Positions 1-64,000 of a DNA stretch of 64,000 nt are shown here, piece after piece. Both the position numbers and the translations under genes were made by a program. This stretch comes from a bacterium 1XD21-70. GTDB taxonomy: Bacteria > Bacillota > Clostridia > Lachnospirales > Lachnospiraceae. How positions within the stretch are numbered: the stretch's first letter is position 1; every line of letters begins with the position of its first letter. A model generated the notes under the pieces. The model ran no database searches. It worked only from the letters and a program-made list of their open reading frames with translations, and was not told where the DNA came from. The stretch covers positions 186,001 through 250,000 of the forward strand of contig RAYB01000002.1 in assembly GCA_003669055.1 (NCBI GenBank). The letters are read 5' to 3'.

Positions 1-573
1 CTCTTTTTTCCGGCAGGCATATGCCTTTACCTGGTCCAGCCCCAGGTCCGGCACATACAGGTATCTGCCGTCCGGGGAAAAGATAGCGCTGTGGGCATGG
101 GGACCCTTCTGGCGGATCGGGTGCACGCTACTCCCCTCATGCTGGAACACCTTCCTTCTGCCGGTCATTGCCCCGTTTTCCCCCAATTCAAAAATGCTGA
201 GCGCCCCGGAAGCAAAATTCGCAATTGCTAAGAAACTGCCATCCGGCGACAGGATGATATGGCACGGGTCTCCTCCCCCTGTATTGTAGGTAGATTCCGC
301 CTTCATGTTCCCTTCCTCATCATAAGAGACCTCCGTGACCCCGCCCCCAAACCGGCCTAAGTATTCCTTTCTCTCATTTACTGCATAGATCCGTTTCCTC
401 TTTTCGTCAATACATACAAAGGAAGGGTTGCACATCTTTAGTTCCTTCCATTTCCGAATCTCCCCGTCCTCAAACACACACAGGGAAATACCCTTCCCTT
501 TTCCCCGGAACACCTCACCTGTCCCAAAAAGGATAGGCTCGGTATATGTTCCGATGCACAGATATTGTTTCAT
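1..573 (-). CDS. Lactonase, 7-bladed beta-propeller family (3' part beyond window)
   Basis: Reading the reverse strand from the ATG at 573 gives an open frame that starts MKQYLCIGTYTEP and runs off the window edge. The start and later pieces such as GGGDPCHIILSPDG and GPHAHSAIFSPDG are typical of the 6-phosphogluconolactonase/lactonase (Pgl, YbhE) propeller family, which hydrolyses sugar lactones in the cytoplasm. Only 191 codons are visible; the family is usually about 340 residues. It is the last visible gene of the minus-strand sugar operon, after two dehydrogenases. That order suggests it opens a lactone made by one of them; this is inference. The real substrate is unknown. Confidence 0.85.
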   Translation of the reverse strand, partial: MKQYLCIGTYTEPILFGTGEVFRGKGKGISLCVFEDGEIRKWKELKMCNPSFVCIDEKRKRIYAVNERKEYLGRFGGGVTEVSYDEEGNMKAESTYNTGGGDPCHIILSPDGSFLAIANFASGALSIFELGENGAMTGRRKVFQHEGSSVHPIRQKGPHAHSAIFSPDGRYLYVPDLGLDQVKAYACRKKE

Positions 574-619
574 GTTTTCCACTCTTATCTTCCTTTTCTC
601 TATGGCTTCATGGATCCTC

Positions 620-1564
620 TCACTCCGAATCCAGCTTGGCAGTTGCCTTCACCGCCTCGATAATGAACCTGTCCCTCTTTTCCATGTCCTTTTCTATGCT
701 GCGCTCCTTCCAGTCATAAAAGCCCCTGCCCGTCTTTGCCCCCAGGTTTCCTTCTGACACCAGCTTCTTGAGATAGCTGTTGGCTGACTGGTCTTTGCTA
801 ATGCTTGGCAACACCGTCTCCTGGACCGAAAGCCCCAATTCTAAGCCAATGGCATCCAGATGCTTTAAAGGACCCCACTCCGGGAAACGCATCGCCATAC
901 CGCAGCTGATGGCTGTGTCCACATCCTCCGCGCTGGCCAGGCCTGAAGCCACAATGTCAATGGACTCCCGTATCATGGCCTGGAATATCCGGTTGGCCAG
1001 CTGTCCCGGCAAATCTCTTTTCACCAGCACCGGCGCCTTTTTCCATGTTTTCAATTCATCCCTCACCCGGATGGCCACCTCCTCATCCGTCCTGTCCCCC
1101 ATGACCACTTCCACTAAAGGCACCAGGTGGGCCGGCAGCCAGAAATGTGTGGTAAGCGTGCGTTCCGGATGGGCACACCTGCTGCTGATATCCGTAATAC
1201 GCAAACCGCTGGTATTGCTGCAGACCGGCACCTCCCCGGGCAGCAGCCCGTCTAACCTGGCAAACATCTCCTGCTTTACTTCCATATTTTCCACAATCGC
1301 CTCAATCACCAGGGACGCCCGCCCGCAGGCCTCCTTTAGATTGTCGCTGCATTCCATAAGGCCGGCTGCCCGGAGCGCCTCCTCTTGTGTATTCAGCCCG
1401 TGATCTGCCCGCAGGCGGATGCAGTCCATAGCCCTCTGCCTCCCCTGTGCTGCCCGTTCCCGGTCCACGTCCAGCAGGATCACCTTCCGCCCTGCCAGCG
1501 CTGCCATGGCTCCGATGCCGCTCCCCATCATGCCGCTTCCCACAACCAAAACCGAATCTCTCAT
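620..1564 (-). CDS. 3-hydroxyacyl-CoA dehydrogenase family NAD(P)-dependent oxidoreductase
   Basis: A protein of about 314 residues with an N-terminal Rossmann motif GSGMMGSGIG and the 3HCDH C-terminal ending GAKTGRGFYDW. The family includes 3-hydroxybutyryl-CoA dehydrogenases and L-gulonate 3-dehydrogenases, which oxidise a 3-hydroxy acid or its CoA ester with NAD. The start at 1564 is chosen because GAGAGGAGG lies just upstream; an earlier in-frame ATG at 1594 has no such site. It lies in a sugar-uptake operon between an alcohol dehydrogenase and a lactonase, so a sugar-acid substrate of the gulonate type is more likely than a fatty acyl-CoA. That is inference from context; the family call is firm. 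Confidence 0.85.
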   Translation of the reverse strand: MRDSVLVVGSGMMGSGIGAMAALAGRKVILLDVDRERAAQGRQRAMDCIRLRADHGLNTQEEALRAAGLMECSDNLKEACGRASLVIEAIVENMEVKQEMFARLDGLLPGEVPVCSNTSGLRITDISSRCAHPERTLTTHFWLPAHLVPLVEVVMGDRTDEEVAIRVRDELKTWKKAPVLVKRDLPGQLANRIFQAMIRESIDIVASGLASAEDVDTAISCGMAMRFPEWGPLKHLDAIGLELGLSVQETVLPSISKDQSANSYLKKLVSEGNLGAKTGRGFYDWKERSIEKDMEKRDRFIIEAVKATAKLDSE

Positions 1565-1610
1565 TTGTCCTCCTCTCTTATCTAACACCGGCAAGCCTCC
1601 CGGCCTGCCC

Positions 1611-2639
1611 TTACCCTCTCTGCCCCATCATCAGTACCACCCGCCCCTTTGCCGTGCCGTCCCTAAGCATCTGCAGGCCCTCATTGATCTCCTCAAAGGG
1701 AATGGTCTTATACACATAGGGAACCACCTTTTTTTGTTCCACCAAACGGATCACCTCTGCAAGGTCCTGCCTGGTCATCCCCCGCATGCCGATGATCTCC
1801 TTTTCGTATTTCATCACATCCTGAAAATCCGCTTCAAAATACGGGTCATTATACCCGGTGACGATCACCTTGCCCCCAGGGCATGTAACGTTTAAGGCCT
1901 CACGGATACTGCTTTTGATCCCGATATTATCAATAACCACATCACAAAGCCCGCCTCCCGTCAGCCTTTCGATCTCCTCCTGCAGATTCTTTTCCCGGGT
2001 ATTGATGACCCCATCCGCCCCCATTTCCAGGGAAATCCGGTTCTTCTCCTCCTGGCGGCTGGTAGCGTACACCTCTGCGCCGAATACCTTGGCCAGCTGA
2101 ATGGCATTCATCCCCAGGCCTCCCGTGCCCAGGATCAGCACCCGGTCCCCGGGCTTTACCTTTGCCTGGTTTTTGATGGCATTGTACATGCATCCCACGG
2201 CATCCGGAAAGCCCGTAACCTGTTCAAAAGGAATCCAGTCCGCAACCAAAAATGCATTCTCTGCCGGTATCACGCAATACTCTTCATGGGAGCCGTCCCG
2301 CTCAAAACCGATCCGCACCAGCGAGGTGCACAGATTGGTGCGCCCCGTCCTGCAATAACGGCACTGATGGCAGATCAGATCAATCGCCGCCGTCACATGG
2401 TCCCCGGCTTTTACATTGGTAACCCCCGCCCCTGCCTCTGCCACAATACCGGCCATTTCATGCCCTGGCGTATAGGGCAGCCTTACGGTGTTTATCTTTC
2501 CGTCCTGGATATGGATATCGGAAACACACAGCCCGCTGGCCATAACCTTTACCAGGACTTCTCCCGCCCCCGGCACCGGCACCGGTTTTTCTTCGATTGC
2601 CAACGGCTTTCCAAATTCCTTTAGCACTGCTGCTTTCAT
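1611..2639 (-). CDS. Zinc-dependent alcohol dehydrogenase (MDR superfamily)
   Basis: 342 residues. The N-terminal GroES-like domain carries the catalytic zinc ligands Cys (GLCVSD, near residue 38) and GHE (near 60). The structural zinc lobe is CHQCRYCRTGRTNLC, and the NAD(P)-binding motif GTGGLG lies near residue 172. Medium-chain dehydrogenases of this type interconvert alcohols or sugar alcohols with ketones or aldehydes. It is the second MDR enzyme of the operon and is only distantly related to its neighbour, so two oxidation steps or two substrates are likely. It could equally be a plain secondary alcohol dehydrogenase; the sequence alone does not fix the substrate. Confidence 0.88.
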   Translation of the reverse strand: MKAAVLKEFGKPLAIEEKPVPVPGAGEVLVKVMASGLCVSDIHIQDGKINTVRLPYTPGHEMAGIVAEAGAGVTNVKAGDHVTAAIDLICHQCRYCRTGRTNLCTSLVRIGFERDGSHEEYCVIPAENAFLVADWIPFEQVTGFPDAVGCMYNAIKNQAKVKPGDRVLILGTGGLGMNAIQLAKVFGAEVYATSRQEEKNRISLEMGADGVINTREKNLQEEIERLTGGGLCDVVIDNIGIKSSIREALNVTCPGGKVIVTGYNDPYFEADFQDVMKYEKEIIGMRGMTRQDLAEVIRLVEQKKVVPYVYKTIPFEEINEGLQMLRDGTAKGRVVLMMGQRG

Positions 2640-2708
2640 GGCTTTCCCCTCTTCCCTTTCTCCTGGTATGCCGCCCCTTTGTCCCGGGAACGCGCTCTTT
2701 GCTCCTTC

Positions 2709-3803
2709 CTACGGATGGATCACTACTTTGATGGAACCTTCCTTCTTATGCTCAAAGATATCCACTGCCTTTTCATATTCCTCCAGGGGGAAGCGGTGGG
2801 TAATCAGTTTTTCCCCCTGAATTGCACCTGTGGAAAAGAAATGCAGCACCTGGGCCGACACGTTGGGATTCGCCTTGGAACCCACCAGGCGGATCTCATT
2901 AAAATTCACCGTATTGGCCGGAATCATTACCTCCGAATCATGGTAGGTGGCGATGATTGCCACCGCGCCGGTCTTCTTCACCAGCTGGCATGCCTTCATG
3001 GGGGAATCCTTGGCTCCAGAGCACTCCATCACCTCATCGGCGCCCACCCCGCCGGTCAGTTCCAGCACCTTACGGACCGGATCCTCCTTTTCAAAGTCGA
3101 TGCACACATCCGCCCCCAGTTCCCTGGCCTTCTCCAGCTTCGCGCCGCGGCCGACCATAATTACCCGGCCGGAACCCAAGGCTTTGCACTCCATCATGGC
3201 GCACAGCCCGATGGCGCCGGGGCCGAACACCACGCAGGTGCCTCCGGGCGTGACTCCGGCCAGTTCCACGCCGTGGAAGGCCACGCCTGCACAATCACAC
3301 ATCGAAGCCACATCATAGCTGACATTGTCCGGGATCTTATGTAAACCGCTGGTTTTGTACACATTATACTCTGCATTCGCCCCCTGCCAGTAAAAACCAT
3401 AGTGGCGATGCCCCAGGTCCAGCCCGCCGTCATGGCCGTCCTTTCCGTAATTGAGGCATACCGTATAATGCCCCCGCTTGCAGTTTTCGCATTTTCCGCA
3501 GCCCACATGGGCCTCCCCGGCCACCCGGTCCCCCGGCACAAAATCCCTGACCCCTTCTCCCACTGCCACGACCTGCCCCGCCCATTCATGCCCCATGATA
3601 AAGGGATAATAAGGAGGCCAATTGGCAAACCGGTAACCCCCGTGGATCATTTTCGGGTCCGACCCGCAGATCGCTACGGATTTAATACGGCACAGCACCT
3701 CCCCCGGCCCCGGTTCCGGCACCGGCACTGTGGCCAGTTCCAGATGGTCATAAGCAGCCAGCGTCATGGCTTTCATTGTTTTCGGTATTTCAAACTCCTG
3801 CAT
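2709..3803 (-). CDS. Zinc-dependent polyol/threonine-type dehydrogenase (MDR superfamily)
   Basis: About 364 residues with catalytic zinc ligands in AICGSD and GHEW, a structural zinc cluster CGKCENCKRGHYTVC, and a dinucleotide motif GPGAIG. The HRHYGFYWQG stretch after the zinc lobe resembles enzymes described as erythritol or threitol dehydrogenases, but I recall this from family knowledge and did not test it. Candidate starts are ATG 3803 and ATG 3815. At 3815 the AAAGGA abuts the ATG, so 3803 fits better. It directly follows the mgl-like permease gene, which suggests it acts on the imported carbohydrate. Confidence 0.85.
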   Translation of the reverse strand: MQEFEIPKTMKAMTLAAYDHLELATVPVPEPGPGEVLCRIKSVAICGSDPKMIHGGYRFANWPPYYPFIMGHEWAGQVVAVGEGVRDFVPGDRVAGEAHVGCGKCENCKRGHYTVCLNYGKDGHDGGLDLGHRHYGFYWQGANAEYNVYKTSGLHKIPDNVSYDVASMCDCAGVAFHGVELAGVTPGGTCVVFGPGAIGLCAMMECKALGSGRVIMVGRGAKLEKARELGADVCIDFEKEDPVRKVLELTGGVGADEVMECSGAKDSPMKACQLVKKTGAVAIIATYHDSEVMIPANTVNFNEIRLVGSKANPNVSAQVLHFFSTGAIQGEKLITHRFPLEEYEKAVDIFEHKKEGSIKVVIHP

Positions 3804-3896
3804 ATTGTTCACCATTCCTTTTCTTTCTAAAAAATTAAACGGATTATAAGAATCCCTTCCAGCTTTGCCTTCCACACAAACAGTTCTGTACTATGG

Positions 3897-4928
3897 TCAA
3901 TCTGCCTTCCTCATGGTCTTGCGGTTGTCCAGCACCACTGCCACCACAATGATCAGGCCCTTCACCACATACTGCAGGTCCGGGCTTACCCCCACATAGA
4001 TGAGCCCATAGGAAATGATCTGGAAAATGATCACCCCGATCACCACCCCGGGAAGGGTTCCCGTCCCTCCCTTCATGGAGACTCCCCCCACCACGCAGGC
4101 AGCTATGGCATCCATGGCGTAATCCGCTCCCATGGTACTGTTGGCCGACCCGGTTCGCCCTGCCTCCAGCACGCCGCCGAAGGCATATAAAACACCGGCA
4201 ATGATATAAATGAGGATCATGGTCTTCTTCACATTCACGCCGCAGACCTTGGCTGCCTCCTTGTTGCCCCCGATGGCAAACATATTCTTGCCCAGGGTGG
4301 TGCGGTTCCACACAATCCACATCAGAGCCACCACAATCAGCGCGTAAAACATCAGGTAACTTAAGCTGAGGCCGCCGATCTTTACGGTCCCTTGGCAGAA
4401 CCGGGAATAAAATTTATCAAACCCGGACAGCGGGTTGGAGTTGCACACCTGGTTAAAATACTGGAGGCATGCGCCATAAGAGATCAGCTGGATTCCCAAG
4501 GATGCGATAAAAGGGGCAACCCCCCAGTGTGCCACAATAAACCCGTGAATGCCGGAGATAAGAGCCAGAAGCACTGCCACCAGAAGAATCGGCAGGATCA
4601 GCGGCAAGGCAGGCACCTGCTCCGGGGTGAACACCCTCTGGGAGTAATCCACTGCCTGCAAAAGGGACGCTGCCACCACAGCCGCCAGGCCGACCTCGCG
4701 CCCCAGGGCCAGATCCGTACCGCCCAGCACAATAATCCCTGCAACACCGCAGGCATAGATAATCTTGGTGGCAGACTGGGTCAGAATCGTGGTGAAATTG
4801 CTCAGCCGAACAAAAGATGGCTCCATCACAATAATCGCCAACAGCATAACGCCGATAATCACATAAAGAGCGTTATCATAAAACAAATCTATCATTTTAT
4901 CTCTTGATTTTGTATTCTCTCTTGCCAT
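3897..4928 (-). CDS. mglC: Sugar ABC transporter permease, MglC/RbsC family
   Basis: A very hydrophobic protein of about 343 residues with around eight to ten membrane segments. It has the family signatures GGTDLALGREVGL and AIAACVVGGVSMKGGTGTLPG near the C-terminus. It forms the membrane channel of a high-affinity monosaccharide importer of the galactose/methyl-galactoside class. Start 4928 has GGGAG at a normal distance; the upstream ATG at 4934 sits too close to it. It overlaps the end of the ATPase gene, so the two are translationally coupled. The gene symbol reflects family resemblance; the true substrate could be another sugar or polyol. Confidence 0.88.
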   Translation of the reverse strand: MARENTKSRDKMIDLFYDNALYVIIGVMLLAIIVMEPSFVRLSNFTTILTQSATKIIYACGVAGIIVLGGTDLALGREVGLAAVVAASLLQAVDYSQRVFTPEQVPALPLILPILLVAVLLALISGIHGFIVAHWGVAPFIASLGIQLISYGACLQYFNQVCNSNPLSGFDKFYSRFCQGTVKIGGLSLSYLMFYALIVVALMWIVWNRTTLGKNMFAIGGNKEAAKVCGVNVKKTMILIYIIAGVLYAFGGVLEAGRTGSANSTMGADYAMDAIAACVVGGVSMKGGTGTLPGVVIGVIIFQIISYGLIYVGVSPDLQYVVKGLIIVVAVVLDNRKTMRKAD

Positions 4929-4944
4929 ATCCATTCTCCCTGAA

Positions 4945-6462
4945 CTACACAAATTTCGTCGCATCACGCATGATATTTTCCTGAGTGGCAAGTTCCGGCG
5001 CTTCCCGCAGATTGTATTCTCCGGAAATGTACCCGCCGCTCATCACCAGTATCCGGTCACAGATGCCCAGAAGTTCCGGCATTTCCGAGGAACATACAAT
5101 GATTCCCTTCTTTTTTGACGCCAGGTTGAAAATCAGCTGGTAAATCTCATATTTTGCGCCCACATCAATCCCCCTGGTAGGATCATCCATCAGAAAAATA
5201 TCCGGATCATTTAAAAGCCATCTCCCGATGATAACCTTCTGCTGGTTTCCGCCGGACAGATGCCGGATTTTGGTTTTGGTATCCGGTGTTTTGGTTCGTA
5301 TGGCATCAATCATCTTCTTGGTATTCTCTTCCATTTTGGGAATCTGCAGCCAGCCGACCCGGTTGGTATAGCCCTTAATATTGGCAATCACCGTGTTGAA
5401 GGTAATGCTCAGGTCCGGAAATATCCCGTTGAACCGGCGTTCCTCCGTGCACAAGGCAAAACCATTGCGGATCGCCTCCTCCGTGCTCCGGTTGCGGAGA
5501 GTTTTCCCGCGCAATACCAGTTCGCCCCTCCCCCTCCTCCTGGCACCGAATATGGTCTCCAAAAGTTCGGTCCTCCCGGCTCCCAAAAGGCCGGCAATCC
5601 CCAGGACCTCCCCTTCCCTCAGCTGAAAGCTGATATCGTGCAGATGGTTCTTGGCATCCTCAAAATGTCTGATCTCCAGGATCGGAGCCCCCGGCTCCCA
5701 GTCCTTTGAAGGAAAACGGTCCGTCAGCTCCCGGCCCACCATCCTTTTGATGACCAAATCCATATCCATGTCCGAGGCTCTGTCCGTGCTGACCAACTCC
5801 CCGTCCCGCATTACGGTGATATCATCAGCCACCCGGAAGATCTCTTCCATCTTGTGGGAGATATAGATGATCCCCTTCCCCTGGGCCTTCAGCCCTTCGA
5901 TGATCTTCATCAGGATGTCCACCTCTTTTTCCGTCAGGGAGGACGTCGGCTCATCGAGAGTAATGATATCACAGTTATAAGAAACTGCCTTGGCGATATC
6001 CACCATCTGGCGCTTGGAAACGGTCAGGTTTGACAAGCGTTCTCTCGGGTCAATGGACACATCGTCCCCCAGGCTTGCCAGAACCCGTTTGGTATCCTCA
6101 ATCATCCTCCTGGTATCCACCAGGCCTCCCTTCAGCGGAAACCGGCCCAGCCAGACGTTTTCCATCACATTCCTGTCCCGCACCTGTTCCAGTTCCTGAT
6201 GGACCATGGAAATCCCGTTCATCAGCGCCTCATGGGGGGATTTAAAATCCACCTTTTGGCCCTTCAGCCAGATCTCCCCGCCGTCCTTACGGTAAATCCC
6301 GAAAAGGCATTTCATCAGCGTAGATTTTCCCGCCCCGTTTTCTCCCATCAGGGCATGGACCGTTCCCGGGCGCACGCAAAAGTCAACCCCCTTCAATGCC
6401 TTCACCCCGGAAAACTCTTTCGTGATTCCATGCATCTCCAGAAGATAGTTCTGTTTTTCCAT
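4945..6462 (-). CDS. mglA: Sugar ABC transporter ATP-binding protein, MglA/RbsA family
   Basis: About 505 residues with two ATPase domains in tandem, as usual for carbohydrate importers of the CUT2 class. Domain 1 has Walker A GENGAGKST and Walker B DIITLDEPTSS. Its signature region NLTVSKRQ is degenerate, which is normal for this family. Domain 2 has the signature LSGGNQQK and Walker B IFLMDDPTRGIDVG. Start 6462 has GGGG eight bases upstream; 6468 is the alternative. It powers uptake together with the adjacent permease and binding protein. Confidence 0.9.
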   Translation of the reverse strand: MEKQNYLLEMHGITKEFSGVKALKGVDFCVRPGTVHALMGENGAGKSTLMKCLFGIYRKDGGEIWLKGQKVDFKSPHEALMNGISMVHQELEQVRDRNVMENVWLGRFPLKGGLVDTRRMIEDTKRVLASLGDDVSIDPRERLSNLTVSKRQMVDIAKAVSYNCDIITLDEPTSSLTEKEVDILMKIIEGLKAQGKGIIYISHKMEEIFRVADDITVMRDGELVSTDRASDMDMDLVIKRMVGRELTDRFPSKDWEPGAPILEIRHFEDAKNHLHDISFQLREGEVLGIAGLLGAGRTELLETIFGARRRGRGELVLRGKTLRNRSTEEAIRNGFALCTEERRFNGIFPDLSITFNTVIANIKGYTNRVGWLQIPKMEENTKKMIDAIRTKTPDTKTKIRHLSGGNQQKVIIGRWLLNDPDIFLMDDPTRGIDVGAKYEIYQLIFNLASKKKGIIVCSSEMPELLGICDRILVMSGGYISGEYNLREAPELATQENIMRDATKFV

Positions 6463-6484
6463 TTTCATTTCCCCTTTAATTTAA

Positions 6485-6508
6485 GGCGCCCTTGTATCCA
6501 AAGGCGCC
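6485..6508 (-). promoter_or_regulatory. Intercistronic stem-loop between mglB and mglA
   Basis: On the minus strand GGCGCCTT and AAGG(G)CGCC form a GC-rich stem with a short loop and no following T-tract. Such stems after a binding-protein gene usually protect the upstream mRNA, so that more binding protein than ATPase is made. The structure is visible; the role is inferred. Confidence 0.5.
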
Positions 6509-6558
6509 CGGCGGTTTCTTTGGAGCAATCCTCAAATCGCCAACCCTGGGACTGCCCT

Positions 6559-7743
6559 TTAATTTGTCATACACTTACTGAAGTCATCCTTCGCCGTATC
6601 CAGGTTGTCCTTACGGATCGGAATATCACTGATTCTGACATCCTTGCCGAATTCACCCCACTCCAGGTCCGTCCCCTCCAAGGGATCCTTTCCGGCACAG
6701 ATATTGCGGGACATATCAATGATGGCTACCGCCTCCCTGTAAGGAGAGGTCAGCACGGTCCCTGCCATATGGCCACTCTCCACCATCTCCCACACATCCG
6801 GTATGCCGTTGATTCCGTACACAGCCGGTCCGTCCTGCCCGTCAAAAGCACCTGCTGTCTTTAAGGACTCAATCGCCCCCATTGCCATGGTATCATTGTT
6901 GCACAGGACCGCCTCGATCTGATCGCCGTATTTGACATTCCAGGTATCCATGACATCCTTGCCCTTATCTGAGGACCAGTTGCCGTCCTGGATGTCCAGC
7001 TGCTCGTTTTTCAAGGTTCCGTCTTTGTTCCACTGATCCATCAGCGTATGGATGGCCTCTGTACGGTATATGGCATTCTGCTGCGCCACATTGCCCTGAA
7101 GCAGCACATATTGGAGAACGCCGTCGCCATTCTTGTCAAATCTTGCCGGATCCGCCTTCCAGTCCTCATACAGCATCTCTGCCTGCACCTTGCCTGGATC
7201 CGACCAGTCCAGCCCCACATAATAAGACTGCTCATACTCATCTAAGACACCGCCTACCAGGTCCGGGGCACGGTCTGCAAAGATAACCGGCACGTTATTG
7301 TCCCTGCACAGATTGTTGATTGTGGTTCCTGCACCGGAATCCACCGGATTGACCACAATCAGGTCATACTCCCCTTTTGCCAGGGCCGTGGTAATGGCAT
7401 CCGTCTGAGTGGACTGGTCGCTCTTCCCATCAAAAGAATCCACCACCACATTCCTCTCCCCTCCGTAGGACTCCAGGCCCTTCCGGATGTAGGTAGTAAA
7501 AGTATTGGAATTCTCAAACATAAAAAATGCAATCTTTAACGGCTCCTCCTGGCCCGCATCCCCGGCCTGCCCGCCATCCGCCGGTGTGTCATCGGACTTT
7601 TCTTTAGACGGCTCCTGCGCCGCACCGGCCTCTGCAGACGATGCCGGTGCACCGACACCCTCCGAAGCCGTGCCGGAAGAGGAACACGCCGCAAGGCTTA
7701 TAACCATGGCAGATACCATAACTACACTGAATAATCTTCTCAT
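6559..7743 (-). CDS. mglB: Sugar ABC transporter substrate-binding lipoprotein, MglB-like
   Basis: 394 residues. The N-terminus is a lipoprotein signal peptide with lipobox LAAC, followed by a low-complexity Ser/Ala/Gly/Asp linker to about residue 65. A periplasmic-binding-protein type I fold follows (PLKIAFFMFENSNTFTTYI; DLIVVNPVDSG; AVLCNNDTMAMGA). The DKNGDGVLQY segment resembles the calcium loop of galactose-binding MglB proteins. It is anchored on the outer face of the cell membrane and delivers sugar to the MglC/MglA complex. AGGGG precedes the ATG. Galactose or glucose is the default guess, but the neighbouring dehydrogenases may point to another sugar. Confidence 0.9.
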   Translation of the reverse strand: MRRLFSVVMVSAMVISLAACSSSGTASEGVGAPASSAEAGAAQEPSKEKSDDTPADGGQAGDAGQEEPLKIAFFMFENSNTFTTYIRKGLESYGGERNVVVDSFDGKSDQSTQTDAITTALAKGEYDLIVVNPVDSGAGTTINNLCRDNNVPVIFADRAPDLVGGVLDEYEQSYYVGLDWSDPGKVQAEMLYEDWKADPARFDKNGDGVLQYVLLQGNVAQQNAIYRTEAIHTLMDQWNKDGTLKNEQLDIQDGNWSSDKGKDVMDTWNVKYGDQIEAVLCNNDTMAMGAIESLKTAGAFDGQDGPAVYGINGIPDVWEMVESGHMAGTVLTSPYREAVAIIDMSRNICAGKDPLEGTDLEWGEFGKDVRISDIPIRKDNLDTAKDDFSKCMTN

Positions 7744-7802
7744 AATAATATCCCCTGTCTTATCATTTTTTCATGTTCTGCTGACGCAGCCTGTTCCTGC
7801 AG

Positions 7803-8519
7803 TCAGTTCGTTAACGGCTCACATCTGTCGCAGTTCCCACCTGCGGCCACATATTTCTTTACCCGCTCAGTAATCAGCGCCATATGGCGCTCCATAAGAT
7901 ATGCCGCCTCATCGGACTTCCCTTCGGCAATGCACCGGAACACCATATCATGGTAGAAAAGGCTGTCTATCGTCTCCCCTTGAGCCACCAGGAAGTTCTT
8001 CATTTCTGACAGAATCATTACCCAAATAATCTCCGTAATCTTCTCTAGCATCTTATTGCCCGACGCTTTGGCAATACAAGTATGGAACTCTGTATCCGCG
8101 CTGGCAAATGCCACCACATCCTCATTCAATTCCCTGCAGCGGTTCAAAAGCCCCCTCAGCTGTTCAATATCCTCTGGCGTGGCCTCCTTGGCCGCCTGTC
8201 TCGCCGCCTCAACTTCAATCCCCTTTCTGAAACGCATCATCTCCAGCAGGCTTACATTGTGGGTCAGAAGTGCGGGAATAAAAAAGTTCAGGTAAACGTC
8301 ACTGTCCACCGCTTTCACATAAGTGCCCCCGCCCTTCCTGGTTTCGGTAAAGCCCAGGGCGGCAAGCTTATTCAGCGCTGCCCGCAAAGTATTCCTGCTG
8401 ACCTCAAACTCCTCGCACAATACCATTTCCGAGGGAAGCCTGTCCCCTGGCCGGTATTCCTTCTTAATAATCATATCCAGCAGACGGTTATAGGTCTGCT
8501 CTACCAATGAAGCTGCCAT
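7803..8519 (-). CDS. FadR-subfamily GntR transcriptional regulator (FCD domain)
   Basis: About 238 residues. A winged helix-turn-helix lies at the N-terminus (PGDRLPSEMVLCEEFEVSRNTLRAAL), followed by an all-helical FCD ligand-binding domain with metal-site residues in DTEFHTCIAKASGN and YHDMVF. FadR-type regulators respond to organic or sugar acids. The start at 8519 follows GGAGG at eight bases. It is the first gene of the operon and sits behind a region with repeated TTGTTCTACAA palindromes, so it probably represses itself, the transport/oxidation genes and the divergent Dabb gene. Ligand unknown. Confidence 0.88.
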   Translation of the reverse strand: MAASLVEQTYNRLLDMIIKKEYRPGDRLPSEMVLCEEFEVSRNTLRAALNKLAALGFTETRKGGGTYVKAVDSDVYLNFFIPALLTHNVSLLEMMRFRKGIEVEAARQAAKEATPEDIEQLRGLLNRCRELNEDVVAFASADTEFHTCIAKASGNKMLEKITEIIWVMILSEMKNFLVAQGETIDSLFYHDMVFRCIAEGKSDEAAYLMERHMALITERVKKYVAAGGNCDRCEPLTN

Positions 8520-8752
8520 TTCCAATCCTCCGTATCCATCAAATCTATGTATTCCCATCCCGCCACCATATTATAGGGCGCAAAACCGGCTTCCTATAAC
8601 CGGATTTAAGGCGCCAAACCCTGCGCCTTTTACCAAAATTTGCTCCGCAAATCCTGATAAACTATATTGTAGCACACTTCTCCCCTTTCCTACATGATTT
8701 TGATTCAATTTTACCGGAAGATACTTGTAGCGCATCTTTTTGTTTTTCAAAG

Positions 8753-8763
8753 TTGTTCTACAA
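8753..8763. promoter_or_regulatory. Operator candidate 1 (TTGTTCTACAA), likely GntR site
   Basis: The 11-bp palindrome TTGT-nnn-ACAA lies just downstream of the minus-strand -10 box, at the expected transcription start, where a bound repressor would block RNA polymerase. The same sequence returns at 8981-8991 and a one-base variant (core TGTAGAACA) at 8941-8949. Assignment to the adjacent GntR protein is inference. Confidence 0.55.
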
Positions 8764-8768
8764 GTTTT

Positions 8769-8796
8769 ATTATAGCCAATTTTTCTAACTTGTCAA
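8769..8796 (-). promoter_or_regulatory. Sigma-A type promoter of the gntR-mgl operon
   Basis: On the minus strand TTGACA (8791-8796) is separated by 16 bases from TATAAT (8769-8774), both perfect consensus boxes. The predicted start gives an untranslated leader of roughly 240 bases before gntR. The rest of that leader (8520-8750) contains GC-rich inverted segments (CCGG and GGCGCC) but no gene. Confidence 0.7.
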
Positions 8797-8896
8797 TATC
8801 CTTTCCTGGTTTTTTCCTGATTTTTTGACGTATTTGTTATTTTTTCTTGTATTTTCTTTTGTCTTTTCACCATTTTATTTATTTTTTTCTACTGTC

Positions 8897-8925
8897 TTGA
8901 CTTTTCCCTGGATGTTTTGTATACT
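8897..8925 (+). promoter_or_regulatory. Promoter of the Dabb-domain gene with flanking operators
   Basis: TTGACT (8897-8902), a 17-base spacer and TATACT (8920-8925) form a good plus-strand promoter. Operator-like palindromes follow at 8941-8949 (variant) and 8981-8991 (exact TTGTTCTACAA), between the promoter and the start codon at 9015. Confidence 0.65.
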
Positions 8926-9014
8926 CATTTATAACTTATATGTAGAACAACATCTTGTTTTTCTCTGGTATTATCCACTTTTGTTCTACAACTTTATTTT
9001 GAAGGAGGCTTTCT

Positions 9015-9314
9015 ATGATCAAACACATTGTATTTTGGAAAATCCACAAGGACGGGACACAGGAAGAACGCCGGCAGGCCATTGACGCATTCCGCAGCAA
9101 AACAGAATATTTAAAGAGCGTCATCCCCCAGATCCGCCAGGCCGCGGTAGGCAGCAATATCAATTCCGGCGATGTCTTCCATGTATGTATCGACTCCCTT
9201 TTTGACTCCGTGGAGGATCTTGAGATCTATATCAACCATCCGGAGCATTTAAAAGTGCGGGAATTCATGAACCAGGTTTCTTACGAAAAGACCGTCTTTG
9301 ACTATGAATTTTAG
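9015..9314 (+). CDS. Dabb (stress-responsive A/B barrel) domain protein
   Basis: 99 residues starting MIKHIVFWKI and containing HVCIDSLFDSVEDLEIYINHPEH, the hallmark of the Dabb dimeric alpha/beta-barrel family (ferredoxin-like fold). The family's functions are diverse and mostly unknown; some members are cyclases or decarboxylating enzymes, and many bacterial ones sit beside sugar catabolism genes. GAAGGAGG gives a strong start. It is divergent from the gntR-mgl operon and shares the operator palindromes, so it is probably co-regulated. No catalytic assignment is possible. Confidence 0.8.
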   Translation: MIKHIVFWKIHKDGTQEERRQAIDAFRSKTEYLKSVIPQIRQAAVGSNINSGDVFHVCIDSLFDSVEDLEIYINHPEHLKVREFMNQVSYEKTVFDYEF

Positions 9315-9360
9315 AGCAGCCCGGCATTCTTTCGCACCGGGGCTTATAAAGCAACAAAAA

Positions 9361-9394
9361 ATCGGTTCCGGCACGCCTTTGTACCGGAACCGAT
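9361..9394 (-). terminator. Rho-independent terminator, minus strand (second of two)
   Basis: ATCGGTTCCGG and CCGGAACCGAT form a perfect 11-bp stem, followed on the minus strand by TTTTTTG. It is preceded (minus-strand sense) by a C-rich 25-base segment, at 9395-9419, that is repeated at 9542-9566. Confidence 0.7.
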
Positions 9395-9566
9395 CAAAAA
9401 GGGGAGGATAAGTATTTCTTTTTTCTTTGGTACTAATCTCATTATCCCCTCCAAATGGGAATTTATTCATAAAAAAATAAAAACCTGAAAATTTTCTTAA
9501 AAATACCCTGCCCGCTGCATCAGATGCAACGGACAGGGTACCAAAAAGGGGAGGATAAGTATTTCT
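9395..9566 (-). repeat. 25-bp direct repeat pair, each just upstream of a terminator hairpin
   Basis: The same 25 bases (plus-strand core AAAAAGGGGAGGATAAGTAT) occur at 9395-9419 and 9542-9566. Read on the minus strand each copy gives ATCCTCCCC followed at once by a different terminator stem (9361-9394 and 9504-9540). The CCUCCCC is complementary to Shine-Dalgarno sequences, as in CU-rich small RNAs. Between the copies is a minus-strand GGAGGGGATAATG that could pair with the C-rich segment. The rest of 9315-9622 holds no convincing gene. Confidence 0.5.
9504..9540 (-). terminator. Rho-independent terminator downstream of pfp
   Basis: TACCCTG...TGCAT and ATGCA...CAGGGTA form a long stem, followed on the minus strand by TTTTTAAG. 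It lies about 80 bases after the stop codon of the phosphofructokinase gene. Confidence 0.75.
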
Positions 9567-9622
9567 ACTCTTTTATTGAAAGAGCATCGATACATTGTTA
9601 AGTATGGCCACAATCTGCCGAA

Positions 9623-10927
9623 TTATACACCATCCGGAAAAATTTGTTTTCGGTACAGGTACCTGGGAATGCCATCCTCCATAGGCGGGGAAACCGCCCC
9701 CTGGATCAGCGGCAATGCATACTCTGCATATTCCTCCCCCACGTCATTGCCTCCCTCCAGGATCCACGTCTTTGGCACTTTCTTTTCCCGGTTGCAGACC
9801 TTGCCTACATCCACGGCACTATATTCCAATTCATAAAATTCTCCGTTCCCTTTCCGGGAAAAAGCCACCATCACGCCGTTTTCCCCCTTCAAGGCAAAAT
9901 CCACCCCGGCACGCCCGGCCTTCTCGGCCTCCTGCACATCCGTCAGGGAGGCCAGCATCCCGCAGCAGCGCTGCCCTACATTCAGTTCCACTGACCGGAC
10001 TTTGACGCCAAAATTCTCCTTTATGAACCGTTCCAGGACTTTGCCGCATCCGGCCAGCATCTTGTGCCCAAATTGGTCCAGGCCTGCCTCCCCGCCTGCG
10101 CCAGGATCTGCCAAGGCCTCCTTGCCCATACAGGACAACAGATCCCTTTGTCCGTACTCACAGATAAACCTGCCTTCCTTATCTGCAATCCCTTCCGACA
10201 CGCAAACCACCACACTGCGCCTCCTGCCCAGTTCCCGTTCCACATCCCTTGCAAACCCTTCCATGGAGAACGGATGCTCCGGCAGGTAAACCAAGGCCGG
10301 GTTATCCCCCTTATATTTTCTGGCCAGCACCGAGGCCGCTGTCAGCCATCCGGTATGCCGCCCCATCAGTTCAATAATGGTCACCGACTTTTGCTGGTAT
10401 ACGGAAGAATCCAGCACGATTTCCCGCACAGCGGAAGCTGCATACCTGGCGGCGCTCCCGAACCCAGGCGTATGGTCCGTAAGGACCAGGTCATTATCTA
10501 TTGTCTTTGGTATCCCCACAAACCGTATCCGGCTTTGGTTCTGCTTCCCATACCGGGACAGCTTGCTGACCGTGTCCATGGAATCATTGCCCCCGATATA
10601 GAAAAAATACCCGATATCCATCTCCTCCAATTTGGCAAACAGCTGCGGGTAAACCTCCGAGGACATATCTTCCGGCAGCTTATAGCGGCAGGAACCCAGG
10701 TAGGCAGCCGGGGTCACACGGAGCAAATCCAATTCCTTGCTGCCCAGTTCTTCCCCCAGATCCATATACCGCCCTTCCAAAAAGCCTTCTACCCCATGGA
10801 TCATCCCATAGACCTTTCCGATATCACCCTTCCTGGAAAGGCTCTCGCGGACCACTCCGCACAGGCTTGCGTTGATCACTGCCGTGGGTCCGCCCGACTG
10901 GCCGACAATTATATTTTTTAAAGACAT
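9623..10927 (-). CDS. pfp: Diphosphate-dependent 6-phosphofructokinase
   Basis: 434 residues of the PfkA superfamily. N-terminal VGQSGGPTAVIN binds the phosphate donor. The motif GGNDSMDT (Asp where ATP enzymes carry Gly) and PKTIDNDL (Lys where ATP enzymes carry Gly) mark use of pyrophosphate instead of ATP. GRHTGWL follows. The enzyme converts fructose-6-phosphate and PPi to fructose-1,6-bisphosphate and Pi reversibly in glycolysis. GAGGAGG precedes the ATG. It lies last in a minus-strand run behind the SpoIID-domain and AI-2E genes, with a terminator about 80 bases downstream. Confidence 0.9.
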   Translation of the reverse strand: MSLKNIIVGQSGGPTAVINASLCGVVRESLSRKGDIGKVYGMIHGVEGFLEGRYMDLGEELGSKELDLLRVTPAAYLGSCRYKLPEDMSSEVYPQLFAKLEEMDIGYFFYIGGNDSMDTVSKLSRYGKQNQSRIRFVGIPKTIDNDLVLTDHTPGFGSAARYAASAVREIVLDSSVYQQKSVTIIELMGRHTGWLTAASVLARKYKGDNPALVYLPEHPFSMEGFARDVERELGRRRSVVVCVSEGIADKEGRFICEYGQRDLLSCMGKEALADPGAGGEAGLDQFGHKMLAGCGKVLERFIKENFGVKVRSVELNVGQRCCGMLASLTDVQEAEKAGRAGVDFALKGENGVMVAFSRKGNGEFYELEYSAVDVGKVCNREKKVPKTWILEGGNDVGEEYAEYALPLIQGAVSPPMEDGIPRYLYRKQIFPDGV

Positions 10928-10960
10928 GCCAATAATCCTCCTCGTTCTTCGTTCGTGCTT

Positions 10961-13273
10961 TTATCCAGATGCCTTGTACGTCTCCACGGACACCCCGTCA
11001 TAAAAAAACTTCAGGATCTCCTCGTACCCCATCCCCTCTTTTGCCATGCCCTGGGCTCCGTTCTGGCTCATCCCGACCCCGTGCCCGTAGCCGCCGCCAT
11101 AAATCTTAAAAAGCGCCACCCCATCGCTGTCCATGCCTGCCGCCTCAATACTCAAAAAGCCGCTGGGCAGGGAACTCCAGCCGGTCGTCGTGCCGCCGTC
11201 CTTGCGGTGGATCGTCAGGCTCGCATCCCCCAGCACCGACCGGATCTTCTCCTGTCCTGATATCGTCCTCTCGCCGTCGCTCCCCTTGACTGTCAAAACC
11301 TGCGCCACTCCGCCGGACCCCCTCTCGGTGACCCGCAAAGATTCCACCGTCCCCACACCGCCGATATTCGCAGTGAGGATGTCTGCCCTGGTCGTCACGT
11401 TCCAGCGGTAGAACGGAAACGACGAATCGTACGCCGGGTAGTCCATCCGCTTGATAAAGGCCGCAAACTCATCATTGGAACCAAACTCCAAAGCCCTCCG
11501 CCCCGGCTGCAGCGTCACCCCTTTCAAATAAGGGGTAAGCCCCGGGTCGCTCCCCCACACACTGCTGTCCGCCGTGGTTCCACAGGAGGTGGAAAAATAA
11601 TAGGTAGTGACCGGCTGCCCTTCATACAGCAGCATTTTCCCATACGTCTCATCCACTGCCGCCGCCGTATTCGCATCCCCGGCCACATTATTGTAAACCT
11701 GGAAATTTGTGCTGTCGTCCACATGGGCCCCGTACTGGCTGTAAGTATTGCTCTTGATCTGCATATAGGCATAAGTCCTGGCGCAGACCGCCTGCGCTTT
11801 CAGCGCCTCTTTCTCATAAGACGGCGGCATCTCGCTGGGAATCACCTTTTTCAGGTAGTCCTCCAGGTACAGTTCATTGACCAGGACGAGGCCCTCCCCG
11901 GAATCCACCACTTCCAGCCTCCCCCCGTAAGACGGCTGGACCTCCCCCCGCTTAAGGGAACAGACCCGGATCTCACCGCCATCGGCAGCCGTCACGACCA
12001 TCCGCCCGTCTGCAAGCCGCCCGTCTCCCGGCAGGATAGTAAACTCCTCCCCTGCCTTGACCTCAAGCACCTGGTCTTTCCAGGACACGGTAAGAGGGCC
12101 GTCCCCGGCCAGCGTCACCTGGCCGTGGTGAATCCCTTTAAACCCTTCGGTCATCAAGAGCACCCGGATCATCCCGGCATCAAACTCCCGCACAGCCAGC
12201 ACCGCACAGATCTTGCCTCCGGCGGCTACAAATTCCTGGATGTCATAGCCGATCAGCAGATCCTCCGGCTCCATCCGCTCCAATCCCCCATATGTCTTTA
12301 AAATCTTATACTCCTCGTCTAAGGGAACCACCCCATAGCCCTCAATCTCTACGGCTCCCTCCCGGACAGATAGAAGCTTCCCCGAAAAACGTTCCTTTTT
12401 CACCAGAACCTTGGTTATCTTGCCATTCACCAGCTGGATATCCGCAAGATTATGTAAGTACGCCTCCGTCTTTTTCGACTTTTTGGCAAAGGGGATCCGC
12501 CGTTTAATGTCCCCTACATAAACCTCAAGTTCCTCCTCATCCCCGTCAAGCATCCATACATTGCGGTATGTCACCTCCTGCCCTTTGTCTTCGAGCACAT
12601 GGATAATCTCGCTGCCCCGCATATACACCTCAAGTTCATGGTCAATATATGCATCCAATGCCAGCCCCGCAAACCCCATCTCCCCCCGGTTCGTATGCGC
12701 TACCCAAGAAGGGGTTCCCGGCACATTGTCAAGGGTGCCGTAAATACAGATATTCCCCCGCTCCACCTTCCCGGACACCTCCTGGAGCCGGAGCAGGGAA
12801 TCGTAAAGCAGCCACCACATTTCTTCCGGGTATGGTTTTTCCCGGTTCTTTTTCGTCACGGATACCCGCTTCCCCAATTCCGGCGATAACGCACCCGCAA
12901 TCCGTGCCGCCTCCTGGTAGGTCAGCTTCCCCTGCGCCGCCTCTTTTGTCGCCGGAGTCTCCTCCTCCGACAAGAAACCGTTTTCATATAAATAATCCAT
13001 ATAAGGGACATACCATCCATCCAAGTCTTTCGCCGGGAAGCGGGAGGCCTTGTAGGTCTCCTGCCACTGTGCAAACCCCTCCGGGTCCTGCAAGGCCATC
13101 ACCACGGATTTTACTGCCAATGCCCGCGAAATCCCTTCCCCGTCCTGGTCATGGCGCAGTATGACTGCCACCAGCAAAGCCACGAACAAAGGGACTGCTA
13201 TCACCCAGCCGACCAATGCCCTCTTCCTGATCAGATGCTTTCTATTTTTCAACGTAAGTCCTATTCTCCTCAT
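10961..13273 (-). CDS. SpoIID/LytB domain protein, membrane-anchored
   Basis: About 770 residues. A single hydrophobic segment (WVIAVPLFVALLVAVIL) near the N-terminus suggests an anchor or signal. A long unassigned region of about 400 residues follows. The SpoIID domain is C-terminal: YLKKVIPSEMPPSYEKEALKAQAVCARTYA, then TTYYFSTSCGTTADSS and GYGHGVGMSQNGAQGMA. SpoIID is a lytic transglycosylase acting on denuded glycan during engulfment; longer vegetative paralogues are common in clostridia. ATG 13273 is used; a TTG at 13252, behind AGGA, is also possible. It overlaps the AI-2E gene, implying coupling. Confidence 0.82.
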   Translation of the reverse strand: MRRIGLTLKNRKHLIRKRALVGWVIAVPLFVALLVAVILRHDQDGEGISRALAVKSVVMALQDPEGFAQWQETYKASRFPAKDLDGWYVPYMDYLYENGFLSEEETPATKEAAQGKLTYQEAARIAGALSPELGKRVSVTKKNREKPYPEEMWWLLYDSLLRLQEVSGKVERGNICIYGTLDNVPGTPSWVAHTNRGEMGFAGLALDAYIDHELEVYMRGSEIIHVLEDKGQEVTYRNVWMLDGDEEELEVYVGDIKRRIPFAKKSKKTEAYLHNLADIQLVNGKITKVLVKKERFSGKLLSVREGAVEIEGYGVVPLDEEYKILKTYGGLERMEPEDLLIGYDIQEFVAAGGKICAVLAVREFDAGMIRVLLMTEGFKGIHHGQVTLAGDGPLTVSWKDQVLEVKAGEEFTILPGDGRLADGRMVVTAADGGEIRVCSLKRGEVQPSYGGRLEVVDSGEGLVLVNELYLEDYLKKVIPSEMPPSYEKEALKAQAVCARTYAYMQIKSNTYSQYGAHVDDSTNFQVYNNVAGDANTAAAVDETYGKMLLYEGQPVTTYYFSTSCGTTADSSVWGSDPGLTPYLKGVTLQPGRRALEFGSNDEFAAFIKRMDYPAYDSSFPFYRWNVTTRADILTANIGGVGTVESLRVTERGSGGVAQVLTVKGSDGERTISGQEKIRSVLGDASLTIHRKDGGTTTGWSSLPSGFLSIEAAGMDSDGVALFKIYGGGYGHGVGMSQNGAQGMAKEGMGYEEILKFFYDGVSVETYKASG

Positions 13274-14486
13274 CGATATAATCCAGCTTTCCATATTGCC
13301 CGATGTCTGCGGAAAGCCGCTTCTTTTCCAGGAGCCATGTGATAAGTTCCCGCACAAGCTTATAAAATACCGCAAATGTAGGCACCCCGATAATCATGCC
13401 CACAAAACCAAACAGCCCGCCAAACAGCAGGATCGAAAACAATACCCAAAAACTCGACAGGCCTGTAGAATCCCCCAGGATCTTCGGCCCCAAAATATTG
13501 CCGTCAAATTGCTGCAGCAGCAGGATAAAGCCCAAAAACCAAAAGCACTTTACAGGGCTGGCCAAAAGGATCAGAAACGCACTGGGTATGGCTCCGATAA
13601 ACGGGCCGAAAAAGGGGATCACATTCGTCACGCCCACGATCACGCTCACCAGCAGCACATATGGCATCTTCATAAAATTCAGCAGCACAAAGCACAATAT
13701 GCCGATAATCAGGGAGTCTAAAAGCTTCCCAATAATAAAACCGCCAAATACCTTGTGTACATACCTGCCCTCTTCCAATACTTTATTCGCAATCTTTAGC
13801 GGAAATACGCCGTAAAGGATCATTTTCACCTGGGTCAGCAGCTTTTCTTTCATATTCAGCAGGTATACCATCACAATGACCCCAATCAGCAGGTTTTTCA
13901 AGGCATTAATCATGCTGAAAATGCCGCTTGACAAACCGCTGATAAAACCATATATCTTGTCCATATTCGGGATGACATCACTGCTCAGCCAGCCTTGCAG
14001 CTGCGAAACTGCCATGCCGTAATATTCCATCACGATCGCTTCCAGGTCCGGGTTGTCCTCCAGCACCCGCTCCAGCCATACCTGCAGGTTATATATGCTG
14101 GTCGGAAGCGCTTCGATAACCCCTTTCACACTTTCCCACAGCTGCGGCAGCAGCATCAGCGTCAGCCCCGTCACCACCGCAACCAGCACCGACACGCTTG
14201 CCAGCGTAGCCGCAAACACGGCCAGAGACTCCACAGCCTTTGCAGAAGCAGAGGTTTTTCCCATGCCTGCCGAAACCGCAGCCTTTACGTGGTTATAAAT
14301 CGGCGCCAGCAAATAAGCCATCACCGCGCCATAGGTAATCGGTGCCAGGATACGGAAAAACACGCGGGCCGCCCCCATCACCTGCTCTATCTTTATAATG
14401 AAAAAAATAAGGCCGATCAGCAGCGCCAATACGACAAATGCCGTCACGCCCCAATAAATATACCTTTGGTATTTCTCATGCTTCAT
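13242..14486 (-). CDS. AI-2E family transporter (PF01594)
   Basis: About 414 residues with seven to eight predicted membrane segments, including a first one at VTAFVVLALLIGLIFFIIKI and the conserved block NVIPFFGPFIGAIPSAFLI near residue 300. The family was named for autoinducer-2 export in E. coli, but many members are Na+/H+ antiporters or have no known substrate. The start at 14486 follows GGAG at five bases; an upstream ATG at 14540 lacks a site. It is the first gene of a minus-strand set with the SpoIID-domain gene and pfp. Confidence 0.88.
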   Translation of the reverse strand: MKHEKYQRYIYWGVTAFVVLALLIGLIFFIIKIEQVMGAARVFFRILAPITYGAVMAYLLAPIYNHVKAAVSAGMGKTSASAKAVESLAVFAATLASVSVLVAVVTGLTLMLLPQLWESVKGVIEALPTSIYNLQVWLERVLEDNPDLEAIVMEYYGMAVSQLQGWLSSDVIPNMDKIYGFISGLSSGIFSMINALKNLLIGVIVMVYLLNMKEKLLTQVKMILYGVFPLKIANKVLEEGRYVHKVFGGFIIGKLLDSLIIGILCFVLLNFMKMPYVLLVSVIVGVTNVIPFFGPFIGAIPSAFLILLASPVKCFWFLGFILLLQQFDGNILGPKILGDSTGLSSFWVLFSILLFGGLFGFVGMIIGVPTFAVFYKLVRELITWLLEKKRLSADIGQYGKLDYIDEENRTYVEK

Positions 14487-14572
14487 AACTGCTCCTTTCC
14501 TTTTTTCCAATCTGCCCCTGCCTTTATTATTCCCAGGCATGCCTATAGATTACCACAGATTGGCAAAAAGAT

Positions 14573-14596
14573 AAAGCAGCGATTTCTCGCTGCTTT
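14573..14596 (-). terminator. Terminator of the 6S RNA transcript
   Basis: AAAGCAGCGA and TCGCTGCTTT form a perfect 10-bp stem with a four-base loop, followed on the minus strand by ATCTTTTT. It starts about ten bases after the end of the 6S closing stem and lies upstream of the AI-2E gene. Confidence 0.75.
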
Positions 14597-14603
14597 CATC
14601 TTT

Positions 14604-14785
14604 TGTAATCCCAGAAATGCCGGTCTTACTTATTGACTCCTAGCCGTTGCTAGGTGGGCAACCTCACGTAAGCTTCTGCCTTCCACTCACCGGAGGCCTG
14701 ACATCCACTCACAAATATTGGAATCCCTATGTCACAGATGTAGGTTCAAAATTGGTAAGGTTGTCGAGCATTCCCAGGAATTACA
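14604..14785 (-). ncRNA. ssrS: 6S RNA candidate (SsrS)
   Basis: No long ORF is convincing here. On the minus strand the two ends, TGTAATTCCTGGGAATGC and GCATTTCTGGGATTACA, pair to a long closing stem enclosing about 145 bases. Length (about 182 bases), long-rod shape with internal inverted segments, a dedicated consensus promoter and a terminator immediately downstream all match 6S RNA, which mimics an open promoter and binds the housekeeping RNA polymerase. The identification rests on structure and context rather than an alignment. Any other stand-alone structured RNA is the alternative. Confidence 0.68.
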
Positions 14786-14806
14786 TCCCGCTCTCTTATG
14801 AAAATG

Positions 14807-14835
14807 ATTATACAACAGATAATGGGGTTTTTCAA
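14807..14835 (-). promoter_or_regulatory. Strong promoter of the 6S RNA
   Basis: On the minus strand TTGAAA (14830-14835), a 17-base spacer and TATAAT (14807-14812) are near consensus. The predicted start is about 14800, roughly 15 bases before the closing stem. No ribosome site or ORF follows, as expected for an RNA gene. Confidence 0.75.
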
Positions 14836-15046
14836 GTTCCTTTTCTTGCCATTATGAAAAAAATATGTTACGTTGGTATCATCCCCTGATTTTGTGAGAT
14901 GATCTGTTGTCAGACGCGCATTAATTTATGAGGCGTATGCAGAACATATGTTGGTTAAATTCATGTGCATATGGCAGAAAAGCAGCCACCAAAGCAGGGG
15001 CAGGAAAGATTCCGAAAATGCATACTTATAAAGAGGAGGAACTCCC

Positions 15047-15973
15047 GTGAATCCATTGACGGATATTTTGAATTCTTCCCTGGAGGCTTGCCAGCTCTGC
15101 CCGAGGAAATGCCGTGTGGACCGCACCAAAAGCACAGGCTTTTGCGGGTGCACCGGCCAGATGAAGGCGGCACGCGCCGCGCTGCACCATTGGGAGGAGC
15201 CCTGCATCAGCGGGCCAAGAGGCAGCGGCGCCGTGTTCTTTTGCGGCTGCACCCTGCGCTGCTGTTTTTGCCAGAACCACGCCATCAGCCAGGGAAACCA
15301 TGGAAAGGAACTGACCTCCGCCCGGTTAGCGGATATCTTCCTCCGGCTCCAGGATGAGGGCGCCCATAACATCAACCTGGTCACCGCCACGCAGTACCTG
15401 CCGCAGATCCTCCCTGCCCTTGACAAAGTCCGCCACCGGCTTTCCCTTCCCATCGTTTATAATTGCGGCGGATATGAACGCCCGGAGGTAGTCCGGGCGT
15501 TAAAAGGCTATGTGGACATCTGGCTGCCGGACCTAAAATACTATGACCCCGCCTTGTCCGAACGCTATTCTTGTGCCGGCGACTATTTTGAGGTTGCCTC
15601 ACAGGCCGTCTCTATGATGGTTGCCCAGGCAGGAGCCCCTGTCTTCCACAATGAGGGCGGCATCCCCATTATGGACCGGGGCGTCATCATCCGGCACCTG
15701 GTTCTGCCCGGACATAAAGAAGATTCCATCCGCCTGCTTTGCTGGATGGCCGGATCCCTTCCCAAAGGGCAGTACCTCATCAGCCTGCTAAGCCAATATA
15801 CCCCTTTTTACAACAGCCGCCTATACCCCAATCTGAACCGGCGCGTCACTTCCTACGAATACCAGAAAGTAGTAAAGGCCGCTATCGGGCTTGGGCTGGA
15901 ACAGGGATTTATGCAGAAAAAAAGCAGCGCCGCAGAAGAATATACGCCGCCCTTTGACCTCTCCGGGTTATAA
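15047..15973 (+). CDS. Radical SAM protein, COG1313/PflX-like
   Basis: 308 residues with a GTG start behind GAGGAGG. The radical-SAM cluster motif is CTLRCCFC (C-x3-C-x2-C, near residue 69). It is preceded by a cysteine-rich N-terminus (CQLCPRKC, CGCTGQ), as in COG1313 proteins. These resemble pyruvate-formate-lyase activases, but their target is unknown. Downstream pieces such as YNCGGYE and DIWLPDLKYYD are typical of the family. It is a lone plus-strand gene between the 6S RNA and flotillin, so context gives no hint of function. Confidence 0.85.
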   Translation: MNPLTDILNSSLEACQLCPRKCRVDRTKSTGFCGCTGQMKAARAALHHWEEPCISGPRGSGAVFFCGCTLRCCFCQNHAISQGNHGKELTSARLADIFLRLQDEGAHNINLVTATQYLPQILPALDKVRHRLSLPIVYNCGGYERPEVVRALKGYVDIWLPDLKYYDPALSERYSCAGDYFEVASQAVSMMVAQAGAPVFHNEGGIPIMDRGVIIRHLVLPGHKEDSIRLLCWMAGSLPKGQYLISLLSQYTPFYNSRLYPNLNRRVTSYEYQKVVKAAIGLGLEQGFMQKKSSAAEEYTPPFDLSGL

Positions 15974-16013
15974 CGGAACATTTGCTTGGATGGACATTCC
16001 CCCAACCGCCGAG

Positions 16014-16057
16014 AAAGCCGGATACCAACAATTATTTCCCTGTTGATATCCGGCTTT
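16014..16057 (+). terminator. Terminator-like hairpin after the COG1313 gene
   Basis: AAAGCCGGATA...CAACA and TGTTG...TATCCGGCTTT form a long stem about 40 bases after the stop codon. The T-run is part of the stem, so it may act in both directions. Confidence 0.6.
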
Positions 16058-16790
16058 AATGCATGTTGTCCACTGGATTGTACCTCTCTTTTCTCTTTTT
16101 TCCTGCAACAGGCTCCTCTTCCCCTTGGAATCTTCCTGCTGCTTTTTTGTACATATCCTTATGTACTTTTTCTATATGAAGTTGTTCCCTCTGCTCCGGC
16201 AGCCACGCCCTTCGGATATTCTTCCATCTTGCTTTTCTTATTCTGTATTATCCGGTTCTGGAATCCATCGTCCCCACTATACTTTCTCGTCATATAACGG
16301 AACCGATCCTTTTCAGTTCTTGATAATGTCTGTTCTGGATATTTCTCGCCTTTTTGGCGTCTTGCCTCGCAGATTCGTTGTCCTGTGTCCCTGCTTCTCT
16401 AATCAGACAGCAGAAACGAAATTTACGTCTTCGGTGGCCCGTACCTCCTTTGCTTAGATTTTTGAGATTTCCCTTACCTTGGGATTTCTCTTATGAGGAC
16501 TTTTCTCGTCCTCTCTTTTGTTTCTCTCTTGTTTTGTTGTACTTATCATACCAGACATCCTTCTATTTGTCAATACTTTTTTCTAAAAAATTTATTGTTT
16601 TTTGTTAATGAATAATTTGTATATAATTATTTGAATAATTTAAGTTTTTATCACTAATTAAACAAATTTATTTTCCTTTTTCCTTCTGCTTATCTGCTAG
16701 ATTTTGACACAAAATCGTAAATTTACTTAAATTTCGCAAAACTCTATTGCAATATATCATAATTGGCGATAAAATATATTATAATTTGAA
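16058..16790. other. Intergenic stretch with cryptic coding-like segments on the minus strand
   Basis: No complete gene is supported. Reading the minus strand, a GGAGG at about 16450 is followed by short frames in succession: one ending RHYQELKRIGSVI, one starting MTRKYSGDDGF whose ATG overlaps the previous stop, and a third containing EQREQLHIEKVHKDMYKKAAGRF. They look basic and coiled but lack good starts, as in a decayed gene. On the plus strand a hairpin GAGGAC/GTCCTC near 16495 is followed by T-rich sequence. The stretch from 16560 onward is very AT-rich. Confidence 0.35.
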
Positions 16791-16828
16791 TAATCTATAC
16801 AAGCACTTTCACGCGAAAGGAGAAATCT

Positions 16829-18463
16829 ATGTTAAGCTTCTTATTTGGTTCTTCCATGTCCATCCTGGCCGTCGGCGCCATCGTTGTCCTCCTCCTGCTG
16901 ATATTATTCAGCGGATACGTAAAAGCCCCGCCGGACCAGGCGTACATCATCTCCGGCCTTAAAAAAGATTCCCGTGTCTTAGTAGGCCGGGCAGGCATCA
17001 AGATCCCCTACCTGGAACGTTTAGACCGCCTGTACTTAGGGCAGATGACCGTGGATATCAAGACCGAGCAATCTGTACCCACCAATGATTTCATCAATGT
17101 CAACGTGGATGCCGTGGCAAAGGTCCGGATCTCCCCCTCGCCAGAGGGCATTAAGCTGGCCGCCAAGAACTTCCTGAACAAAAAGGCCACGGACATCACC
17201 TTGGATCTCCAGGACTCTTTGCAGGGCAATATGCGTGAGATCATTGGCACCCTTTCCTTAAAGGAGATCAACACCGACCGGGATTCCTTCTCCGACCAGG
17301 TCATGTCCAAGGCCTCCAAGGATATGGATAAGCTGGGGATCGAGATCCTTTCCTGCAACATCCAGAATGTGACCGACGAGAACGGGCTGATCAAAGACTT
17401 AGGCGCAGACAACACCTCCCGGATCAAGAAAGACGCCGCCATCGCCAAAGCACAGGCTGACCGCGATATCGCTATCGCACAGGCCGAGGCTGACAAGTCT
17501 GCCAACGATGCCCGTGTCATCGCCCAGACAGAGATCGCCCAGAAGAACAACGAACTGGCCATCAAAAAGTCTGAGCTCCAGAAAAATGCCGACACCAAGA
17601 AAGCGGAGGCAGATGCCGCCTACGAGATCCAGAAGCAGGAACAGCAGAAAACCATCCAGACCGCCACGGTCAATGCCCAGATTGCCAAGGCTGAGCGCGA
17701 GGCGGAATTGAGGAAGCAGCAGGTTGCTATCCAGCAGCAGTTTTTGGAAGCCGAGATCAACAAAAAGGCCGATGCCGAGCGCTATAAAGTCGAGCAGGAG
17801 GCCGCCGCTACTTTAGCCAAGCGCCAGAGGGAGGCCGAAGCCAAGAAATACGAGCAGGAAAAAGAGGCCGAGGCCATGAAGGCCAAAGCACAGGCGGAAG
17901 CAGATGCCATGAAAGCCAAAGCTATGGCAGAGGCGGATGCTTTGAAGGCGAAGGCAGAGGCTGCCCGCTTTGCCGCCGAACAGGAAGCTACCGGCATCCG
18001 TGCCAAGGGCGAGGCGGAAGCCGCTTCCATCCAGGCAAAGGCGCTGGCAGAAGCCGAAGGTATGGAGAAGAAGGCCGAGGCCTATTCCAAGTACGACAAT
18101 GCAGCGATCCTGGAGATGCTCCTTAGCATCATGCCCCAGATGGCTGCCGAGATCGCCAAGCCGCTCTCTAGCATCAGCAAAGTCAATATCTATGGGGGAG
18201 GCAGTGATTCCGGTTCCGGCGTCAGCCAGATATCCGGAAATGCCGCCACAGTTATGCAGCAGGTCTTTGACACCATGTCCGAAGCTACCGGCGTGGACTT
18301 TAGGGAAATTTTAAAGGCCCAGACTTACGACGCCAAGGTGAACCGCAACTTAAACTTCTCCGGCCTTCAGATCCCTGCCCAGGAGAGCCTGCCGCCGCAG
18401 CAAGACGCAGGCACCCCTAACGCCCAGGAGAACCAGGATTTTACGGATCCTTCCGGCCTGTAA
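16829..18463 (+). CDS. floT: Flotillin / SPFH-domain membrane scaffold protein
   Basis: 544 residues. An N-terminal hydrophobic hairpin (SILAVGAIVVLLLLILFSGY) is followed by an SPFH domain (PPDQAYIISGL to about residue 190). A long charged coiled coil (about 195-420) is rich in Ala/Glu/Lys and includes near-repeats of AEADAMKAKA. The Gly/Ser-rich tail ends in a proline-rich segment. Flotillins organise ordered membrane microdomains and scaffold secretion or signalling proteins. AAAGGAG precedes the ATG. A possible promoter TTGCAA-17-TAAAAT lies at about 16747-16775. No NfeD-like partner is adjacent, unlike many Bacillus operons. Confidence 0.88.
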   Translation: MLSFLFGSSMSILAVGAIVVLLLLILFSGYVKAPPDQAYIISGLKKDSRVLVGRAGIKIPYLERLDRLYLGQMTVDIKTEQSVPTNDFINVNVDAVAKVRISPSPEGIKLAAKNFLNKKATDITLDLQDSLQGNMREIIGTLSLKEINTDRDSFSDQVMSKASKDMDKLGIEILSCNIQNVTDENGLIKDLGADNTSRIKKDAAIAKAQADRDIAIAQAEADKSANDARVIAQTEIAQKNNELAIKKSELQKNADTKKAEADAAYEIQKQEQQKTIQTATVNAQIAKAEREAELRKQQVAIQQQFLEAEINKKADAERYKVEQEAAATLAKRQREAEAKKYEQEKEAEAMKAKAQAEADAMKAKAMAEADALKAKAEAARFAAEQEATGIRAKGEAEAASIQAKALAEAEGMEKKAEAYSKYDNAAILEMLLSIMPQMAAEIAKPLSSISKVNIYGGGSDSGSGVSQISGNAATVMQQVFDTMSEATGVDFREILKAQTYDAKVNRNLNFSGLQIPAQESLPPQQDAGTPNAQENQDFTDPSGL

Positions 18464-18500
18464 GCGGCAAAACAGCATTTTACATACCTTCTGGCAGCAA

Positions 18501-18545
18501 ATATCCCGGCAAGGCACACCGTTTCCGATGTCCCTGCCGGGATAT
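18501..18545. terminator. Bidirectional terminator between flotillin and smsB
   Basis: ATATCCCGGCA and TGCCGGGATAT form an 11-bp stem between two convergent genes. Neither side has a long T-run, so efficiency is uncertain. Confidence 0.55.
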
Positions 18546-18592
18546 TGATCCCTATCTGCCGCACCCCGCCCAACCGGGCGGCCGGTGTCCGT

Positions 18593-19513
18593 TCATTTCA
18601 AAAACCCGTTGATAATCTGTGCTTGGGCTTCCTCCTCCGTCAGGCCAAGCGTCATCAGCTTTACAATCTGTTCCCCGGCAATCTTCCCGATCGCCGCCTC
18701 ATGGATCAGCGCCGCATCGATATTGTTTGCCTCCAGCTGCGGAATGGCAAGGATCCTGGCATCTCCCATAATAATCGCATCGCATTCCGTATGGCCGGTG
18801 CAGGGGGCGTTCCCTACCAGCCGGGAATCAAATTTCTGGTAAGAACCGTCCTTTGCCACCGACCGGGACACTACATCCGCGCTGGCACCGGCACCGTTTA
18901 AATCCACCACATAATCACTGACTGCATACTGGCTGCCATGGGTCATCAAACGTTCCCTTACCACAAGCTTCGCCCCTGCCGCCAGTTCTGCCTTAGTCTT
19001 GCGGTCCGTGGAATCCACCCCTTTGATCTGCACCATCTCCATCTCCATGGAACTCCCTTCCTCCATGTAGACCTCCGTAACCGGGTTCAGGATCCGTTTC
19101 CCCTCACCGTCCCCTTCCCCATAGTGCTTCTCCACATATTTTACCTTTGCATTCTTCCCCACATAAAACCGGTGGATCCCGTCATGCTGGGAATCCTGGT
19201 CTCCGCAATTGTGGATGCCGCAGCCCGCCACAATCACCACATCGCTGTCCTCACCAATATAAAAATCATTGTAGACCATATCTTTTAACCCGCTCCGGCT
19301 AAGCACCACCGGGATATGCACGCTCTCATGCTTCGTCCCCGGGCGGATCCGTATATCGATGCCGCTGACATCCGTCTTGGATATGATATCAATATTAGCT
19401 GTCGTATTCCGCCCTGCCATCTGTCCGTTGGCACGGATATTGTAAGCCCCTTCCGGCACTCCATGGAGGTCGGCTACCTCCTCTAAAATCCTCTCCTGAA
19501 CCTGGTCTGTCAT
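18593..19513 (-). CDS. smsB: SufB/SufD-like Fe-S scaffold, SmsB of the minimal SMS system
   Basis: 306 residues corresponding to the beta-helix and C-terminal core of SufB/SufD: GCGIHNCGDQDSQHDGIHRFYVG, SRSVAKDGSYQKFDSRLVGNAPCTGHTECDAI, and the C-terminal Glu/His cluster ANNIDAALIHEAAIGKI. It is clearly shorter than classical SufB (about 470). It overlaps smsC by four bases (ATGA), and no sufS, sufU or separate sufD is nearby. This pairing matches the two-component SMS (SUF-like minimal system) reported from anaerobes. It assembles Fe-S clusters in the cytoplasm. The gene names follow that system and are an inference. Confidence 0.82.
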   Translation of the reverse strand: MTDQVQERILEEVADLHGVPEGAYNIRANGQMAGRNTTANIDIISKTDVSGIDIRIRPGTKHESVHIPVVLSRSGLKDMVYNDFYIGEDSDVVIVAGCGIHNCGDQDSQHDGIHRFYVGKNAKVKYVEKHYGEGDGEGKRILNPVTEVYMEEGSSMEMEMVQIKGVDSTDRKTKAELAAGAKLVVRERLMTHGSQYAVSDYVVDLNGAGASADVVSRSVAKDGSYQKFDSRLVGNAPCTGHTECDAIIMGDARILAIPQLEANNIDAALIHEAAIGKIAGEQIVKLMTLGLTEEEAQAQIINGFLK

Positions 19514-20253
19514 CTCCTGTCCCCTCCCTGATAAAATTTCGCGCAGGCATCGACCGCCGACGTGGTCCCCAAAAGATCCGGAAGCACTTCGTCCTTGGCT
19601 CCTTGCCTGGTTATCTGCCCGTCCGCAATCACTACAATCTCATCTGCAATATTCAAAATCCTCTCCTGATGGGAAATAATCAGAATAGATCCGTCCGTGC
19701 TCTCCCGCATCCGTTCAAACACCTGGATCAGGTTCTGGAAACTCCACAGGTCAATCCCCGCCTCCGGCTCGTCAAACACCGACATATGGGTGTTTCTGGC
19801 CAGCACCGTAGCTATCTCAATCCTCTTGAGTTCACCTCCGGAAAGGCTGGCGTTCACCTCCCGGTTGATATAATCCTTGGCACAAAGTCCCACCTCCGAC
19901 AGGTATTGGCAGGCATCCGCCGCACTTAAGTTCTTTTTCGCCGCCAGGCGGATCAGATCCAGGACCTGGATCCCCTTAAAGCGCACCGGCTGCTGGAAAG
20001 CAAAACTGATCCCCAGGTTCGCCCGCTCTGTAATGCTAAGGTCCGTGATATCCGTCCCATCCAAATAAATCCTGCCCTCTGTCGGTCTCTCAATCCCGGC
20101 AATCAGCTTGGCCAGGGTGGATTTCCCTCCTCCGTTAGGGCCTGTGATTACCACAAATTTATGGTCACCAATCGTTAAGTCCATGTTTCTTATGATTTCT
20201 TTTTGTCCTTTTTCTTCCTGTACCTCAAAGGACACATTCTCCAATGTCAGCAT
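19510..20253 (-). CDS. smsC: SufC-like ATPase, SmsC of the minimal SMS system
   Basis: 247 residues, an ABC ATPase with Walker A GPNGGGKST, Q-loop FAFQQP, signature SLSGGELKR, Walker B HMSVFDEPEAGIDLWS (with the Glu-Ala-Gly-Ile-Asp typical of SufC) and switch His in ISHQ. It is soluble and drives conformational change of the SmsB scaffold rather than transport. GGAGG precedes the ATG by five bases. Two 11-bp direct repeats lie just upstream at 20270-20294 and may be regulatory. Confidence 0.85.
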   Translation of the reverse strand: MLTLENVSFEVQEEKGQKEIIRNMDLTIGDHKFVVITGPNGGGKSTLAKLIAGIERPTEGRIYLDGTDITDLSITERANLGISFAFQQPVRFKGIQVLDLIRLAAKKNLSAADACQYLSEVGLCAKDYINREVNASLSGGELKRIEIATVLARNTHMSVFDEPEAGIDLWSFQNLIQVFERMRESTDGSILIISHQERILNIADEIVVIADGQITRQGAKDEVLPDLLGTTSAVDACAKFYQGGDRR

Positions 20254-20269
20254 CGCTTCCTCCAGATTC

Positions 20270-20294
20270 AGAACGTGTTAATTAGAACGTGTTA
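20270..20294 (-). promoter_or_regulatory. Tandem AGAACGTGTTA repeats in the smsCB leader
   Basis: The 11-mer AGAACGTGTTA occurs at 20270-20280 and again at 20284-20294, a 14-base period, about 20-40 bases upstream of smsC. A minus-strand TATAAT-like box lies further upstream near 20355. This could be a binding site for a redox or Fe-S responsive regulator or an RNA element; nothing else supports a choice. Confidence 0.4.
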
Positions 20295-20421
20295 TTGTTT
20301 GGCAGCCCTATGCCGCCCACCGATGGGATATTCCCTCAGCCGCCATTATTATATACCAATTTTCTTTTAATTTCCAGGGGTTTTGCCACAATTGTGCAAT
20401 GCCGCCAAAATGCCGACAGCA

Positions 20422-21330
20422 TCAGGGCTTTTGCAGCCTGGCCACAAAAAAGCCTTCATACAAGCCATCCGGGCAGACGCACATGGTTCCCTCCAGTTCT
20501 GTCGGCAGCAAAAAAATCCCCGGGAACTGCCCTGTGTTTATAGGCAGAACCTTTGCCCCTGCCTTTTTCATGGCCTTCTTTACCACCTGTTCATTTTCCT
20601 CTGCCAGGACGGAACAGGTAGAATACACCATCTCGTGCCCTGGCTTTAAGTGCTTGAGCGCCTTTGCCAAAAGTTCTTCCTGCACTTTTGCGGACCGCCT
20701 TAAAATATCTCCGTCCAGCTGCCCCTTGCCGCCCTTCCTGCAGATATCCAAGGTTCCGCTCCCCGTACAGGGCGCATCCAAAAGCACCTTGTCAAAAGAG
20801 AAAAAATCATCCAGTTTCCTGGCATCCGCCACCATCACACAGACCCTCGAAGCCCCCTGCCGGTCGAGGTTATATTGCAGCCTCTTTGCACGGATCTGGT
20901 TTTTTTCGCACGCCGTGATAGATGCCATATTCCCGGACAGCGCAGCCATCTGCGTTGTCTTTCCCCCTGGCGCCGCCGCCATGTCGAGGATGCTTTCCCC
21001 CGCCTTCGGGCCAAGAACCAAGGGCGGCAGCATCGAAGAAAGGCTTTGCAGGTAAATCCCACCCTCCCCATAAAGTTCCAGCTTTTGCAGTTCGGGCTCC
21101 CTGGCATTCGTTATCACCAGCGCTTCCCTGCTCCACGGTACCTCTTGGCACAAGATCCCCGCCTCCTCCAACCGCTTCCGAACCGATGCCGCGTCCGCCT
21201 TCAGCGTATTGGCGCGAAGCGTAACCGGCCGTTCCTGTCTATAACCCTCCAAAATCCTCCCTGCCAGTTCCTGCCCGTACTGCCCTTTTAGCTTTTCCTG
21301 CAAAAACCCGGGAACTTCCCACTGACCCAT
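20422..21330 (-). CDS. RNA cytosine-C5 methyltransferase, RsmB/RsmF (NOL1/NOP2/Sun) family
   Basis: About 302 residues. The SAM-binding motif is DMAAAPGGKTTQ, and the two catalytic cysteines lie in DAPCTGSGT and YSTCS. The protein methylates cytosine C5 in 16S rRNA or tRNA. An N-terminal PUA-like substrate region (RPVTLRANTLKADAASVRKRLE) is present, but the usual C-terminal extension of RsmF is short. The start at 21330 follows GGAAAGGGAAAG; the longer open frame to 21540 runs into the tRNA-Leu gene and is not coding. Confidence 0.85.
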   Translation of the reverse strand: MGQWEVPGFLQEKLKGQYGQELAGRILEGYRQERPVTLRANTLKADAASVRKRLEEAGILCQEVPWSREALVITNAREPELQKLELYGEGGIYLQSLSSMLPPLVLGPKAGESILDMAAAPGGKTTQMAALSGNMASITACEKNQIRAKRLQYNLDRQGASRVCVMVADARKLDDFFSFDKVLLDAPCTGSGTLDICRKGGKGQLDGDILRRSAKVQEELLAKALKHLKPGHEMVYSTCSVLAEENEQVVKKAMKKAGAKVLPINTGQFPGIFLLPTELEGTMCVCPDGLYEGFFVARLQKP

Positions 21331-21474
21331 CTTTCCCTTTCCTTTCTCTGCCGTCCGGCAAAATACATCCTGGCATGCCGGGGCATGACAAACTCCGGCA
21401 TATGGCAAACTCCGGCATGGCTCCTGTGAAGCATGCAATTCTATGGAATGCATTTTCCTATTGTATAAAAATAA

Positions 21475-21508
21475 CGCAAGGCCGAACTTTAACCATTCAG
21501 CCTTGCGC
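21475..21508 (-). terminator. Terminator of tRNA-Leu copy 1
   Basis: CGCAAGGC and GCCTTGCG form an 8-bp stem, followed on the minus strand by TTATTTTTA, directly after the tRNA 3' end. Confidence 0.75.
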
Positions 21509-21515
21509 CTTGTCG

Positions 21516-21599
21516 TGCAGAAGATGGGAGTCGAACCCACAAGGTATTGCTACCACACGGACCTGAACCGTGCGCGTCTGCCAATTCCGCCACTTCTGC
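21516..21599 (-). tRNA. tRNA-Leu (anticodon CAG), copy 1
   Basis: The acceptor stem pairs GCAGAAG with CTTCTGC. The anticodon loop TTCAGGT gives anticodon CAG, and a class II variable arm (TGGTAGCAATACC) is present, as expected for leucine. The 3' CCA is not encoded. It has its own strong promoter upstream and a terminator downstream. Confidence 0.95.
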
Positions 21600-21634
21600 G
21601 AACCATTTCCTCAATCTCTTGAGGCAACAACCAT

Positions 21635-21663
21635 ATTATAACCATCTCCCGCTCATTTGTCAA
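21635..21663 (-). promoter_or_regulatory. Promoter of tRNA-Leu copy 1
   Basis: On the minus strand a perfect TTGACA (21658-21663), a 17-base spacer and a perfect TATAAT (21635-21640) lie about 40 bases before the mature tRNA 5' end. Confidence 0.8.
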
Positions 21664-21767
21664 CCGTTTTCTCAAGGTTTTTGTCGAATATTTTTTCAAA
21701 ATTTATAACTGTTGATATATTCAGGATTAATGCAAAAATATTTGGGAACCGTTACACACAACAAAAA

Positions 21768-21794
21768 AAGTGAGGAACCACTGCCCCTCACTTT
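21768..21794 (-). terminator. Terminator of tRNA-Leu copy 2
   Basis: AAAGTGAGG and CCTCACTTT form a 9-bp stem followed on the minus strand by a run of T, directly after the tRNA. Confidence 0.75.
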
Positions 21795-21797
21795 CCG

Positions 21798-21881
21798 TGC
21801 AGAAGATGGGAGTCGAACCCACAAGGTATTGCTACCACACGGACCTGAACCGTGCGCGTCTGCCAATTCCGCCACTTCTGC
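21798..21881 (-). tRNA. tRNA-Leu (anticodon CAG), copy 2
   Basis: The mature sequence is identical to the copy at 21516-21599, 282 bases away. The flanking regions differ, so this is a gene duplication rather than an assembly repeat. It would be co-transcribed with the upstream tRNA-Asn, which is now broken, so its promoter may have been displaced by the inserted element. Confidence 0.95.
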
Positions 21882-21885
21882 AAAA

Positions 21886-21946
21886 CTCCCCGAGTAGGAC
21901 TTGAACCTACGACAGCGCGGTTAACAGCCGCGTGCTCTACCATTGA
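21886..21946 (-). pseudogene. Truncated tRNA-Asn (anticodon GTT), interrupted at the D arm
   Basis: The 3' three quarters are intact: D-arm loop, anticodon loop CTGTTAA with GTT, T arm GTAGGTTCAAGTCCTAC, and acceptor 3' strand TCGGGGA plus G. The 5' acceptor strand (expected TCCCCGA) and first D-stem bases are missing; the match ends at 21946 and is replaced by unrelated sequence. This marks the junction with the integrated element. Confidence 0.85.
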
Positions 21947-22216
21947 TACGGTTACATACCGTAAAATCTCTTTGATAGAGTGTTATGTCCAAATTACAAT
22001 CGAGGCTATACTTTTCACTCTGTTCGGCTACCATCTGACTGGTGACCTAACGAATAGTATATTAACACAACTTCTCTCATTTGGCAAGAGGGAAATTTAT
22101 GTTTTTGAAATTCTTTTTATACTTTTTACTCTTTTATAACGCTGTACATAAATAACCGTAATGAAACATGATCCGTCTTTTTTCAATGATAGGGCACATC
22201 AGCCGGCCACCCTTTA
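21947..22216. other. Left end of the integrative element (attachment region)
   Basis: Directly after the tRNA break is a perfect inverted repeat TACGGT-tacat-ACCGTA, then about 250 bases with no gene up to the serine recombinase stop codon. Serine integrases act near the element end, so this is the expected place for an attachment site. The exact crossover cannot be set without the other end, which lies outside the window. Confidence 0.6.
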
Positions 22217-23830
22217 TCAGATGGCCTCCGTGACCAAAATGCTGCCGTCGCCCCATTCGGAGCAGAACTGCTGGTATGACATATTGAGCTCAACAGAGAT
22301 TTTGTAGTCCCTCCCGACCTCGATACGCTTGAACAAGTGACAAGCAATCATTTTTTTCTGCTCCAGTGTGGCCGTGTCAAATTCCTCCGCCCAGGACTTG
22401 AACTGGTTGTAGGTCGGGGTGATCAGGTCGATCCCCTGTTTCTTCCTGACTTCTTCCTCCCGAAGCTCCGTGAGCTTTGCCTCCGCCTCGGTGACCCGTG
22501 ACTTGATGGTCTGGATCGCCTGGGACAGATCTTCCGGGGAATAAATGCTGTCGCCTGTCAGCGTCTTTGCGATTTCAAGCTGCAGCTTCGTGAGCTGCTC
22601 CTTATTCTTGTTAATCTCCAGATCCAGCTTCTTCTGCGTGGCCCTGTTCCCGGCCATCTGCCGCTTGAACATTGCCTGCAGCTTTTCTTCCTCCGGCGCC
22701 CCATCCATGCAGCTAAAGATTTTTCGAATGATCTGCCGGATGGTCTCGTCCACCCTGTCTGCCTGATAGGTCGTCTGCCCGTCGCACTTGCAGAGCTTAC
22801 GGCTCTTATGGTAACAGGAATACTTGATCTGGTCCACGAAATACTCCGTACCGTCTGCCCTCGTATAACTGTCGCGGTACCGGATGGTCGTCAGCCGCCC
22901 TCCACAATGGGCGCAGAACACATTCCCTGAAAGCATTGCCTGCCCTTTGGTCTGCAAAGCGATATGGCGCTTTTCCTCATTCTTGTTCTGCCTCTGCTCC
23001 AGGATGTAAAGAATCTGGTCGTATGTATCATCACTGCGAAGCCGCAGCGCCTCCAACTGCGAGGAAGTTGAGCCGTCCTCCAGCCTCCCGCAATAGAAGG
23101 AATCCCGAAGGATACGGATTACTTTAATGCTTGTGAACTTTCCCCCGCCGCTGGGCTTGTACCCCTTTTTATTAAGGAAGTCCGCCATCCTGTAAGAGCC
23201 GTACCCCTTATGGATCGTCATTTCGTCGATCATGCGGAGTACTTCGCTGTCCGCCGGGTCGATCTCATACTTCTTGACTTTTGCGCCCTTCCGGTTCACA
23301 AGCCCGCTGTCCGCCAGGCGGTATCCGAACTTGACCGGTCCGCCGGTGTATAACCCGTCAAGGGTCATCTGCTGCATCTTGCTCTTGATCCGGATGGAAG
23401 TCTTTTCACTCTCGCCGGATGCCTGCCAGAACCGGAGATAATTCATCAGCTTGTCCACATGGTTGTTGAAGCACTGCTGCCCCTCCTGGGTGCTCCACAC
23501 CTCAACGCCGTGCTTGGCGAACCATTCCACCACGAAAGGCGTCTCGTCGTCAATCCTCCCGATCCTGTCGAACATAAATACCAGAAGGATGTCAAACTCG
23601 TTATTCAGGGCCGCCTCTTTCAGTTCCTGGATGGCGTCCCTGTCATCCGCCGACACCTTATAGCCGGAAATCCCTTTTTCGGAAAACTCTTTCAGGATCG
23701 TCCAGTCCTGCTGGCTGCTGGCAAAATCACGGCACGCTGTTTTCTGCATGGGGATGTCGTTCTCATTTTTATCGTTCTTGTCTACCTGCTTTTTGGTCGA
23801 TACTCTATAAAGACAATAAACCCGTTTCAT
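22217..23830 (-). CDS. Large serine recombinase (TnpX/Tn4451-type integrase)
   Basis: About 537 residues. The N-terminal resolvase domain has the nucleophile Ser in YRVSTKKQ and the arginines of VFMFDRIGR. A recombinase DNA-binding domain follows (GYGSYRMADFLNKKGYKPSGGGKFT), then a zinc ribbon CAHCGGRL...YSCYHKSRKLCKC and a coiled-coil segment around 400-470. It catalyses excision and integration through a 2-bp staggered break. ATG 23830 follows GGAGGT. It sits at the tRNA-Asn junction, as an element-terminal integrase should. Confidence 0.92.
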   Translation of the reverse strand: MKRVYCLYRVSTKKQVDKNDKNENDIPMQKTACRDFASSQQDWTILKEFSEKGISGYKVSADDRDAIQELKEAALNNEFDILLVFMFDRIGRIDDETPFVVEWFAKHGVEVWSTQEGQQCFNNHVDKLMNYLRFWQASGESEKTSIRIKSKMQQMTLDGLYTGGPVKFGYRLADSGLVNRKGAKVKKYEIDPADSEVLRMIDEMTIHKGYGSYRMADFLNKKGYKPSGGGKFTSIKVIRILRDSFYCGRLEDGSTSSQLEALRLRSDDTYDQILYILEQRQNKNEEKRHIALQTKGQAMLSGNVFCAHCGGRLTTIRYRDSYTRADGTEYFVDQIKYSCYHKSRKLCKCDGQTTYQADRVDETIRQIIRKIFSCMDGAPEEEKLQAMFKRQMAGNRATQKKLDLEINKNKEQLTKLQLEIAKTLTGDSIYSPEDLSQAIQTIKSRVTEAEAKLTELREEEVRKKQGIDLITPTYNQFKSWAEEFDTATLEQKKMIACHLFKRIEVGRDYKISVELNMSYQQFCSEWGDGSILVTEAI

Positions 23831-23995
23831 TACGCTACCTCCGTACATTCTTTTTGTACGGAATCACGCTGCTATTCCTTATTCGCTTGTCAATGTGCAG
23901 CCGGGACAATACCTCTCCCGGTACTTATATTATACCGTGAAATGCCCCTGACGGCAACGCGTCTTTTGAGGAAAAGCACCGCAATCCTTCTGTTT

Positions 23996-24178
23996 TCATA
24001 GTGCCTGGCCGCATGGCATGAACTCTTTCTGGAAGCGTTCCTCATATGCCTCCGTGAGAATGTCCCTGACCTTATTTTTCACATCTGTACCCTCGCTCCC
24101 GCTGAACATAATCGTGACCGCCGAGCTGTTGATATGTAACCGCATGACAGGATTCCTGTCTGTCCTTTTACTCTCCAA
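23996..24178 (-). CDS. Small element-encoded protein, TnpW-like (tentative)
   Basis: 60 residues with a TTG start seven bases after GGAGG. The sequence MRLHINSSAVTIMFSGSEGTDVKNKVRDIL followed by a charged helix resembles, in size, position beside a large serine recombinase and ending, the small proteins annotated as TnpW in Tn4451-like and related conjugative elements. The resemblance comes from memory and is not an alignment. Function unknown; it may modulate excision. Confidence 0.6.
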   Translation of the reverse strand: MESKRTDRNPVMRLHINSSAVTIMFSGSEGTDVKNKVRDILTEAYEERFQKEFMPCGQAL

Positions 24179-24787
24179 AGAAAAACCTCCTTCCCGTTCC
24201 TAATGTCTTTATCAAGGTCACATGAATAAGTCGGGCCTGCGCTCTTACAGTCACAGACCCGGCCCATTGTATCTGATCTCGATTCTGTCCGCCGTATTTG
24301 TCACGCTCCCCGGCAGATCCCATACACTTTTATATTATATAGGAAGGGATTGCTACAGGCTGCGGCCAGCTTCACCGCATCATAGCCCCGCCTGTGCCGC
24401 CGCTTTGCCAGAGCAAGCAAACACTGCAGGGACTCCCCTTCCAGTCTGTGAGGGGTCGTGAGAAAGTACCATTATGATCTGCGCCGTCATCGCGTCCGGC
24501 CTGCCACAGCCGGATAGGTGGAAACGTGGACCGCTCGGACAGCCTTTATTCATCACCTCCCCAGGCTGTCTGTCTTTGCGCCGCCCCATCCTCCGCTCGG
24601 AACACAGAATGAAGTACCCATAGCAATGTGTATGAAATTGTCAAGGTGCCGCAGAGGGCAGAGCAGATATTAGTCACTCTTTGGGGTGGCCCAGAGCCTG
24701 CGCCCTGCTGCCTCACCCCCGGCTTGTCCTGCCGGAAATGCCCTTCTTACTATTCCGTACATTTTCAGGGCAATTTCGCCGTCTGAA
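24179..24787 (-). other. Element intergenic region with a minus-strand promoter
   Basis: No gene is convincing. A minus-strand TTGACA (24639-24644), 16-base spacer and TATGGG (24617-24622) could drive the small protein and recombinase genes. An open frame at 24380-24589 has no well-spaced ribosome site. Downstream of the sigma gene the sequence is GC-rich and unstructured to my eye. Confidence 0.4.
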
Positions 24788-25213
24788 TCAAAAAATTTCT
24801 TCTAAAACTTTTTGAAGGTTGCTCAAACCGTGTTCAATGGATTTCCTCACATTGCTCTCATTGATTCCCTCCGCCCTGGCAATGGCGCTCTTGCTCATGC
24901 CAAGAAAATAATGCGCATAAATCCGGTTGCGCTGTTTTTCCGGCAGAGAGGCAAGGGCTTTATAAAGCTGTTCCCTGTCATAAAGCTGCTCTACAAGATC
25001 ACAGGGATTTTTCTGATCCAAAGCTGCCATATCCCTTTCAATGCCTCCAGCATAATCCAAAGAATAAAAAGCCTTGTAACGGTATGTACGGATTCGGTAT
25101 GCTTCTTCCAGAAGTTCATACTCCCGGAGCAGCAATGCGATTTCCTCCGACACCTCAACAACTATGTCCTTTGCATAAAACGGGTAATAATCCCGCAGAT
25201 TGATTTTCTTCAT
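24788..25213 (-). CDS. Sigma-70 family factor of conjugative-element type (sigma4 domain)
   Basis: 141 residues. The C-terminal half is a region-4 helix-turn-helix: LASLPEKQRNRIYAHYFLGMSKSAIARAEGINESNVRKSI. The N-terminal half is short and acidic/aromatic, as in the sigma-like proteins of Tn916-class and clostridial elements. Likely role: directing transcription of element genes, perhaps of the recombinase. The start at 25213 follows GGAGG. The frame stays open upstream as far as an ATG at 25504 that has its own GGGAGG, so an extended form or a leader peptide is possible. Confidence 0.82.
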   Translation of the reverse strand: MKKINLRDYYPFYAKDIVVEVSEEIALLLREYELLEEAYRIRTYRYKAFYSLDYAGGIERDMAALDQKNPCDLVEQLYDREQLYKALASLPEKQRNRIYAHYFLGMSKSAIARAEGINESNVRKSIEHGLSNLQKVLEEIF

Positions 25214-25320
25214 GTGTAATCCTCCAATCTCGATTTTTAGTTGACTGGCAAAATCGAAATCAGAGGGAGGGGAGCGACAGCGAAAAACAACTAGGCTCCC
25301 CCTGCATTTCAAAAAAATAA

Positions 25321-25348
25321 TGCGCACCCGAAAAAATTCAGGTGCGCA
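25321..25348 (-). terminator. Attenuator-like terminator in the sigma-factor leader
   Basis: TGCGCACC and GGTGCGCA flank a short loop, and on the minus strand ATTATTTTTTT follows. It lies inside a leader that begins with a possible ORF at 25504 (GGGAGG before ATG) and ends at the sigma gene. This layout suggests transcription attenuation; it may instead end an upstream transcript. Confidence 0.55.
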
Positions 25349-25539
25349 AAATAATCGTTCTCCTGTATTGTTAACAAAGTGATGTTGAATAATCGTGAAT
25401 AATGTCGAAAGAAAAAGCGCCGTAATCCTTTTTTCATGGACTACGACGCACACTATTTTTACTAAGTTACATCCTCTTAGGACTGTACATATTGCGGTAT
25501 TCATATGTCCTCCCAAATGAGGAGAACCAGAATTGCTAT

Positions 25540-25576
25540 CCGATATCAACCTCTTAATTGAGGAAAATTATATCGG
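25540..25576 (-). promoter_or_regulatory. Stem-loop CCGATAT/ATATCGG upstream of the sigma leader ORF
   Basis: A two-part inverted repeat (outer CCGATAT/ATATCGG, inner CCTC/GAGG) lies 35-70 bases before the leader ATG at 25504. It could be a regulator site or a 5' RNA hairpin. The stretch 25214-25645 contains no other supported gene. Confidence 0.4.
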
Positions 25577-25645
25577 ACATATACCAAATCACCGCCTTGT
25601 ATAAGCCATTTTTTTACACTATTTCACTATTCAAAACTATTATGT

Positions 25646-26269
25646 TCAAATATTAAATTTATATCCAACGTTATGAACACTTTTAATAAAATTTGGAACT
25701 TTTTGAGTTACTCTAAGTTTCTGTCTAAGGCTACTGATATGATTTGTAATAATCTTACGAAAATAAACATCATAGTTTTCTGTCCAGACAATATCTGCAA
25801 TCATTTCATAAGTAAAAACCCGATTAGGATTAGAGATAAGCAAAGCCAATAACTCAAATTCTTTCGTTGTTAATTCAATCCTTTTCCCACACACCGAAAC
25901 TGTTCTTTGATCTCTGTCAAAATATAAATCTCCATGTTCAAAAGAATATGACCAAGTATTTACGGACTCTCCCTTCTTATCCGAAAAATCAACAAGACTT
26001 TCTAAAAAAAATTGAATTCGTTCCATACCAAAATTTTCAGGATCAATAATAATTATAGGGATATGCCGTATACTGCGCATGACATTAACATACGGCAAAG
26101 AATCTAATACCCGCGAATGAAAAATTGTCCAATCATAACTTTTTTCTTCTAACAGATATTGGGCCTTTTGTGTTGTTTCGGAGAAATCTATAATAGCATT
26201 CATCAATCTCGAACAAATAATCTCATATTCTTTTCTGTCATATCCTATGGCCAATACTTTATATGTCAT
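25646..26269 (-). CDS. Winged-helix (OmpR-type) regulator with a degenerate receiver
   Basis: 207 residues, AT-rich. The C-terminal half is a clear OmpR/PhoB winged helix (RIELTTKEFELLALLISNPNRVFTYEMIADIVW...FIKSVHNVGYKFNI). The N-terminal half has receiver-like length, but the phosphorylatable Asp and the acidic pocket are not visible (TIFHSRVLDSLP where an Asp is expected). It is therefore likely phosphorylation-independent. No histidine kinase is adjacent. It lies at the boundary between the element genes and cargo and could control either. Confidence 0.78.
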   Translation of the reverse strand: MTYKVLAIGYDRKEYEIICSRLMNAIIDFSETTQKAQYLLEEKSYDWTIFHSRVLDSLPYVNVMRSIRHIPIIIIDPENFGMERIQFFLESLVDFSDKKGESVNTWSYSFEHGDLYFDRDQRTVSVCGKRIELTTKEFELLALLISNPNRVFTYEMIADIVWTENYDVYFRKIITNHISSLRQKLRVTQKVPNFIKSVHNVGYKFNI

Positions 26270-26323
26270 GCGCTCCCCTCCTTTCTCTCAAACTTCATGA
26301 TAGATATCTCTATATTTCTTACA

Positions 26324-27505
26324 TTAACATGAGGCCAGAACCCATTCCTCATAGCCCCTGACTCCTTCTGCCAGACGTTTCATCCCATCTTCCAGCCGGC
26401 TTCTGGGACAGGCTATATTCATTCTGATAAACGGACTTCCGCTTTCTCCATACTGCTGCCCTTCCGACAGATACAGCCCGGTATACTCTCTCAGATATTG
26501 TATAAACTCCGTGGTACATCCTTGCATTTCCTGGCAGTCCAGCCACAAAAGATATGTTGCCTGTGAAGGCACCATCCTGATCTGTGGAACCTCTTTCTTC
26601 AGGAAGTTCTCCACATAATTTTTATTTTCCTGAATATACACTCTCAAAGCGTCCAGCCAAGCCTCCCCTTTCGTGAAAGCTGCCACCGCCGCCTCCACTG
26701 CAAAGGAATTTGGTTCTGCCACTTCATCCGTATTCAGTCCCCGCCAGACCTTATGCCGCAGATTCGGATTGGGAACGACCACTGCTGCTGTCTGTAATCC
26801 TGCCAGGTTAAAGGCTTTTGTAGGCGCTATGCAGGTGATGCTGTGATTCCTGCAGTTTTCTGAAACCGAAGCAAAGGGAATATATTCCTTGCCCGGACTG
26901 GTCAGGTCACAATGAATTTCATCTGAAATTACAGTGACATGATATTTTCTGCACAGCTCACCTACCTGTCCCAGTTCTTCCCTACTCCATATTTTTCCCA
27001 CCGGATTGTGGGGATTGCACAGAATCATCAGCGTGGTCTGGGGATTGGAAAGTTTCCGCTCCAAATCTTCAAAATCCATCTGATAGGCACTTTCATCATA
27101 GCGCAATGGACTTTCCACAATATTCCTTCCGTTATTCACAGTGGAATTGAAGAATATATTGTAAACCGGCGTCTGAACCAGTACATTTTCTCCTGGTGTT
27201 GTCAGCTTGCGCACCATACTGGAAATGGCCGGAACTACTCCCGTACAGAACACAAGCCACTCCTTTTCCATAGAAAAACCATGCCTGCGCTCCCACCAGC
27301 CCATATAAGCCTGATACCATTCTCCCGGCACCACAGAATAACCAAATACACCATGGGCCGCCCTTTCCTGAATTGCCGCCTGAATCTCCGGTGCTGTCTG
27401 GAAATCCATGTCTGCCACCCACATAGGCAGCTCATGCTCTTTTACATCCCATTTCATCGAATGGGTATCTCTTCTGTTGACAGGTTTATCAAAATCGTAA
27501 AGCAT
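26324..27505 (-). CDS. MalY/PatB-family PLP-dependent aminotransferase/C-S lyase
   Basis: 393 residues, fold-type I. N-terminal landmarks are MKWD and LPMWVADMDFQTAPEI. CNPHNPVGKIW contacts the cofactor, and the PLP lysine is in APTKAFNLAGL (near residue 233). MalY/PatB enzymes cleave cystathionine or cysteine conjugates, giving a thiol, pyruvate and ammonia. GGAGG precedes the ATG. It is the most distal gene of cargo A; with the CysE homologue at 31.9-32.5 kb it hints at sulfur amino-acid chemistry in this locus. True aminotransferase activity cannot be excluded. Confidence 0.88.
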   Translation of the reverse strand: MLYDFDKPVNRRDTHSMKWDVKEHELPMWVADMDFQTAPEIQAAIQERAAHGVFGYSVVPGEWYQAYMGWWERRHGFSMEKEWLVFCTGVVPAISSMVRKLTTPGENVLVQTPVYNIFFNSTVNNGRNIVESPLRYDESAYQMDFEDLERKLSNPQTTLMILCNPHNPVGKIWSREELGQVGELCRKYHVTVISDEIHCDLTSPGKEYIPFASVSENCRNHSITCIAPTKAFNLAGLQTAAVVVPNPNLRHKVWRGLNTDEVAEPNSFAVEAAVAAFTKGEAWLDALRVYIQENKNYVENFLKKEVPQIRMVPSQATYLLWLDCQEMQGCTTEFIQYLREYTGLYLSEGQQYGESGSPFIRMNIACPRSRLEDGMKRLAEGVRGYEEWVLASC

Positions 27506-27550
27506 ACTATCCCTCCAAGTTTTCTAGCAAAGTTTATCTCACAAACAACC

Positions 27551-28255
27551 TTATTCCAAGGAAAAGGTCACAGTTACATCTCCACTTCCCAGGGCTTCCT
27601 CCCAGCCGGTCAGATTATCAATATGCCCCAGTCTTGTATAGCTCCAGGAATTGGAGCCGTAAAAAATAACAATCTGGTTCCCATTGTATAAAACGATATC
27701 CCCGGCCTGTGTTGTGGTCTGGCTGTTACTTGTGGGAAGGCTTGTTCCCAGAGGACCTACCTTTTCAAAGCCGGAATAGTCGCTCATTTGGATTACTACA
27801 GGACTTTCCCTCATCATTTCCACCAAAGCAGACACGGCTTCATTCTCTTCCAGTGTCGCTGAAAATACCACATCCCCAACCTGCACATTCATATTTGTCA
27901 CTTCATTTTCCTCCGTATTATTCTGAATATCTGTTTCCGTACCAGCCGTTTCACCAGGCTCCGTTTCCGGCATAATTTCCGTCTCACTCATAACTGCTGA
28001 TTCGGTCATGCTTTCTGCTTCATCAGATCCGGCGCTCTCCGTCATAGTTTCTGATACAGTTTCTGTGGAATCCATATCGGCGGATGATACATCTACAGTC
28101 TCTAATCTTTCCGTAGCGTCAGGCTGTGATGTACTTTTTGCTACGGAAGATTCCGCTTCAGATACCGAGGCCCTTGCCTGTGTATCATTCTTTCTACATG
28201 CCGCCAAAGAAAGCACAACCGCCATAAGGCAAAGTAAAATACAACATTTTTTCAC
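27551..28255 (-). CDS. Cyclophilin-like-fold lipoprotein 1
   Basis: 234 residues with a GTG start behind GAGGAG. A lipoprotein signal has lipobox LAAC, followed by a Ser/Glu/Thr-rich linker to about residue 115. The C-terminal domain (VQVGDVVFSATLEENEAVSALVEMM...GDIVLYNGNQIVIFYGSNSWSYTRLGHID) matches the bacterial cyclophilin-like fold family (Cyclophil_like2) known as single cytoplasmic proteins. No peptidyl-prolyl isomerase active residues are evident, so it is probably a binding module on the cell surface. Two more lipoproteins with this type of domain are in the same locus. Confidence 0.8.
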   Translation of the reverse strand: MKKCCILLCLMAVVLSLAACRKNDTQARASVSEAESSVAKSTSQPDATERLETVDVSSADMDSTETVSETMTESAGSDEAESMTESAVMSETEIMPETEPGETAGTETDIQNNTEENEVTNMNVQVGDVVFSATLEENEAVSALVEMMRESPVVIQMSDYSGFEKVGPLGTSLPTSNSQTTTQAGDIVLYNGNQIVIFYGSNSWSYTRLGHIDNLTGWEEALGSGDVTVTFSLE

Positions 28256-28288
28256 CGTTATCTGCTCCTCGCTTTTCAGATTTCTATT

Positions 28289-28897
28289 TTATGTCGGAAT
28301 CGCCCGTATAAAAACAAAGATTCCAAACAAACTCAAAACTGCCCCGAAAATCCGGTTCATCTTCTGGAGATTGTCCGTCCGCTTTTTCTTTCTGGCCAGA
28401 GCCACTGCGGCCGTAAGCCCTCCCCACCAGAGGTAGGTTCCAATGAAAACGCCTAAAACCACCAGCCAGCCATTTTCAGACGTACTTCCTCCCGCAATGC
28501 CAAACCAGGAAAAGGCAAACAGAAAGGTCAGGATCGCCGCCGGATTCGTAATCCCTATCGCAAAAGAAGAAAGAAACATCCGCACTCTTCCCGACACTGC
28601 CGGGATTTCGGCCGCCTCTCCTTTTCGGAAAAGCAGGCGGATTCCCATAAACAGGACAATGGTTCCCCCTGCCAGATGGATGGCAGTCTGGTATTCCAAA
28701 AGGAAATCCGAAACCATAGTCAGGCCGAAAGCTCCGATTGCAGCATAGATACAGTCCGCTATGGACGATCCCATTCCCGTGAGAAGTCCTGCCTTTATCC
28801 CATGCTCCCATGTCCTTTGTACCGTCATGGCTCCTACAGCACCCACCGGCACCCCAAAGAGCAGCCCAATCAGAATCCCTTTCAAAAGCAGGCTCAT
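28289..28897 (-). CDS. LysE/RhtB family amino-acid exporter
   Basis: About 202 residues with six hydrophobic segments. It starts MSLLLKGILIGLLFGVPVGAVGAM, typical of LysE proteins (GxxxG and the Pro-Val-Gly motif), and has the conserved FAIGITNPAAILTFLFAF. The family exports amino acids such as lysine, threonine, homoserine or cysteine derivatives. The start at 28897 follows GGAGG and overlaps the preceding DUF3737 gene by four bases. In a locus with CysE, DapA and a C-S lyase it may remove a toxic amino acid; that is inference. Confidence 0.83.
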   Translation of the reverse strand: MSLLLKGILIGLLFGVPVGAVGAMTVQRTWEHGIKAGLLTGMGSSIADCIYAAIGAFGLTMVSDFLLEYQTAIHLAGGTIVLFMGIRLLFRKGEAAEIPAVSGRVRMFLSSFAIGITNPAAILTFLFAFSWFGIAGGSTSENGWLVVLGVFIGTYLWWGGLTAAVALARKKKRTDNLQKMNRIFGAVLSLFGIFVFIRAIPT

Positions 28898-29757
28898 ACC
28901 GCCTCCTTCCACTCTCTCCTGCAGATGATCTTTGTCTTTGCCGGATCTACCTTGTCTTTTTCAACAATCAGTTCATCAATACGGTCTGCACGAATCACGC
29001 CGCCGGAAGGGTTCATCACGCTGTCAATCTTTCCCGTGATGTCGGCATCCACCGTGGAATACTCAAAAGCCAGCGTGGTGTTCAGGAGCTTACAGTTCTT
29101 CATCACCAGATTGTCAATGTAGCACATTCCCTGCAGGCTCTCAATGGTGCAGTTAATCAGCGTCAGGTTCTTCGCATTCCATCCCAGATATTCGCCGGAG
29201 ATGAAAGAATCGTATACGGTCACATTCTCGCTGTTCCAGAAGGCATCCTTGGAAAGCATCCGGGCATTATGGATTTCCATATTCTTTACCCCATCAAAGG
29301 AATAATTGCCCACCAGCTGGAAATCCCGCAGCACCATATTCCGGCTGTTCATGGCAAAGTAATCACCCTTTGCCGATACATGCTCCAAGGTCACATCCTC
29401 ACAGTTCCAAAGTGTTTCCGCTGCATTGGGGAAGTTCACATTGCGCAGATTTACTGTGCGGCAGCGGCGGAAGTTCTTCGGGGCCTCGATCACGGCATCC
29501 TCCACCGTGATATTGTCCGTGTACCACACCCCTGCGCGGGCCATCTCAAACCAGGTACAGTTTCTGGCCGTGATATTCTTTGCATACCAAAAGGGATACT
29601 TCCACTTGAACATGCAGCCCTCCAGCTCAATATCATGACTCTCTTTCAGCGGGGACTCTCCATCTGCAAAGATGCTGTCATAGATCTTCAGATCCGCTCC
29701 CTGAAACAATGCTCTTTCTCCTGTCAAATACTCCTGTCTGATTTCTCTTGCTTTCAT
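28894..29757 (-). CDS. DUF3737 family protein (right-handed beta-helix-like)
   Basis: 287 residues made of repeating short units such as GCMFKWKYPFWYAKNITARNCTWFE and LWNCEDVTLEHVSAKGDYFAMNSRNMVLRD. This is the pattern of the DUF3737 family, with about 20-residue coils consistent with a beta-helix. No catalytic residues are known for the family. No signal peptide is seen, so it is cytoplasmic. GGAGG precedes the ATG. Its promoter region at 29872-29886 carries the TTTAGAAATTGTTTA motif shared with two other operons in this locus. Confidence 0.8.
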   Translation of the reverse strand: MKAREIRQEYLTGERALFQGADLKIYDSIFADGESPLKESHDIELEGCMFKWKYPFWYAKNITARNCTWFEMARAGVWYTDNITVEDAVIEAPKNFRRCRTVNLRNVNFPNAAETLWNCEDVTLEHVSAKGDYFAMNSRNMVLRDFQLVGNYSFDGVKNMEIHNARMLSKDAFWNSENVTVYDSFISGEYLGWNAKNLTLINCTIESLQGMCYIDNLVMKNCKLLNTTLAFEYSTVDADITGKIDSVMNPSGGVIRADRIDELIVEKDKVDPAKTKIICRREWKEAV

Positions 29758-29871
29758 GATGTTTCCTCCTTCATTATGTTCAGTAATGTTTTACTTTTTA
29801 TGTCTGCCCGTTCTTTCCTTTGGCTTATAATAAGGATACCGGATGCAGATAACATGCCGCTAACAAATAAA

Positions 29872-29886
29872 TAAACAATTTCTAAA
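29872..29886 (-). promoter_or_regulatory. Response-regulator box candidate, copy 1
   Basis: On the minus strand TTTAGAAATTGTTTA, continuing to GTTAG, places TTTA, TTTA and GTTA at 11-base steps, one helical turn apart, as for OmpR-family regulators. It lies about 115 bases upstream of the DUF3737 gene. Surrounding bases match copy 2 at 39106-39120 over about 55 bases, including GCAAGAATTC. Confidence 0.6.
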
Positions 29887-29912
29887 TGAATTCTTGCAGA
29901 TTTCTCAACTTA

Positions 29913-30515
29913 TCAGACGGCTTCATCAGATGAACTTCCCTCTGAATCCGTTTCGATTAGTTTTATTACTTTTGCAGGTGCGCCTCCCACAATCACACCA
30001 GCCGGAACATCCTTTGTTACCACAGCCCCGGCTGCAACGATAGCGCCATCACCAATCGTAACGCCCTGTAATACTGTAGCATGGGCGCCAATCCATACAT
30101 TTTTTCCGATATGAATGGGCTTTGGAATAAGATCTCTTCGATGTTGCGGGTTCTGTTCATGATTTAAAGTTGCCAGAACGACCATCGGGCCAATCAATGC
30201 CCCATCATCAATGTAAATTCCGCCCTGATCCTGAAATTGGCAGCCTCCGTTTATGAAAACATGCTTTCCAATGTGAAGATTTTTTCCACAATCCGTATAA
30301 AACGGCGGAAACAGTCCGAAGCTCTCATCAATCTCCCGTCCTGTAAGAAGGGAAAACAACTCCCGTAGTTCCTGCGGTTCATGATAGCCGCAATTTATCC
30401 GGGCTGTTATTTTCATTGACTCCTGGCTCAGTTTCCCCATATATGCAAGAACCTCTGAGCCACGCACCACCTTTTCACCAGAATTCATTGCTGAAATAAA
30501 ATTTTCCGTATTCAT
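29913..30515 (-). CDS. Sugar O-acetyltransferase (LacA/Maa/NodL family)
   Basis: About 200 residues with an N-terminal Mac domain and a left-handed beta-helix of hexapeptide repeats ([69 protein letters not shown]). It transfers acetyl from acetyl-CoA to a sugar or related hydroxyl. The start at 30515 follows GGAGG. Its promoter carries the LysR-type box ATAGCAAATACTTAT, so it is probably under the LysR regulator at 47.3 kb. The substrate is not evident. Confidence 0.87.
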
Positions 30516-30584
30516 AAAATCCTCCTGCTTACTTTTCAATTTGAAACTACTATAAACATTCATAATGTGTTTCTCCATAGATTT

Positions 30585-30621
30585 AGTATAAGAAAGCAGG
30601 TTAAAAATAGCAAATACTTAT
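30585..30621 (-). promoter_or_regulatory. LysR-box promoter A (upstream of the acetyltransferase)
   Basis: On the minus strand the box ATAAGTATTTGCTAT (30607-30621) overlaps the -35 TTGCTA (30608-30613). A 17-base spacer leads to TATACT (30585-30590). A second similar half-site (TTATTTGTTAT) lies upstream near 30636-30650. The same arrangement occurs at 39170-39206 and 47140-47176. Confidence 0.65.
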
Positions 30622-30745
30622 GCTTAATAGTTTTCCATAACAAATAATTATACTTTTATAACCAGTATTTCATAAAGGTTAATGAAGGCCCACTTTTCGA
30701 ATAGGAAATCAGTACACAGTAGTTACATTAGTTCATGCCAAAATA

Positions 30746-30780
30746 AGAGCCGGCATCCCAAAATTCATGCTGCCGACTCT
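30746..30780 (-). terminator. Terminator after the HPr-like gene
   Basis: AGAGTCGGCA and TGCCGGCTCT (one mismatch) form a stem followed on the minus strand by TATTTTGG. It closes the long minus-strand operon that starts near 39 kb. Confidence 0.7.
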
Positions 30781-30790
30781 GCTTAACCTT

Positions 30791-31033
30791 TCATTCCTGC
30801 ATATCCTGAATGCAGTATTGCTTTAATATTTCTATATTTGTTTCTGTCGTATCCGAAATTTTTAATTGCAATGGCCTTGAAATGTCCATGCTGAGGATGC
30901 CCATAATAGATCTGGCCTCAACCACATAATGTCCGGAACATAAGGCAAACTTCCCTTTCATGTTTGCAATGGCAGTTTCAAATTTTTTGATCAGGTCAAA
31001 ACTTCCCAGATATATATTTAAAGTTGCAGACAT
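30791..31033 (-). CDS. HPr-like protein lacking the phosphoryl-carrier histidine
   Basis: About 80 residues with the HPr fold signature VVEARSIMGILSMDISRPLQL, which matches the Ser46 region of HPr. The N-terminal segment that should carry His15 (HARPA in true HPr) is FDLIKKFE, so it cannot accept phosphate from enzyme I. Proteins like this are common in Lachnospiraceae and may be regulatory, like Bacillus Crh. It is coupled to dapA and lies at the end of the operon. The start at 31033 avoids overlap and is preceded by GGAGG. Confidence 0.75.
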   Translation of the reverse strand: MSATLNIYLGSFDLIKKFETAIANMKGKFALCSGHYVVEARSIMGILSMDISRPLQLKISDTTETNIEILKQYCIQDMQE

Positions 31034-31057
31034 TTGTTTCCTCCCTCCTGGCATCTT

Positions 31058-31945
31058 TCATCCTAAGATGCCGTATGCTTTCATCGCCAGCTCCAACCTT
31101 CTTTTGTTTGTTTCTTCCAGTTCTGTAAGGGGCATTCTCGGTATGCCTGCCGCAAATCCCATAAGGTTCAGGGCGCTCTTTACCGGAATGGGATTCACTT
31201 CACAAAACAAAGCCTCTATCAATTCCATGGATTGCAGCTGCAGTGCGGCGCTCTTAGCAGTCTTTCCTTCAAAATACAGCTGGCAGATATCGTGTGTCTG
31301 CCTGGGCACCACATTGGACAGAACAGAAATGACACCCTTTCCGCCCAAAGAAAGAACCGGCACAATTTGGTCGTCATTGCCCGAATATACGTCTACATCG
31401 CCCTCTGCCAAAGCCAAAAGTCTCGCTGTCTGGGAAATATTCCCTCCTGCATCCTTTACCCCTACAATATTTTTTACTTCACGGCACAGTCTGACAATCG
31501 TTTCCGGCTGAATATTACATCCTGTCCTGCCCGGTACATTATACAGCAGTACCGGAATCTGAATAGCCTCAGCTACCGTTTTAAAATGCTGATACAGCCC
31601 ATTCTGGGTTGCCTTATTATAGTAAGGCGAAACCAGCAGAATACCATCCGCCCCCGCTTTTTCTGCCTCCACAGAAAGCTCCACTGCTGTATTTGTGCAG
31701 TTTGAACCTGTTCCTGCAATCACCGGCAGCCTTCCGGCCACTGTCCTGACACAGTGCCGGATCAGGTTCAGCTGCTCCCCATGTGTGAGCGTGGATGCCT
31801 CCCCGCTGGTTCCGGCTACAATGATGGCATCCGATCCGTTCTGTATCTGGAATTCTGCCAGTCTGTCAAACTCTATATAATTGATGCTCCCATCTTCATG
31901 GAAGGGCGTTATGATTGCTACGCCGGCTCCCTTAAAAATCGACAT
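31058..31945 (-). CDS. dapA: 4-hydroxy-tetrahydrodipicolinate synthase family protein
   Basis: 295 residues, a TIM barrel with [10 protein letters not shown] (substrate carboxylate binding), YNVPGRTG (catalytic Tyr) and VGVKDAGGN (Schiff-base Lys). It condenses pyruvate with aspartate semialdehyde in lysine biosynthesis; related family members are N-acetylneuraminate or other aldolases. No other lysine gene is nearby, so this is probably a second, specialised copy in the cargo. It overlaps cysE by 28 bases, indicating tight coupling. Confidence 0.87.
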
Positions 31946-32502
31946 GCCCCTTCCTCCTTCTGGCTGTGATAAATCTTCGTTGGCTGTTCTTCCCGTACAA
32001 GGCGCCCCTGTGTCCCAACCACCGTGGCACCGGCAGGAACCTCCTTCAGTACAACGGTTCCTGCTCCGATTCTGGCACCTTCCCCTACGGTAAAACTGCC
32101 CAGGATTTTAGCGCCTGTGCCAATAATCACGTTATCTTTGATGGTCGGATGACGCTTTCCCTGTTCTTTTCCTACCCCTCCAAGGGTAACTCCGTGATAC
32201 ATGGTAACATTGTCCCCAATCTCTGTAGTCTCGCCAATGACCACACCATTTCCGTGATCTATAAAAAGCCCTTTTCCAATCACTGCACCCGGATGAATCT
32301 CAATCCCGGTTTTTCTTGCAGCCCTCTGGGAAATCCATCTTGCAAGGAAATAATGCTTTCCCAGATACAGCTTATGTGCCAGCCGATAATACAAAACTGC
32401 CCTGAATCCGGGATAAAGGATAATCTCCAGATTGCTTTTGATTGCAGGATCTCTTTCACGGATTACCTTTGCTTCCGCTTCCAAGTAAGAAATAATACCC
32501 AT
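31918..32502 (-). CDS. cysE: Serine O-acetyltransferase
   Basis: 194 residues, starting with the helical N-terminal domain ([28 protein letters not shown]) and continuing into a hexapeptide beta-helix with [28 protein letters not shown], the CysE signature. It makes O-acetylserine from serine and acetyl-CoA, the precursor of cysteine. No cysK is adjacent. The short N-terminus is like the EpsC/plant-independent short CysE forms of Firmicutes. AGGAAAGG precedes the ATG. A cargo role in making an amino-acid derivative with DapA is plausible but unproven. Confidence 0.87.
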
Positions 32503-32525
32503 ATCCTTTCCTTCCTGTTTTCCGT

Positions 32526-33209
32526 TTACGGCTGTGAAATCTGGATAATCTTATTGCCCCATCCTTCCAGCACCGGGTTTTCTTCCACTGCCATTATAAA
32601 TTCTTCCGTTGCATCAAATGTACCGATCTTTGTATATTCTGCTGAAATCTCCGCATCGTGGTAAAACAATACGATACGGTTAGGATCGGAATAAAATACG
32701 TCCCCCGCCTTTGCCTCTGTCACGGTTTCCGAATGGTCAGGAATCTCATACCTGCTAGGGATATCATAATACTGCAGCACACTGTAGTCCGCATCCGGAT
32801 CACGTTCATAGATGGGAAGTCTCCAGTCCGAAGTCCCCACATACCTTGCGATGGCTTCCGCAGTTTCATTGTCCAAAAGCGTCATCATAAAAGCATCTCC
32901 GTTATCTCCGAATCGGACTTCCAACTGTGCGCTGCCGCTTTCAGCCGTCTGATCCCCGCCAGACTGATTCTCCATACCGGCAATGTCCTCTGTATCGGTA
33001 CGGTTTTCCGAAGGCTTCTCTGCTCCGGCATTTCCAATATTCGTGTCATCTTCCACAACATTGCTGCCCTCAGCAGCCGTATCTCTTGCCCTTTCGGTAT
33101 CCTGGCCGTTCTGTCCGCATCCCACCAGAAGCATGGCCGAAAGTGCCGCTGCCGCCATCATCCCCATTCCTCTTTTTACCATAATTGTCCTGTAGTTGTT
33201 GTTCTTCAT
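32526..33209 (-). CDS. Cyclophilin-like-fold lipoprotein 2
   Basis: About 227 residues. A signal peptide is followed by lipobox LLVGC and an acidic Asn/Asp/Glu linker to about residue 100. The C-terminal domain is [30 protein letters not shown]...[33 protein letters not shown], matching the cyclophilin-like fold of lipoprotein 1. It lies between an FtsX permease and cysE in one operon. It may bind a substrate for, or inhibit a target of, the transporter; no isomerase residues are seen. The start at 33209 is chosen over 33221 for ribosome-site spacing. Confidence 0.78.
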
Positions 33210-33271
33210 TTTTGTTTCCATCCTTTCTTTATTTTTATTGCCTGTTATTTCGATTTTCTTTCCATCATGTT

Positions 33272-35647
33272 TTAAGATTCCGCTGTCAACACGTTCATGT
33301 CCTCCTTTCTGAGCCTGCCTGATAACAGCCAGGCGAACCCAAAGAATAACAAGATTACCATTCCACCCGGAAGGAGAACACTTCCAAGTGTATTCCCCGA
33401 TGCGAAATTGCTTATCCCGGCCAGACGCATGACAGTAGACACAACAGGGTCAGTGAACCCAATAGCCGCCATCGTCCCGATCACTGCCCCAACCGCTGCC
33501 ACCAGTCCAAAGCGGAAAGCAAAGGAGAGCCGGAGCATCCGGACAGAGCATCCGATGGATTTATAGATTCCCATATCCTTCCGCTCCGCATCCAGAATCT
33601 TTGTCCCTGCCATTCCCGTGACAATACAGATAAATACTGCGCTCATTCCATACAGGACAAGAATCATCAGATGCATGGCAGATATGATTCCAAAAAGCCC
33701 AGGCCAGGAATTTTCATGGACATGGACGTCCCCGCCATAGGCTTGTTCCAAAGCCTCGGTAATAGCCCGTTTCTGGGAAACGTCTTCCAGGAAATAATGG
33801 TAACACCACAGGCGGCTGTCATCCTCTCCGATGGAGAGATACCCTTCCCTGCTCATTCCCAGATTTGCCCCCATATCGTTGGCACAGTGGTAGATTCCTG
33901 AAACCGTAAACTCCCTGCTGCCTTTATTTCCACGGATTGTAACGGAATCTCCTACATCTGCTCCCAGGTCTGCTGCCAGCGCCTCTGTCAGCACTACCTG
34001 ATCGGCCTCTCTGCTGGTCTGCCCCCTGCTGATGTGGAAACGCTCCGGCTCTGTGATTACATTTGCCGTATAATTTGTTCCGTTCACGGAAATGCTGGGC
34101 ATGGCTAACAGATAGCTGTCTATGATATCCGTATAGGAAAGCACCATCTGTTCCATTTCTTCTACAGGAAGTTTTCCCATAACCTGCACGCCCAGGTCAA
34201 GGTCTGCCGGATTAAAGGCATCCATCATCCCCTTCCCGTCCGTCCCCAGCCAGCTGTTCATCCTACCTGCCAGGGATGCGAAGAACACCAGAAGTGCCGC
34301 CACCAGACAGGCACTCGCATAACGCCTCCTGCCCGTCAAAACCTGCCGCAACGCCAGATGGAACGTGAGCCCTTTTGCCCGAAGCCCATTGCGGAAAAAA
34401 GTGGTTCCTGACACGGATACCCTATCTGATTCTCCCCGGATGGCTGCCATCGGCGTAATCTTCCGAATTTTACGAAGGCGCAGGATACAAAAGCCAGCCG
34501 GAACCAACAGGAGAATTGCAAATATCCCCACACAGGGCAGAAGCGGAAAACGAACTGGGAGCAGGACTCCCGTAGTGGTAACGGTCATCCGGCTCACCAT
34601 CCCTGCCATTGGAACCGCTAAAAGCATCCCCAGAATGATGCCGACTCCCATCGCTCCCCCATACTGTACCAGCAGCTGACCGGAAAGTTTCCTGCCTGTA
34701 AAGCCAAGAGTTTTTAAAATCCCAAAATTTTTCCATTCCTGCTCCACCAGTCCGGAAATGCTGTGTCCCATTACCGCCATGGCAACTCCCAGCAAAACCA
34801 CCGCAAAAGCCGCCATGATCGCACAAAATGCATTCTGGAGGATTGCCATGAAACCGGCAATCGTATCTGCGCTGTGGATAAATTCCGTATACATGGAAAG
34901 AGGCGTGTTCTCTGTTAGCTCCCTGTTCATTTCGGAAGCGTTCATGCCGCTTTTTGTTTCAATATGGATCATGCCCCCGTCCCTGGCCAGGGCGTCCATC
35001 CCGGTTTCCTCTATGACAGAGCAGATTTGCTCATAGGTCTTTCCTGCGATCAGAAACCCTTTCATCCCAATCATGGAGCTGCCCATAAAAGGATCTTCAT
35101 AATAACCCGCCACCGTCAGGCTTAACTTACGCCCGCCTCTGGCAATGGGAAAGGTAATTGTATCACCAGGCTCCAGATCCATCATGGATTTCATGGAAGG
35201 GGAGACGTACACTTCATCTTCCCTGATTTCTTCCGGAGCTTTTGCATAACCGGAAAGATTATTCTGAAAGAAACGATACCTGTCCCCAAAGGAAGCTTCG
35301 CTTCCTTGAGAGTTCCATGGAATCATCTGCCCCTCGCTGTCAGATTCCATGCCGTTTGCCTCATATTCAGAAAAAACCAGTTCCTGAACCTCCGCTCCCT
35401 CTACCCCTTCCTGTTCCCGGATACTTTCCAGCAGGAATTCCATATCCGGCACATCCGATGCCCATGCGGTAAGATCTCCAAAACCTGCCCTCTCCATTTC
35501 TTCCCGGATATAGCTGTTTCCCACAAGCGCAATCATCAGTACCGTTGTCAGGGAAAGCGCTGTCAGGAACAAAAGGATTCCAATTCCGATATAACTACCC
35601 TTATGCTGTTTCATTCCCGCACGTATCATAATCTGATTTTCCAACAT
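33272..35647 (-). CDS. FtsX-domain ABC transporter permease (MacB-like)
   Basis: 791 residues with one N-terminal transmembrane helix (GILLFLTALSLTTVLMIALVG), a large extracellular region, and two FtsX blocks (AIMAAFAVVLLGVAMAVMGHSISGLVEQEW...; LILVLYGMSAVFICIVTGMAGTKILDAERKDMGIYKSIGCS). Eight to ten membrane helices are expected. Such mechanotransmission permeases export peptides, lipids or drugs or flip membrane components, with a LolD-type ATPase. The ATPase gene directly upstream is interrupted by a stop codon, so this transporter may be inactive. Confidence 0.85.
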   Translation of the reverse strand: MLENQIMIRAGMKQHKGSYIGIGILLFLTALSLTTVLMIALVGNSYIREEMERAGFGDLTAWASDVPDMEFLLESIREQEGVEGAEVQELVFSEYEANGMESDSEGQMIPWNSQGSEASFGDRYRFFQNNLSGYAKAPEEIREDEVYVSPSMKSMMDLEPGDTITFPIARGGRKLSLTVAGYYEDPFMGSSMIGMKGFLIAGKTYEQICSVIEETGMDALARDGGMIHIETKSGMNASEMNRELTENTPLSMYTEFIHSADTIAGFMAILQNAFCAIMAAFAVVLLGVAMAVMGHSISGLVEQEWKNFGILKTLGFTGRKLSGQLLVQYGGAMGVGIILGMLLAVPMAGMVSRMTVTTTGVLLPVRFPLLPCVGIFAILLLVPAGFCILRLRKIRKITPMAAIRGESDRVSVSGTTFFRNGLRAKGLTFHLALRQVLTGRRRYASACLVAALLVFFASLAGRMNSWLGTDGKGMMDAFNPADLDLGVQVMGKLPVEEMEQMVLSYTDIIDSYLLAMPSISVNGTNYTANVITEPERFHISRGQTSREADQVVLTEALAADLGADVGDSVTIRGNKGSREFTVSGIYHCANDMGANLGMSREGYLSIGEDDSRLWCYHYFLEDVSQKRAITEALEQAYGGDVHVHENSWPGLFGIISAMHLMILVLYGMSAVFICIVTGMAGTKILDAERKDMGIYKSIGCSVRMLRLSFAFRFGLVAAVGAVIGTMAAIGFTDPVVSTVMRLAGISNFASGNTLGSVLLPGGMVILLFFGFAWLLSGRLRKEDMNVLTAES

Positions 35648-35662
35648 AAACCATGCACCTCC

Positions 35663-36424
35663 CTACCACCTGAGCCTGGAAAGCCACTGGCTTACATCTC
35701 TTTCCCGCTGCTTTTCTTCCATCTCGTTATAAGGCTTCAAAGCCAGTTCATCGCAGACCTTTCCATCCTCCAGATAAAGAATCCGGTTCCCTCTGGCTGC
35801 TGCCTGCAGGTCATGGGTCACCATCAGGATGCTCTGCCCTTTTCGGTTTAAATCCGTTAAAAGTCCCAGAACTTCACGGGTATTTGCCTGGTTTAATGCG
35901 CCTGTAGGCTCATCGGCAAACAAAAGTCCCGGCTTTCCAATCATAGCTCTGGCAATGGCCGCCCTTTGCGCCTCACCACCGGATACCTGGGAGGACAGTC
36001 TGTCCTTCGCCTCTTCCACATCCATCTACCGCAGGAGATTTGCCGCCCTTTCTTTTACCTTTTCGGCACTGTCCTTTTTGCTCACATATCCCGCCACCAG
36101 CACATTTTCCAAAAGCGTCAGGTTACTGACCAGATGGGTCTGCTGGAATACAAATCCAAATTCCTCCGCCCGAAGCCTGGCTATCCGGTTTTCTGAAAGA
36201 CCGCTGATCTCCTGATCTCGGTAGAGCACGCGGCCCCCGCTTATCTGATCCATGCCGCTTAAACTATATAAAAGCGTAGATTTCCCGGCTCCTGACGGCC
36301 CCATGATAACGGTAAAATCTTTTTCAAATATTTTGATGTCAATTCCATCAAGGACTTTTGTTTCCGCCTTTCCCTGTTGAAAAACTCTGGTGATCTTTTC
36401 TCCCTGTAATATCGCATCTGCCAT
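35663..36424 (-). pseudogene. ABC transporter ATPase (LolD/MacB type) with an in-frame amber stop
   Basis: The reading frame is continuous over 253 codons except for a TAG at 36026-36028. The first half carries Walker A GPSGAGKST and the Q-loop VFQQTHL. The second half carries the signature VSGGEAQR, Walker B LLFADEPTGALNQ and the switch His THD. A single C-to-T change of CAG would explain the stop. The TAG is immediately followed by ATG in the same frame, so reinitiation could in principle give two half-proteins, but no ribosome site precedes it. The partner permease is intact. Read-through or sequencing error are alternatives. Confidence 0.8.
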
Positions 36425-36427
36425 TTG

Positions 36428-37780
36428 TTACGCCACCTTTCCCTTTAAGATCAAAGGTTTTTTTCCTGTTCGGATGTCTGGTAGAATTTCATTTACAAAA
36501 TTTACATAGAACTGCACAAAATCCAGTTTTTTCTCTGACAGGATTTCCCTCATCTGTTGCAGCATCTCCTGTCTGATTCTTTCTTTTGATGCTCCATGCT
36601 CTGTTTCTGCAAACATCTCAAAAGTATCTTTTGTAGTCTGCCGGAACTGGTAATCTTTCAGCCCTTCGATGCAGAACCCTTCAATCGCCAGCGGATGGAG
36701 AAATTCCCTGTTTCCCCTTCCGTCCTCAAACCAAAGGACATCCTCGTTCCGTCCCAGAAGCCCCACCGCTCTGGTGAACGGAAGCTCCCCTCCCTCTGGC
36801 GCTTTCAGCGTCAGCCGGTCAGAAAGGCGATACCGGATCAGCGGCTGCGCATAATTATAAAGGCAGGTAAGGTACATCACTCCGTTTTCCACCTCAATGA
36901 CATTCATATCGTCAAACAGAAGCATCCCGTCCTTTGGGTTGGTTTCCACTCCAAGAGCCAGGGACTCACTGGAACCATAGAAATTGACCACCTGTGTCCG
37001 GAATATCTTTTCCAGATAGGTGCGTAAGTTTGTTCCCAACGGTTCTCCACAGGAGATTACCCTTTCCACATCCAAACTGACTTCCCCATTTTCCATCAGC
37101 TGTGCCAGAATTTTGATAGCAGACGGATAACCGATAACGATATTGGGCTTAAACGCTTTCAGCTGGCTGATCCATTCTGTGACCGGCGTTTTGATGTCCA
37201 GATAGAGCTGGCTGGCGCCGACTCCACGGGTCCCGTCTCCCACCGCCATAGCGCCTCCATATCTCCCGTCTGTGGCCGCTATATAGACAATTCTGGGACG
37301 TTTCATCAGGAGTCTCAAAATCTGCGGCATGGACATTCCCCAAAGAGCCGCCCGGATGATACCCAGAAGCATCTGATTCCAGGCATCTTCATCATACACA
37401 AAATATCCGGGTTTTCCGGTGCTGCCGGAAGAATGAACCACATGGTACTTTCCCCGATAAGGCTTCCGATCCGCCGCTTCCCTCGCATCAAATTCCCGCA
37501 GGTTTTCCTGTTTTAAATCCGGCACTGTGACCAGTTCATCAAAATGTTCCAAAAGCGCCTGTTTATCAATGGTTGGAAAGCAGGAAAGGGGCAGCGTATC
37601 CAACTGTTCTTCTGTAATTCCTGCACGCTCAAAAACTGCCCGGTAATAAACAGAATGTTCCCATGCGTATCTGAGAAGTTTCCGCAATTTTCCATCCTGC
37701 AGGGAACGCATCTTATCAGCGCTTAATTTCACATTCTTTTTCAGTCTGTATAAATCTGTTAAAGTCTTTAAGTAATTCAT
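36428..37780 (-). CDS. PaaK-like AMP-forming ligase
   Basis: About 450 residues of the phenylacetate-CoA ligase/CapK superfamily. The phosphate-binding motif is HSSGSTGKPGYF, the adenylation motif is NFYGSSESLALG, and YRLSDRLTL is the hinge region. Members adenylate aromatic or other carboxylic acids, and some work in polysaccharide or siderophore-like biosynthesis. ATG 37780 follows GGAGG. It lies between an Ntn amidohydrolase lipoprotein and the FtsX transporter, which suggests a small amide or peptide product; that is inference. Confidence 0.83.
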   Translation of the reverse strand: MNYLKTLTDLYRLKKNVKLSADKMRSLQDGKLRKLLRYAWEHSVYYRAVFERAGITEEQLDTLPLSCFPTIDKQALLEHFDELVTVPDLKQENLREFDAREAADRKPYRGKYHVVHSSGSTGKPGYFVYDEDAWNQMLLGIIRAALWGMSMPQILRLLMKRPRIVYIAATDGRYGGAMAVGDGTRGVGASQLYLDIKTPVTEWISQLKAFKPNIVIGYPSAIKILAQLMENGEVSLDVERVISCGEPLGTNLRTYLEKIFRTQVVNFYGSSESLALGVETNPKDGMLLFDDMNVIEVENGVMYLTCLYNYAQPLIRYRLSDRLTLKAPEGGELPFTRAVGLLGRNEDVLWFEDGRGNREFLHPLAIEGFCIEGLKDYQFRQTTKDTFEMFAETEHGASKERIRQEMLQQMREILSEKKLDFVQFYVNFVNEILPDIRTGKKPLILKGKVA

Positions 37781-37816
37781 TTTCGTCCTCCTCGTCAAGA
37801 TTGTTGCATGGCTCAC

Positions 37817-38959
37817 CTATTCAACCGAAATGACATATGCCGTTTTATAATTTTCCCTGTGGTAATAAATCAGTTCCTTTGTTTCCTGATTCATCACAAT
37901 ACTCCATTCGGTAGATTCAAACTCGCCAAAATTATCTTTGCTCACGCTGTCCAGTGCATCCCGTACCTCTACCTCCGTCATCTCCCTGTGTTCTTCCAGT
38001 GTCTGGGTAAGGATTTCATACCGGGTATGGGACTGGGCAGTTCCGATTCCCTGCTTCTCCCCATCCGCAAGGTAAAAGTTGGTAACAACCGGCGTCTCGG
38101 TGACAATCATTTCATGATCCACATATTCTACTGCCACGCTCCGGCCGTCCGCATCTGCCAGAGCCAGATGCACCATCATTCCCATGGAGCTGTGAAAATC
38201 ATATTGCCGCAAAAGCTCCAGCGCTTCTTCCACATTGGCCGCTTTGTCAAGCAATAACCGGATTGCCGTGGTAGTGGTAATGTCAGGCTTTTCCGTATCC
38301 TGATTGATACTTGCGGAGTCCTGGATCATATTCACAGAAACCGCCAACCCCTTTTCATTCATTCCATCCAGTGGCGCATACAGGGAAACAACCGCCTGCA
38401 TCTGATCCGGTAATTCTGAAAGGTCAAGTCCTCCAGCCCGGATGAAATCCATATTGACGGTTGAAACAGAAGCGTATCCATTTTCCGGCCTAGCACTGAC
38501 AATCAACCCTCTGCACGCATTCCAGTCAAAATTTCTTCCGAACAGATATCCGCCGTCCCGGTTTTTCACTGACAGGGTACTGCATCCAAAAGGATTTCCT
38601 TCCATATGGACTTCCTGTGCCAGCAACGATGTGATAAATGCTGCAACATCCGCGTCAGTGGCAGCGCCTCCCTGCTCTAAGAATGTGTCAAAGCCATAAT
38701 CCCCTTCATATTGGACGGTTGACAGCCCTGTTTCCAGTTCTGTGATTTCAGAAGTCGGAGTGATCCGGACTGTATTTTCATCTCTGCTTTCTTTTCCGTT
38801 TTCTTCTCTCACTGCACCTTCTTCCTCTGTCCGGCTTTCCTGGCTTTCTTCACTATGGCTGTTTACCTCAGTCTGCTCACCGGAATATCTTCCGCATCCT
38901 GACAACAGGCACGATATGCCGAAAACTAAAAGCAGACCTATATAAAATATTTTTTTCAC
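37817..38959 (-). CDS. Linear amide C-N hydrolase (Ntn family) lipoprotein 1
   Basis: About 380 residues with a GTG start behind GGAGC. Signal peptide lipobox LSGC is followed by an acidic linker. The catalytic domain contains NPFGCSTLSVKN...GYLFGRNFDW, where the Cys after Gly is the expected autoproteolytic nucleophile, and later NEKGLAVSVNMIQDS and STEWSIVMNQ. The fold is that of choloylglycine hydrolase/penicillin V acylase relatives. It acts outside the cell on an amide. A paralogue lies at 42213-43271. The upstream leader carries both a LysR-box promoter and an OmpR-type box. Confidence 0.84.
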   Translation of the reverse strand: MKKIFYIGLLLVFGISCLLSGCGRYSGEQTEVNSHSEESQESRTEEEGAVREENGKESRDENTVRITPTSEITELETGLSTVQYEGDYGFDTFLEQGGAATDADVAAFITSLLAQEVHMEGNPFGCSTLSVKNRDGGYLFGRNFDWNACRGLIVSARPENGYASVSTVNMDFIRAGGLDLSELPDQMQAVVSLYAPLDGMNEKGLAVSVNMIQDSASINQDTEKPDITTTTAIRLLLDKAANVEEALELLRQYDFHSSMGMMVHLALADADGRSVAVEYVDHEMIVTETPVVTNFYLADGEKQGIGTAQSHTRYEILTQTLEEHREMTEVEVRDALDSVSKDNFGEFESTEWSIVMNQETKELIYYHRENYKTAYVISVE

Positions 38960-39105
38960 TCCGGCTCCTTTCTGCACATCATTAGAAGAATCGCTTCTCT
39001 TGCGATTTTTCAGTGTGTAACTTAGAAGTTCTTTACACACTTTTCTCTCTGTGCCTGTAACTATAACTATAGCCACCCTGGATAACATGCTTCTAACAGA
39101 AAAAT

Positions 39106-39120
39106 AAACAATTTCTAAAT
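39106..39120 (-). promoter_or_regulatory. Response-regulator box candidate, copy 2
   Basis: On the minus strand TTTAGAAATTGTTTA with a further GTTAG gives three half-sites in 11-base phase. Downstream GCATGTTATCC and a TATAGT box match a promoter for the hydrolase lipoprotein operon. About 55 surrounding bases are near-identical to copy 1. Confidence 0.62.
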
Positions 39121-39169
39121 GAATTCTTGCAGATTTCTCAATTACTTTTTGTTTTATGTTTCTGTATTT

Positions 39170-39206
39170 ATCTTAACAAGATGATATATAAATAGCAAAT
39201 ACTTAT
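39170..39206 (-). promoter_or_regulatory. LysR-box promoter B (upstream of the hydrolase operon)
   Basis: ATAAGTATTTGCTAT (39192-39206, minus strand) overlaps -35 TTGCTA (39193-39198); 17 bases later TAAGAT (39170-39175) is the -10. The geometry equals that of promoters A and C. Confidence 0.65.
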
Positions 39207-39337
39207 ACTTTATCTATTTAACAAGGAAATAACTATACAAAAAATCATAATTCACTCCCAATACAGCCACGCCCACCAAACATAGTCTGACGCATATCTA
39301 CTCATCCGCACACTCAGACTTCTGCCTGCACAAAAAT

Positions 39338-39389
39338 ACCGGTTTTACATGAGCAACAGATTTATCGCTGTCATTCATGCCAAACCGGT
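39338..39389 (-). terminator. Terminator after the two-domain lipoprotein gene
   Basis: ACCGGTTT and AAACCGGT form a perfect 8-bp stem with a long loop, followed on the minus strand by ATTTTTG. The rest of 39207-39448 shows no gene. Confidence 0.55.
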
Positions 39390-39448
39390 GTTTTACATCT
39401 GAAATAATATGTTATTTTTTTCTGCATGGACATTGGGTAAGGAACCTC

Positions 39449-40375
39449 TTATTTTTCAAAAATATATGTTCCTTTCGGAATGCTTTCAATATATTCCCCT
39501 CCGCTTATTACCTGTCCCAGCTCATATAGTCCATTGTATGAACCGAACTCTTTATAGAACATAACCACATCTCCCCAGGGAGCAAAATAAGCCAATGTAC
39601 CCGTCTTTGCATCTGCAAGAGGCGTATTGGATGTCTCCAGGCCCTCCGGAGGATAAAATATCTTTTCATCATCACTGTAATCAGATATTTCTACTTGAAA
39701 TGGCAACTGCCCATACAATGATTCTGCTGCCGCACTGTCATTGAGTTCAAATACAATCTCATGTTCATCAACCATAATGCGCATCTGTTTCCCCATCCTG
39801 TGTTCCTCCTGATCTTCTGCTGACGATTCCAGCTTTTCCAGCGTTACTGTGCCGTCAAAACTTTCGAGGTACTCTGTCCCGGAGGTACAGATGCCCAGAC
39901 GGTGCATCTCATCTCCCGCATAGAAATCTTCATATAAAATGAACACATCTCCCCAGGGTTCATAATAGCTCAGTTCGCCTTTTATCCCATCATGATAAGC
40001 CTCGTCAGCTGTAACAGGAAGGCTCTCTGGTGGGTAGAACATCCACTGGGCATTTCTGAAATTCTCTGTATCCAGCACAAGCGGAAGCTGCTCATACAGT
40101 TTCTCTGCCGCTTTTGTATCGTAAAGCTGAAAAACCGCTTCCTTTTCATCTGAACTGATTTTTATAGAAAGTTCTGAAAGGTTTAACCCTGGACTTTCAT
40201 GATTGCTGTGATTGTCTGCATAATCTGTTTCCAGAGATTCTTCCATATTTTCTGCAGACTGCTCCGGCTGTTTCTCTGTTTTCTCCGAATGGATGTTTCT
40301 GTCTGTATTGCCGCATCCTGAAACGGACAACAATATTATGGTAGACAATAGGAATAACGCTATCTTTTTCAGCAT
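39449..40375 (-). CDS. Lipoprotein with two tandem cyclophilin-like-type domains
   Basis: 308 residues. A signal peptide with lipobox SVSGC is followed by an acidic linker, then two homologous domains of about 115 residues. Each contains FYPPE.L, a short spacer, and G.L.Y..PWGDV...Y (first near 110-150, second near 235-280), so the gene arose by internal duplication. They resemble the cyclophilin-like domains of the two other lipoproteins. GGAG precedes the ATG, and the gene overlaps the cupin/CMD gene by seven bases. Surface-exposed and probably a binding protein; no catalytic residues recognised. Confidence 0.78.
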   Translation of the reverse strand: MLKKIALFLLSTIILLSVSGCGNTDRNIHSEKTEKQPEQSAENMEESLETDYADNHSNHESPGLNLSELSIKISSDEKEAVFQLYDTKAAEKLYEQLPLVLDTENFRNAQWMFYPPESLPVTADEAYHDGIKGELSYYEPWGDVFILYEDFYAGDEMHRLGICTSGTEYLESFDGTVTLEKLESSAEDQEEHRMGKQMRIMVDEHEIVFELNDSAAAESLYGQLPFQVEISDYSDDEKIFYPPEGLETSNTPLADAKTGTLAYFAPWGDVVMFYKEFGSYNGLYELGQVISGGEYIESIPKGTYIFEK

Positions 40376-41127
40376 AATACGCTCCTATAAGCATCGTCAT
40401 CCACCGGTTCCAGCCATTCGTTAGAACCTTCTTCGGCAGGAACCTCAACAGCCAGATGGGAGAACCAGCTGTAAGGCGCTGCTCCATGCCAGTGTTTTAC
40501 GCCTGCCGGAATATTTACTACATCGCCGGGGAATAACTCCTGTGCCTTTTTCCCCCACTCCTGATAATATCCCCGGCCGCTGACACAGATCAGAATCTGT
40601 CCTCCTCCGCTCTTTGCGTGATGGATATGCCAGTTGTTACGGCAGTCAGGTTCAAAGGTCACATTAAAGATGCCCACCTGCTCAGCAGAAACCGGTGCCA
40701 GATAACTCTGTCCGATAAAATACTGCGCAAAAGCTTCATTGGGCTGCCCTATGGGAAACAGCATGGAAGCTGCATGTGCAGATTTTGCATCCGCTTCGGA
40801 ACATTCCTCTGACCAGATTTCTTTGGCCATCCGGAATGCCGCCCATGCCTTGGGCCATCCGGCATAAAAGGCTGCATGTGTCAATATTTCCGCAATTTCC
40901 GTTCTGGTAATCCCGTTCTTTTTCGCACTCATCAGGTGGAACTGAAAAGAAGAATCCACCAGTCCCTGAGCCATCAGTGAAACCACCGTTACCAGTGACC
41001 GGTCCCTCAAAGAGAGTTTATCTTCCCTGCTCCACACTTCTCCAAATAACACATCATCGTTTAACTGCGCAAATTTCGGGGCAAATTCACCCAGTGTGTC
41101 TCTGCCCGCTGTCTGTTTTACTGCCAT
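40369..41127 (-). CDS. Carboxymuconolactone decarboxylase-like/cupin fusion protein
   Basis: About 252 residues. Residues 15-105 form a CMD domain (LRDRSLVTVVSLMAQGL...FHLMSAKKNGITRTEIAEILTHAAFYAGWPKAWAAF). Residues 150-240 form a cupin with metal ligands in NWHIHHAKSGGGQILICVSG and HWHGAAPYSWFSH. Such fusions are common in gut Firmicutes next to flavin reductases and LysR regulators; the activity is unproven, perhaps thiol peroxidase-like or isomerase. The start at 41127 follows GGAGG. It is cytoplasmic and co-transcribed with the adjacent alpha/beta hydrolase and lipoprotein. Confidence 0.86.
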   Translation of the reverse strand: MAVKQTAGRDTLGEFAPKFAQLNDDVLFGEVWSREDKLSLRDRSLVTVVSLMAQGLVDSSFQFHLMSAKKNGITRTEIAEILTHAAFYAGWPKAWAAFRMAKEIWSEECSEADAKSAHAASMLFPIGQPNEAFAQYFIGQSYLAPVSAEQVGIFNVTFEPDCRNNWHIHHAKSGGGQILICVSGRGYYQEWGKKAQELFPGDVVNIPAGVKHWHGAAPYSWFSHLAVEVPAEEGSNEWLEPVDDDAYRSVLC

Positions 41128-41189
41128 CTTGTCCTCCTTGTAATTCATATGATTTTCTCTGCCAACTCTATCCAGCCATCCTCTTTTTA

Positions 41190-42131
41190 TCACTGCATAT
41201 TCACTGTAAAGAAATCTGCTAGTCTGTCAAAAGGAATACGGTCTCTCCGGTCATATAGGTCGATATGCTCTGCATCTTCCACAACCAGCATTTCTTTCGG
41301 TTCTAAAGCCCTCTCATAAGCCGCATCACTGAAAAATCGGGAATGCGCCCTGTCTCCAACAACAAACAGAATCGCACGGGGAGAAATCTCGTCAATAAAA
41401 TCCAATGGCCGGAAATTCATGATCGCCAGCTCGCTTGTAGTGGTAAATCCGCCTCTGGCATTTGGGTGATGCCCTCTTTTCAAAGCATAAAAGCGGAACC
41501 ACTCTGCCCCCGGCTCCGGTATATCCTCAGGCACCTTGTCGATAGGCTGCTCCGGAAATCCCGGCAAATACTCCGGATACCCATTTTCTGCATCCGTCCA
41601 CCGCTGCTTTGACAAGCGCTCCTTTACGGCCTGCAATTCTTCCCTGCCCATATTTCCCCTAACAGCCACATTCATGTCATACATACTCATAACGGCAACT
41701 GCACGGATTCTGGTATCACACTGGGCCGCTGAAAGCGCAAACCCCCCGGAACCGCATATCCCGATTACACCGATTTTTTCCCTGTCCACAAACTTCTGGA
41801 GCCCCAGGAAATCCACCGCCGCACTGAAATTCTCCACAAAAATATCCGGTGACGACACATTTCTGGGAAAGCCCCCGGATTCTCCCATAAAGGACTGGTC
41901 AAAAGTCAGCACGACAAATCCTTTCTGTGCCAGCTCATTGCCATACACACAGGAGCCCTGTTCCTTCACCCCTCCATACGGCGCACCGATAATCAGCGCC
42001 GGATGCTTCTGATCCAGAGAAATTCCCTTTTCAAAGTAAAGTTCTCCTGTAATATCCAGCCCATATCGGTTCCTGTAAACTACTTTTTTCCTCTCCACAT
42101 TCTGTGATAATTCTAAAATATGTCCGCTCAT
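41190..42131 (-). CDS. Alpha/beta hydrolase with a possible Cys nucleophile
   Basis: About 313 residues, with the alpha/beta-hydrolase strand-turn-helix near residue 115 reading GVIGICGSGGFALS. The nucleophile position is Cys rather than Ser if the G-x-nuc-x-G rule is used, as in dienelactone hydrolases. The oxyanion region is IIGAPYGGVKEQG. The acid and His are probably in VVGDRAHSRFF and EDAEHIDLYD. Proteins of this type are annotated as YcjY-like or dienelactone hydrolase-like. The start at 42131 follows GGAGG. It is cytoplasmic; substrate unknown. Confidence 0.84.
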   Translation of the reverse strand: MSGHILELSQNVERKKVVYRNRYGLDITGELYFEKGISLDQKHPALIIGAPYGGVKEQGSCVYGNELAQKGFVVLTFDQSFMGESGGFPRNVSSPDIFVENFSAAVDFLGLQKFVDREKIGVIGICGSGGFALSAAQCDTRIRAVAVMSMYDMNVAVRGNMGREELQAVKERLSKQRWTDAENGYPEYLPGFPEQPIDKVPEDIPEPGAEWFRFYALKRGHHPNARGGFTTTSELAIMNFRPLDFIDEISPRAILFVVGDRAHSRFFSDAAYERALEPKEMLVVEDAEHIDLYDRRDRIPFDRLADFFTVNMQ

Positions 42132-42212
42132 GTTCCATTCCTCCTTCAATATTTTCATTTCCTTTTGCGGATAATTTTTTGTTTATTTCTTCTCTTTACG
42201 GTTCCGGCTTTC

Positions 42213-43271
42213 TCATGGACTGCCTGCCATAAAGGAATAATATTTCTCATAGTTTTCTCTGTGGTAATAGTGCGCCTCCCCAGTACTCTGATTATAGACA
42301 ATGCTCCACTCCGTAGACGCAAAATCAGAATCAAAATTGTGCTTGCTCACACTGTCAAGGGCATCCCGTATCCCGTCCATACTAAATGGGAAACCGCTCT
42401 GCAGCATATCATCCAGCATGGCATACCGGATTTTGGATTCTTCTGTTCCGATGCCGTACTTTTCACCGGGCGACAGGTAATAGTTTGTGACAACCGGAGT
42501 TTCTGTTACCACCATTTCATTGCCAATATACTCTACAACCACAGAATGCCCGGCTGCATCAGCAATGGCAAAATGCACCATCATTCCTGCCGATGCGTGC
42601 ATGTCATACTGAGAAAGCAGCTCCAACGCTTCCTCCACATCAGATGCCTTATCAAGCAGCAAACGTACTGCCATTGTTGTAGTCAGATCCGGTTTCCCTG
42701 TATCCTGCTGGAATCCCGGACTGTCCTGGATCATCAGAACCGCCACACACAGCCCCTTTTCATTCATCCCATCCATAGGCGCAAAAGGCGCTGCCACTGA
42801 CAAAAGACGCATCTGTGTTTCTTCCGGCATATCCAGTCCCAAGTTTAGGAAATCCATGTTTACGGTGGAAACAGAATCGTACCCTTTCGCCGGATTGGTC
42901 TGCACGATCAGCGCCGTACAGGTTCCCCAGTCAAAATTCCTTCCAAACAAAGCATCGCCCTCCGGTGTCCTGGCAGAGATGGTGCTGCACCCAAAAGAAC
43001 CGCCCCTCAAATCTATGGGAAGCAAGCCATGGAACACATCCTGTATCACAAATTCCGCCACCGCCAAATCATCGGATGCACCTCCCTGCTCCAGAAAGCC
43101 GTCCAGATTATAATCGCCTTTATATTCCATGGAATACAGCCCGTCCTCCAGTTTCCTGACACTTGCGGCTGTCCGAATATTCCTTTGGAAAAGCAGTATA
43201 AAAGTAAGAAGTACCACTGCCAGCAAAACGAAAAAGGTATAAACGATATATTTCAATTTTATTCTTTTCAT
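42213..43271 (-). CDS. Linear amide C-N hydrolase (Ntn family), membrane-anchored, 2
   Basis: About 352 residues and a clear paralogue of the lipoprotein at 37817-38959 (shared GSFGCSTIS, ALFGRNFDW, GMNEKGLCVAVLMIQDSPG, FASTEWSIVYNQ). Here the N-terminus is a single transmembrane helix (YIVYTFFVLLAVVLLTFILLF) instead of a lipobox. The Cys of FGCSTI is the likely N-terminal nucleophile. The start at 43271 follows GGAG. It lies directly after the response regulator gene, so the sensor pair may control amide-hydrolase expression. Confidence 0.84.
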   Translation of the reverse strand: MKRIKLKYIVYTFFVLLAVVLLTFILLFQRNIRTAASVRKLEDGLYSMEYKGDYNLDGFLEQGGASDDLAVAEFVIQDVFHGLLPIDLRGGSFGCSTISARTPEGDALFGRNFDWGTCTALIVQTNPAKGYDSVSTVNMDFLNLGLDMPEETQMRLLSVAAPFAPMDGMNEKGLCVAVLMIQDSPGFQQDTGKPDLTTTMAVRLLLDKASDVEEALELLSQYDMHASAGMMVHFAIADAAGHSVVVEYIGNEMVVTETPVVTNYYLSPGEKYGIGTEESKIRYAMLDDMLQSGFPFSMDGIRDALDSVSKHNFDSDFASTEWSIVYNQSTGEAHYYHRENYEKYYSFMAGSP

Positions 43272-43308
43272 ATCATGCTCCTGATTGCTTCTTTTCCCTC
43301 CAACTTTT

Positions 43309-44010
43309 TTAATCAATCCGGAACCGGTATCCCGCTCCCCACACTGTTTCAATAAACTGGTTCTCTGCATCAATTTTCCCCAGCTTATCCCGCAGGCGGT
43401 TGATATGGACCGTCACAGTAGCCGCATCCCCCAGAGAATCCATTCCCCATACCCGGTCAAACAGGGTATCCTTTGAAAATACCAGATTGGGATTTTCCGC
43501 CAAAAACAGTAGCAGTTCAAATTCTTTATTGACCAGTATGACTTCCTTTTTATCCAGATAAACTCTTCTGGACTTCGGCAGGATCGTCAGATTCCGGTAG
43601 GTAATCTCTGTTTCCTGCTGTTCATCCTCTTTTTCCGCAGAAGAAAGCAGGTTATGGATATAGATGTGGGATTTCACCCTGGCCACCAGTTCCGTAGGGC
43701 TGAAAGGTTTTATCAGGTAATCATCTGCCCCCAATCCCAGTCCACGAATCTTGTCAATATCCTCTTTTTTGGCTGTCACCATAATGATTGGCAGCCGCAG
43801 GCTCCTGCGCAGCTCCCGGCATACATCAAAGCCTGTTTTTCCGGGGAGCATCACATCCAACAGAATGGCATCATATTTTTCGGTTTTCGCCTTCTTTTCT
43901 CCGGTGATACCGTCAAAGGCCAGATCGGTTTCGTATCCGTTCGCCTCCAGATAGTCACGTTCTAATTCTGCAATTAACTCATCATCTTCTATAATCAGTA
44001 CCCTTTCCAT
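43309..44010 (-). CDS. OmpR-family response regulator
   Basis: 233 residues. The receiver has acidic pocket IIEDDE, phospho-acceptor Asp in ILLDVMLPG, conserved Thr in MVTAK and Lys in LIKPF. The winged-helix output domain is VILVNKEFELLLFLAENPNLVF...FIETVWGAGYRFRID. It pairs with the histidine kinase encoded just upstream in the same operon. Three promoters in cargo A carry an 11-bp-phased TTTAGAAATTGTTTA motif, the likely target sites. Confidence 0.9.
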   Translation of the reverse strand: MERVLIIEDDELIAELERDYLEANGYETDLAFDGITGEKKAKTEKYDAILLDVMLPGKTGFDVCRELRRSLRLPIIMVTAKKEDIDKIRGLGLGADDYLIKPFSPTELVARVKSHIYIHNLLSSAEKEDEQQETEITYRNLTILPKSRRVYLDKKEVILVNKEFELLLFLAENPNLVFSKDTLFDRVWGMDSLGDAATVTVHINRLRDKLGKIDAENQFIETVWGAGYRFRID

Positions 44011-44083
44011 TGTAGCTGATTCCTTTCCTTATCTCTGCCCGTATTTCAGGGCATTATGGTACACCCTTGTGGTGTTTCCTCTA

Positions 44084-45568
44084 TCAGTCTATAACCGGAA
44101 TGCTGACAATCACTGCCAGCCCTCCTCTGTTTTCTGCCTTTATGGTTCCTCCATGGCCAAAGACGATTTCCCTCACTACCGCCAGCCCGATGCCGCTTCC
44201 CTTTTCTGCACTGTTTCTGGAATCATCCACCCGGTAAAAGCTGTCAAATATCTGTTCCAGACATTCTTCTGGAACCCCTGGACCGTCATCCTGAAATACC
44301 AGTTCCAGATTGTTTCCCTCTATGGTCCTTTTTAGGGAAATAATGACTCTCGAATTTTCTTTTCTCCGATATCTCACCGTATTGGCAAACAAGTTATTAA
44401 AGATGCGCTTAAATTCTTCCCTGTCCAGCCGAACCAAAAAACTTCCCTTTCCGCAGAAATATTCAATCTGCACCTGCTGATTTTCCATATCCGGACGCAC
44501 AAGCTCCAGATATTTTTCCACATAATCTTTGAAATCCGTTTCTTCCATATGATACCGGAAACCAGCATCCAGCCTGCTGTATTCTGAAAGGCTGTCTACA
44601 AGGCTGACCAAGTTCCCGGTCCTTGTCTTTATGGCCTGCAGATAACGGAGCCTCTTTTCCGGTGTATCTGCAATGCCCTCCAGAAGTCCGTCCAGATATC
44701 CCATAATGGTAGTCAAAGGCGTCCGAAGGTCATGAGAGATTCCGGTGATCAAATCCCGTCTGCGCTTTTCATCCTTCAGACGCTGCTGTACGGATTCCTG
44801 CAGGTAGGCACGCATCTCGTCAAAATCCCTACATACCTGGCCGAACTCATCTTTTTTCTCATACTGCATGGGCGTATCCAAATTTCCCTCCCGAATCTCT
44901 TTTGTACCAAGACTCAATTTTCCAAGGGGCTTTAAAATACTGCCGGAAATCCACCAGGAGAGGATGCCGTTAATACACACCGTCAATACCACAAAAAGGA
45001 TCAAAATGCCGGCCAGATAACGCAGGATACAGTTCTTCAGATAATTTACCATGGCTCCATCAGTTTCCTGGGGATGGACTGCCGTAATGCAGAAGACGTT
45101 CTCCCCATGCCAGAAAGTGCTTTTAATGACTGACACCTCATACCGACTGGCTGTCAGCATTTTCGCATAGTCGATTGCATCTCCCGCCACAGACCGCGCT
45201 GTTTCCAAATCCGTTTCGGACAGGTTGGAATAAATACTCTCTCCGTCCTTTGTAATCATAAAGCGGTATCCCAGACCAGACAGTTTATTTTCCAGATGTG
45301 TCATCTCATCACTGTGCCGGATCTGGGCCTGACACTCATCCATCTCCGGGCAATGCCCCCAGTTGTTTTCCCACAGCTCCTGCTGATAGTTGTAGATCAT
45401 GCTCTGGGCAAACTGCACACCATTTTCATCACTATACATATCCACAAACGTATGCCAGTAGCTTCCCAGAGAGGTGTTCAGACACACAATAAATACAATC
45501 GTTGTAAATAAAATCGGTATCAGAACCATCATGATATTAGATAATCTGATTTTTTTCTTAATGGTCAC
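44084..45568 (-). CDS. Sensor histidine kinase
   Basis: 494 residues with a GTG start. Two transmembrane helices (residues about 10-30 and 180-210) enclose an extracellular sensor of about 150 residues. A HAMP region follows, then HisKA with phospho-accepting His in GISHDLRTPLTTIMGYLDGL and HATPase_c boxes NNLFANTVRY, DDGPGVPEE and GSGIGLAVV. The sensor domain is unlike known ligand folds to my eye. The gene precedes that of its response regulator, the reverse of the usual order. Its promoter region overlaps the third response-regulator box at 45718-45732, suggesting autoregulation. Confidence 0.9.
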   Translation of the reverse strand: MTIKKKIRLSNIMMVLIPILFTTIVFIVCLNTSLGSYWHTFVDMYSDENGVQFAQSMIYNYQQELWENNWGHCPEMDECQAQIRHSDEMTHLENKLSGLGYRFMITKDGESIYSNLSETDLETARSVAGDAIDYAKMLTASRYEVSVIKSTFWHGENVFCITAVHPQETDGAMVNYLKNCILRYLAGILILFVVLTVCINGILSWWISGSILKPLGKLSLGTKEIREGNLDTPMQYEKKDEFGQVCRDFDEMRAYLQESVQQRLKDEKRRRDLITGISHDLRTPLTTIMGYLDGLLEGIADTPEKRLRYLQAIKTRTGNLVSLVDSLSEYSRLDAGFRYHMEETDFKDYVEKYLELVRPDMENQQVQIEYFCGKGSFLVRLDREEFKRIFNNLFANTVRYRRKENSRVIISLKRTIEGNNLELVFQDDGPGVPEECLEQIFDSFYRVDDSRNSAEKGSGIGLAVVREIVFGHGGTIKAENRGGLAVIVSIPVID

Positions 45569-45717
45569 TTTCTATGTTCTCCTTTTCCTGCCAGCTCTAC
45601 TGTATATCCACAATGCCTTATACTTAGCATAACCTGTTCGCTTTCCTGATTATGAACAAAAACCTTCTATCTACGTTCAGATTAGCATGGCAGGATAAAA
45701 GAATTCACAATATTATC

Positions 45718-45732
45718 TAAACAATTTCTAAA
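45718..45732 (-). promoter_or_regulatory. Response-regulator box candidate, copy 3
   Basis: The same TTTAGAAATTGTTTA as copies 1 and 2, preceded by another TTTAG, lies 150 bases upstream of the histidine kinase gene and overlaps the stop codon of the flavin reductase upstream. The flanks differ from copies 1 and 2, so the 15-base core is conserved independently. Confidence 0.6.
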
Positions 45733-46249
45733 CTAAACTCTTTCCAAATGCTTTCAGTTCCTCCAGCTTTTCTTTCGATTTGTTCTGTTTGTCATACGCT
45801 GTAAAGATTCCCATATTTTCCAGTTTCAGATAATCCAGGAATGAGTTCTGGTATTCATAGATTGCACCGTCATAGACCTTGTCGCTCCCAGAGCTTAAAA
45901 TCAGCGCCGCCTTTTTCAGATTTACCGGTTTATCCAGAGCATAAATACGGTTGATGGCGCACTGGAGCTGTCCGGTAAAGCTATGGTAATACACCGGGGA
46001 TGCCAACACGATCATCTCTGCCTCCGAAAGTACCGGGTAAATCTCCTGCATATCATCCTGTTGGATACATCTTCCCTCACCTTTGGTATGGCAATACTCA
46101 CAGGCCAGACAGCCTGCAATTTTCTTCCGGCATACCGGCACAACTGTAATCTCATGTCCGTTCTCTTTTGCCCCTTCCACAAAGGCATCAACCAAAGCCG
46201 CCGTATTTCCGATTGGGCGGGGACTTCCGTTCAAGACTAAAATCTTCAT
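45728..46249 (-). CDS. NADPH-dependent FMN reductase/flavodoxin-fold oxidoreductase 2
   Basis: 173 residues beginning MKILVLNGSPRPIGNTAAL, the FMN phosphate-binding loop of the family. A cysteine set CRKKIAGCLACEYCHTKGEGRC follows near residue 45, typical of iron-sulfur flavoprotein-like members, then LASPVYYHSFTGQLQ. It probably reduces a small molecule or quinone with NAD(P)H. Start and preceding stop overlap (ATGA) with the neighbouring paralogue, so both are translated together. Under LysR-box promoter C. Confidence 0.85.
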   Translation of the reverse strand: MKILVLNGSPRPIGNTAALVDAFVEGAKENGHEITVVPVCRKKIAGCLACEYCHTKGEGRCIQQDDMQEIYPVLSEAEMIVLASPVYYHSFTGQLQCAINRIYALDKPVNLKKAALILSSGSDKVYDGAIYEYQNSFLDYLKLENMGIFTAYDKQNKSKEKLEELKAFGKSLV

Positions 46250-46785
46250 ACCTGCCTCCCCATCTCACGGGCTTTTTCCAAAGCAGCGTGTTCCTTTACT
46301 GTTCCCGGAGCGTCCACACCGCCGGCAAAGACACAGCCCGCCAAATGCGCCCTCTCAAAGCAGGCTATAAATCCTGCCAGTCCTTTTTTTGCCCCGTCTA
46401 TGGCATGTTCGGCCTCATCTGCCGCTGCTGCCAGAAGATACACGTTACGATACGCATAATCTGCCGTATATAACGGGTTTGCCCGATCCAGCAAGGTCTT
46501 CATCTGACCGCTCATTTCATAATAATAAATGGGGGTAGCAAACACCAGTACATCCGAATGCAGCATCTTCTCCACGATTGCTCCGGCATCATCCCGAATC
46601 ACACAGCTTCCTGTTTTCTGACAAGCCAGACAGCCTTTACAGAATCCTATGGTTTTGTCTTTCAGGCTCACTTTTTCCACCTCATGTCCTGTTTCCCTGG
46701 CTCCCTCGATAAATGCCTCTGCCAGCATATCAGAATTGCTGTTTGCTCTCAGACTGGTTGAAACCACTAATATTTTTTTGCTCAT
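46246..46785 (-). CDS. NAD(P)H-dependent flavin oxidoreductase 1
   Basis: About 179 residues, paralogous to the next gene: KILVVSTSLRANSNSDMLAEAF loop, cysteine cluster CKGCLACQKTGSC, and FATPIYYYEMSGQMKTLLDR. A flavodoxin-like fold binding FMN is expected. GGAGG precedes the ATG at 46785. Its genomic partners (small regulator-like protein, second reductase, LysR) are those found in many gut Firmicutes in redox or detoxification loci. Confidence 0.86.
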   Translation of the reverse strand: MSKKILVVSTSLRANSNSDMLAEAFIEGARETGHEVEKVSLKDKTIGFCKGCLACQKTGSCVIRDDAGAIVEKMLHSDVLVFATPIYYYEMSGQMKTLLDRANPLYTADYAYRNVYLLAAAADEAEHAIDGAKKGLAGFIACFERAHLAGCVFAGGVDAPGTVKEHAALEKAREMGRQV

Positions 46786-46856
46786 TTTTTCTATTCCTCC
46801 TTTTTGCCCGGCCTTTTGGACATATAGGTACACCCAACGGGTATTTCCTCTTTCTT

Positions 46857-47108
46857 TTAGATTTTATCCTTGTTCTTTCCTGTCGTCTTTCCCTGAATCT
46901 GATAAATCAGATAATCCAGGCAGGAAATCCTTCTCTCATCCGTGTGAACCCTGCCAAGCAGATATTCCCTTTGATGTTCCAGCAGTTCCAACTGTTTTGT
47001 CTGTTGCCCTTTGTCAAACCATCCCATGAAATCCCGAATCATTTCGGTTTCACATCCGGCATCCTCCAGATTTTGTATAACGGATTCCCTGTTTCCTATG
47101 GCTATCAT
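46857..47108 (-). CDS. Small helical protein, related to a MerR-regulator C-terminal region
   Basis: About 83 residues: NLEDAGCETEMIRDFMGWFDKGQQTKQLELLEHQREYLLGRVHTDERRISCLDYLIYQI. It has no helix-turn-helix. The sequence looks like the coiled dimerisation part of MerR-type regulators and is regularly found, as a stand-alone protein, next to flavodoxin-like reductases. GGGGG lies seven bases before the ATG at 47108. It is first in the LysR-box-C operon. Function unknown. Confidence 0.68.
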   Translation of the reverse strand: MIAIGNRESVIQNLEDAGCETEMIRDFMGWFDKGQQTKQLELLEHQREYLLGRVHTDERRISCLDYLIYQIQGKTTGKNKDKI

Positions 47109-47139
47109 TCCTGCACCCCCTGACGTATTTGATAGTTCC

Positions 47140-47176
47140 ACTATAAGACCATGTAAGAAAAATAGCAAATATTTAT
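47140..47176 (-). promoter_or_regulatory. LysR-box promoter C (flavin reductase operon)
   Basis: ATAAATATTTGCTAT (47162-47176, minus strand) overlaps -35 TTGCTA (47163-47168); a 17-base spacer precedes TATAGT (47140-47145). It lies in the divergent region next to the lysR start, the classic place for a LysR-type activation site. Confidence 0.68.
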
Positions 47177-47195
47177 ATATAATCTGTTTTCATAG

Positions 47196-47224
47196 TTGAA
47201 ACCTATTGAAATTTGTGATAAGAT
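47196..47224 (+). promoter_or_regulatory. lysR promoter
   Basis: TTGAAA (47196-47201), 17 bases, TAAGAT (47219-47224), about 35 bases before the lysR start codon and back-to-back with promoter C. Confidence 0.6.
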
Positions 47225-47257
47225 TTTTTAGAAAAACAGACAGCAAGGAGCAAAGAT

Positions 47258-48145
47258 ATGGAAATACGGGTACTTCAATACTTTCTTGCCATCGCAAGAG
47301 AGCAGAGCATCATTCGGGCTGCAGAGTCCCTTCATCTCTCACAGCCTACTCTTTCCACACAAATTAAAAACATGGAAGAAGAACTGGGAAAACAGCTGCT
47401 GATTCGTGGCACAAAGGGTTCCCGTAAGGTCACGCTGACGGAAGAGGGAATGATTCTTCGCAAACGTGCAGAAGAAATTTTAGATCTGGTAAAGAAAACG
47501 GAACATGAGATTACACTTTCAGATAATGTGGTGATTGGAGATGTATATATTGGCACCGGTGAGACCGATGGAGTCCGTCTGCTGGCAAAAGCCGCCGGGA
47601 AACTGAAAAAGCTGTATCCGGGAATCCATTACCATATTTCCAGCGGAAATGCTATCTTTGTCAAAGAACAGCTGGATAAAGGGCTGATTGATTTCGGAAT
47701 TATATTCGGAACGCCTGACCTGACCAAATATGAAGCGTTAAAGCTCCCTGCAAAAGATATCTGGGGTGTCTTAATGCGGAAAGATTCTCCCCTGGCGGAA
47801 AAAGAGGCTATTTTCCCGGAAGATTTGTGGAGCCAGCCATTACTGATATCTCAGCAGGAATCAGAGGGTGGAGAACTCGTCCAATGGATGAAACGCAGTA
47901 TATCAGAACTGGATATTGCCATGACTTATAACCTGTTGTTTAATGCCTCCCTGCTTGTGGAAGAAGGTTTTGGGTATGCGATCTGTTTTGACAGGATCAT
48001 CAATACTTCCGGTGACAGCAAACTGTGTTTCCGTCCCCTTTCCCCTACGATTGAGATTGAAATGTATATGATTTGGAAAAGATATCAGGTCTTTTCTAAA
48101 CCGGCGGAAAAGTTTTTGATGATGATGCAGGAAAATATAGAGTGA
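47258..48145 (+). CDS. LysR-family transcriptional regulator
   Basis: 295 residues: N-terminal winged helix (VLQYFLAIAREQSIIRAAESLHLSQPTLSTQIKNMEEELGKQLL) and a periplasmic-binding-protein-like effector domain (NVVIGDVYIGTGETDGVRLLAKAAGKL...). It is the only plus-strand gene in 26-57 kb. Divergent to the flavin reductase operon with a shared LysR box. The same box controls the acetyltransferase and hydrolase operons 8 and 17 kb away, so it is probably the master activator of cargo A. Effector unknown. Confidence 0.9.
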   Translation: MEIRVLQYFLAIAREQSIIRAAESLHLSQPTLSTQIKNMEEELGKQLLIRGTKGSRKVTLTEEGMILRKRAEEILDLVKKTEHEITLSDNVVIGDVYIGTGETDGVRLLAKAAGKLKKLYPGIHYHISSGNAIFVKEQLDKGLIDFGIIFGTPDLTKYEALKLPAKDIWGVLMRKDSPLAEKEAIFPEDLWSQPLLISQQESEGGELVQWMKRSISELDIAMTYNLLFNASLLVEEGFGYAICFDRIINTSGDSKLCFRPLSPTIEIEMYMIWKRYQVFSKPAEKFLMMMQENIE

Positions 48146-48224
48146 CAGCGAATGACTATAAAAATCCACTGACCTTAGCAATACAAAATCTGGGTAAAGA
48201 AGATAATCGGGCAACTAAAACAGC

Positions 48225-48270
48225 AGATGGCTGGAAAATAAGCAAAGATGATTTGACCATCCAGCCATCT
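48225..48270 (+). terminator. Terminator after lysR
   Basis: AGATGGCTGG and CCAGCCATCT form a perfect 10-bp stem followed by TGTTA. The remainder of 48146-48434 shows no gene. Confidence 0.55.
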
Positions 48271-48434
48271 TGTTACCCCATCATTAAGGGAACCTTGATT
48301 GGATTTCCCGATGATTAGCTGTTTATGAAGCAAGTAAATTGGGAAATTAACCAAGTTCCGTGTGCTAACTCATTCCTTTGCTTTAGGATATACTGCTCCA
48401 AACTGTACTAAGTGGATGCTTTGCTTATCAGCAA

Positions 48435-49997
48435 CTATACTTTCCATTCATCATCAAACTCCATTAAAAATACCGGAAAACTTTTCTTATCATCCTCGTC
48501 TTCTCCACGCTTTAATTCTTCAATATGAACCGCCATAGTAAGATCAATCAACCACTCTCTTACTATTTCCAATAACTCCATGGTATATTGTAATAAACCG
48601 TTCTCCGTTATATGGTAAAATGAATCCTCCCCTATGCTCTTCTCTTCCTTCTTATCATTATATAAAATCCCACTATGAACTTTTACAAATTTGTGCTCCA
48701 ATGCATTCCGCAAGACTTGTATATTTTTTTCATAAGGAGTATCCGCATCACCAAATTTTTTATTAAACTCACTGCAAATCCAAAACATAGATTTCAACGC
48801 TATATTATCAGCCAGAATCAACCTATTTTTATACTTGTAATTCTTCTTCCCTTTCCCATATTCAGATAACCATATTGTCCGATAATTCAAGTCTCTCTCT
48901 TGAATTCCAAGCTCCCAGTAATCATTTATAAAAAAAGCAACTTTATCAAAAATGGAATATGACTGCCGAAATGCAGTTTTTAATCCTTCGATTCGTATCG
49001 AATACTGCGGATAATCAAACAAATTTATCAAATGCGTTTCCTTATCTGCAAAATGAGTTTCTTCACGCTCATAAAAGGCCTCATAGCACAAGTATCTGGC
49101 ATATATATATTCTTGCTTTAATTGGTTAAACATTCCAAAATATCTTGGCGGTTCTATCTGCTCTATATGTGTAATCATATCTGGTAGTTGCAAAGAATCT
49201 GTAGCAAAACAAGACAATTCATGCGGAAGATCATTTAAAGAATTTAAAAACAAATGATGATGTAAACACCATCTGCGATATGCCTCTTCCTGTTTTTCTC
49301 CTAAAGAATATTCTGATATTTCTAATTTGTTTTCCAAAAATGTTTCCTTAATTTCATCAGTATAAGAATTCACACATCTTTCAAAATATTTTCTGGCAGA
49401 CACATGGACATCTGCCTTTTTTAAAGAGGATTTTAAATAATTATATGCAAAATGATGTAAGTATGCCGTATGACCAGGATCATGTACAAGTGCTGAATAA
49501 TGCTGCAATGCACGCCCCATGTTACCTTCTGCCATCCCAAATTCGGGATTAATTTCTAAAACTTTACGATAAAATTTCATAGCCGCTGCTTTTCTGCCGC
49601 AATCCTCCAATGCATTTGCATAGTTAGTGTACAGCTGTAATTTCAATCCTCTTATATAAGGTTCAAATTCTTCCTTCAATAATTCCGGATTGTCCAAAAG
49701 TTCAAGGCAATGTCTAAAACAGTATAATTCGTGCTCCAATGAAACATCTTTTTTTTCTAAAGATAACTCTGCTTCATCACTTTCGACTGAATATCCATGT
49801 GTCCTTAAATTTCCATAAGAAGTTCCCATACAATAGTATAAAGGAGCATATATTGCATCTGCATGTTTTTTCAAAAAGTCCTCTAATTCGGACAAAAGTT
49901 CCCTTATAGCCTGAACATCATTATTATCACTGGCCACATCAAAACGTTGGGCATATTCTTCACATAACTTTGGAAATGGATTAACAAAATCTTTCAT
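48435..49997 (-). CDS. TPR plus LA2681-like HEPN domain protein (defence-type)
   Basis: 520 residues, AT-rich. The N-terminal half has tetratricopeptide-like helices (LQLYTNYANALEDCGRKAAAMKFYRKVLEINPEFGMAEGNMGRAL near 140-185). The C-terminal region resembles the LA2681-like HEPN family; it contains VLRNALEHKF, the R-N-x3-H motif of HEPN ribonucleases. HEPN proteins cleave RNA in abortive infection and toxin systems. The two following genes also look like defence components. The family call is by pattern; nuclease activity is inferred. Confidence 0.72.
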   Translation of the reverse strand: MKDFVNPFPKLCEEYAQRFDVASDNNDVQAIRELLSELEDFLKKHADAIYAPLYYCMGTSYGNLRTHGYSVESDEAELSLEKKDVSLEHELYCFRHCLELLDNPELLKEEFEPYIRGLKLQLYTNYANALEDCGRKAAAMKFYRKVLEINPEFGMAEGNMGRALQHYSALVHDPGHTAYLHHFAYNYLKSSLKKADVHVSARKYFERCVNSYTDEIKETFLENKLEISEYSLGEKQEEAYRRWCLHHHLFLNSLNDLPHELSCFATDSLQLPDMITHIEQIEPPRYFGMFNQLKQEYIYARYLCYEAFYEREETHFADKETHLINLFDYPQYSIRIEGLKTAFRQSYSIFDKVAFFINDYWELGIQERDLNYRTIWLSEYGKGKKNYKYKNRLILADNIALKSMFWICSEFNKKFGDADTPYEKNIQVLRNALEHKFVKVHSGILYNDKKEEKSIGEDSFYHITENGLLQYTMELLEIVREWLIDLTMAVHIEELKRGEDEDDKKSFPVFLMEFDDEWKV

Positions 49998-50141
49998 TCT
50001 TCATACCTTTCAATGTATACTACTACTTAACGGTTACCCACAAAGTAACACCGCTAAAACATTCCTGATTATTCCATAAATTATTCTGCTTCATTCATTT
50101 TCACATCGTAACGTTTAAGTCATAAGATATATTACATAAAG

Positions 50142-51503
50142 CTACTGATTAACAAAATCAAAAATTTCTTTTTCTCTAATCAAATCAATACGCATTATCT
50201 TGTCTATTTTTTCCGTTCTCTTTCCAACCTCTCTTTTTGCTTCTTGTAATAAATATTCATCTGTAAGATATTGCGACCGAAGATAATGAACATTCCTAAT
50301 AGATTGATCCCTCTCCATTTTTACCCATATGCAGACCAAACAATCCCTATTGAAATCAACTTTTATCTTTTCTGATTCATCCAAACTATAGTATTCCATA
50401 GGCGAAAAATCATTGTACTGCCGCGAATACTCATCGATTAGTATATGAAATCCTTGTTGTAGCATTTTAGAAAAATTCAGTCTGCATACAATCGGATATG
50501 TATTGCTTGTATGTACTAATATGTTCCCCTGCCAGAAAAATTGCGTAACAGATGTATCTTCAAAACATTGAATATCTAATTTATTCTTTGCAAATGGATT
50601 ATGAAAAAGAAATAATCCGTCTGTCAACATTTCCGGAGAGTCTATTCCCACATGATGCAACTTATAGGGCATTTTTGTATCTTCATAATCTCGTCTCAAA
50701 TTATAAACCTCATTCATTGAAAAATACCCTTCTGATTTCGCCAAAGAAGTTAATTTCCCAAGTGTAGTTGTGCATGAATACAAAATTGCAGAAATTCCAC
50801 TGTACTTGTCAGAATTAAACAAACCTACTGGTATTGTCGAATCCGTTTCTGGTTTCTGCACCTCACTCACTGAAACATAACTGTTTTCTTCTGGCACATA
50901 GTACATCCCGTATAGCAGTGTCATCATCGGATATATAAATTCACGCCCGTAATTCACCTGGCTATAGGAAGACATTGCAATCACAAATGGTACATCTGCT
51001 TTAACCCAATCACACTTTGAATACTCATTCTCATATTTTTTCATTTTAGAGGTTATTGCATTCGACTGCCTTACAACAGCCTCATGCTGAATTTGAAAAA
51101 AATCCTCTTGATTCTTTGGTGGAATAAACATATCCATCAAATCTTCCATCCCTCTATCCGATTCTGGTCTGCCCTGACTTTTTATATTTGCAACTACAGC
51201 TTCTACATTAAATTCATAAGGAGCCTTTATCATAAAATCAGGTCTGTTATGAGTTTGGTCTAAGACAAATCCTGCTTCTCTAAAACAAGCATAGAGATAA
51301 AATTCCCAAAAACTTGCATGAAAAGTTTTCTGGAATTCTTGCACCATTTTATTATCTCTATCTACTAAGCCTTCTACCCAACGTTGAAGAATTATTCTTT
51401 CTCCCTCCCCGTATGGGTCTTCTTTTAGCAGCTTGAACTTTGTATGCCATTGATCTTCACTAACCTTTTTCAATGGTTCAAACAAATCCATATTATTTTT
51501 CAC
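50142..51503 (-). CDS. Uncharacterised protein with a PD-(D/E)XK-like nuclease core
   Basis: 453 residues, GTG start with GGAG. Around residues 70-110 is FHASFWEFYLYACFREAGFVLDQ...NRPDFMIKAPYEFNVEAVVANI. A conserved Glu in the first helix, Asp in PDF and Glu in VEA match the order of a restriction-endonuclease fold, with the usual Lys replaced by Val (E-x-V), as in some divergent members. The rest shows no known domain. It lies between the HEPN and Schlafen genes with similar composition, so a joint phage-defence role is plausible but unproven. Confidence 0.55.
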   Translation of the reverse strand: MKNNMDLFEPLKKVSEDQWHTKFKLLKEDPYGEGERIILQRWVEGLVDRDNKMVQEFQKTFHASFWEFYLYACFREAGFVLDQTHNRPDFMIKAPYEFNVEAVVANIKSQGRPESDRGMEDLMDMFIPPKNQEDFFQIQHEAVVRQSNAITSKMKKYENEYSKCDWVKADVPFVIAMSSYSQVNYGREFIYPMMTLLYGMYYVPEENSYVSVSEVQKPETDSTIPVGLFNSDKYSGISAILYSCTTTLGKLTSLAKSEGYFSMNEVYNLRRDYEDTKMPYKLHHVGIDSPEMLTDGLFLFHNPFAKNKLDIQCFEDTSVTQFFWQGNILVHTSNTYPIVCRLNFSKMLQQGFHILIDEYSRQYNDFSPMEYYSLDESEKIKVDFNRDCLVCIWVKMERDQSIRNVHYLRSQYLTDEYLLQEAKREVGKRTEKIDKIMRIDLIREKEIFDFVNQ

Positions 51504-51562
51504 TTCCTCACTCCAAAAATTATGCTTTGTCTACCCTATGGTATCTGCCAGATTACATAAAT

Positions 51563-52375
51563 TTATTTCAGATCTAACACACTCTCTATTTTGATTTTTT
51601 TCTTTTTAATCATGTTAGCAACAAATTCTTCAAAATCTTCTTCTGGGTAAAATGGGTTTTTCGTTCTTTCTACCTCTCCCAGACTTTCAGAAATTGACTG
51701 GAATCTTTCCAACAACGCTTGTCCAACATTCAAAATATTTTTATGTATCACATTTTCTTTTGCACCTACATATTCATATAAAACTTTTAATTGTTCCAAA
51801 TGTTCTTCTAATGCTAATTTAGAACCTTCTGCATACATGGATCTGATTTTTTTATCAATCAGTTCACTTAGTTCAAAGGAATTTGCCTTAACTGTTTTAG
51901 TTCCTTTTCTTATAAAAACACATCCCACTTGATTTTCATTACTATCTCTATCCCACATATAGGGCAGATCTTTATCATCTGAATAGATTACTATCATCTG
52001 ATACATCTTATTCTCTATTTTAGAGTATGCTTCTCCAGAAAAATCGAAATCTAAAATATTAAATTTAACTGTATTCGGCAAAAACTTTGAAATTTTTGAG
52101 TGTTGTTTTTCCTTATCAACTATTTCTTCTAATCCTATGGCCTCTATTGTACCATCCTCTTTTTCCTCAACTCCAAAGATTACCACACCTCCGCCTGTAT
52201 TAGCCATGCCCAAAATAATTTCCGATAATTTCTGTGGCTCTATCCATATCTTTTTAAAATCTATACTATCTTGTTCACCAACTCCATCAAAAACAAGATC
52301 AATAAACTTTTCCCTTGTTGAATCCTGCAAAAACCTATACATATATTCCTTTATATCAAGCATTTTCTCTGACAT
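51563..52375 (-). CDS. Schlafen AlbA_2 domain ATP-binding-type protein
   Basis: 270 residues. The central block DFKKIWIEPQKLSEIILGMANTGGGVVIFGVEE and VFIRKGTKTVKAN are the AlbA_2 (PF04326) signatures, including the Gly-rich loop and acidic residues. These domains occur in transcription regulators, phage-defence proteins and Schlafen-type tRNA nucleases. The C-terminal 90 residues are helical. It is the first gene of the three-gene AT-rich group. AGGG precedes the ATG. Lack of a helicase or winged-helix partner domain makes the exact role unclear. Confidence 0.78.
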   Translation of the reverse strand: MSEKMLDIKEYMYRFLQDSTREKFIDLVFDGVGEQDSIDFKKIWIEPQKLSEIILGMANTGGGVVIFGVEEKEDGTIEAIGLEEIVDKEKQHSKISKFLPNTVKFNILDFDFSGEAYSKIENKMYQMIVIYSDDKDLPYMWDRDSNENQVGCVFIRKGTKTVKANSFELSELIDKKIRSMYAEGSKLALEEHLEQLKVLYEYVGAKENVIHKNILNVGQALLERFQSISESLGEVERTKNPFYPEEDFEEFVANMIKKKKIKIESVLDLK

Positions 52376-52482
52376 TATTTAACCCTGCCTTTTCATCTTT
52401 ATTCGCACAGCTGTTCCATATATATTATCATATTTCCCCTATATTTTCTATCTGAAAAACAGCACGTTATCCTGAATCGCAC
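52376..52482. other. Left outer flank of the inverted-repeat module
   Basis: No gene. At 52468-52478 it holds TTATCCTGAAT, one base different from the TTATCCCGAAT motif in the inverted repeats, which marks a likely target site for the recombinase. Confidence 0.45.
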
Positions 52483-52639
52483 ATACTGGTTATACCGAAA
52501 GTCAGATTATCCCGAATACTTCAAAGAAAGCCAGCAACCGCGGCATTTCTTAGAGAAATATTCGGGATAACTTTTTAGCCATTTACACGGTCAGCTTTCC
52601 TAAATCTCTCGCTTAGGGAGAATAATTCGGGATAATCTT
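52483..52639. repeat. Left 157-bp inverted repeat of the 9-kb module
   Basis: It is the reverse complement of 61344-61500 with few mismatches; the outer 70 or so bases match most closely. It contains the motif TTATCCCGAAT at 52507-52517 and its inverse at 52560-52570 and 52625-52635, spaced like an array of recombinase binding sites. The left recombinase gene ends immediately inside it. Confidence 0.9.
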
Positions 52640-52646
52640 AGGCCCA

Positions 52647-53498
52647 TCATAGACCGTAAAGACGTTTGAGGATTTCCTCATCACTGACGGTATAATTGAC
52701 AGGCTCCGCTTCAAGGAAAGGATCAGAAGCCATTGCCTCCGTGATTGCTTTTCTTTTCGCTTCTGTATCTGCATATGCGTAAATCAGCGTGGTTTCAAGC
52801 TGTTTGTGTCCGAGCCATTGCGAGATTAAAGTTAAATCCATGCCGTGCTGGTATAAATGCATGGCCCTCGTATGTCTCCACAAATGGGGGTGGACATTCA
52901 GGGGGACATCCGGGCATTTCTCCCTTGCAGATGCGGCGTATTTCTGAATCCGGAGCCTTGCCGTATCATCGCACATGGCGTTACGGATTCCTTTGCGTTC
53001 CACATAAAAGAGCCATTCTGATGACATCCATGTTTCGCCCGGATGGAACACCTTCATATAATTCTGCAGATGTTTTACAGTATCTTTCATCAAGGGGACT
53101 ATCCTGTTTTTCTTCCCTTTCCCATGAAGCGTCACAGTCGGCGTCCTGTCAACTTTAACGTCGCAGATTTTCACATCCAGAACTTCCTGGATACGCGCCC
53201 CGGTATCATACAGAAAGATCATCAGGAACTGATCCTGCACGCCGATCTCCGTTCCGGTGTCCGGCTCTGCAAGAAGTGAGATTTCATTTCTGGACAGCCG
53301 TTCCTTCTGGAACCCTACATATTCACTTGTGATTTCGGGATCATAGAGGGAGATGCCCTTTTTGCCATAGTAGATTGCAAATGCCCTCAGCCCCGGCTGG
53401 ATGTTTGTCCATATGCTGGATTCACTGTAGCCGAGCCTCCTGGCTTCCGCAACCATCCGGGCAATCATTTCGTTGATGGTTATTTCCTTTTCATTCAT
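52647..53498 (-). CDS. Tyrosine recombinase, RIT/trio-like, with shortened middle
   Basis: About 283 residues. Catalytic residues are present in order: Arg in YDTGARIQEV, Lys in HGKGKKNRI, His-x-x-Arg in HPHLWRHTRAMHL, His in WLGHKQLETT and Tyr in IYAYAD. The C-terminal half is like recombinases found as three adjacent genes in gut Firmicutes elements. The N-terminal SAM-like region runs straight from KERLSRNEIS into the catalytic domain, shorter than expected, as if two genes had fused by deletion. ATG 53498 follows GGAGG. It probably acts on the flanking inverted repeats. Confidence 0.82.
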   Translation of the reverse strand: MNEKEITINEMIARMVAEARRLGYSESSIWTNIQPGLRAFAIYYGKKGISLYDPEITSEYVGFQKERLSRNEISLLAEPDTGTEIGVQDQFLMIFLYDTGARIQEVLDVKICDVKVDRTPTVTLHGKGKKNRIVPLMKDTVKHLQNYMKVFHPGETWMSSEWLFYVERKGIRNAMCDDTARLRIQKYAASAREKCPDVPLNVHPHLWRHTRAMHLYQHGMDLTLISQWLGHKQLETTLIYAYADTEAKRKAITEAMASDPFLEAEPVNYTVSDEEILKRLYGL

Positions 53499-53578
53499 GG
53501 CAGATGCCTCCTTGGGTATAGTCAGGGAAATCCCTGCTGACACCATTATCTGCAAATGCCGTTATGAGTGCTATAAAA

Positions 53579-53589
53579 TTATCCCGAAT
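53579..53589. promoter_or_regulatory. TTATCCCGAAT motif upstream of the recombinase
   Basis: An exact copy of the inverted-repeat motif lies 80 bases before the recombinase start codon, possibly an autoregulatory or accessory binding site. Confidence 0.4.
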
Positions 53590-53656
53590 TTTTGAGAAAA
53601 GATCCTGATTATTAACTTCCATCAATATATTCAAGGTTATTTGACATTGTGAAGTC

Positions 53657-55438
53657 TTAAGAGTCTTTATGCTTGTAATAATGGATTAAATGATCCAGTG
53701 CTTTGTGTGTTTTGAGGTGACGAAACCAATTGTAATTGGCTGTTATTATATTAGACATAATAATAACAACTTTATCATTGTTTTTCAACCGATACTCGAC
53801 TCCGACATGTTTTTTACTATCATTGACAATAGCATAGTCAAAGTGCAGTCCCATTTCTGAATGTACAAAAAATGCGTAATCTAAAACCGTACTTCCTTCT
53901 TCCATTTCTGCAACAGATCCATCCTTAGTAACAATTCTAATCAATTCTCCATTTATATTATGGAAGTAGTTTTTTCTAAAAAATTTTACCAGATAATTTC
54001 TTGCCAAGTTACTATTAATAAATCGAAACCATCCAATATCAGCCGTATAACCATTACTGGTTTTAATATCTACTGTATCACCATAATTAAGAAGAGTGTT
54101 GGCAGGAAGATGAGCGGAATTATGATTAAGAATTGCATAAGCAAACTTTAGGCCAATATCCTCATGAATAAGAAAAGCAAAATCTAAAACAGTTGTACCA
54201 TTATCAACAAATTGGGGATGACCATCTTTGCGAAAAACTTTTATTCTATCCCGATGATCCTGATAAGTGAAATTTGTACGTATGTCATCATTATTAACGA
54301 TATTTCCATACATATATTGCAAATGTTCCTTTTCGGTCTTTATAAAAACACGATAAAGATTTTTCATTTTATCGCTTATCAAAAAATAGCAAGAATCTTT
54401 TTTTGTGGTATGATAATATCCGTACACTGTTACACCATCATATTGTAAATATTTTTCATAATAGCATAAAAACAAATCGGCACTAGATTTGCCCGAATCT
54501 GCTTGGAAGTTATCCATAACAACTAAAGTCAGGTTATGAAAGGCCGTCCGATGAACATCCTTAAGTTTTTTCCAATCATCTTTTTGCGAAGAATCATGAC
54601 GAGTAATATACCTATGTAAACTAATGACGGAACGTTCGGAATCAAGGAACTGTTTTATATATTTTTCATATTCGTATATATCGTTTTTTTTCGATAAATG
54701 CGGGGATGCATCTTTGGAAGTAGGCAGCAATGATTTGTTGCTGTTATAAAAAATCTTTTCCAATTTGTTTATAAATTGTCTTTTATAAAAACAATTTCGA
54801 CTATTCAATTCATGAACAACAGAACTGATTTTATAATAACCATGAGGGTTTTCGATTTGCAAGCACAATTCTTCCAAAATATCGGAAATACGATATGCAT
54901 GAATTTCTTTTACACGCGGAATTAGCAATTTTCTAGTTTGACGTGCAAGTTCATATTTAGTACCATCTTGAATTTCAGACAATAAACAGATTCTTTTTGC
55001 AATAAAAATGTAGAAAGCTGATGAATGTGTACTTTGCAAAAGTGATAATAAAGTATCCAAATTGGTAGCCGTATCATTTATTTCATAGTATTGGAATTGA
55101 TTATATATGGATAAATAATCTGCTAATATACTATATATTATTTCCCCAAAAGAGGTCTTAATCGTTGACAATAAGCTGGAATTATAGACAGGGATTTCAT
55201 GAAGCAGGGATGCCAAAACAACGGAACTATCAAATTGCCATGATGCAATAAAATGCGCAACCGCCATTGAATGATTCAAACGATCATTTTCATTATATTC
55301 ATTAGTAACTGACTGAAAAAAAGTCTCTTGGGCGTATTTATAAGCATCCTGTAATCTTTTAATTTCGAATTTATTTATAAGATGTGTTTCCTCAATATAG
55401 TTTATAATTTGTTGGAGAGTCTTCGGAATCTGTATCAT
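53657..55438 (-). CDS. RelA/SpoT-like protein with degenerate catalytic domains and two TGS domains
   Basis: 593 residues. Residues about 50-110 align by eye with the SpoT hydrolase: RLNHSMAVAHFIASW and LASLLHEIP, where HE replaces the catalytic HD and the following EDT is missing. The middle lacks recognisable (p)ppGpp synthetase motifs. Then come two TGS units, each followed by the W.RF/W.RH helix found after TGS in RSH proteins: GTTVLDFAFLIHEDIG...NYGDTVDIKT and GSTVLDYAFFVHSEMG...KNNDKVVI. Probably a sensor or regulator, not an active alarmone enzyme. It overlaps the XRE gene by 47 bases. Confidence 0.8.
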   Translation of the reverse strand: MIQIPKTLQQIINYIEETHLINKFEIKRLQDAYKYAQETFFQSVTNEYNENDRLNHSMAVAHFIASWQFDSSVVLASLLHEIPVYNSSLLSTIKTSFGEIIYSILADYLSIYNQFQYYEINDTATNLDTLLSLLQSTHSSAFYIFIAKRICLLSEIQDGTKYELARQTRKLLIPRVKEIHAYRISDILEELCLQIENPHGYYKISSVVHELNSRNCFYKRQFINKLEKIFYNSNKSLLPTSKDASPHLSKKNDIYEYEKYIKQFLDSERSVISLHRYITRHDSSQKDDWKKLKDVHRTAFHNLTLVVMDNFQADSGKSSADLFLCYYEKYLQYDGVTVYGYYHTTKKDSCYFLISDKMKNLYRVFIKTEKEHLQYMYGNIVNNDDIRTNFTYQDHRDRIKVFRKDGHPQFVDNGTTVLDFAFLIHEDIGLKFAYAILNHNSAHLPANTLLNYGDTVDIKTSNGYTADIGWFRFINSNLARNYLVKFFRKNYFHNINGELIRIVTKDGSVAEMEEGSTVLDYAFFVHSEMGLHFDYAIVNDSKKHVGVEYRLKNNDKVVIIMSNIITANYNWFRHLKTHKALDHLIHYYKHKDS

Positions 55439-56564
55439 GTATTTCCTCCTTCAATTGTCGTTGATATGTTTCAGAGTCCTTTAATAAATGATACCAAATA
55501 TCATCATCTTCTCGTGTAACTCGACCGAAACACAAAATATTCCGTCGGAGAACATCTTCAATTAATGATTTTAGATATGATTTTATTATAATTTCAATAT
55601 TTTCTTCTGTTAAATGTAAGGGATCACTATCTGGCAAAGAATTATTTTGCCCATAAGTATTCCTTATGAAATCTACCAATTTTTCTTCCTCTGGTAAAGA
55701 GTTTTTATCTTGCTGCAAGACAGAAAAACGTAATGTTGTTTTAATTTGTTCTGTACCCAAATATGATGCTGGGTTTCTTGATAATGCAATTAATTGCACA
55801 ATTGGATCAGAGTAATTTCCGCCAGAAACAGAATTAATTGTTCCTAGACCACCAAAATACAAATTACTAATATCAGCATGGTGCAGAATGATCATAAGGC
55901 TATCCCGGCTAGCAGTATAACGATCTAACTGAATAAATATGTTATCATGAGAAATATTTAGTTTGCCTGTGTATAATTTATTAGAAGAAGTATTTTGTAT
56001 CAGTTTATATATTTGCATATAGTTTTCGAGAAGATTAAATTTTTCATATAATTCTATAGCATCTGTTTCTTCAGAAAGTCCCAACACAGCAATACATTTT
56101 GCTTTTGAGTAACTCTGATCTATTTCATCTGCGCTGATACTTATTACTCCGTATTTTAATTCCGGACTTGATGATGGAGCGCTAATTTCTGTATGTTTAT
56201 TTGCAAAAAGCAAACTTTTCTTGCTTGTATCAAGATAATATATATAGTACGTTCCATAAAATTTATTAATATCAGAATTTGTGAGGATTATCTGTGAACT
56301 TTCATCTGATATAGTAATATGACTTAAATCGTTAAATAGTATTTGGTCAATTGTATATTCTGGAAACCGTTTTTTAAGTTCAATAAGGAAATCCAATATC
56401 CCTGTAATCTTTGGTCCTTTAAGATATCCTGTTAATGTAGACTGCTGAATACCTATCATTTCAGCAAATTCTTTTTGAGTTTGATTTCCAATAAGATACT
56501 TGATGTTATTTTTTATTTTGTCACCAATATTGCTTCTATTGAATTGATCTTCAGACTGATTCAT
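55392..56564 (-). CDS. XRE-family regulator with unknown C-terminal domain
   Basis: 390 residues. An N-terminal helix-turn-helix (IKYLIGNQTQKEFAEMIGIQQSTLTGYLKGPKITGILDFLIEL) is followed by about 300 residues with no domain I recognise. It is translated together with the RSH-like protein. The 620-bp intergenic region to the divergent radical SAM operon has inverted repeats that may be its operators. It likely controls the module. The ribosome site is weak. Confidence 0.75.
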   Translation of the reverse strand: MNQSEDQFNRSNIGDKIKNNIKYLIGNQTQKEFAEMIGIQQSTLTGYLKGPKITGILDFLIELKKRFPEYTIDQILFNDLSHITISDESSQIILTNSDINKFYGTYYIYYLDTSKKSLLFANKHTEISAPSSSPELKYGVISISADEIDQSYSKAKCIAVLGLSEETDAIELYEKFNLLENYMQIYKLIQNTSSNKLYTGKLNISHDNIFIQLDRYTASRDSLMIILHHADISNLYFGGLGTINSVSGGNYSDPIVQLIALSRNPASYLGTEQIKTTLRFSVLQQDKNSLPEEEKLVDFIRNTYGQNNSLPDSDPLHLTEENIEIIIKSYLKSLIEDVLRRNILCFGRVTREDDDIWYHLLKDSETYQRQLKEEIHDTDSEDSPTNYKLY

Positions 56565-57183
56565 GATTTCTCGTATAATCCAATCATACTTTAGAAAAAG
56601 ATTGGATTTTCCTTTCTCCCAGATTCTTCTGGGTTATTCATTTTTATCTGATATATTTACTTAGGTACTGTGGATCTGTATCTATCTTTTACAACTTTGA
56701 CTATTTCTAGGCGATTTGAGCCACAGCTTTTCGTTTAATACTGTTAATCAATTTGTTAACGTATAGAACCGCCTTTAACAATATTATATAAGTGAATGTT
56801 GAAGATGTCAATGAATAATTCACAAATCCGAAATTGCAAAACAACATCGAGGAATATACATTCATGATTTGCGAAATGTGAATTTCTAAATTTCATATTT
56901 AAAAATTCGATTCAGAATTTTGAGTGCATAAATAATGAATTTCTAATTGATGTAACTAGAAATATATGGTATATTACAAACAGAAAAGGATTCAGCATTG
57001 ATATGCCGAACCCTTTTGGAGAATCCGATATTGGCGTATCGAATTCTTTGAGGAACACAAGATCAAAGACCTATGTTCAAACTTCTTACGAAATTATACA
57101 ACAAAACGTATACCGTGTCAACAGGTCTTATCTGGTTTCCTCCATTGTTCATTGATTAGATTTAATGAAAAGGAGGTATTTTT
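56565..57183. promoter_or_regulatory. Divergent regulatory region of the radical SAM module
   Basis: About 620 AT-rich bases without a gene. Inverted segments AATTCACAAATC (near 56817) and GATTTGCGAAATGTGAATT (near 56870) face each other. Further right two imperfect direct repeats (ATTGATATGCCGAA and ATTGGCGTATCGAA, about 56997-57045) lie within a longer hairpin. They are good candidates for XRE operators. Confidence 0.45.
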
Positions 57184-58080
57184 ATGTCATCATTATCTAT
57201 CATTTGGAATGTCACTAACCGATGTCCGTGGAATTGTGCTTTCTGTGTAATGGATGCGGGTATCAATTGTTCAAGAGCAGAGCTTTCCATGGAGGACAAA
57301 ATGAAAGCAATCAACCATTTAACTGGTATAGATTGCAAAGTAGACCTTTCTGGTGGGGAAGTAATGCTCAATCGCAATGATCACATGCCACTTATTAAAG
57401 CTCTTTCTAAAAAAATAGGAAAAAAACATCTTGGAATTAGCTGTTCAGGTGCTTTTATTGGTCCCCAAGAGGCTGTTTTTCTTGCAGAAAATGTTTCAGG
57501 AGTTGAAATGACAATGGATGCTGTTCCTGATAGAGGCTTTACAAATAGACCAGAGCATTATCATGAGATTGCAGGACAAGCAGCAGACCACCTTAAAAGA
57601 GCCGGAGTTAATGTAGGGCTACAGACGGTAATAACTCGTGAACATTTGAATAATCCATTTATTTTAGATGAACTATATGCATGGATGCATGAGCATCAGA
57701 TTGATGAATGGAGCCTAATCAGATACTTTCCTGCCGGAAGAGGTATCAATTATCCGGAGTTAGAACTTTCTGATGAAGAAAACAGAATTCTGGTTAATTA
57801 TGTGAAGAATTTGTGCGAATGTGGGAACGTCCCTAATCTTGACATTCACTACTTAATGCCAGGATCTGGAAAAGATAGTTATTGTCGTTGTGTGAAGAAA
57901 TCAATTGGAATTCTTCCGGACGGAAGTGTTACTGCATGTTTTTGGGGGTTAGATATTCGAGGAAACATAAAAGACAGTAAATTCTATTTGGGAAATATCC
58001 GTGATGATACGCTTTCAAACATTCTTAAAAGTAATAACGCAAAATATTGGTTTGATTATTGTGGAAAATGTCCGCTTTAA
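57184..58080 (+). CDS. Radical SAM protein with SPASM-like tail (mobile-pair protein A type)
   Basis: 298 residues. The radical SAM motif is CPWNCAFC (C-x3-C-x2-C) near residue 14, with LSGGE near residue 57. The C-terminal cysteine set YCRC, ACFW and YCGKC suggests an auxiliary Fe-S cluster. GAGG/AAGGAGG precedes the ATG. It heads an operon with a second radical SAM enzyme two genes on. NCBI uses the name radical SAM mobile pair protein A for enzymes in such pairs on mobile elements; I assign this from memory. The target is unknown. Confidence 0.78.
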   Translation: MSSLSIIWNVTNRCPWNCAFCVMDAGINCSRAELSMEDKMKAINHLTGIDCKVDLSGGEVMLNRNDHMPLIKALSKKIGKKHLGISCSGAFIGPQEAVFLAENVSGVEMTMDAVPDRGFTNRPEHYHEIAGQAADHLKRAGVNVGLQTVITREHLNNPFILDELYAWMHEHQIDEWSLIRYFPAGRGINYPELELSDEENRILVNYVKNLCECGNVPNLDIHYLMPGSGKDSYCRCVKKSIGILPDGSVTACFWGLDIRGNIKDSKFYLGNIRDDTLSNILKSNNAKYWFDYCGKCPL

Positions 58081-58189
58081 GGAAGTAGAAAGCATTATAA
58101 AAGCGATATTTAGATACAATATCCTAGCCCATAACATGCAATATGCATGTTATGGGTGAGTATCAATTCTTTATAGAAAGGACGTACTT

Positions 58190-59161
58190 ATGTTTTCTAT
58201 CTTTTTTGTTATTCTGAACATTATGTCAGGGTTATTAGAAACAGGTGCTGTAATATTCGGAATGCGTAAATATGGGATTGTTTTTGCACTTATAGCCGCT
58301 TTGTTATATCAAATCGGAAATCTTACGCCTTATCCGTTCAAGTTTTCAAAAAGGGCAAAGATTTGTTTGGTATCAATAAGCATTATTTTAATGATATTTG
58401 GAATTTGGAACCCTTGTTGTGTGATAGTGGCAATTCCCTTTTTTGCATTAAGCTTACAGAGTGTAAGAGAAAAATATAAACTTGAAAATTTGAAATCTTA
58501 TAAAAGAATATTTCGTATGATAGGATTCTTTCTAGGATTTGGGTTCAACGCATTTATTGGAATAGCTGGCAGTCTTATTATTATTTTTGCAATTTGTTTA
58601 TCTAATTCAAATGATAAATCTACGGTGGTCATTCCACATTTTTATCGTTTGCAATGGATTTTGCTTTTTCACGAATTACATTATTTTGTATATTGTTATG
58701 CTGTAATGTTGATAGCATATCAATATAGTGGTGCAGTTGGTGCTACAATGCTATTTTTTCTTAGCTGGATTGCTTATGTATCATCAAGAAAGTTATTTTA
58801 TAAAAACATATCTAATTATAAGAAAGCATTTATTTTTGGTCATTCTATCCTTGTTATTTTATTAGTATTCATCTATTTTATACCTAATATGGTGATAAAA
58901 ATTATATGTTGGCTGTTGACTGGAATTGGTGGTACAACGGAATTCTGCATTGGTGAACTAGAAACAAAGGCGGGACAAAATGCTGCGAACCATAATTGTG
59001 CGGAAAACTATGGTCATATTGGTGGAGTATTAGTAGCTATTTTTATAGTAATAATTACAGAAAACTTATTATCAACTGTATTGATTGCAGGAATATTTGC
59101 AAGTATTGCATTAATATTAATGTTTACGAAAAAGGAGGATATTTTTGATGAAAGTATGTGA
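58190..59161 (+). CDS. Polytopic membrane protein, possibly MFS-like
   Basis: 323 residues with about ten hydrophobic segments, for example MFSIFFVILNIMSGLLETGAVIF and GGVLVAIFIVIITENLLSTVLIAGIFASIALILMF. It is shorter than a full 12-helix transporter and has weak resemblance to MFS proteins (WLLTGIGGTTEFCIGELE). GAAAGGAC precedes the ATG. It overlaps the next gene by 14 bases, so it is coupled to the second radical SAM enzyme and may export or import the module's substrate or product. Confidence 0.65.
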   Translation: MFSIFFVILNIMSGLLETGAVIFGMRKYGIVFALIAALLYQIGNLTPYPFKFSKRAKICLVSISIILMIFGIWNPCCVIVAIPFFALSLQSVREKYKLENLKSYKRIFRMIGFFLGFGFNAFIGIAGSLIIIFAICLSNSNDKSTVVIPHFYRLQWILLFHELHYFVYCYAVMLIAYQYSGAVGATMLFFLSWIAYVSSRKLFYKNISNYKKAFIFGHSILVILLVFIYFIPNMVIKIICWLLTGIGGTTEFCIGELETKAGQNAANHNCAENYGHIGGVLVAIFIVIITENLLSTVLIAGIFASIALILMFTKKEDIFDESM

Positions 59162-59963
59162 AATTGAATGTAAAAGTCTTGTAACAAAGTCAAAACTTCC
59201 AGATGCGGATTATGTTATTAATCCATATGTAGGATGCTGCCATGGCTGTTTATATTGCTATGCTCAGTTTATGTGTCGATTTACTGGACATACGGGTGAA
59301 GCTTGGGGATCATTTATGGATATTAAACGTGGCGGAACAATTCCTAAAAATCTGAAAGAAAAAACTGTTTTATTCGGTTCAGTAACAGACCCTTACAACC
59401 CTCTTGAAAAAAGATATGAAACTACTAGGGATATTTTGACAAGGTTGAAGGAACAAAATACAGGAGCTAATATAGAAATACTAACTAAATCGCCATTGGT
59501 CTTACGAGATTTAGATATCCTTAAAACGTTTCCCAATATACGCGTTGGAATTTCGTTGTCAACTATGGATGAAAGATTTGCAAGATTATCAGAGGTACAT
59601 GCTGCTACACCTCAGGCGAGAATACAAACGGTAAAAACACTTCATGACAATGGGATACCCGTTTATGTATTTATTTCTCCTATTTTTCCGTATCTTTCAG
59701 ATTGGAAGTCAGTTGCATCTGCCGTATTAGATATAGCAGATAATGTGTGCTTTGAAAACCTTAATCTTCGTGCTAATTACAAAAAAGATGTATTGGAGTT
59801 AGTAAGAAAAGAATATCCCGAAATATATCCGGAGTTTTCGGCGCTATATGCTGACAAGAAAAAACTCAGAAAATATTGGGAAGAAATGACATGTGAAATC
59901 GAAGATTTTATGAAAGATCGTACTCACACAATATATTTCTTTCATGAAGAGATCAAAAAATAG
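59148..59963 (+). CDS. SPL-family radical SAM protein (mobile-pair protein B type)
   Basis: 271 residues. The cluster motif is CCHGCLYCYAQF, followed by RFTGHTGEAWGSFMDIK, VTDPYNPLEKRYETTRDIL and EILTKSPLVLRDLDIL, all characteristic of spore-photoproduct-lyase-like radical SAM proteins called radical SAM mobile pair protein B. The start is ATG 59148, behind AAAGGAGG. It is made together with the membrane protein. The activity of this pair is not known; it is presumably oxygen-sensitive and acts on DNA, RNA, a peptide or a small molecule. Confidence 0.82.
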   Translation: MKVCEIECKSLVTKSKLPDADYVINPYVGCCHGCLYCYAQFMCRFTGHTGEAWGSFMDIKRGGTIPKNLKEKTVLFGSVTDPYNPLEKRYETTRDILTRLKEQNTGANIEILTKSPLVLRDLDILKTFPNIRVGISLSTMDERFARLSEVHAATPQARIQTVKTLHDNGIPVYVFISPIFPYLSDWKSVASAVLDIADNVCFENLNLRANYKKDVLELVRKEYPEIYPEFSALYADKKKLRKYWEEMTCEIEDFMKDRTHTIYFFHEEIKK

Positions 59964-59974
59964 TGAGGTAACCC

Positions 59975-61003
59975 ATGAAATTCTTAGGATATGAATTAAC
60001 AGGGCACTTAGTAGCTGCTTCTAGTCCCGCAACAGAATCATTATCAAATGTTAAAGCATGTGCGGCCAATGGCGCTGCTGCAATAATATTAAAATCGGCA
60101 TCATCAACTAGATTGCATGATGAAAAAACCAGACGATGTTATATTGATGAACATGGTTTTTGGGCAGAATCAGGATTTGACCGAGAAATTATGCCACTAG
60201 AACAGGCTTTGTTACTTACAAAACAATCAGTAGAACAGTGTAATATTCCTATTATTCCAAGCGTAACAGAATTGACTCTTGAACCGGATAAATGGCTTGA
60301 AGATTGCCAAACCTTAGAGAAAGCGGGTGCAAGCGCAATTCAATTAGATTTCTTTTATTTTCACAATCTTTTATGTGACAATAGCTTTAATTCAAAGTTT
60401 ATTAGTTTGTTAAAAGAAATTAAACGAAATACAATGATTCCTATTATGCCTAAAATTAGCATCAGTATTCCAGCAGAATTAGCATCTTACTTACTCGTTA
60501 GTGCTGGAATAGAGTATGTATCTTTGTTGGATTCAATACATGTACCGAAACCATACAACTCATACTTATTAGGGGAGAGCCTTTCGTTATTCGGATCATT
60601 TATGTTTCAGATCACAAGACAATATACATATGTATTTGCCAAAACAGACATAAAAATATGCGCAGGCGGCGGTGTAACATCAGCAACACATGTTCAAGAT
60701 CTTATTTTATTAGGTGCATCAGTTGTTCAAATCGCAACGGAAGTGCTGTTGAATGGCTTTTCAAGATTTAACCAAATTGAAAAAGATTTTGCTACGATGG
60801 CACCAGAAGATATGCGTATAACTTCTATAAGAAAAAGGAAGGCATTCTTTTATCCTGAGAATTGTACAAATTGTGGAAAATGTCGTGAACAATGTTTTTG
60901 CTCAGTTGTGCATGAATTAGAGGAGACAAACGAAAAGTGTGAAGGATGTGGTTTATGTGCAAGTATATGTAAAAGTGGGGCTATAAAAATGATTGAAACA
61001 TAG
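59975..61003 (+). CDS. PreA/dihydroorotate-dehydrogenase-like protein with two [4Fe-4S] clusters
   Basis: 342 residues. Residues 1-270 form a flavin TIM barrel like dihydroorotate dehydrogenase (SSPATESLSNVKACAANGAAAIILKSASS; MPKIS; GGGVTSATHVQDLILLGASVVQIATEVL). The strand that carries the NxSCPN catalytic loop in true enzymes reads IQLDFFYFHN, so the chemistry must differ. The C-terminus is a two-cluster ferredoxin: CTNCGKCREQC and CEGCGLCASIC. It could supply electrons to the radical SAM enzymes, which need reduction. GAGG precedes the ATG. Confidence 0.82.
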   Translation: MKFLGYELTGHLVAASSPATESLSNVKACAANGAAAIILKSASSTRLHDEKTRRCYIDEHGFWAESGFDREIMPLEQALLLTKQSVEQCNIPIIPSVTELTLEPDKWLEDCQTLEKAGASAIQLDFFYFHNLLCDNSFNSKFISLLKEIKRNTMIPIMPKISISIPAELASYLLVSAGIEYVSLLDSIHVPKPYNSYLLGESLSLFGSFMFQITRQYTYVFAKTDIKICAGGGVTSATHVQDLILLGASVVQIATEVLLNGFSRFNQIEKDFATMAPEDMRITSIRKRKAFFYPENCTNCGKCREQCFCSVVHELEETNEKCEGCGLCASICKSGAIKMIET

Positions 61004-61265
61004 TAATAAGAGTCAATAAACAACGAAAAATCAAAGGTGGAGGACGAATAACCGTTCTCCATTTCTTATTTCACCCAATGTGGACATAATTTAATTGTTA
61101 AAAACCTTCTATAATTAAATTGAGACAGGAAACTTACCGCAAATCAAATATCAAAAATGAAGAAAGCGTTCCAAACAATCATATGTAGGATGTTAATTTC
61201 TATATATGATATATAGATTTAGATAGCAAGGGAAAATTAATCAAAGATAATAATTTCTATACATT
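61004..61265. other. AT-rich stretch after the radical SAM operon
   Basis: No gene. Apart from the terminator at 61038-61061 it is AT-rich and featureless until the recombinase remnant. Confidence 0.4.
61038..61061 (+). terminator. Terminator of the radical SAM operon
   Basis: TGGAGGACG and CGTTCTCCA form a 9-bp stem (one G-T pair) followed by TTTCTTATTT, 35 bases after the last stop codon. Confidence 0.6.
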
Positions 61266-61336
61266 TCCTTGAAGTGGGATCTGCCAATTATACCGTCAGT
61301 GATGAAGAAATCCTGAAGCGGCTCTGCGATTTATAA
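61266..61336 (+). pseudogene. Remnant of a second tyrosine recombinase C-terminus
   Basis: Reading the plus strand gives FLEVGSANYTVSDEEILKRL followed by CDL and stop. It matches the last 23 residues of the left recombinase (FLEAEPVNYTVSDEEILKRL, YGL) in inverted orientation. Everything upstream of this tail has been lost. The inverted repeat follows it at the same distance as on the left, so the homology covers gene tail plus repeat. Confidence 0.88.
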
Positions 61337-61343
61337 TCTGCTA

Positions 61344-61500
61344 AAGATTATCCCGAAATATTTTCCTTAAGCAGAAGATTTGAGAAAGCTGGTCGTGCAA
61401 ATGTCTAAAAAGTTATCCCGAATATTTCTCTAAGAAATTCCGCTATTGCTGGCTTTCTTTGAAGTATTCGGGATAATCTGACTTTCGGTATAACCAGTAT
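61344..61500. repeat. Right 157-bp inverted repeat of the 9-kb module
   Basis: The inverse of 52483-52639. It contains TTATCCCGAAA at 61348-61358, TTATCCCGAAT at 61413-61423 and the inverse motif at 61466-61476. The outer end AACCAGTAT is shared exactly with the left copy. Outside it begins TACCCCGAATTCGGG, which again resembles the motif. Confidence 0.9.
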
Positions 61501-61690
61501 TACCCCGAATTCGGGACAAAATTCGCAAGCAATGCCTTCTTGTACAGAAGGCTCATTTTCGCAGATTTTCCGTACCCGGAAAACCTGCGAAAACGCTTGT
61601 TGGTGACATGTCCCCAAACCCCTGAGATCGTTACCTGCGGTAACGGCTGCGCACCCTACGGGCGCTGAAAACCGAAAAGAGAAAGAAATC
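61501..61690. other. Right outer flank, element backbone downstream of the relaxase
   Basis: No gene. Composition changes back to GC-rich. It contains a palindrome CCCGAATTCGGG next to the inverted repeat, a stem GCCTTCT/AGAAGGC and several short inverted segments. Confidence 0.4.
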
Positions 61691-63100
61691 CTATTGCCGT
61701 GACTTTTCACTGTCCTTCTGTGCCTCACGTCTGGCCGGAACGTCCAGCAGATAGTCCACGTTAGCCTTGATGTTCTGCAGCTCTTTCATATCGGAGCGTG
61801 CCTGTTTATAGCCGGCATAGGCTTTCCGCTTCTGCTCCAGAAGGCCGGCATAATCCTCACGCAGAGCTTTCACAGAGGGCAGCTTTGTGAATCCCCGGCT
61901 GTCAAAATATTTCTTCGCTGCCTGGTGGATCAGGATGTCAGCCTCATGCTCCGCCCGGAACTTTTTGCTGTAACCCGCTTTTCGATATTCCACATAGACG
62001 GCTCTTGTCTTGGCATAGCTCACGATCTGTTTCTGCAGCTCCCCGTTTTCGTTCATACGTGATTCCAGTTCCTTGATCTGTGACGACAGCGCATTAAATC
62101 TCTCCGTAGTCTCCGCCGCCCTCGCCTGCAGTTCCCCATAGTCCATATCTCCATGCTCTTTCAGCCATATAACTGCCTGGGAGAGCTGTTTGATATTGAA
62201 CACCTTCGCCCACCGCTCATACCCAGGTCCTTTCCCCGCCCGGACGGCCGCCTCTATATCCACCAGTAACCCTACCCTGGAAACCGGCTTCGGAAAAGAG
62301 ACACGGCGCGGTTTCACCGTCCTGGTTCCTGCGATCCGTTCCCGGATGGCCTGCTCGGTATAATCTCCTTTCAGCGTGTCACACCGGGTATACTTATCCT
62401 GCCCCGGCACACGGAAGCGCAGGTATTTTCTTTCCCGGTTCACCTCAACCCCTGTTGCCTCCAGCTTCTTCAAAAATTCCTCAAAATCCTTTGGTTTTTC
62501 TGCCAGGGCTCCGTCCACCGCCATGCGTATCTGCTCCTGGAAGGAGGGCTGCTTTTTGTTCCCCAGCCACGTACCATAGTGCCCTCTGCTTGGCTTCGGA
62601 TTCTCCACCACGGACAGCCCATGCTCCAGGCACAGCTTGTCGTTCATGCGCCGGATGGCCCAGGTGGAACCCCAGAAGTTCCGAAACTTCCTCTGGCAGT
62701 CCAATGCCGTGGAATTGAAGATGATGTGGTTATGGACATGGTGCTTGTCCACATGGGTGCAGACAATGAACGCATGGTTTCCCTTTGTCAGTTTCAGTGC
62801 AAGCTCCCGGCCGATCCGGTTCGCTTCTTCCGGCGTGACCTCACCGGGCTTGAAGGCTTGCCGGAGGTGGTAGGCGATCACATCATCCGCGCCCCGGCTC
62901 CGGCCCGTCAGGCTGGCATACTGGCGCTTTGATAACGTAAACTCTGCATCCGCAGTCCGGGTATCACACTCATAGCCATAGATGAATCTTCCATAGTCGG
63001 TTTTCTCCGGATTCTCCACATAGTCAATAACGTCCGCTATGGCCGTGGAAACATCCCGCCCCTTCCCCACATGCAGAGGCATCAGCCGCGTGGTCGCCAT
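61691..63100 (-). CDS. Conjugative relaxase (MobP/VirD2-like, Relaxase PF03432)
   Basis: 469 residues. The N-terminal relaxase domain has AIADVIDYVENPEKTDYGRFIYGYECD and the metal-binding HVDKHHVHNHIIFNS. The C-terminal 200 residues are coiled-coil and charged. It nicks DNA at oriT and pilots the strand to the recipient. GGGGG lies eight bases before the ATG. This is the element backbone, some 38 kb from its recombinase. It is the same type of relaxase seen in clostridial conjugative elements with DUF3849 neighbours. Confidence 0.92.
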   Translation of the reverse strand: MATTRLMPLHVGKGRDVSTAIADVIDYVENPEKTDYGRFIYGYECDTRTADAEFTLSKRQYASLTGRSRGADDVIAYHLRQAFKPGEVTPEEANRIGRELALKLTKGNHAFIVCTHVDKHHVHNHIIFNSTALDCQRKFRNFWGSTWAIRRMNDKLCLEHGLSVVENPKPSRGHYGTWLGNKKQPSFQEQIRMAVDGALAEKPKDFEEFLKKLEATGVEVNRERKYLRFRVPGQDKYTRCDTLKGDYTEQAIRERIAGTRTVKPRRVSFPKPVSRVGLLVDIEAAVRAGKGPGYERWAKVFNIKQLSQAVIWLKEHGDMDYGELQARAAETTERFNALSSQIKELESRMNENGELQKQIVSYAKTRAVYVEYRKAGYSKKFRAEHEADILIHQAAKKYFDSRGFTKLPSVKALREDYAGLLEQKRKAYAGYKQARSDMKELQNIKANVDYLLDVPARREAQKDSEKSRQ

Positions 63101-63131
63101 ACATCACACCCCCTTTATCCTTTTTTATGAA

Positions 63132-63641
63132 TCACCGCTCCTGCGCCTTCTTGGGCTTCGGCCTGTCCGTGTCGGCCTGCTGCCTGGCACTTTTATTCAA
63201 GTTTTCCCTCACGGACGGTCTCTTTCCCTGCTCCAGTGCGTATGCTTTCCTTGCCTGGGTGAGAAACAGATCCATAAGCCCCGTATTGCATTTGTCCACA
63301 ATAAAATATCGGTTCCTGTCTCCGCCCAAGCCGTCCGGGGCAGGCGTAACCGGAACCGTTCTCGCCCATGCCCGGTTGTCATGGGAAATGCGCCCATCCT
63401 GCTCTTTCTGCTGCACCGTATTGGCAAGGACATAAAGCATCCTCTCATAGCCAAAATGTTCCAGCACCTGATCCACACAAGCTATATTCAGGCGGTTATC
63501 CCGGTAGCTGTCGGCAATGGCCCGCTCGATTGCCTCCTTACAGGCAATGTTCGCCTGATAGGACGCATGGTACCGGTCCAGCTCTCCATGCTCCTGTGCG
63601 TAGCTGTCTGTATGATGGTAAAGCGGTGTCTGGTCTCTCAA
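63132..63641 (-). CDS. DUF3849 protein of the conjugative element
   Basis: About 169 residues: TPLYHHTDSYAQEHGELDRYHASYQANIACKEAIERAI followed by HFGYERMLYVLANTVQQKEQDGRI, the DUF3849 signature found in clostridial conjugative transposons. A TTG start at 63641 is preferred because GGAGGG lies at a normal distance before it; the ATG at 63656 lies upstream of that site. It ends 32 bases before the relaxase. Role in transfer unknown. Confidence 0.83.
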   Translation of the reverse strand: MRDQTPLYHHTDSYAQEHGELDRYHASYQANIACKEAIERAIADSYRDNRLNIACVDQVLEHFGYERMLYVLANTVQQKEQDGRISHDNRAWARTVPVTPAPDGLGGDRNRYFIVDKCNTGLMDLFLTQARKAYALEQGKRPSVRENLNKSARQQADTDRPKPKKAQER

Positions 63642-63743
63642 ATCAAATCCCTCCATTTCTGAATCAAAAAAGCCGTCCGGTATGGACAGCCCCAAAAAGA
63701 AAATGAGCGGAGCACCTTTTTCATGTGCCCCGCCCAAACTGTC

Positions 63744-64000
63744 TTATCCAAATACAAAATCCTTTAACGCGCTGTTCACGCCGCCAAGCATCCCTACCAG
63801 CCAGGCCGCCGCCATTGGCAGACCGTATGGGCTGATCAGGAACGCAAGCGCCAGCCAGGACACCCCCGGCCAGAACCCGGCAGCAAAGAACAGCGCCAGC
63901 GCCGCCAGGAATACAATCCCCGAAAGGATCCCCAGCACGGCGCCGGAGGCAATCACCAGGAACCTGCACACCAGATAAAGAACCCCCGTAACCAGCACAA
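63744..64000 (-). CDS. CD1845-like small membrane protein (partial at window end)
   Basis: At least 84 residues with three hydrophobic stretches: CRFLVIASGAVLGILSGIVFLAALALFF, WLALAFLISPYGLPMAAAWLV and a short tail. The pattern is that of the CD1845 family encoded between mobilisation genes of conjugative transposons. The frame is open through base 64000, so the true start is probably outside the window. Function unknown. Confidence 0.72.
   Translation of the reverse strand, partial: VLVTGVLYLVCRFLVIASGAVLGILSGIVFLAALALFFAAGFWPGVSWLALAFLISPYGLPMAAAWLVGMLGGVNSALKDFVFG

Follow-up and report, generated by a model that had tools for sequence, protein, structure and literature searches.

The finding of two radical SAM genes together with a membrane protein gene and a PreA-like gene in the Lachnospiraceae bacterium 1XD21-70 raises the question of whether these genes form a unit and what such a unit would act on. 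The four genes (g1 to g4) are listed as open reading frames on one strand at positions 57184–61003 of the window, i.e., the 64,000-nucleotide stretch of contig RAYB01000002.1 that was analyzed. Earlier, a sequence-only reading had named g1 and g3 a radical SAM mobile pair of no known function. The lack of a known function was upheld and the name was not. A second locus with g1, g2 and g3 was found in an uncultured Clostridia metagenome-assembled genome, G397.

Gene products and layout of the operon

The two radical SAM enzymes do belong to different classes, as had been proposed. The product of g1 (57184..58080, + strand) matches PF04055 with 36.9 bits and the SPASM-family C-terminal profile PF13186 with 32.5 bits, with the core motif CX3CX2C at residue 14 (Cys14/18/21), while that of g3 (59148..59963, +, SPL-like) matches Radical_SAM with 58.6 bits and has its CX3CX2C at residue 30. 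For g3, the ATG at 59148 was taken as the start instead of the TTG at 59145 of the ORF list.

The auxiliary region of g1 contains four cysteines placed like cluster ligands (Cys234, 252, 293 and 296) with a spacing of x17/x40/x2, and the G397 homologue has the same number at x17/x39/x3; a fifth one, Cys236, is absent from the latter. Judged by these residues, the auxiliary domain is of the Twitch type, with a single cluster site, and not a seven-cysteine SPASM domain as both are defined in PMC6231123, where four cysteines are described to give full ligation of the cluster in the Twitch domain of BtrN. The earlier label "SPASM-like" is thus right for the family of the C-terminus but not for its cluster content. 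The structure model of g1 is of low confidence (pLDDT 52.5, pTM 0.58, C-terminal part below 50), which applies to all its fold matches: BlsE, whose substrate is a sugar nucleoside (PMC3715490), came first in one listing (Z 15.8, rmsd 4.1, 259 aligned), with SkfB, PqqE and viperin within 1 Z, and was 17th in the Foldseek listing, with anSME and viperins at the top. By sequence, the best PDB matches were MoaA and a viperin-like protein. Sequence networks are reported as poor predictors of fold or function in the SPASM/Twitch subfamily (PMC6231123).

Between both enzymes, g2 (58190..59161, +) encodes the polytopic membrane protein that had been anticipated, with 10 predicted hydrophobic segments. 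No match was found in Pfam, NCBIfam or the PDB sequences, and its structure model (pLDDT 43) was not usable. In the two-sequence alignment with the G397 protein, the polar motifs HxxHYFxYxY and ENxGHI are conserved.

The last gene, g4 (59975..61003, +), encodes a DHOD/PreA-type barrel followed by two complete CX2CX2CX3C motifs at the C-terminus. Over its whole length it can be aligned with E. coli PreA (b2147), at 21% identity, in agreement with the PreA-like protein with two [4Fe-4S] clusters proposed before, and scored 27.8 bits with the PreA model NF006183 (cut-off 335). In this single pairwise alignment, g4 shows a gap opposite the PreA segment SCPQ, which we take to be the catalytic loop. 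The suggested loss of the dihydroorotate catalytic loop agrees with this gap, to the extent that one alignment can tell.

The g2 and g3 genes overlap by 14 nt, g3 and g4 are 11 nt apart, and a terminator-like hairpin (61035..61064, +; consensus match only) follows g4, so the co-transcription of overlapping genes postulated earlier is supported by spacing for this part. However, the gap between g1 and g2 is 109 nt and contains a strong RNA hairpin (58121..58163, +; −22.8 kcal/mol, z −5.2, 0 of 200 shuffles equally stable) without a U-tract directly 3′, and therefore a single g1–g4 transcript may be assumed only tentatively. Terminator-like sites in the region numbered 8 versus a shuffle mean of 2.6, whereas the 21 sigma-70-like sites at 56400–61700 were no excess over shuffles (mean 24.9), and an Rfam search of 50000–64000 gave 0 matches. 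A divergent gene for an HTH_3-like protein (55392..56564, −; 19.7 bits, under the 23-bit gathering score) might, as a guess, control the operon. The operon lies in a low-GC stretch that adjoins a relaxase gene; a PD-T7-5-like gene (267.6 bits) is found in the same stretch, as is an LA2681-type HEPN gene (198.2 bits).

Relation to the radical SAM mobile pair

Assignment of g1 and g3 to the radical SAM mobile pair was rejected, since g1 is unlike protein A and g3 is under the protein B cut-off and outside the protein B clade. On the protein B model TIGR04470 (cut-off 410 bits), g3 scored 238.2 and its G397 homologue 270.4, so both are homologous to protein B but below the threshold. The protein A model TIGR04471 (cut-off 355 bits), on which a true protein A scores 445, was not among the best 25 of the 33 NCBIfam matches of g1 at E ≤ 0.01, and BLASTP of g1 versus protein A gave at best 14.6 bits (E 2.3). 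The cut-off of the spore photoproduct lyase model TIGR03886 (437.55 bits) was not reached either, the score being 22.9 bits.

The tree of g3-like proteins was midpoint-rooted, with a long-branch warning for row L065 and no starred set holding the window g3. Its pair-B clade (100/99) comprises 6 rows, with an intact protein A adjoining in 5 and a 30-residue match in the other, and both g3 and the G397 g3 fall outside. These two and the row of genome G320 are not separated from one another in the tree, and the identity of the window g3 is 48% to G397 and 46% to the G320 protein, so the tie to G397 is not exclusive. Two g3-like rows (L071 and L075) matched protein A weakly in tblastn, at 27%. In the three annotated mobile pairs examined, genes A and B overlap or adjoin, with a MarR-type regulator in two of them, while in the window the membrane gene g2 lies between g1 and g3.

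Proteins similar to g3 are common, in many contexts and often without the pair. Among nine wider g3-like loci, which were high scorers and not a random sample, an intact protein A was nearby in two, a 30-residue match in one, and none in six; the mobile pair name should therefore not be passed on by similarity. Relatives of g3 were found in 75 plasmid records, none of which reached 60% identity; most of the top ones, with identities near 40%, are annotated as mobile pair protein B. No paper on the radical SAM mobile pair was found in the open-licence PMC literature.

The conserved trio and its second locus

The G397 locus (contig CALGKJ010000031.1) belongs to a family different from that of the window host, with identities of 43% for g1, 32% for g2 and 48% for g3. 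The order g1, g2, g3, TIM barrel is common to both genomes. The G397 trio is part of a run of seven genes on one strand, spaced by 53, 6, 13, −17, 47 and 17 nt, in which it is interleaved with a GH13 enzyme, a GT5 enzyme, an MFS protein and an AP_endonuc_2 (xylose-isomerase-like) barrel. The GH13 gene encodes an alpha-amylase-family enzyme (Alpha-amylase 197.1 bits) with the GH13 motifs, and the GT5 gene an ADP-glucose-type glycogen synthase (TIGR02095 375.2 bits, cut-off 328.45) with KxGGLGDV. Radical SAM and sugar-building enzymes thus occur in one unit in G397 but not in the window, where the operon has neither a glycosyltransferase nor a glycosidase gene and the only GlgA-like match of the genome is on another contig. 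Only about 490 bases follow the last gene on the G397 contig, and part of the cluster may therefore be missing. By eye, the locus adjoins genes resembling NADH-dehydrogenase/hydrogenase subunits.

At E ≤ 1e-25, g1 was found in 2 of 391 class genomes, the window host and G397, and as the query was a single protein, G397 was found independently. With g2 at E ≤ 1e-5, the same 2 of 391 genomes were obtained and 0 of the 389 others, but only these 389 misses are informative because the profile was built from the window and G397 sequences. Other samples, which overlap so that counts are not additive, gave g1 in 1 of 24 genomes for the genus, 1 of 22 for the G397 family or order (the same 22 genomes) and 1 of 398 for the phylum. 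In the host family, 9 of 387 had g1 matches at E ≤ 1e-14, with only its own above 100 bits and the next at 78. A narrow scan of genome contigs with two short patterns returned one locus, the G397 contig. Plasmids contained g1 relatives in 5 records (23–26% identity), the two examined being free of mobile pair B annotation, and no relative of g2. In viral searches, no relative of g2 was found in viral contigs, no confirmed relative of g1 or g3 in the scans, and neither operon-like DNA nor a relative of the G397 g1 in phages.

The fate of g4 is different. It had no match in the whole G397 genome (97% complete), although the same query recovered itself in its own-family search, and no relative in plasmids or viral contigs. 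In the host family, 78 of 200 genomes gave matches at E ≤ 1e-3, the best non-self one at 40 bits and most of those listed covering the ferredoxin end only. Conversely, the G397 TIM barrel had no match in the 1XD21-70 genome, with its source genome as the only positive control. Since the trio is kept in G397 and g4 is unmatched there, the conserved unit in these two loci is g1–g2–g3, whereas g4 looks local and may be a chance addition. The sequence-only reading had made conservation of the neighbors its test, and this holds for the membrane gene but not for the PreA-like gene. The conserved trio can now be told apart from a misleading annotation name.

Candidate functions and known systems

Because the only other copy sits among starch-making and starch-cutting genes, the operon may make or modify a sugar-like small molecule. 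The trio is best explained, with somewhat less than an even chance of being right, as a rare module that would tailor and transport a small hydroxylated metabolite of the sugar, cyclitol or oligosaccharide type. This explanation draws mainly on one neighbor cluster, that of G397, and its carbohydrate context has n = 1 because only two loci were found. The gene order kept in two families and the four auxiliary cysteines of g1 also speak for it, as does, weakly, the BlsE fold match. Nothing found speaks specifically for the modification or repair system considered earlier, and the G397 locus points to carbohydrate chemistry. In the proposed module, g1 with SAM would remove a hydrogen atom from a substrate carbon, its single auxiliary cluster possibly accepting the leftover electron by analogy with the proposal for BtrN-type alcohol dehydrogenation. 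A further radical reaction of this compound, be it a rearrangement, an elimination or an epimerization, would be due to g3, and g2 would move the compound or its carrier across the membrane, or hold it there. In the window, g4 could bring electrons to the radical enzymes or reduce an intermediate by its flavin, a place taken in G397 by a different TIM-barrel enzyme. The alpha-glucan scaffold would in G397 be made by the glycogen synthase and cleaved by the alpha-amylase-family enzyme.

A bolder and rather unlikely extension is a bacterial secondary metabolite of a new class, namely an oligosaccharide or pseudo-sugar derived from alpha-glucan (e.g., a starch-enzyme inhibitor or a signal). Glycogen synthase would build it, the amylase-type enzyme would trim it, and two radical SAM enzymes would modify it before export, the trio being a common chemistry core moved between Clostridia families with differing partner enzymes. 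Strict four-term queries of the open-licence PMC literature returned no paper joining radical SAM with glycogen synthase, with alpha-glucosidase inhibitor, with acarbose, or with spore photoproduct lyase and sugar. Judged by title, no paper there dealt with a pairing of a radical SAM enzyme and dihydropyrimidine dehydrogenase.

Cell-envelope or glycolipid modification, with g2 presenting a lipid- or envelope-linked glycan that both radical enzymes modify in place, is unlikely: g2 occurs together with g1 in both loci and has conserved polar residues, but starch-type enzymes and an MFS protein of its own are present in G397, and no lipid-carrier glycosyltransferase was recognized among the G397 genes scanned. 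Less likely still is a nucleotide-analogue or antiviral system on a mobile defense island, with g1 as a viperin-like or other nucleotide-modifying enzyme. The weak pVip scores of g1 (35.3 and 33.2 bits), the high rank of viperins in its fold and PDB lists and the PD-T7-5-like and HEPN genes of the low-GC stretch agree with it, as does a remote g1 relative (78 bits; pVip 52.5 bits) that has ThyX and a PRA-PH protein as neighbors and lies behind Tn7-like genes. Against it are the score of 25 bits on the viperin model NF038283 (cut-off 180), the Twitch cluster region, and the starch enzymes and seemingly NADH-dehydrogenase/hydrogenase neighbors of the G397 locus.

Maturation by g1 of a peptide encoded elsewhere (RiPP) is improbable. 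Peptides are substrates of many SPASM/Twitch enzymes (PMC6231123), and SkfB, anSME and SuiB are among the g1 fold matches; however, the barrel begins right at the start of g1, whose CX3CX2C is at residue 14, and an N-terminal leader-binding domain is therefore absent. In agreement with the absence of a small peptide gene noted before, no short ORF is conserved between the loci, the best cross-match of their 69 and 111 small ORFs (20–120 aa) being 17 aa with E 0.049, although a precursor may be encoded outside the locus. Chance assembly of mobile cargo, suggested by the low-GC stretch adjoining a relaxase gene, the commonness of g3-like genes in many contexts and the mere two loci, is the least probable, since two families keep the same order at identities of 43/32/48%, which suggests that the genes have long been inherited together or were transferred as one unit.

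For the two radical enzymes and the membrane family, which are all orphans, the carbohydrate-type module points to substrates that can be put to the test, namely sugars, cyclitols and malto-oligosaccharides. If this reading is right, starch-type enzymes would have to be counted among the components from which radical SAM natural-product clusters of Clostridia are assembled. The operon can also be set beside known systems. With the mobile pair it shares two radical SAM genes on seemingly mobile DNA and a homologue of protein B, g3, which is 40% identical to the Selenomonas pSRC6 protein, but g1 is not protein A and a membrane gene separates the enzymes. PreA has the same whole-length layout as g4, which differs in the missing SCP segment, and no PreT match was found among the other three operon genes. 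The best NCBIfam match of g4 is NF005741 (PRK07565), dihydroorotate dehydrogenase-like, with 99.1 bits over residues 2–276, although under the 303-bit cut-off, and g4 carries extra C-terminal ferredoxin motifs. Viperins and prokaryotic viperins resemble g1 weakly in the radical SAM core profile, but g1 is far below the cut-off and has Twitch cysteines. Finally, BtrN was absent among the g1 matches listed, both in the PDB sequence search and for the fold of the low-confidence model, but the Twitch dehydrogenases of its type (butirosin) have the same arrangement as that predicted for g1, a radical SAM core with one four-cysteine auxiliary cluster site.

Gene products and layout of the g1-g4 operon

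The g1-g4 set (57184-61003) comprises four genes, all on the plus strand. g1 (57184-58080; 298 aa) encodes a radical SAM protein that combines a CX3CX2C motif with a SPASM-family C-terminus, in which four cysteines are placed like cluster ligands (C-x17-C-x40-C-x2-C). Its homologue in G397, an uncultured Clostridia MAG from another family, has C-x17-C-x39-C-x3-C in the matching C-terminal region. Since PMC6231123 describes the Twitch domain as having one auxiliary cluster and the SPASM domain as having seven cysteines, the g1 C-terminus is, as judged from its cysteine pattern, a Twitch domain with one predicted auxiliary cluster and not SPASM. For the membrane protein g2 (58190-59161; 323 aa), ten hydrophobic segments are predicted, and sequence searches of Pfam, NCBIfam and PDB gave no match. 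With the SPL-like radical SAM protein g3 (59148-59963; 271 aa), the sequence-only reading of two radical SAM enzymes of different classes, here Twitch-type and SPL-like, holds. The flavin-barrel protein g4 (59975-61003; 342 aa) had been credited with two [4Fe-4S] clusters, and both predicted motifs are present at its C-terminus. Its best family is the dihydroorotate dehydrogenase-like NF005741, at 99.1 bits (303 needed).

Judged by gene spacing, g1-g4 are likely a single transcript with a terminator-like hairpin 3' of g4. Co-transcription with overlapping genes, as first proposed, stands for g2/g3 (14 nt overlap) and g3-g4 (11 nt gap), but g1 and g2 are 109 nt apart and the gap holds a near-perfect palindromic hairpin (58121-58163; −22.8 kcal/mol, z −5.2) with no U-tract directly 3' of it.

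GC content is 29-40% per kb across 48-61 kb but higher on both sides, with 43-50% from 40 to 48 kb and 55-56% from 62 to 64 kb. Because this low-GC stretch includes a tyrosine integrase gene (52647-53555) and its end adjoins a relaxase gene, the operon probably represents mobile-element cargo. Ahead of the relaxase gene, direct and inverted TTATCCCGAA-type repeats (61343-61593) are possibly transfer-origin sequences. Defence-type genes beside the integrase gene (48435-52375, minus strand) encode an LA2681-like HEPN protein with TPR (198.2 bits), a PD-T7-5-like protein (267.6 bits) and a Schlafen AlbA_2 protein. A 593-aa protein (53657-55438, minus) has HD_4 and two TGS matches in a RelA/SpoT-like layout; it scored 111.7 bits against TIGR00691 (499.2 needed), no separate synthetase domain was matched in Pfam, and its gene overlaps an HTH_3-like gene (55392-56564, minus). 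Just upstream of g1 on the minus strand, a 12/12 sigma-70-like promoter match (57121-57093) precedes a 15-pair terminator-like hairpin (57017-56984), possibly delimiting a candidate small RNA of ~100 nt (57121-56984) with no Rfam match.

Relation to the radical SAM mobile pair

The name "radical SAM mobile pair" (proteins A, TIGR04471, and B, TIGR04470), proposed earlier, had to be abandoned. BLASTP found no likeness between g1 and protein A (best 14.6 bits, E 2.3). Protein B and g3 are homologous (40% identity), but g3 reaches 238 of the 410 bits required, and in a 24-row tree it falls, with the G397 g3, outside the starred clade (100/99) of six pair-B rows. An intact protein A adjoins five of these six, and a 30-residue match the other. 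The same tree gives no clear branching order among the window g3, the G397 g3 and a g3-like protein of genome G320.

g3-like proteins (E ≤ 1e-25) were found in 38 of 152 class genomes. In nine neighbourhoods, chosen non-randomly as high scorers, intact protein A was present in two, a 30-residue match in one and a short ferredoxin-type match to g4 in one; BLASTP found g1 or g2 in none.

Several other loci deserve mention. In G215, protein A beside a pair-B-type gene (L083:7004-8007) is reduced to a 30-residue match, as if decayed. In G320, a g3-like radical SAM gene adjoins what appears by eye to be a row of type III CRISPR-like genes (L076:9170-16429). Paenibacillus polymyxa plasmid pSb31l carries two neighbouring genes annotated as radical SAM proteins, then an AsnC-type regulator (L044:6797-10004). 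In G1104 (L054:70-11425), genes for ThyX, for a SPASM-family radical SAM protein and for PRA-PH and caspase-domain proteins come after Tn7-like genes (TnsD/TniQ, TniB, Mu-type transposase) and may be defence cargo with a link to nucleotides.

A second locus with g1, g2 and g3

Among 391 genomes in a class-wide search with g1 only (E ≤ 1e-25), two gave matches: the genome of the window and G397. The g2 profile (E ≤ 1e-5), built from the two g2 proteins of these loci, matched both again and had no hit in the 389 others. The G397 locus lies on contig 31 (CALGKJ010000031.1), which was also the one locus retrieved by a genome-contig scan with two short patterns only. Homologues of g1, g2 and g3 (43%, 32% and 48% identity) occur there in the same order within seven tightly spaced genes on one strand. 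An alpha-amylase-family enzyme is encoded between g1 and g2, a glycogen/starch synthase and then an MFS protein between g2 and g3, and a xylose-isomerase-like TIM barrel after g3. Since the contig ends ~490 bases past the last gene, the cluster may be longer. The synthase score exceeds its subfamily cut-off, and the starch enzymes retain their motifs.

Shared gene order and joint occurrence indicate that g1-g2-g3 belong together. Of the four-gene unit claimed initially, the membrane gene is kept with g1 and g3, but no counterpart of g4 turned up in G397, a genome listed as 97% complete. In the window's genome, the TIM barrel gave no match in a search without independent positive control, and one GlgA-like match (35% identity) lies on a different contig.

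Possible functions and known systems

The starch-type enzymes of the G397 locus suggest a carbohydrate substrate, an argument drawn from one neighbourhood of a trio known from two loci. As a class of explanation, a carbohydrate-type tailoring or transport module is tentatively preferred. Envelope-glycan modification by g1-g3 would agree with the g1-g2 link and is considered unlikely. A nucleotide or antiviral role is more doubtful: the operon has mobile, defence-type surroundings (PD-T7-5-like, HEPN) and a remote g1 relative adjoins ThyX behind Tn7-like genes, but g1 scores below the viperin cut-off. RiPP maturation is very unlikely, as no conserved short ORF was found across the window and G397 loci, in keeping with the original remark that no peptide gene was apparent. 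Chance assembly, the least probable reading, is unlikely for the trio but may apply to g4.

In the carbohydrate-type module, g1 would perform a BtrN-like oxidation with the second electron taken by the auxiliary cluster, as the Twitch architecture permits; g3 would provide a second radical step, g2 would transport or retain the compound and g4, in the window's host only, would act as electron donor or reduce an intermediate.

In a sequence search of the PDB, g1 matched MoaA and a viperin-like protein best. With a low-confidence g1 model, VIA-align ranked BlsE first (Z 15.8), with SkfB, PqqE and viperin within 1 Z, and Foldseek placed anSME and viperins on top and BlsE 17th, so the fold comparison does not decide between functions. 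The BlsE substrate is a sugar nucleoside, according to PMC3715490. As for g4, the SCP segment of E. coli PreA is absent from it, whereas both proteins, at 21% identity, share a barrel followed by two C-terminal [4Fe-4S] motifs.
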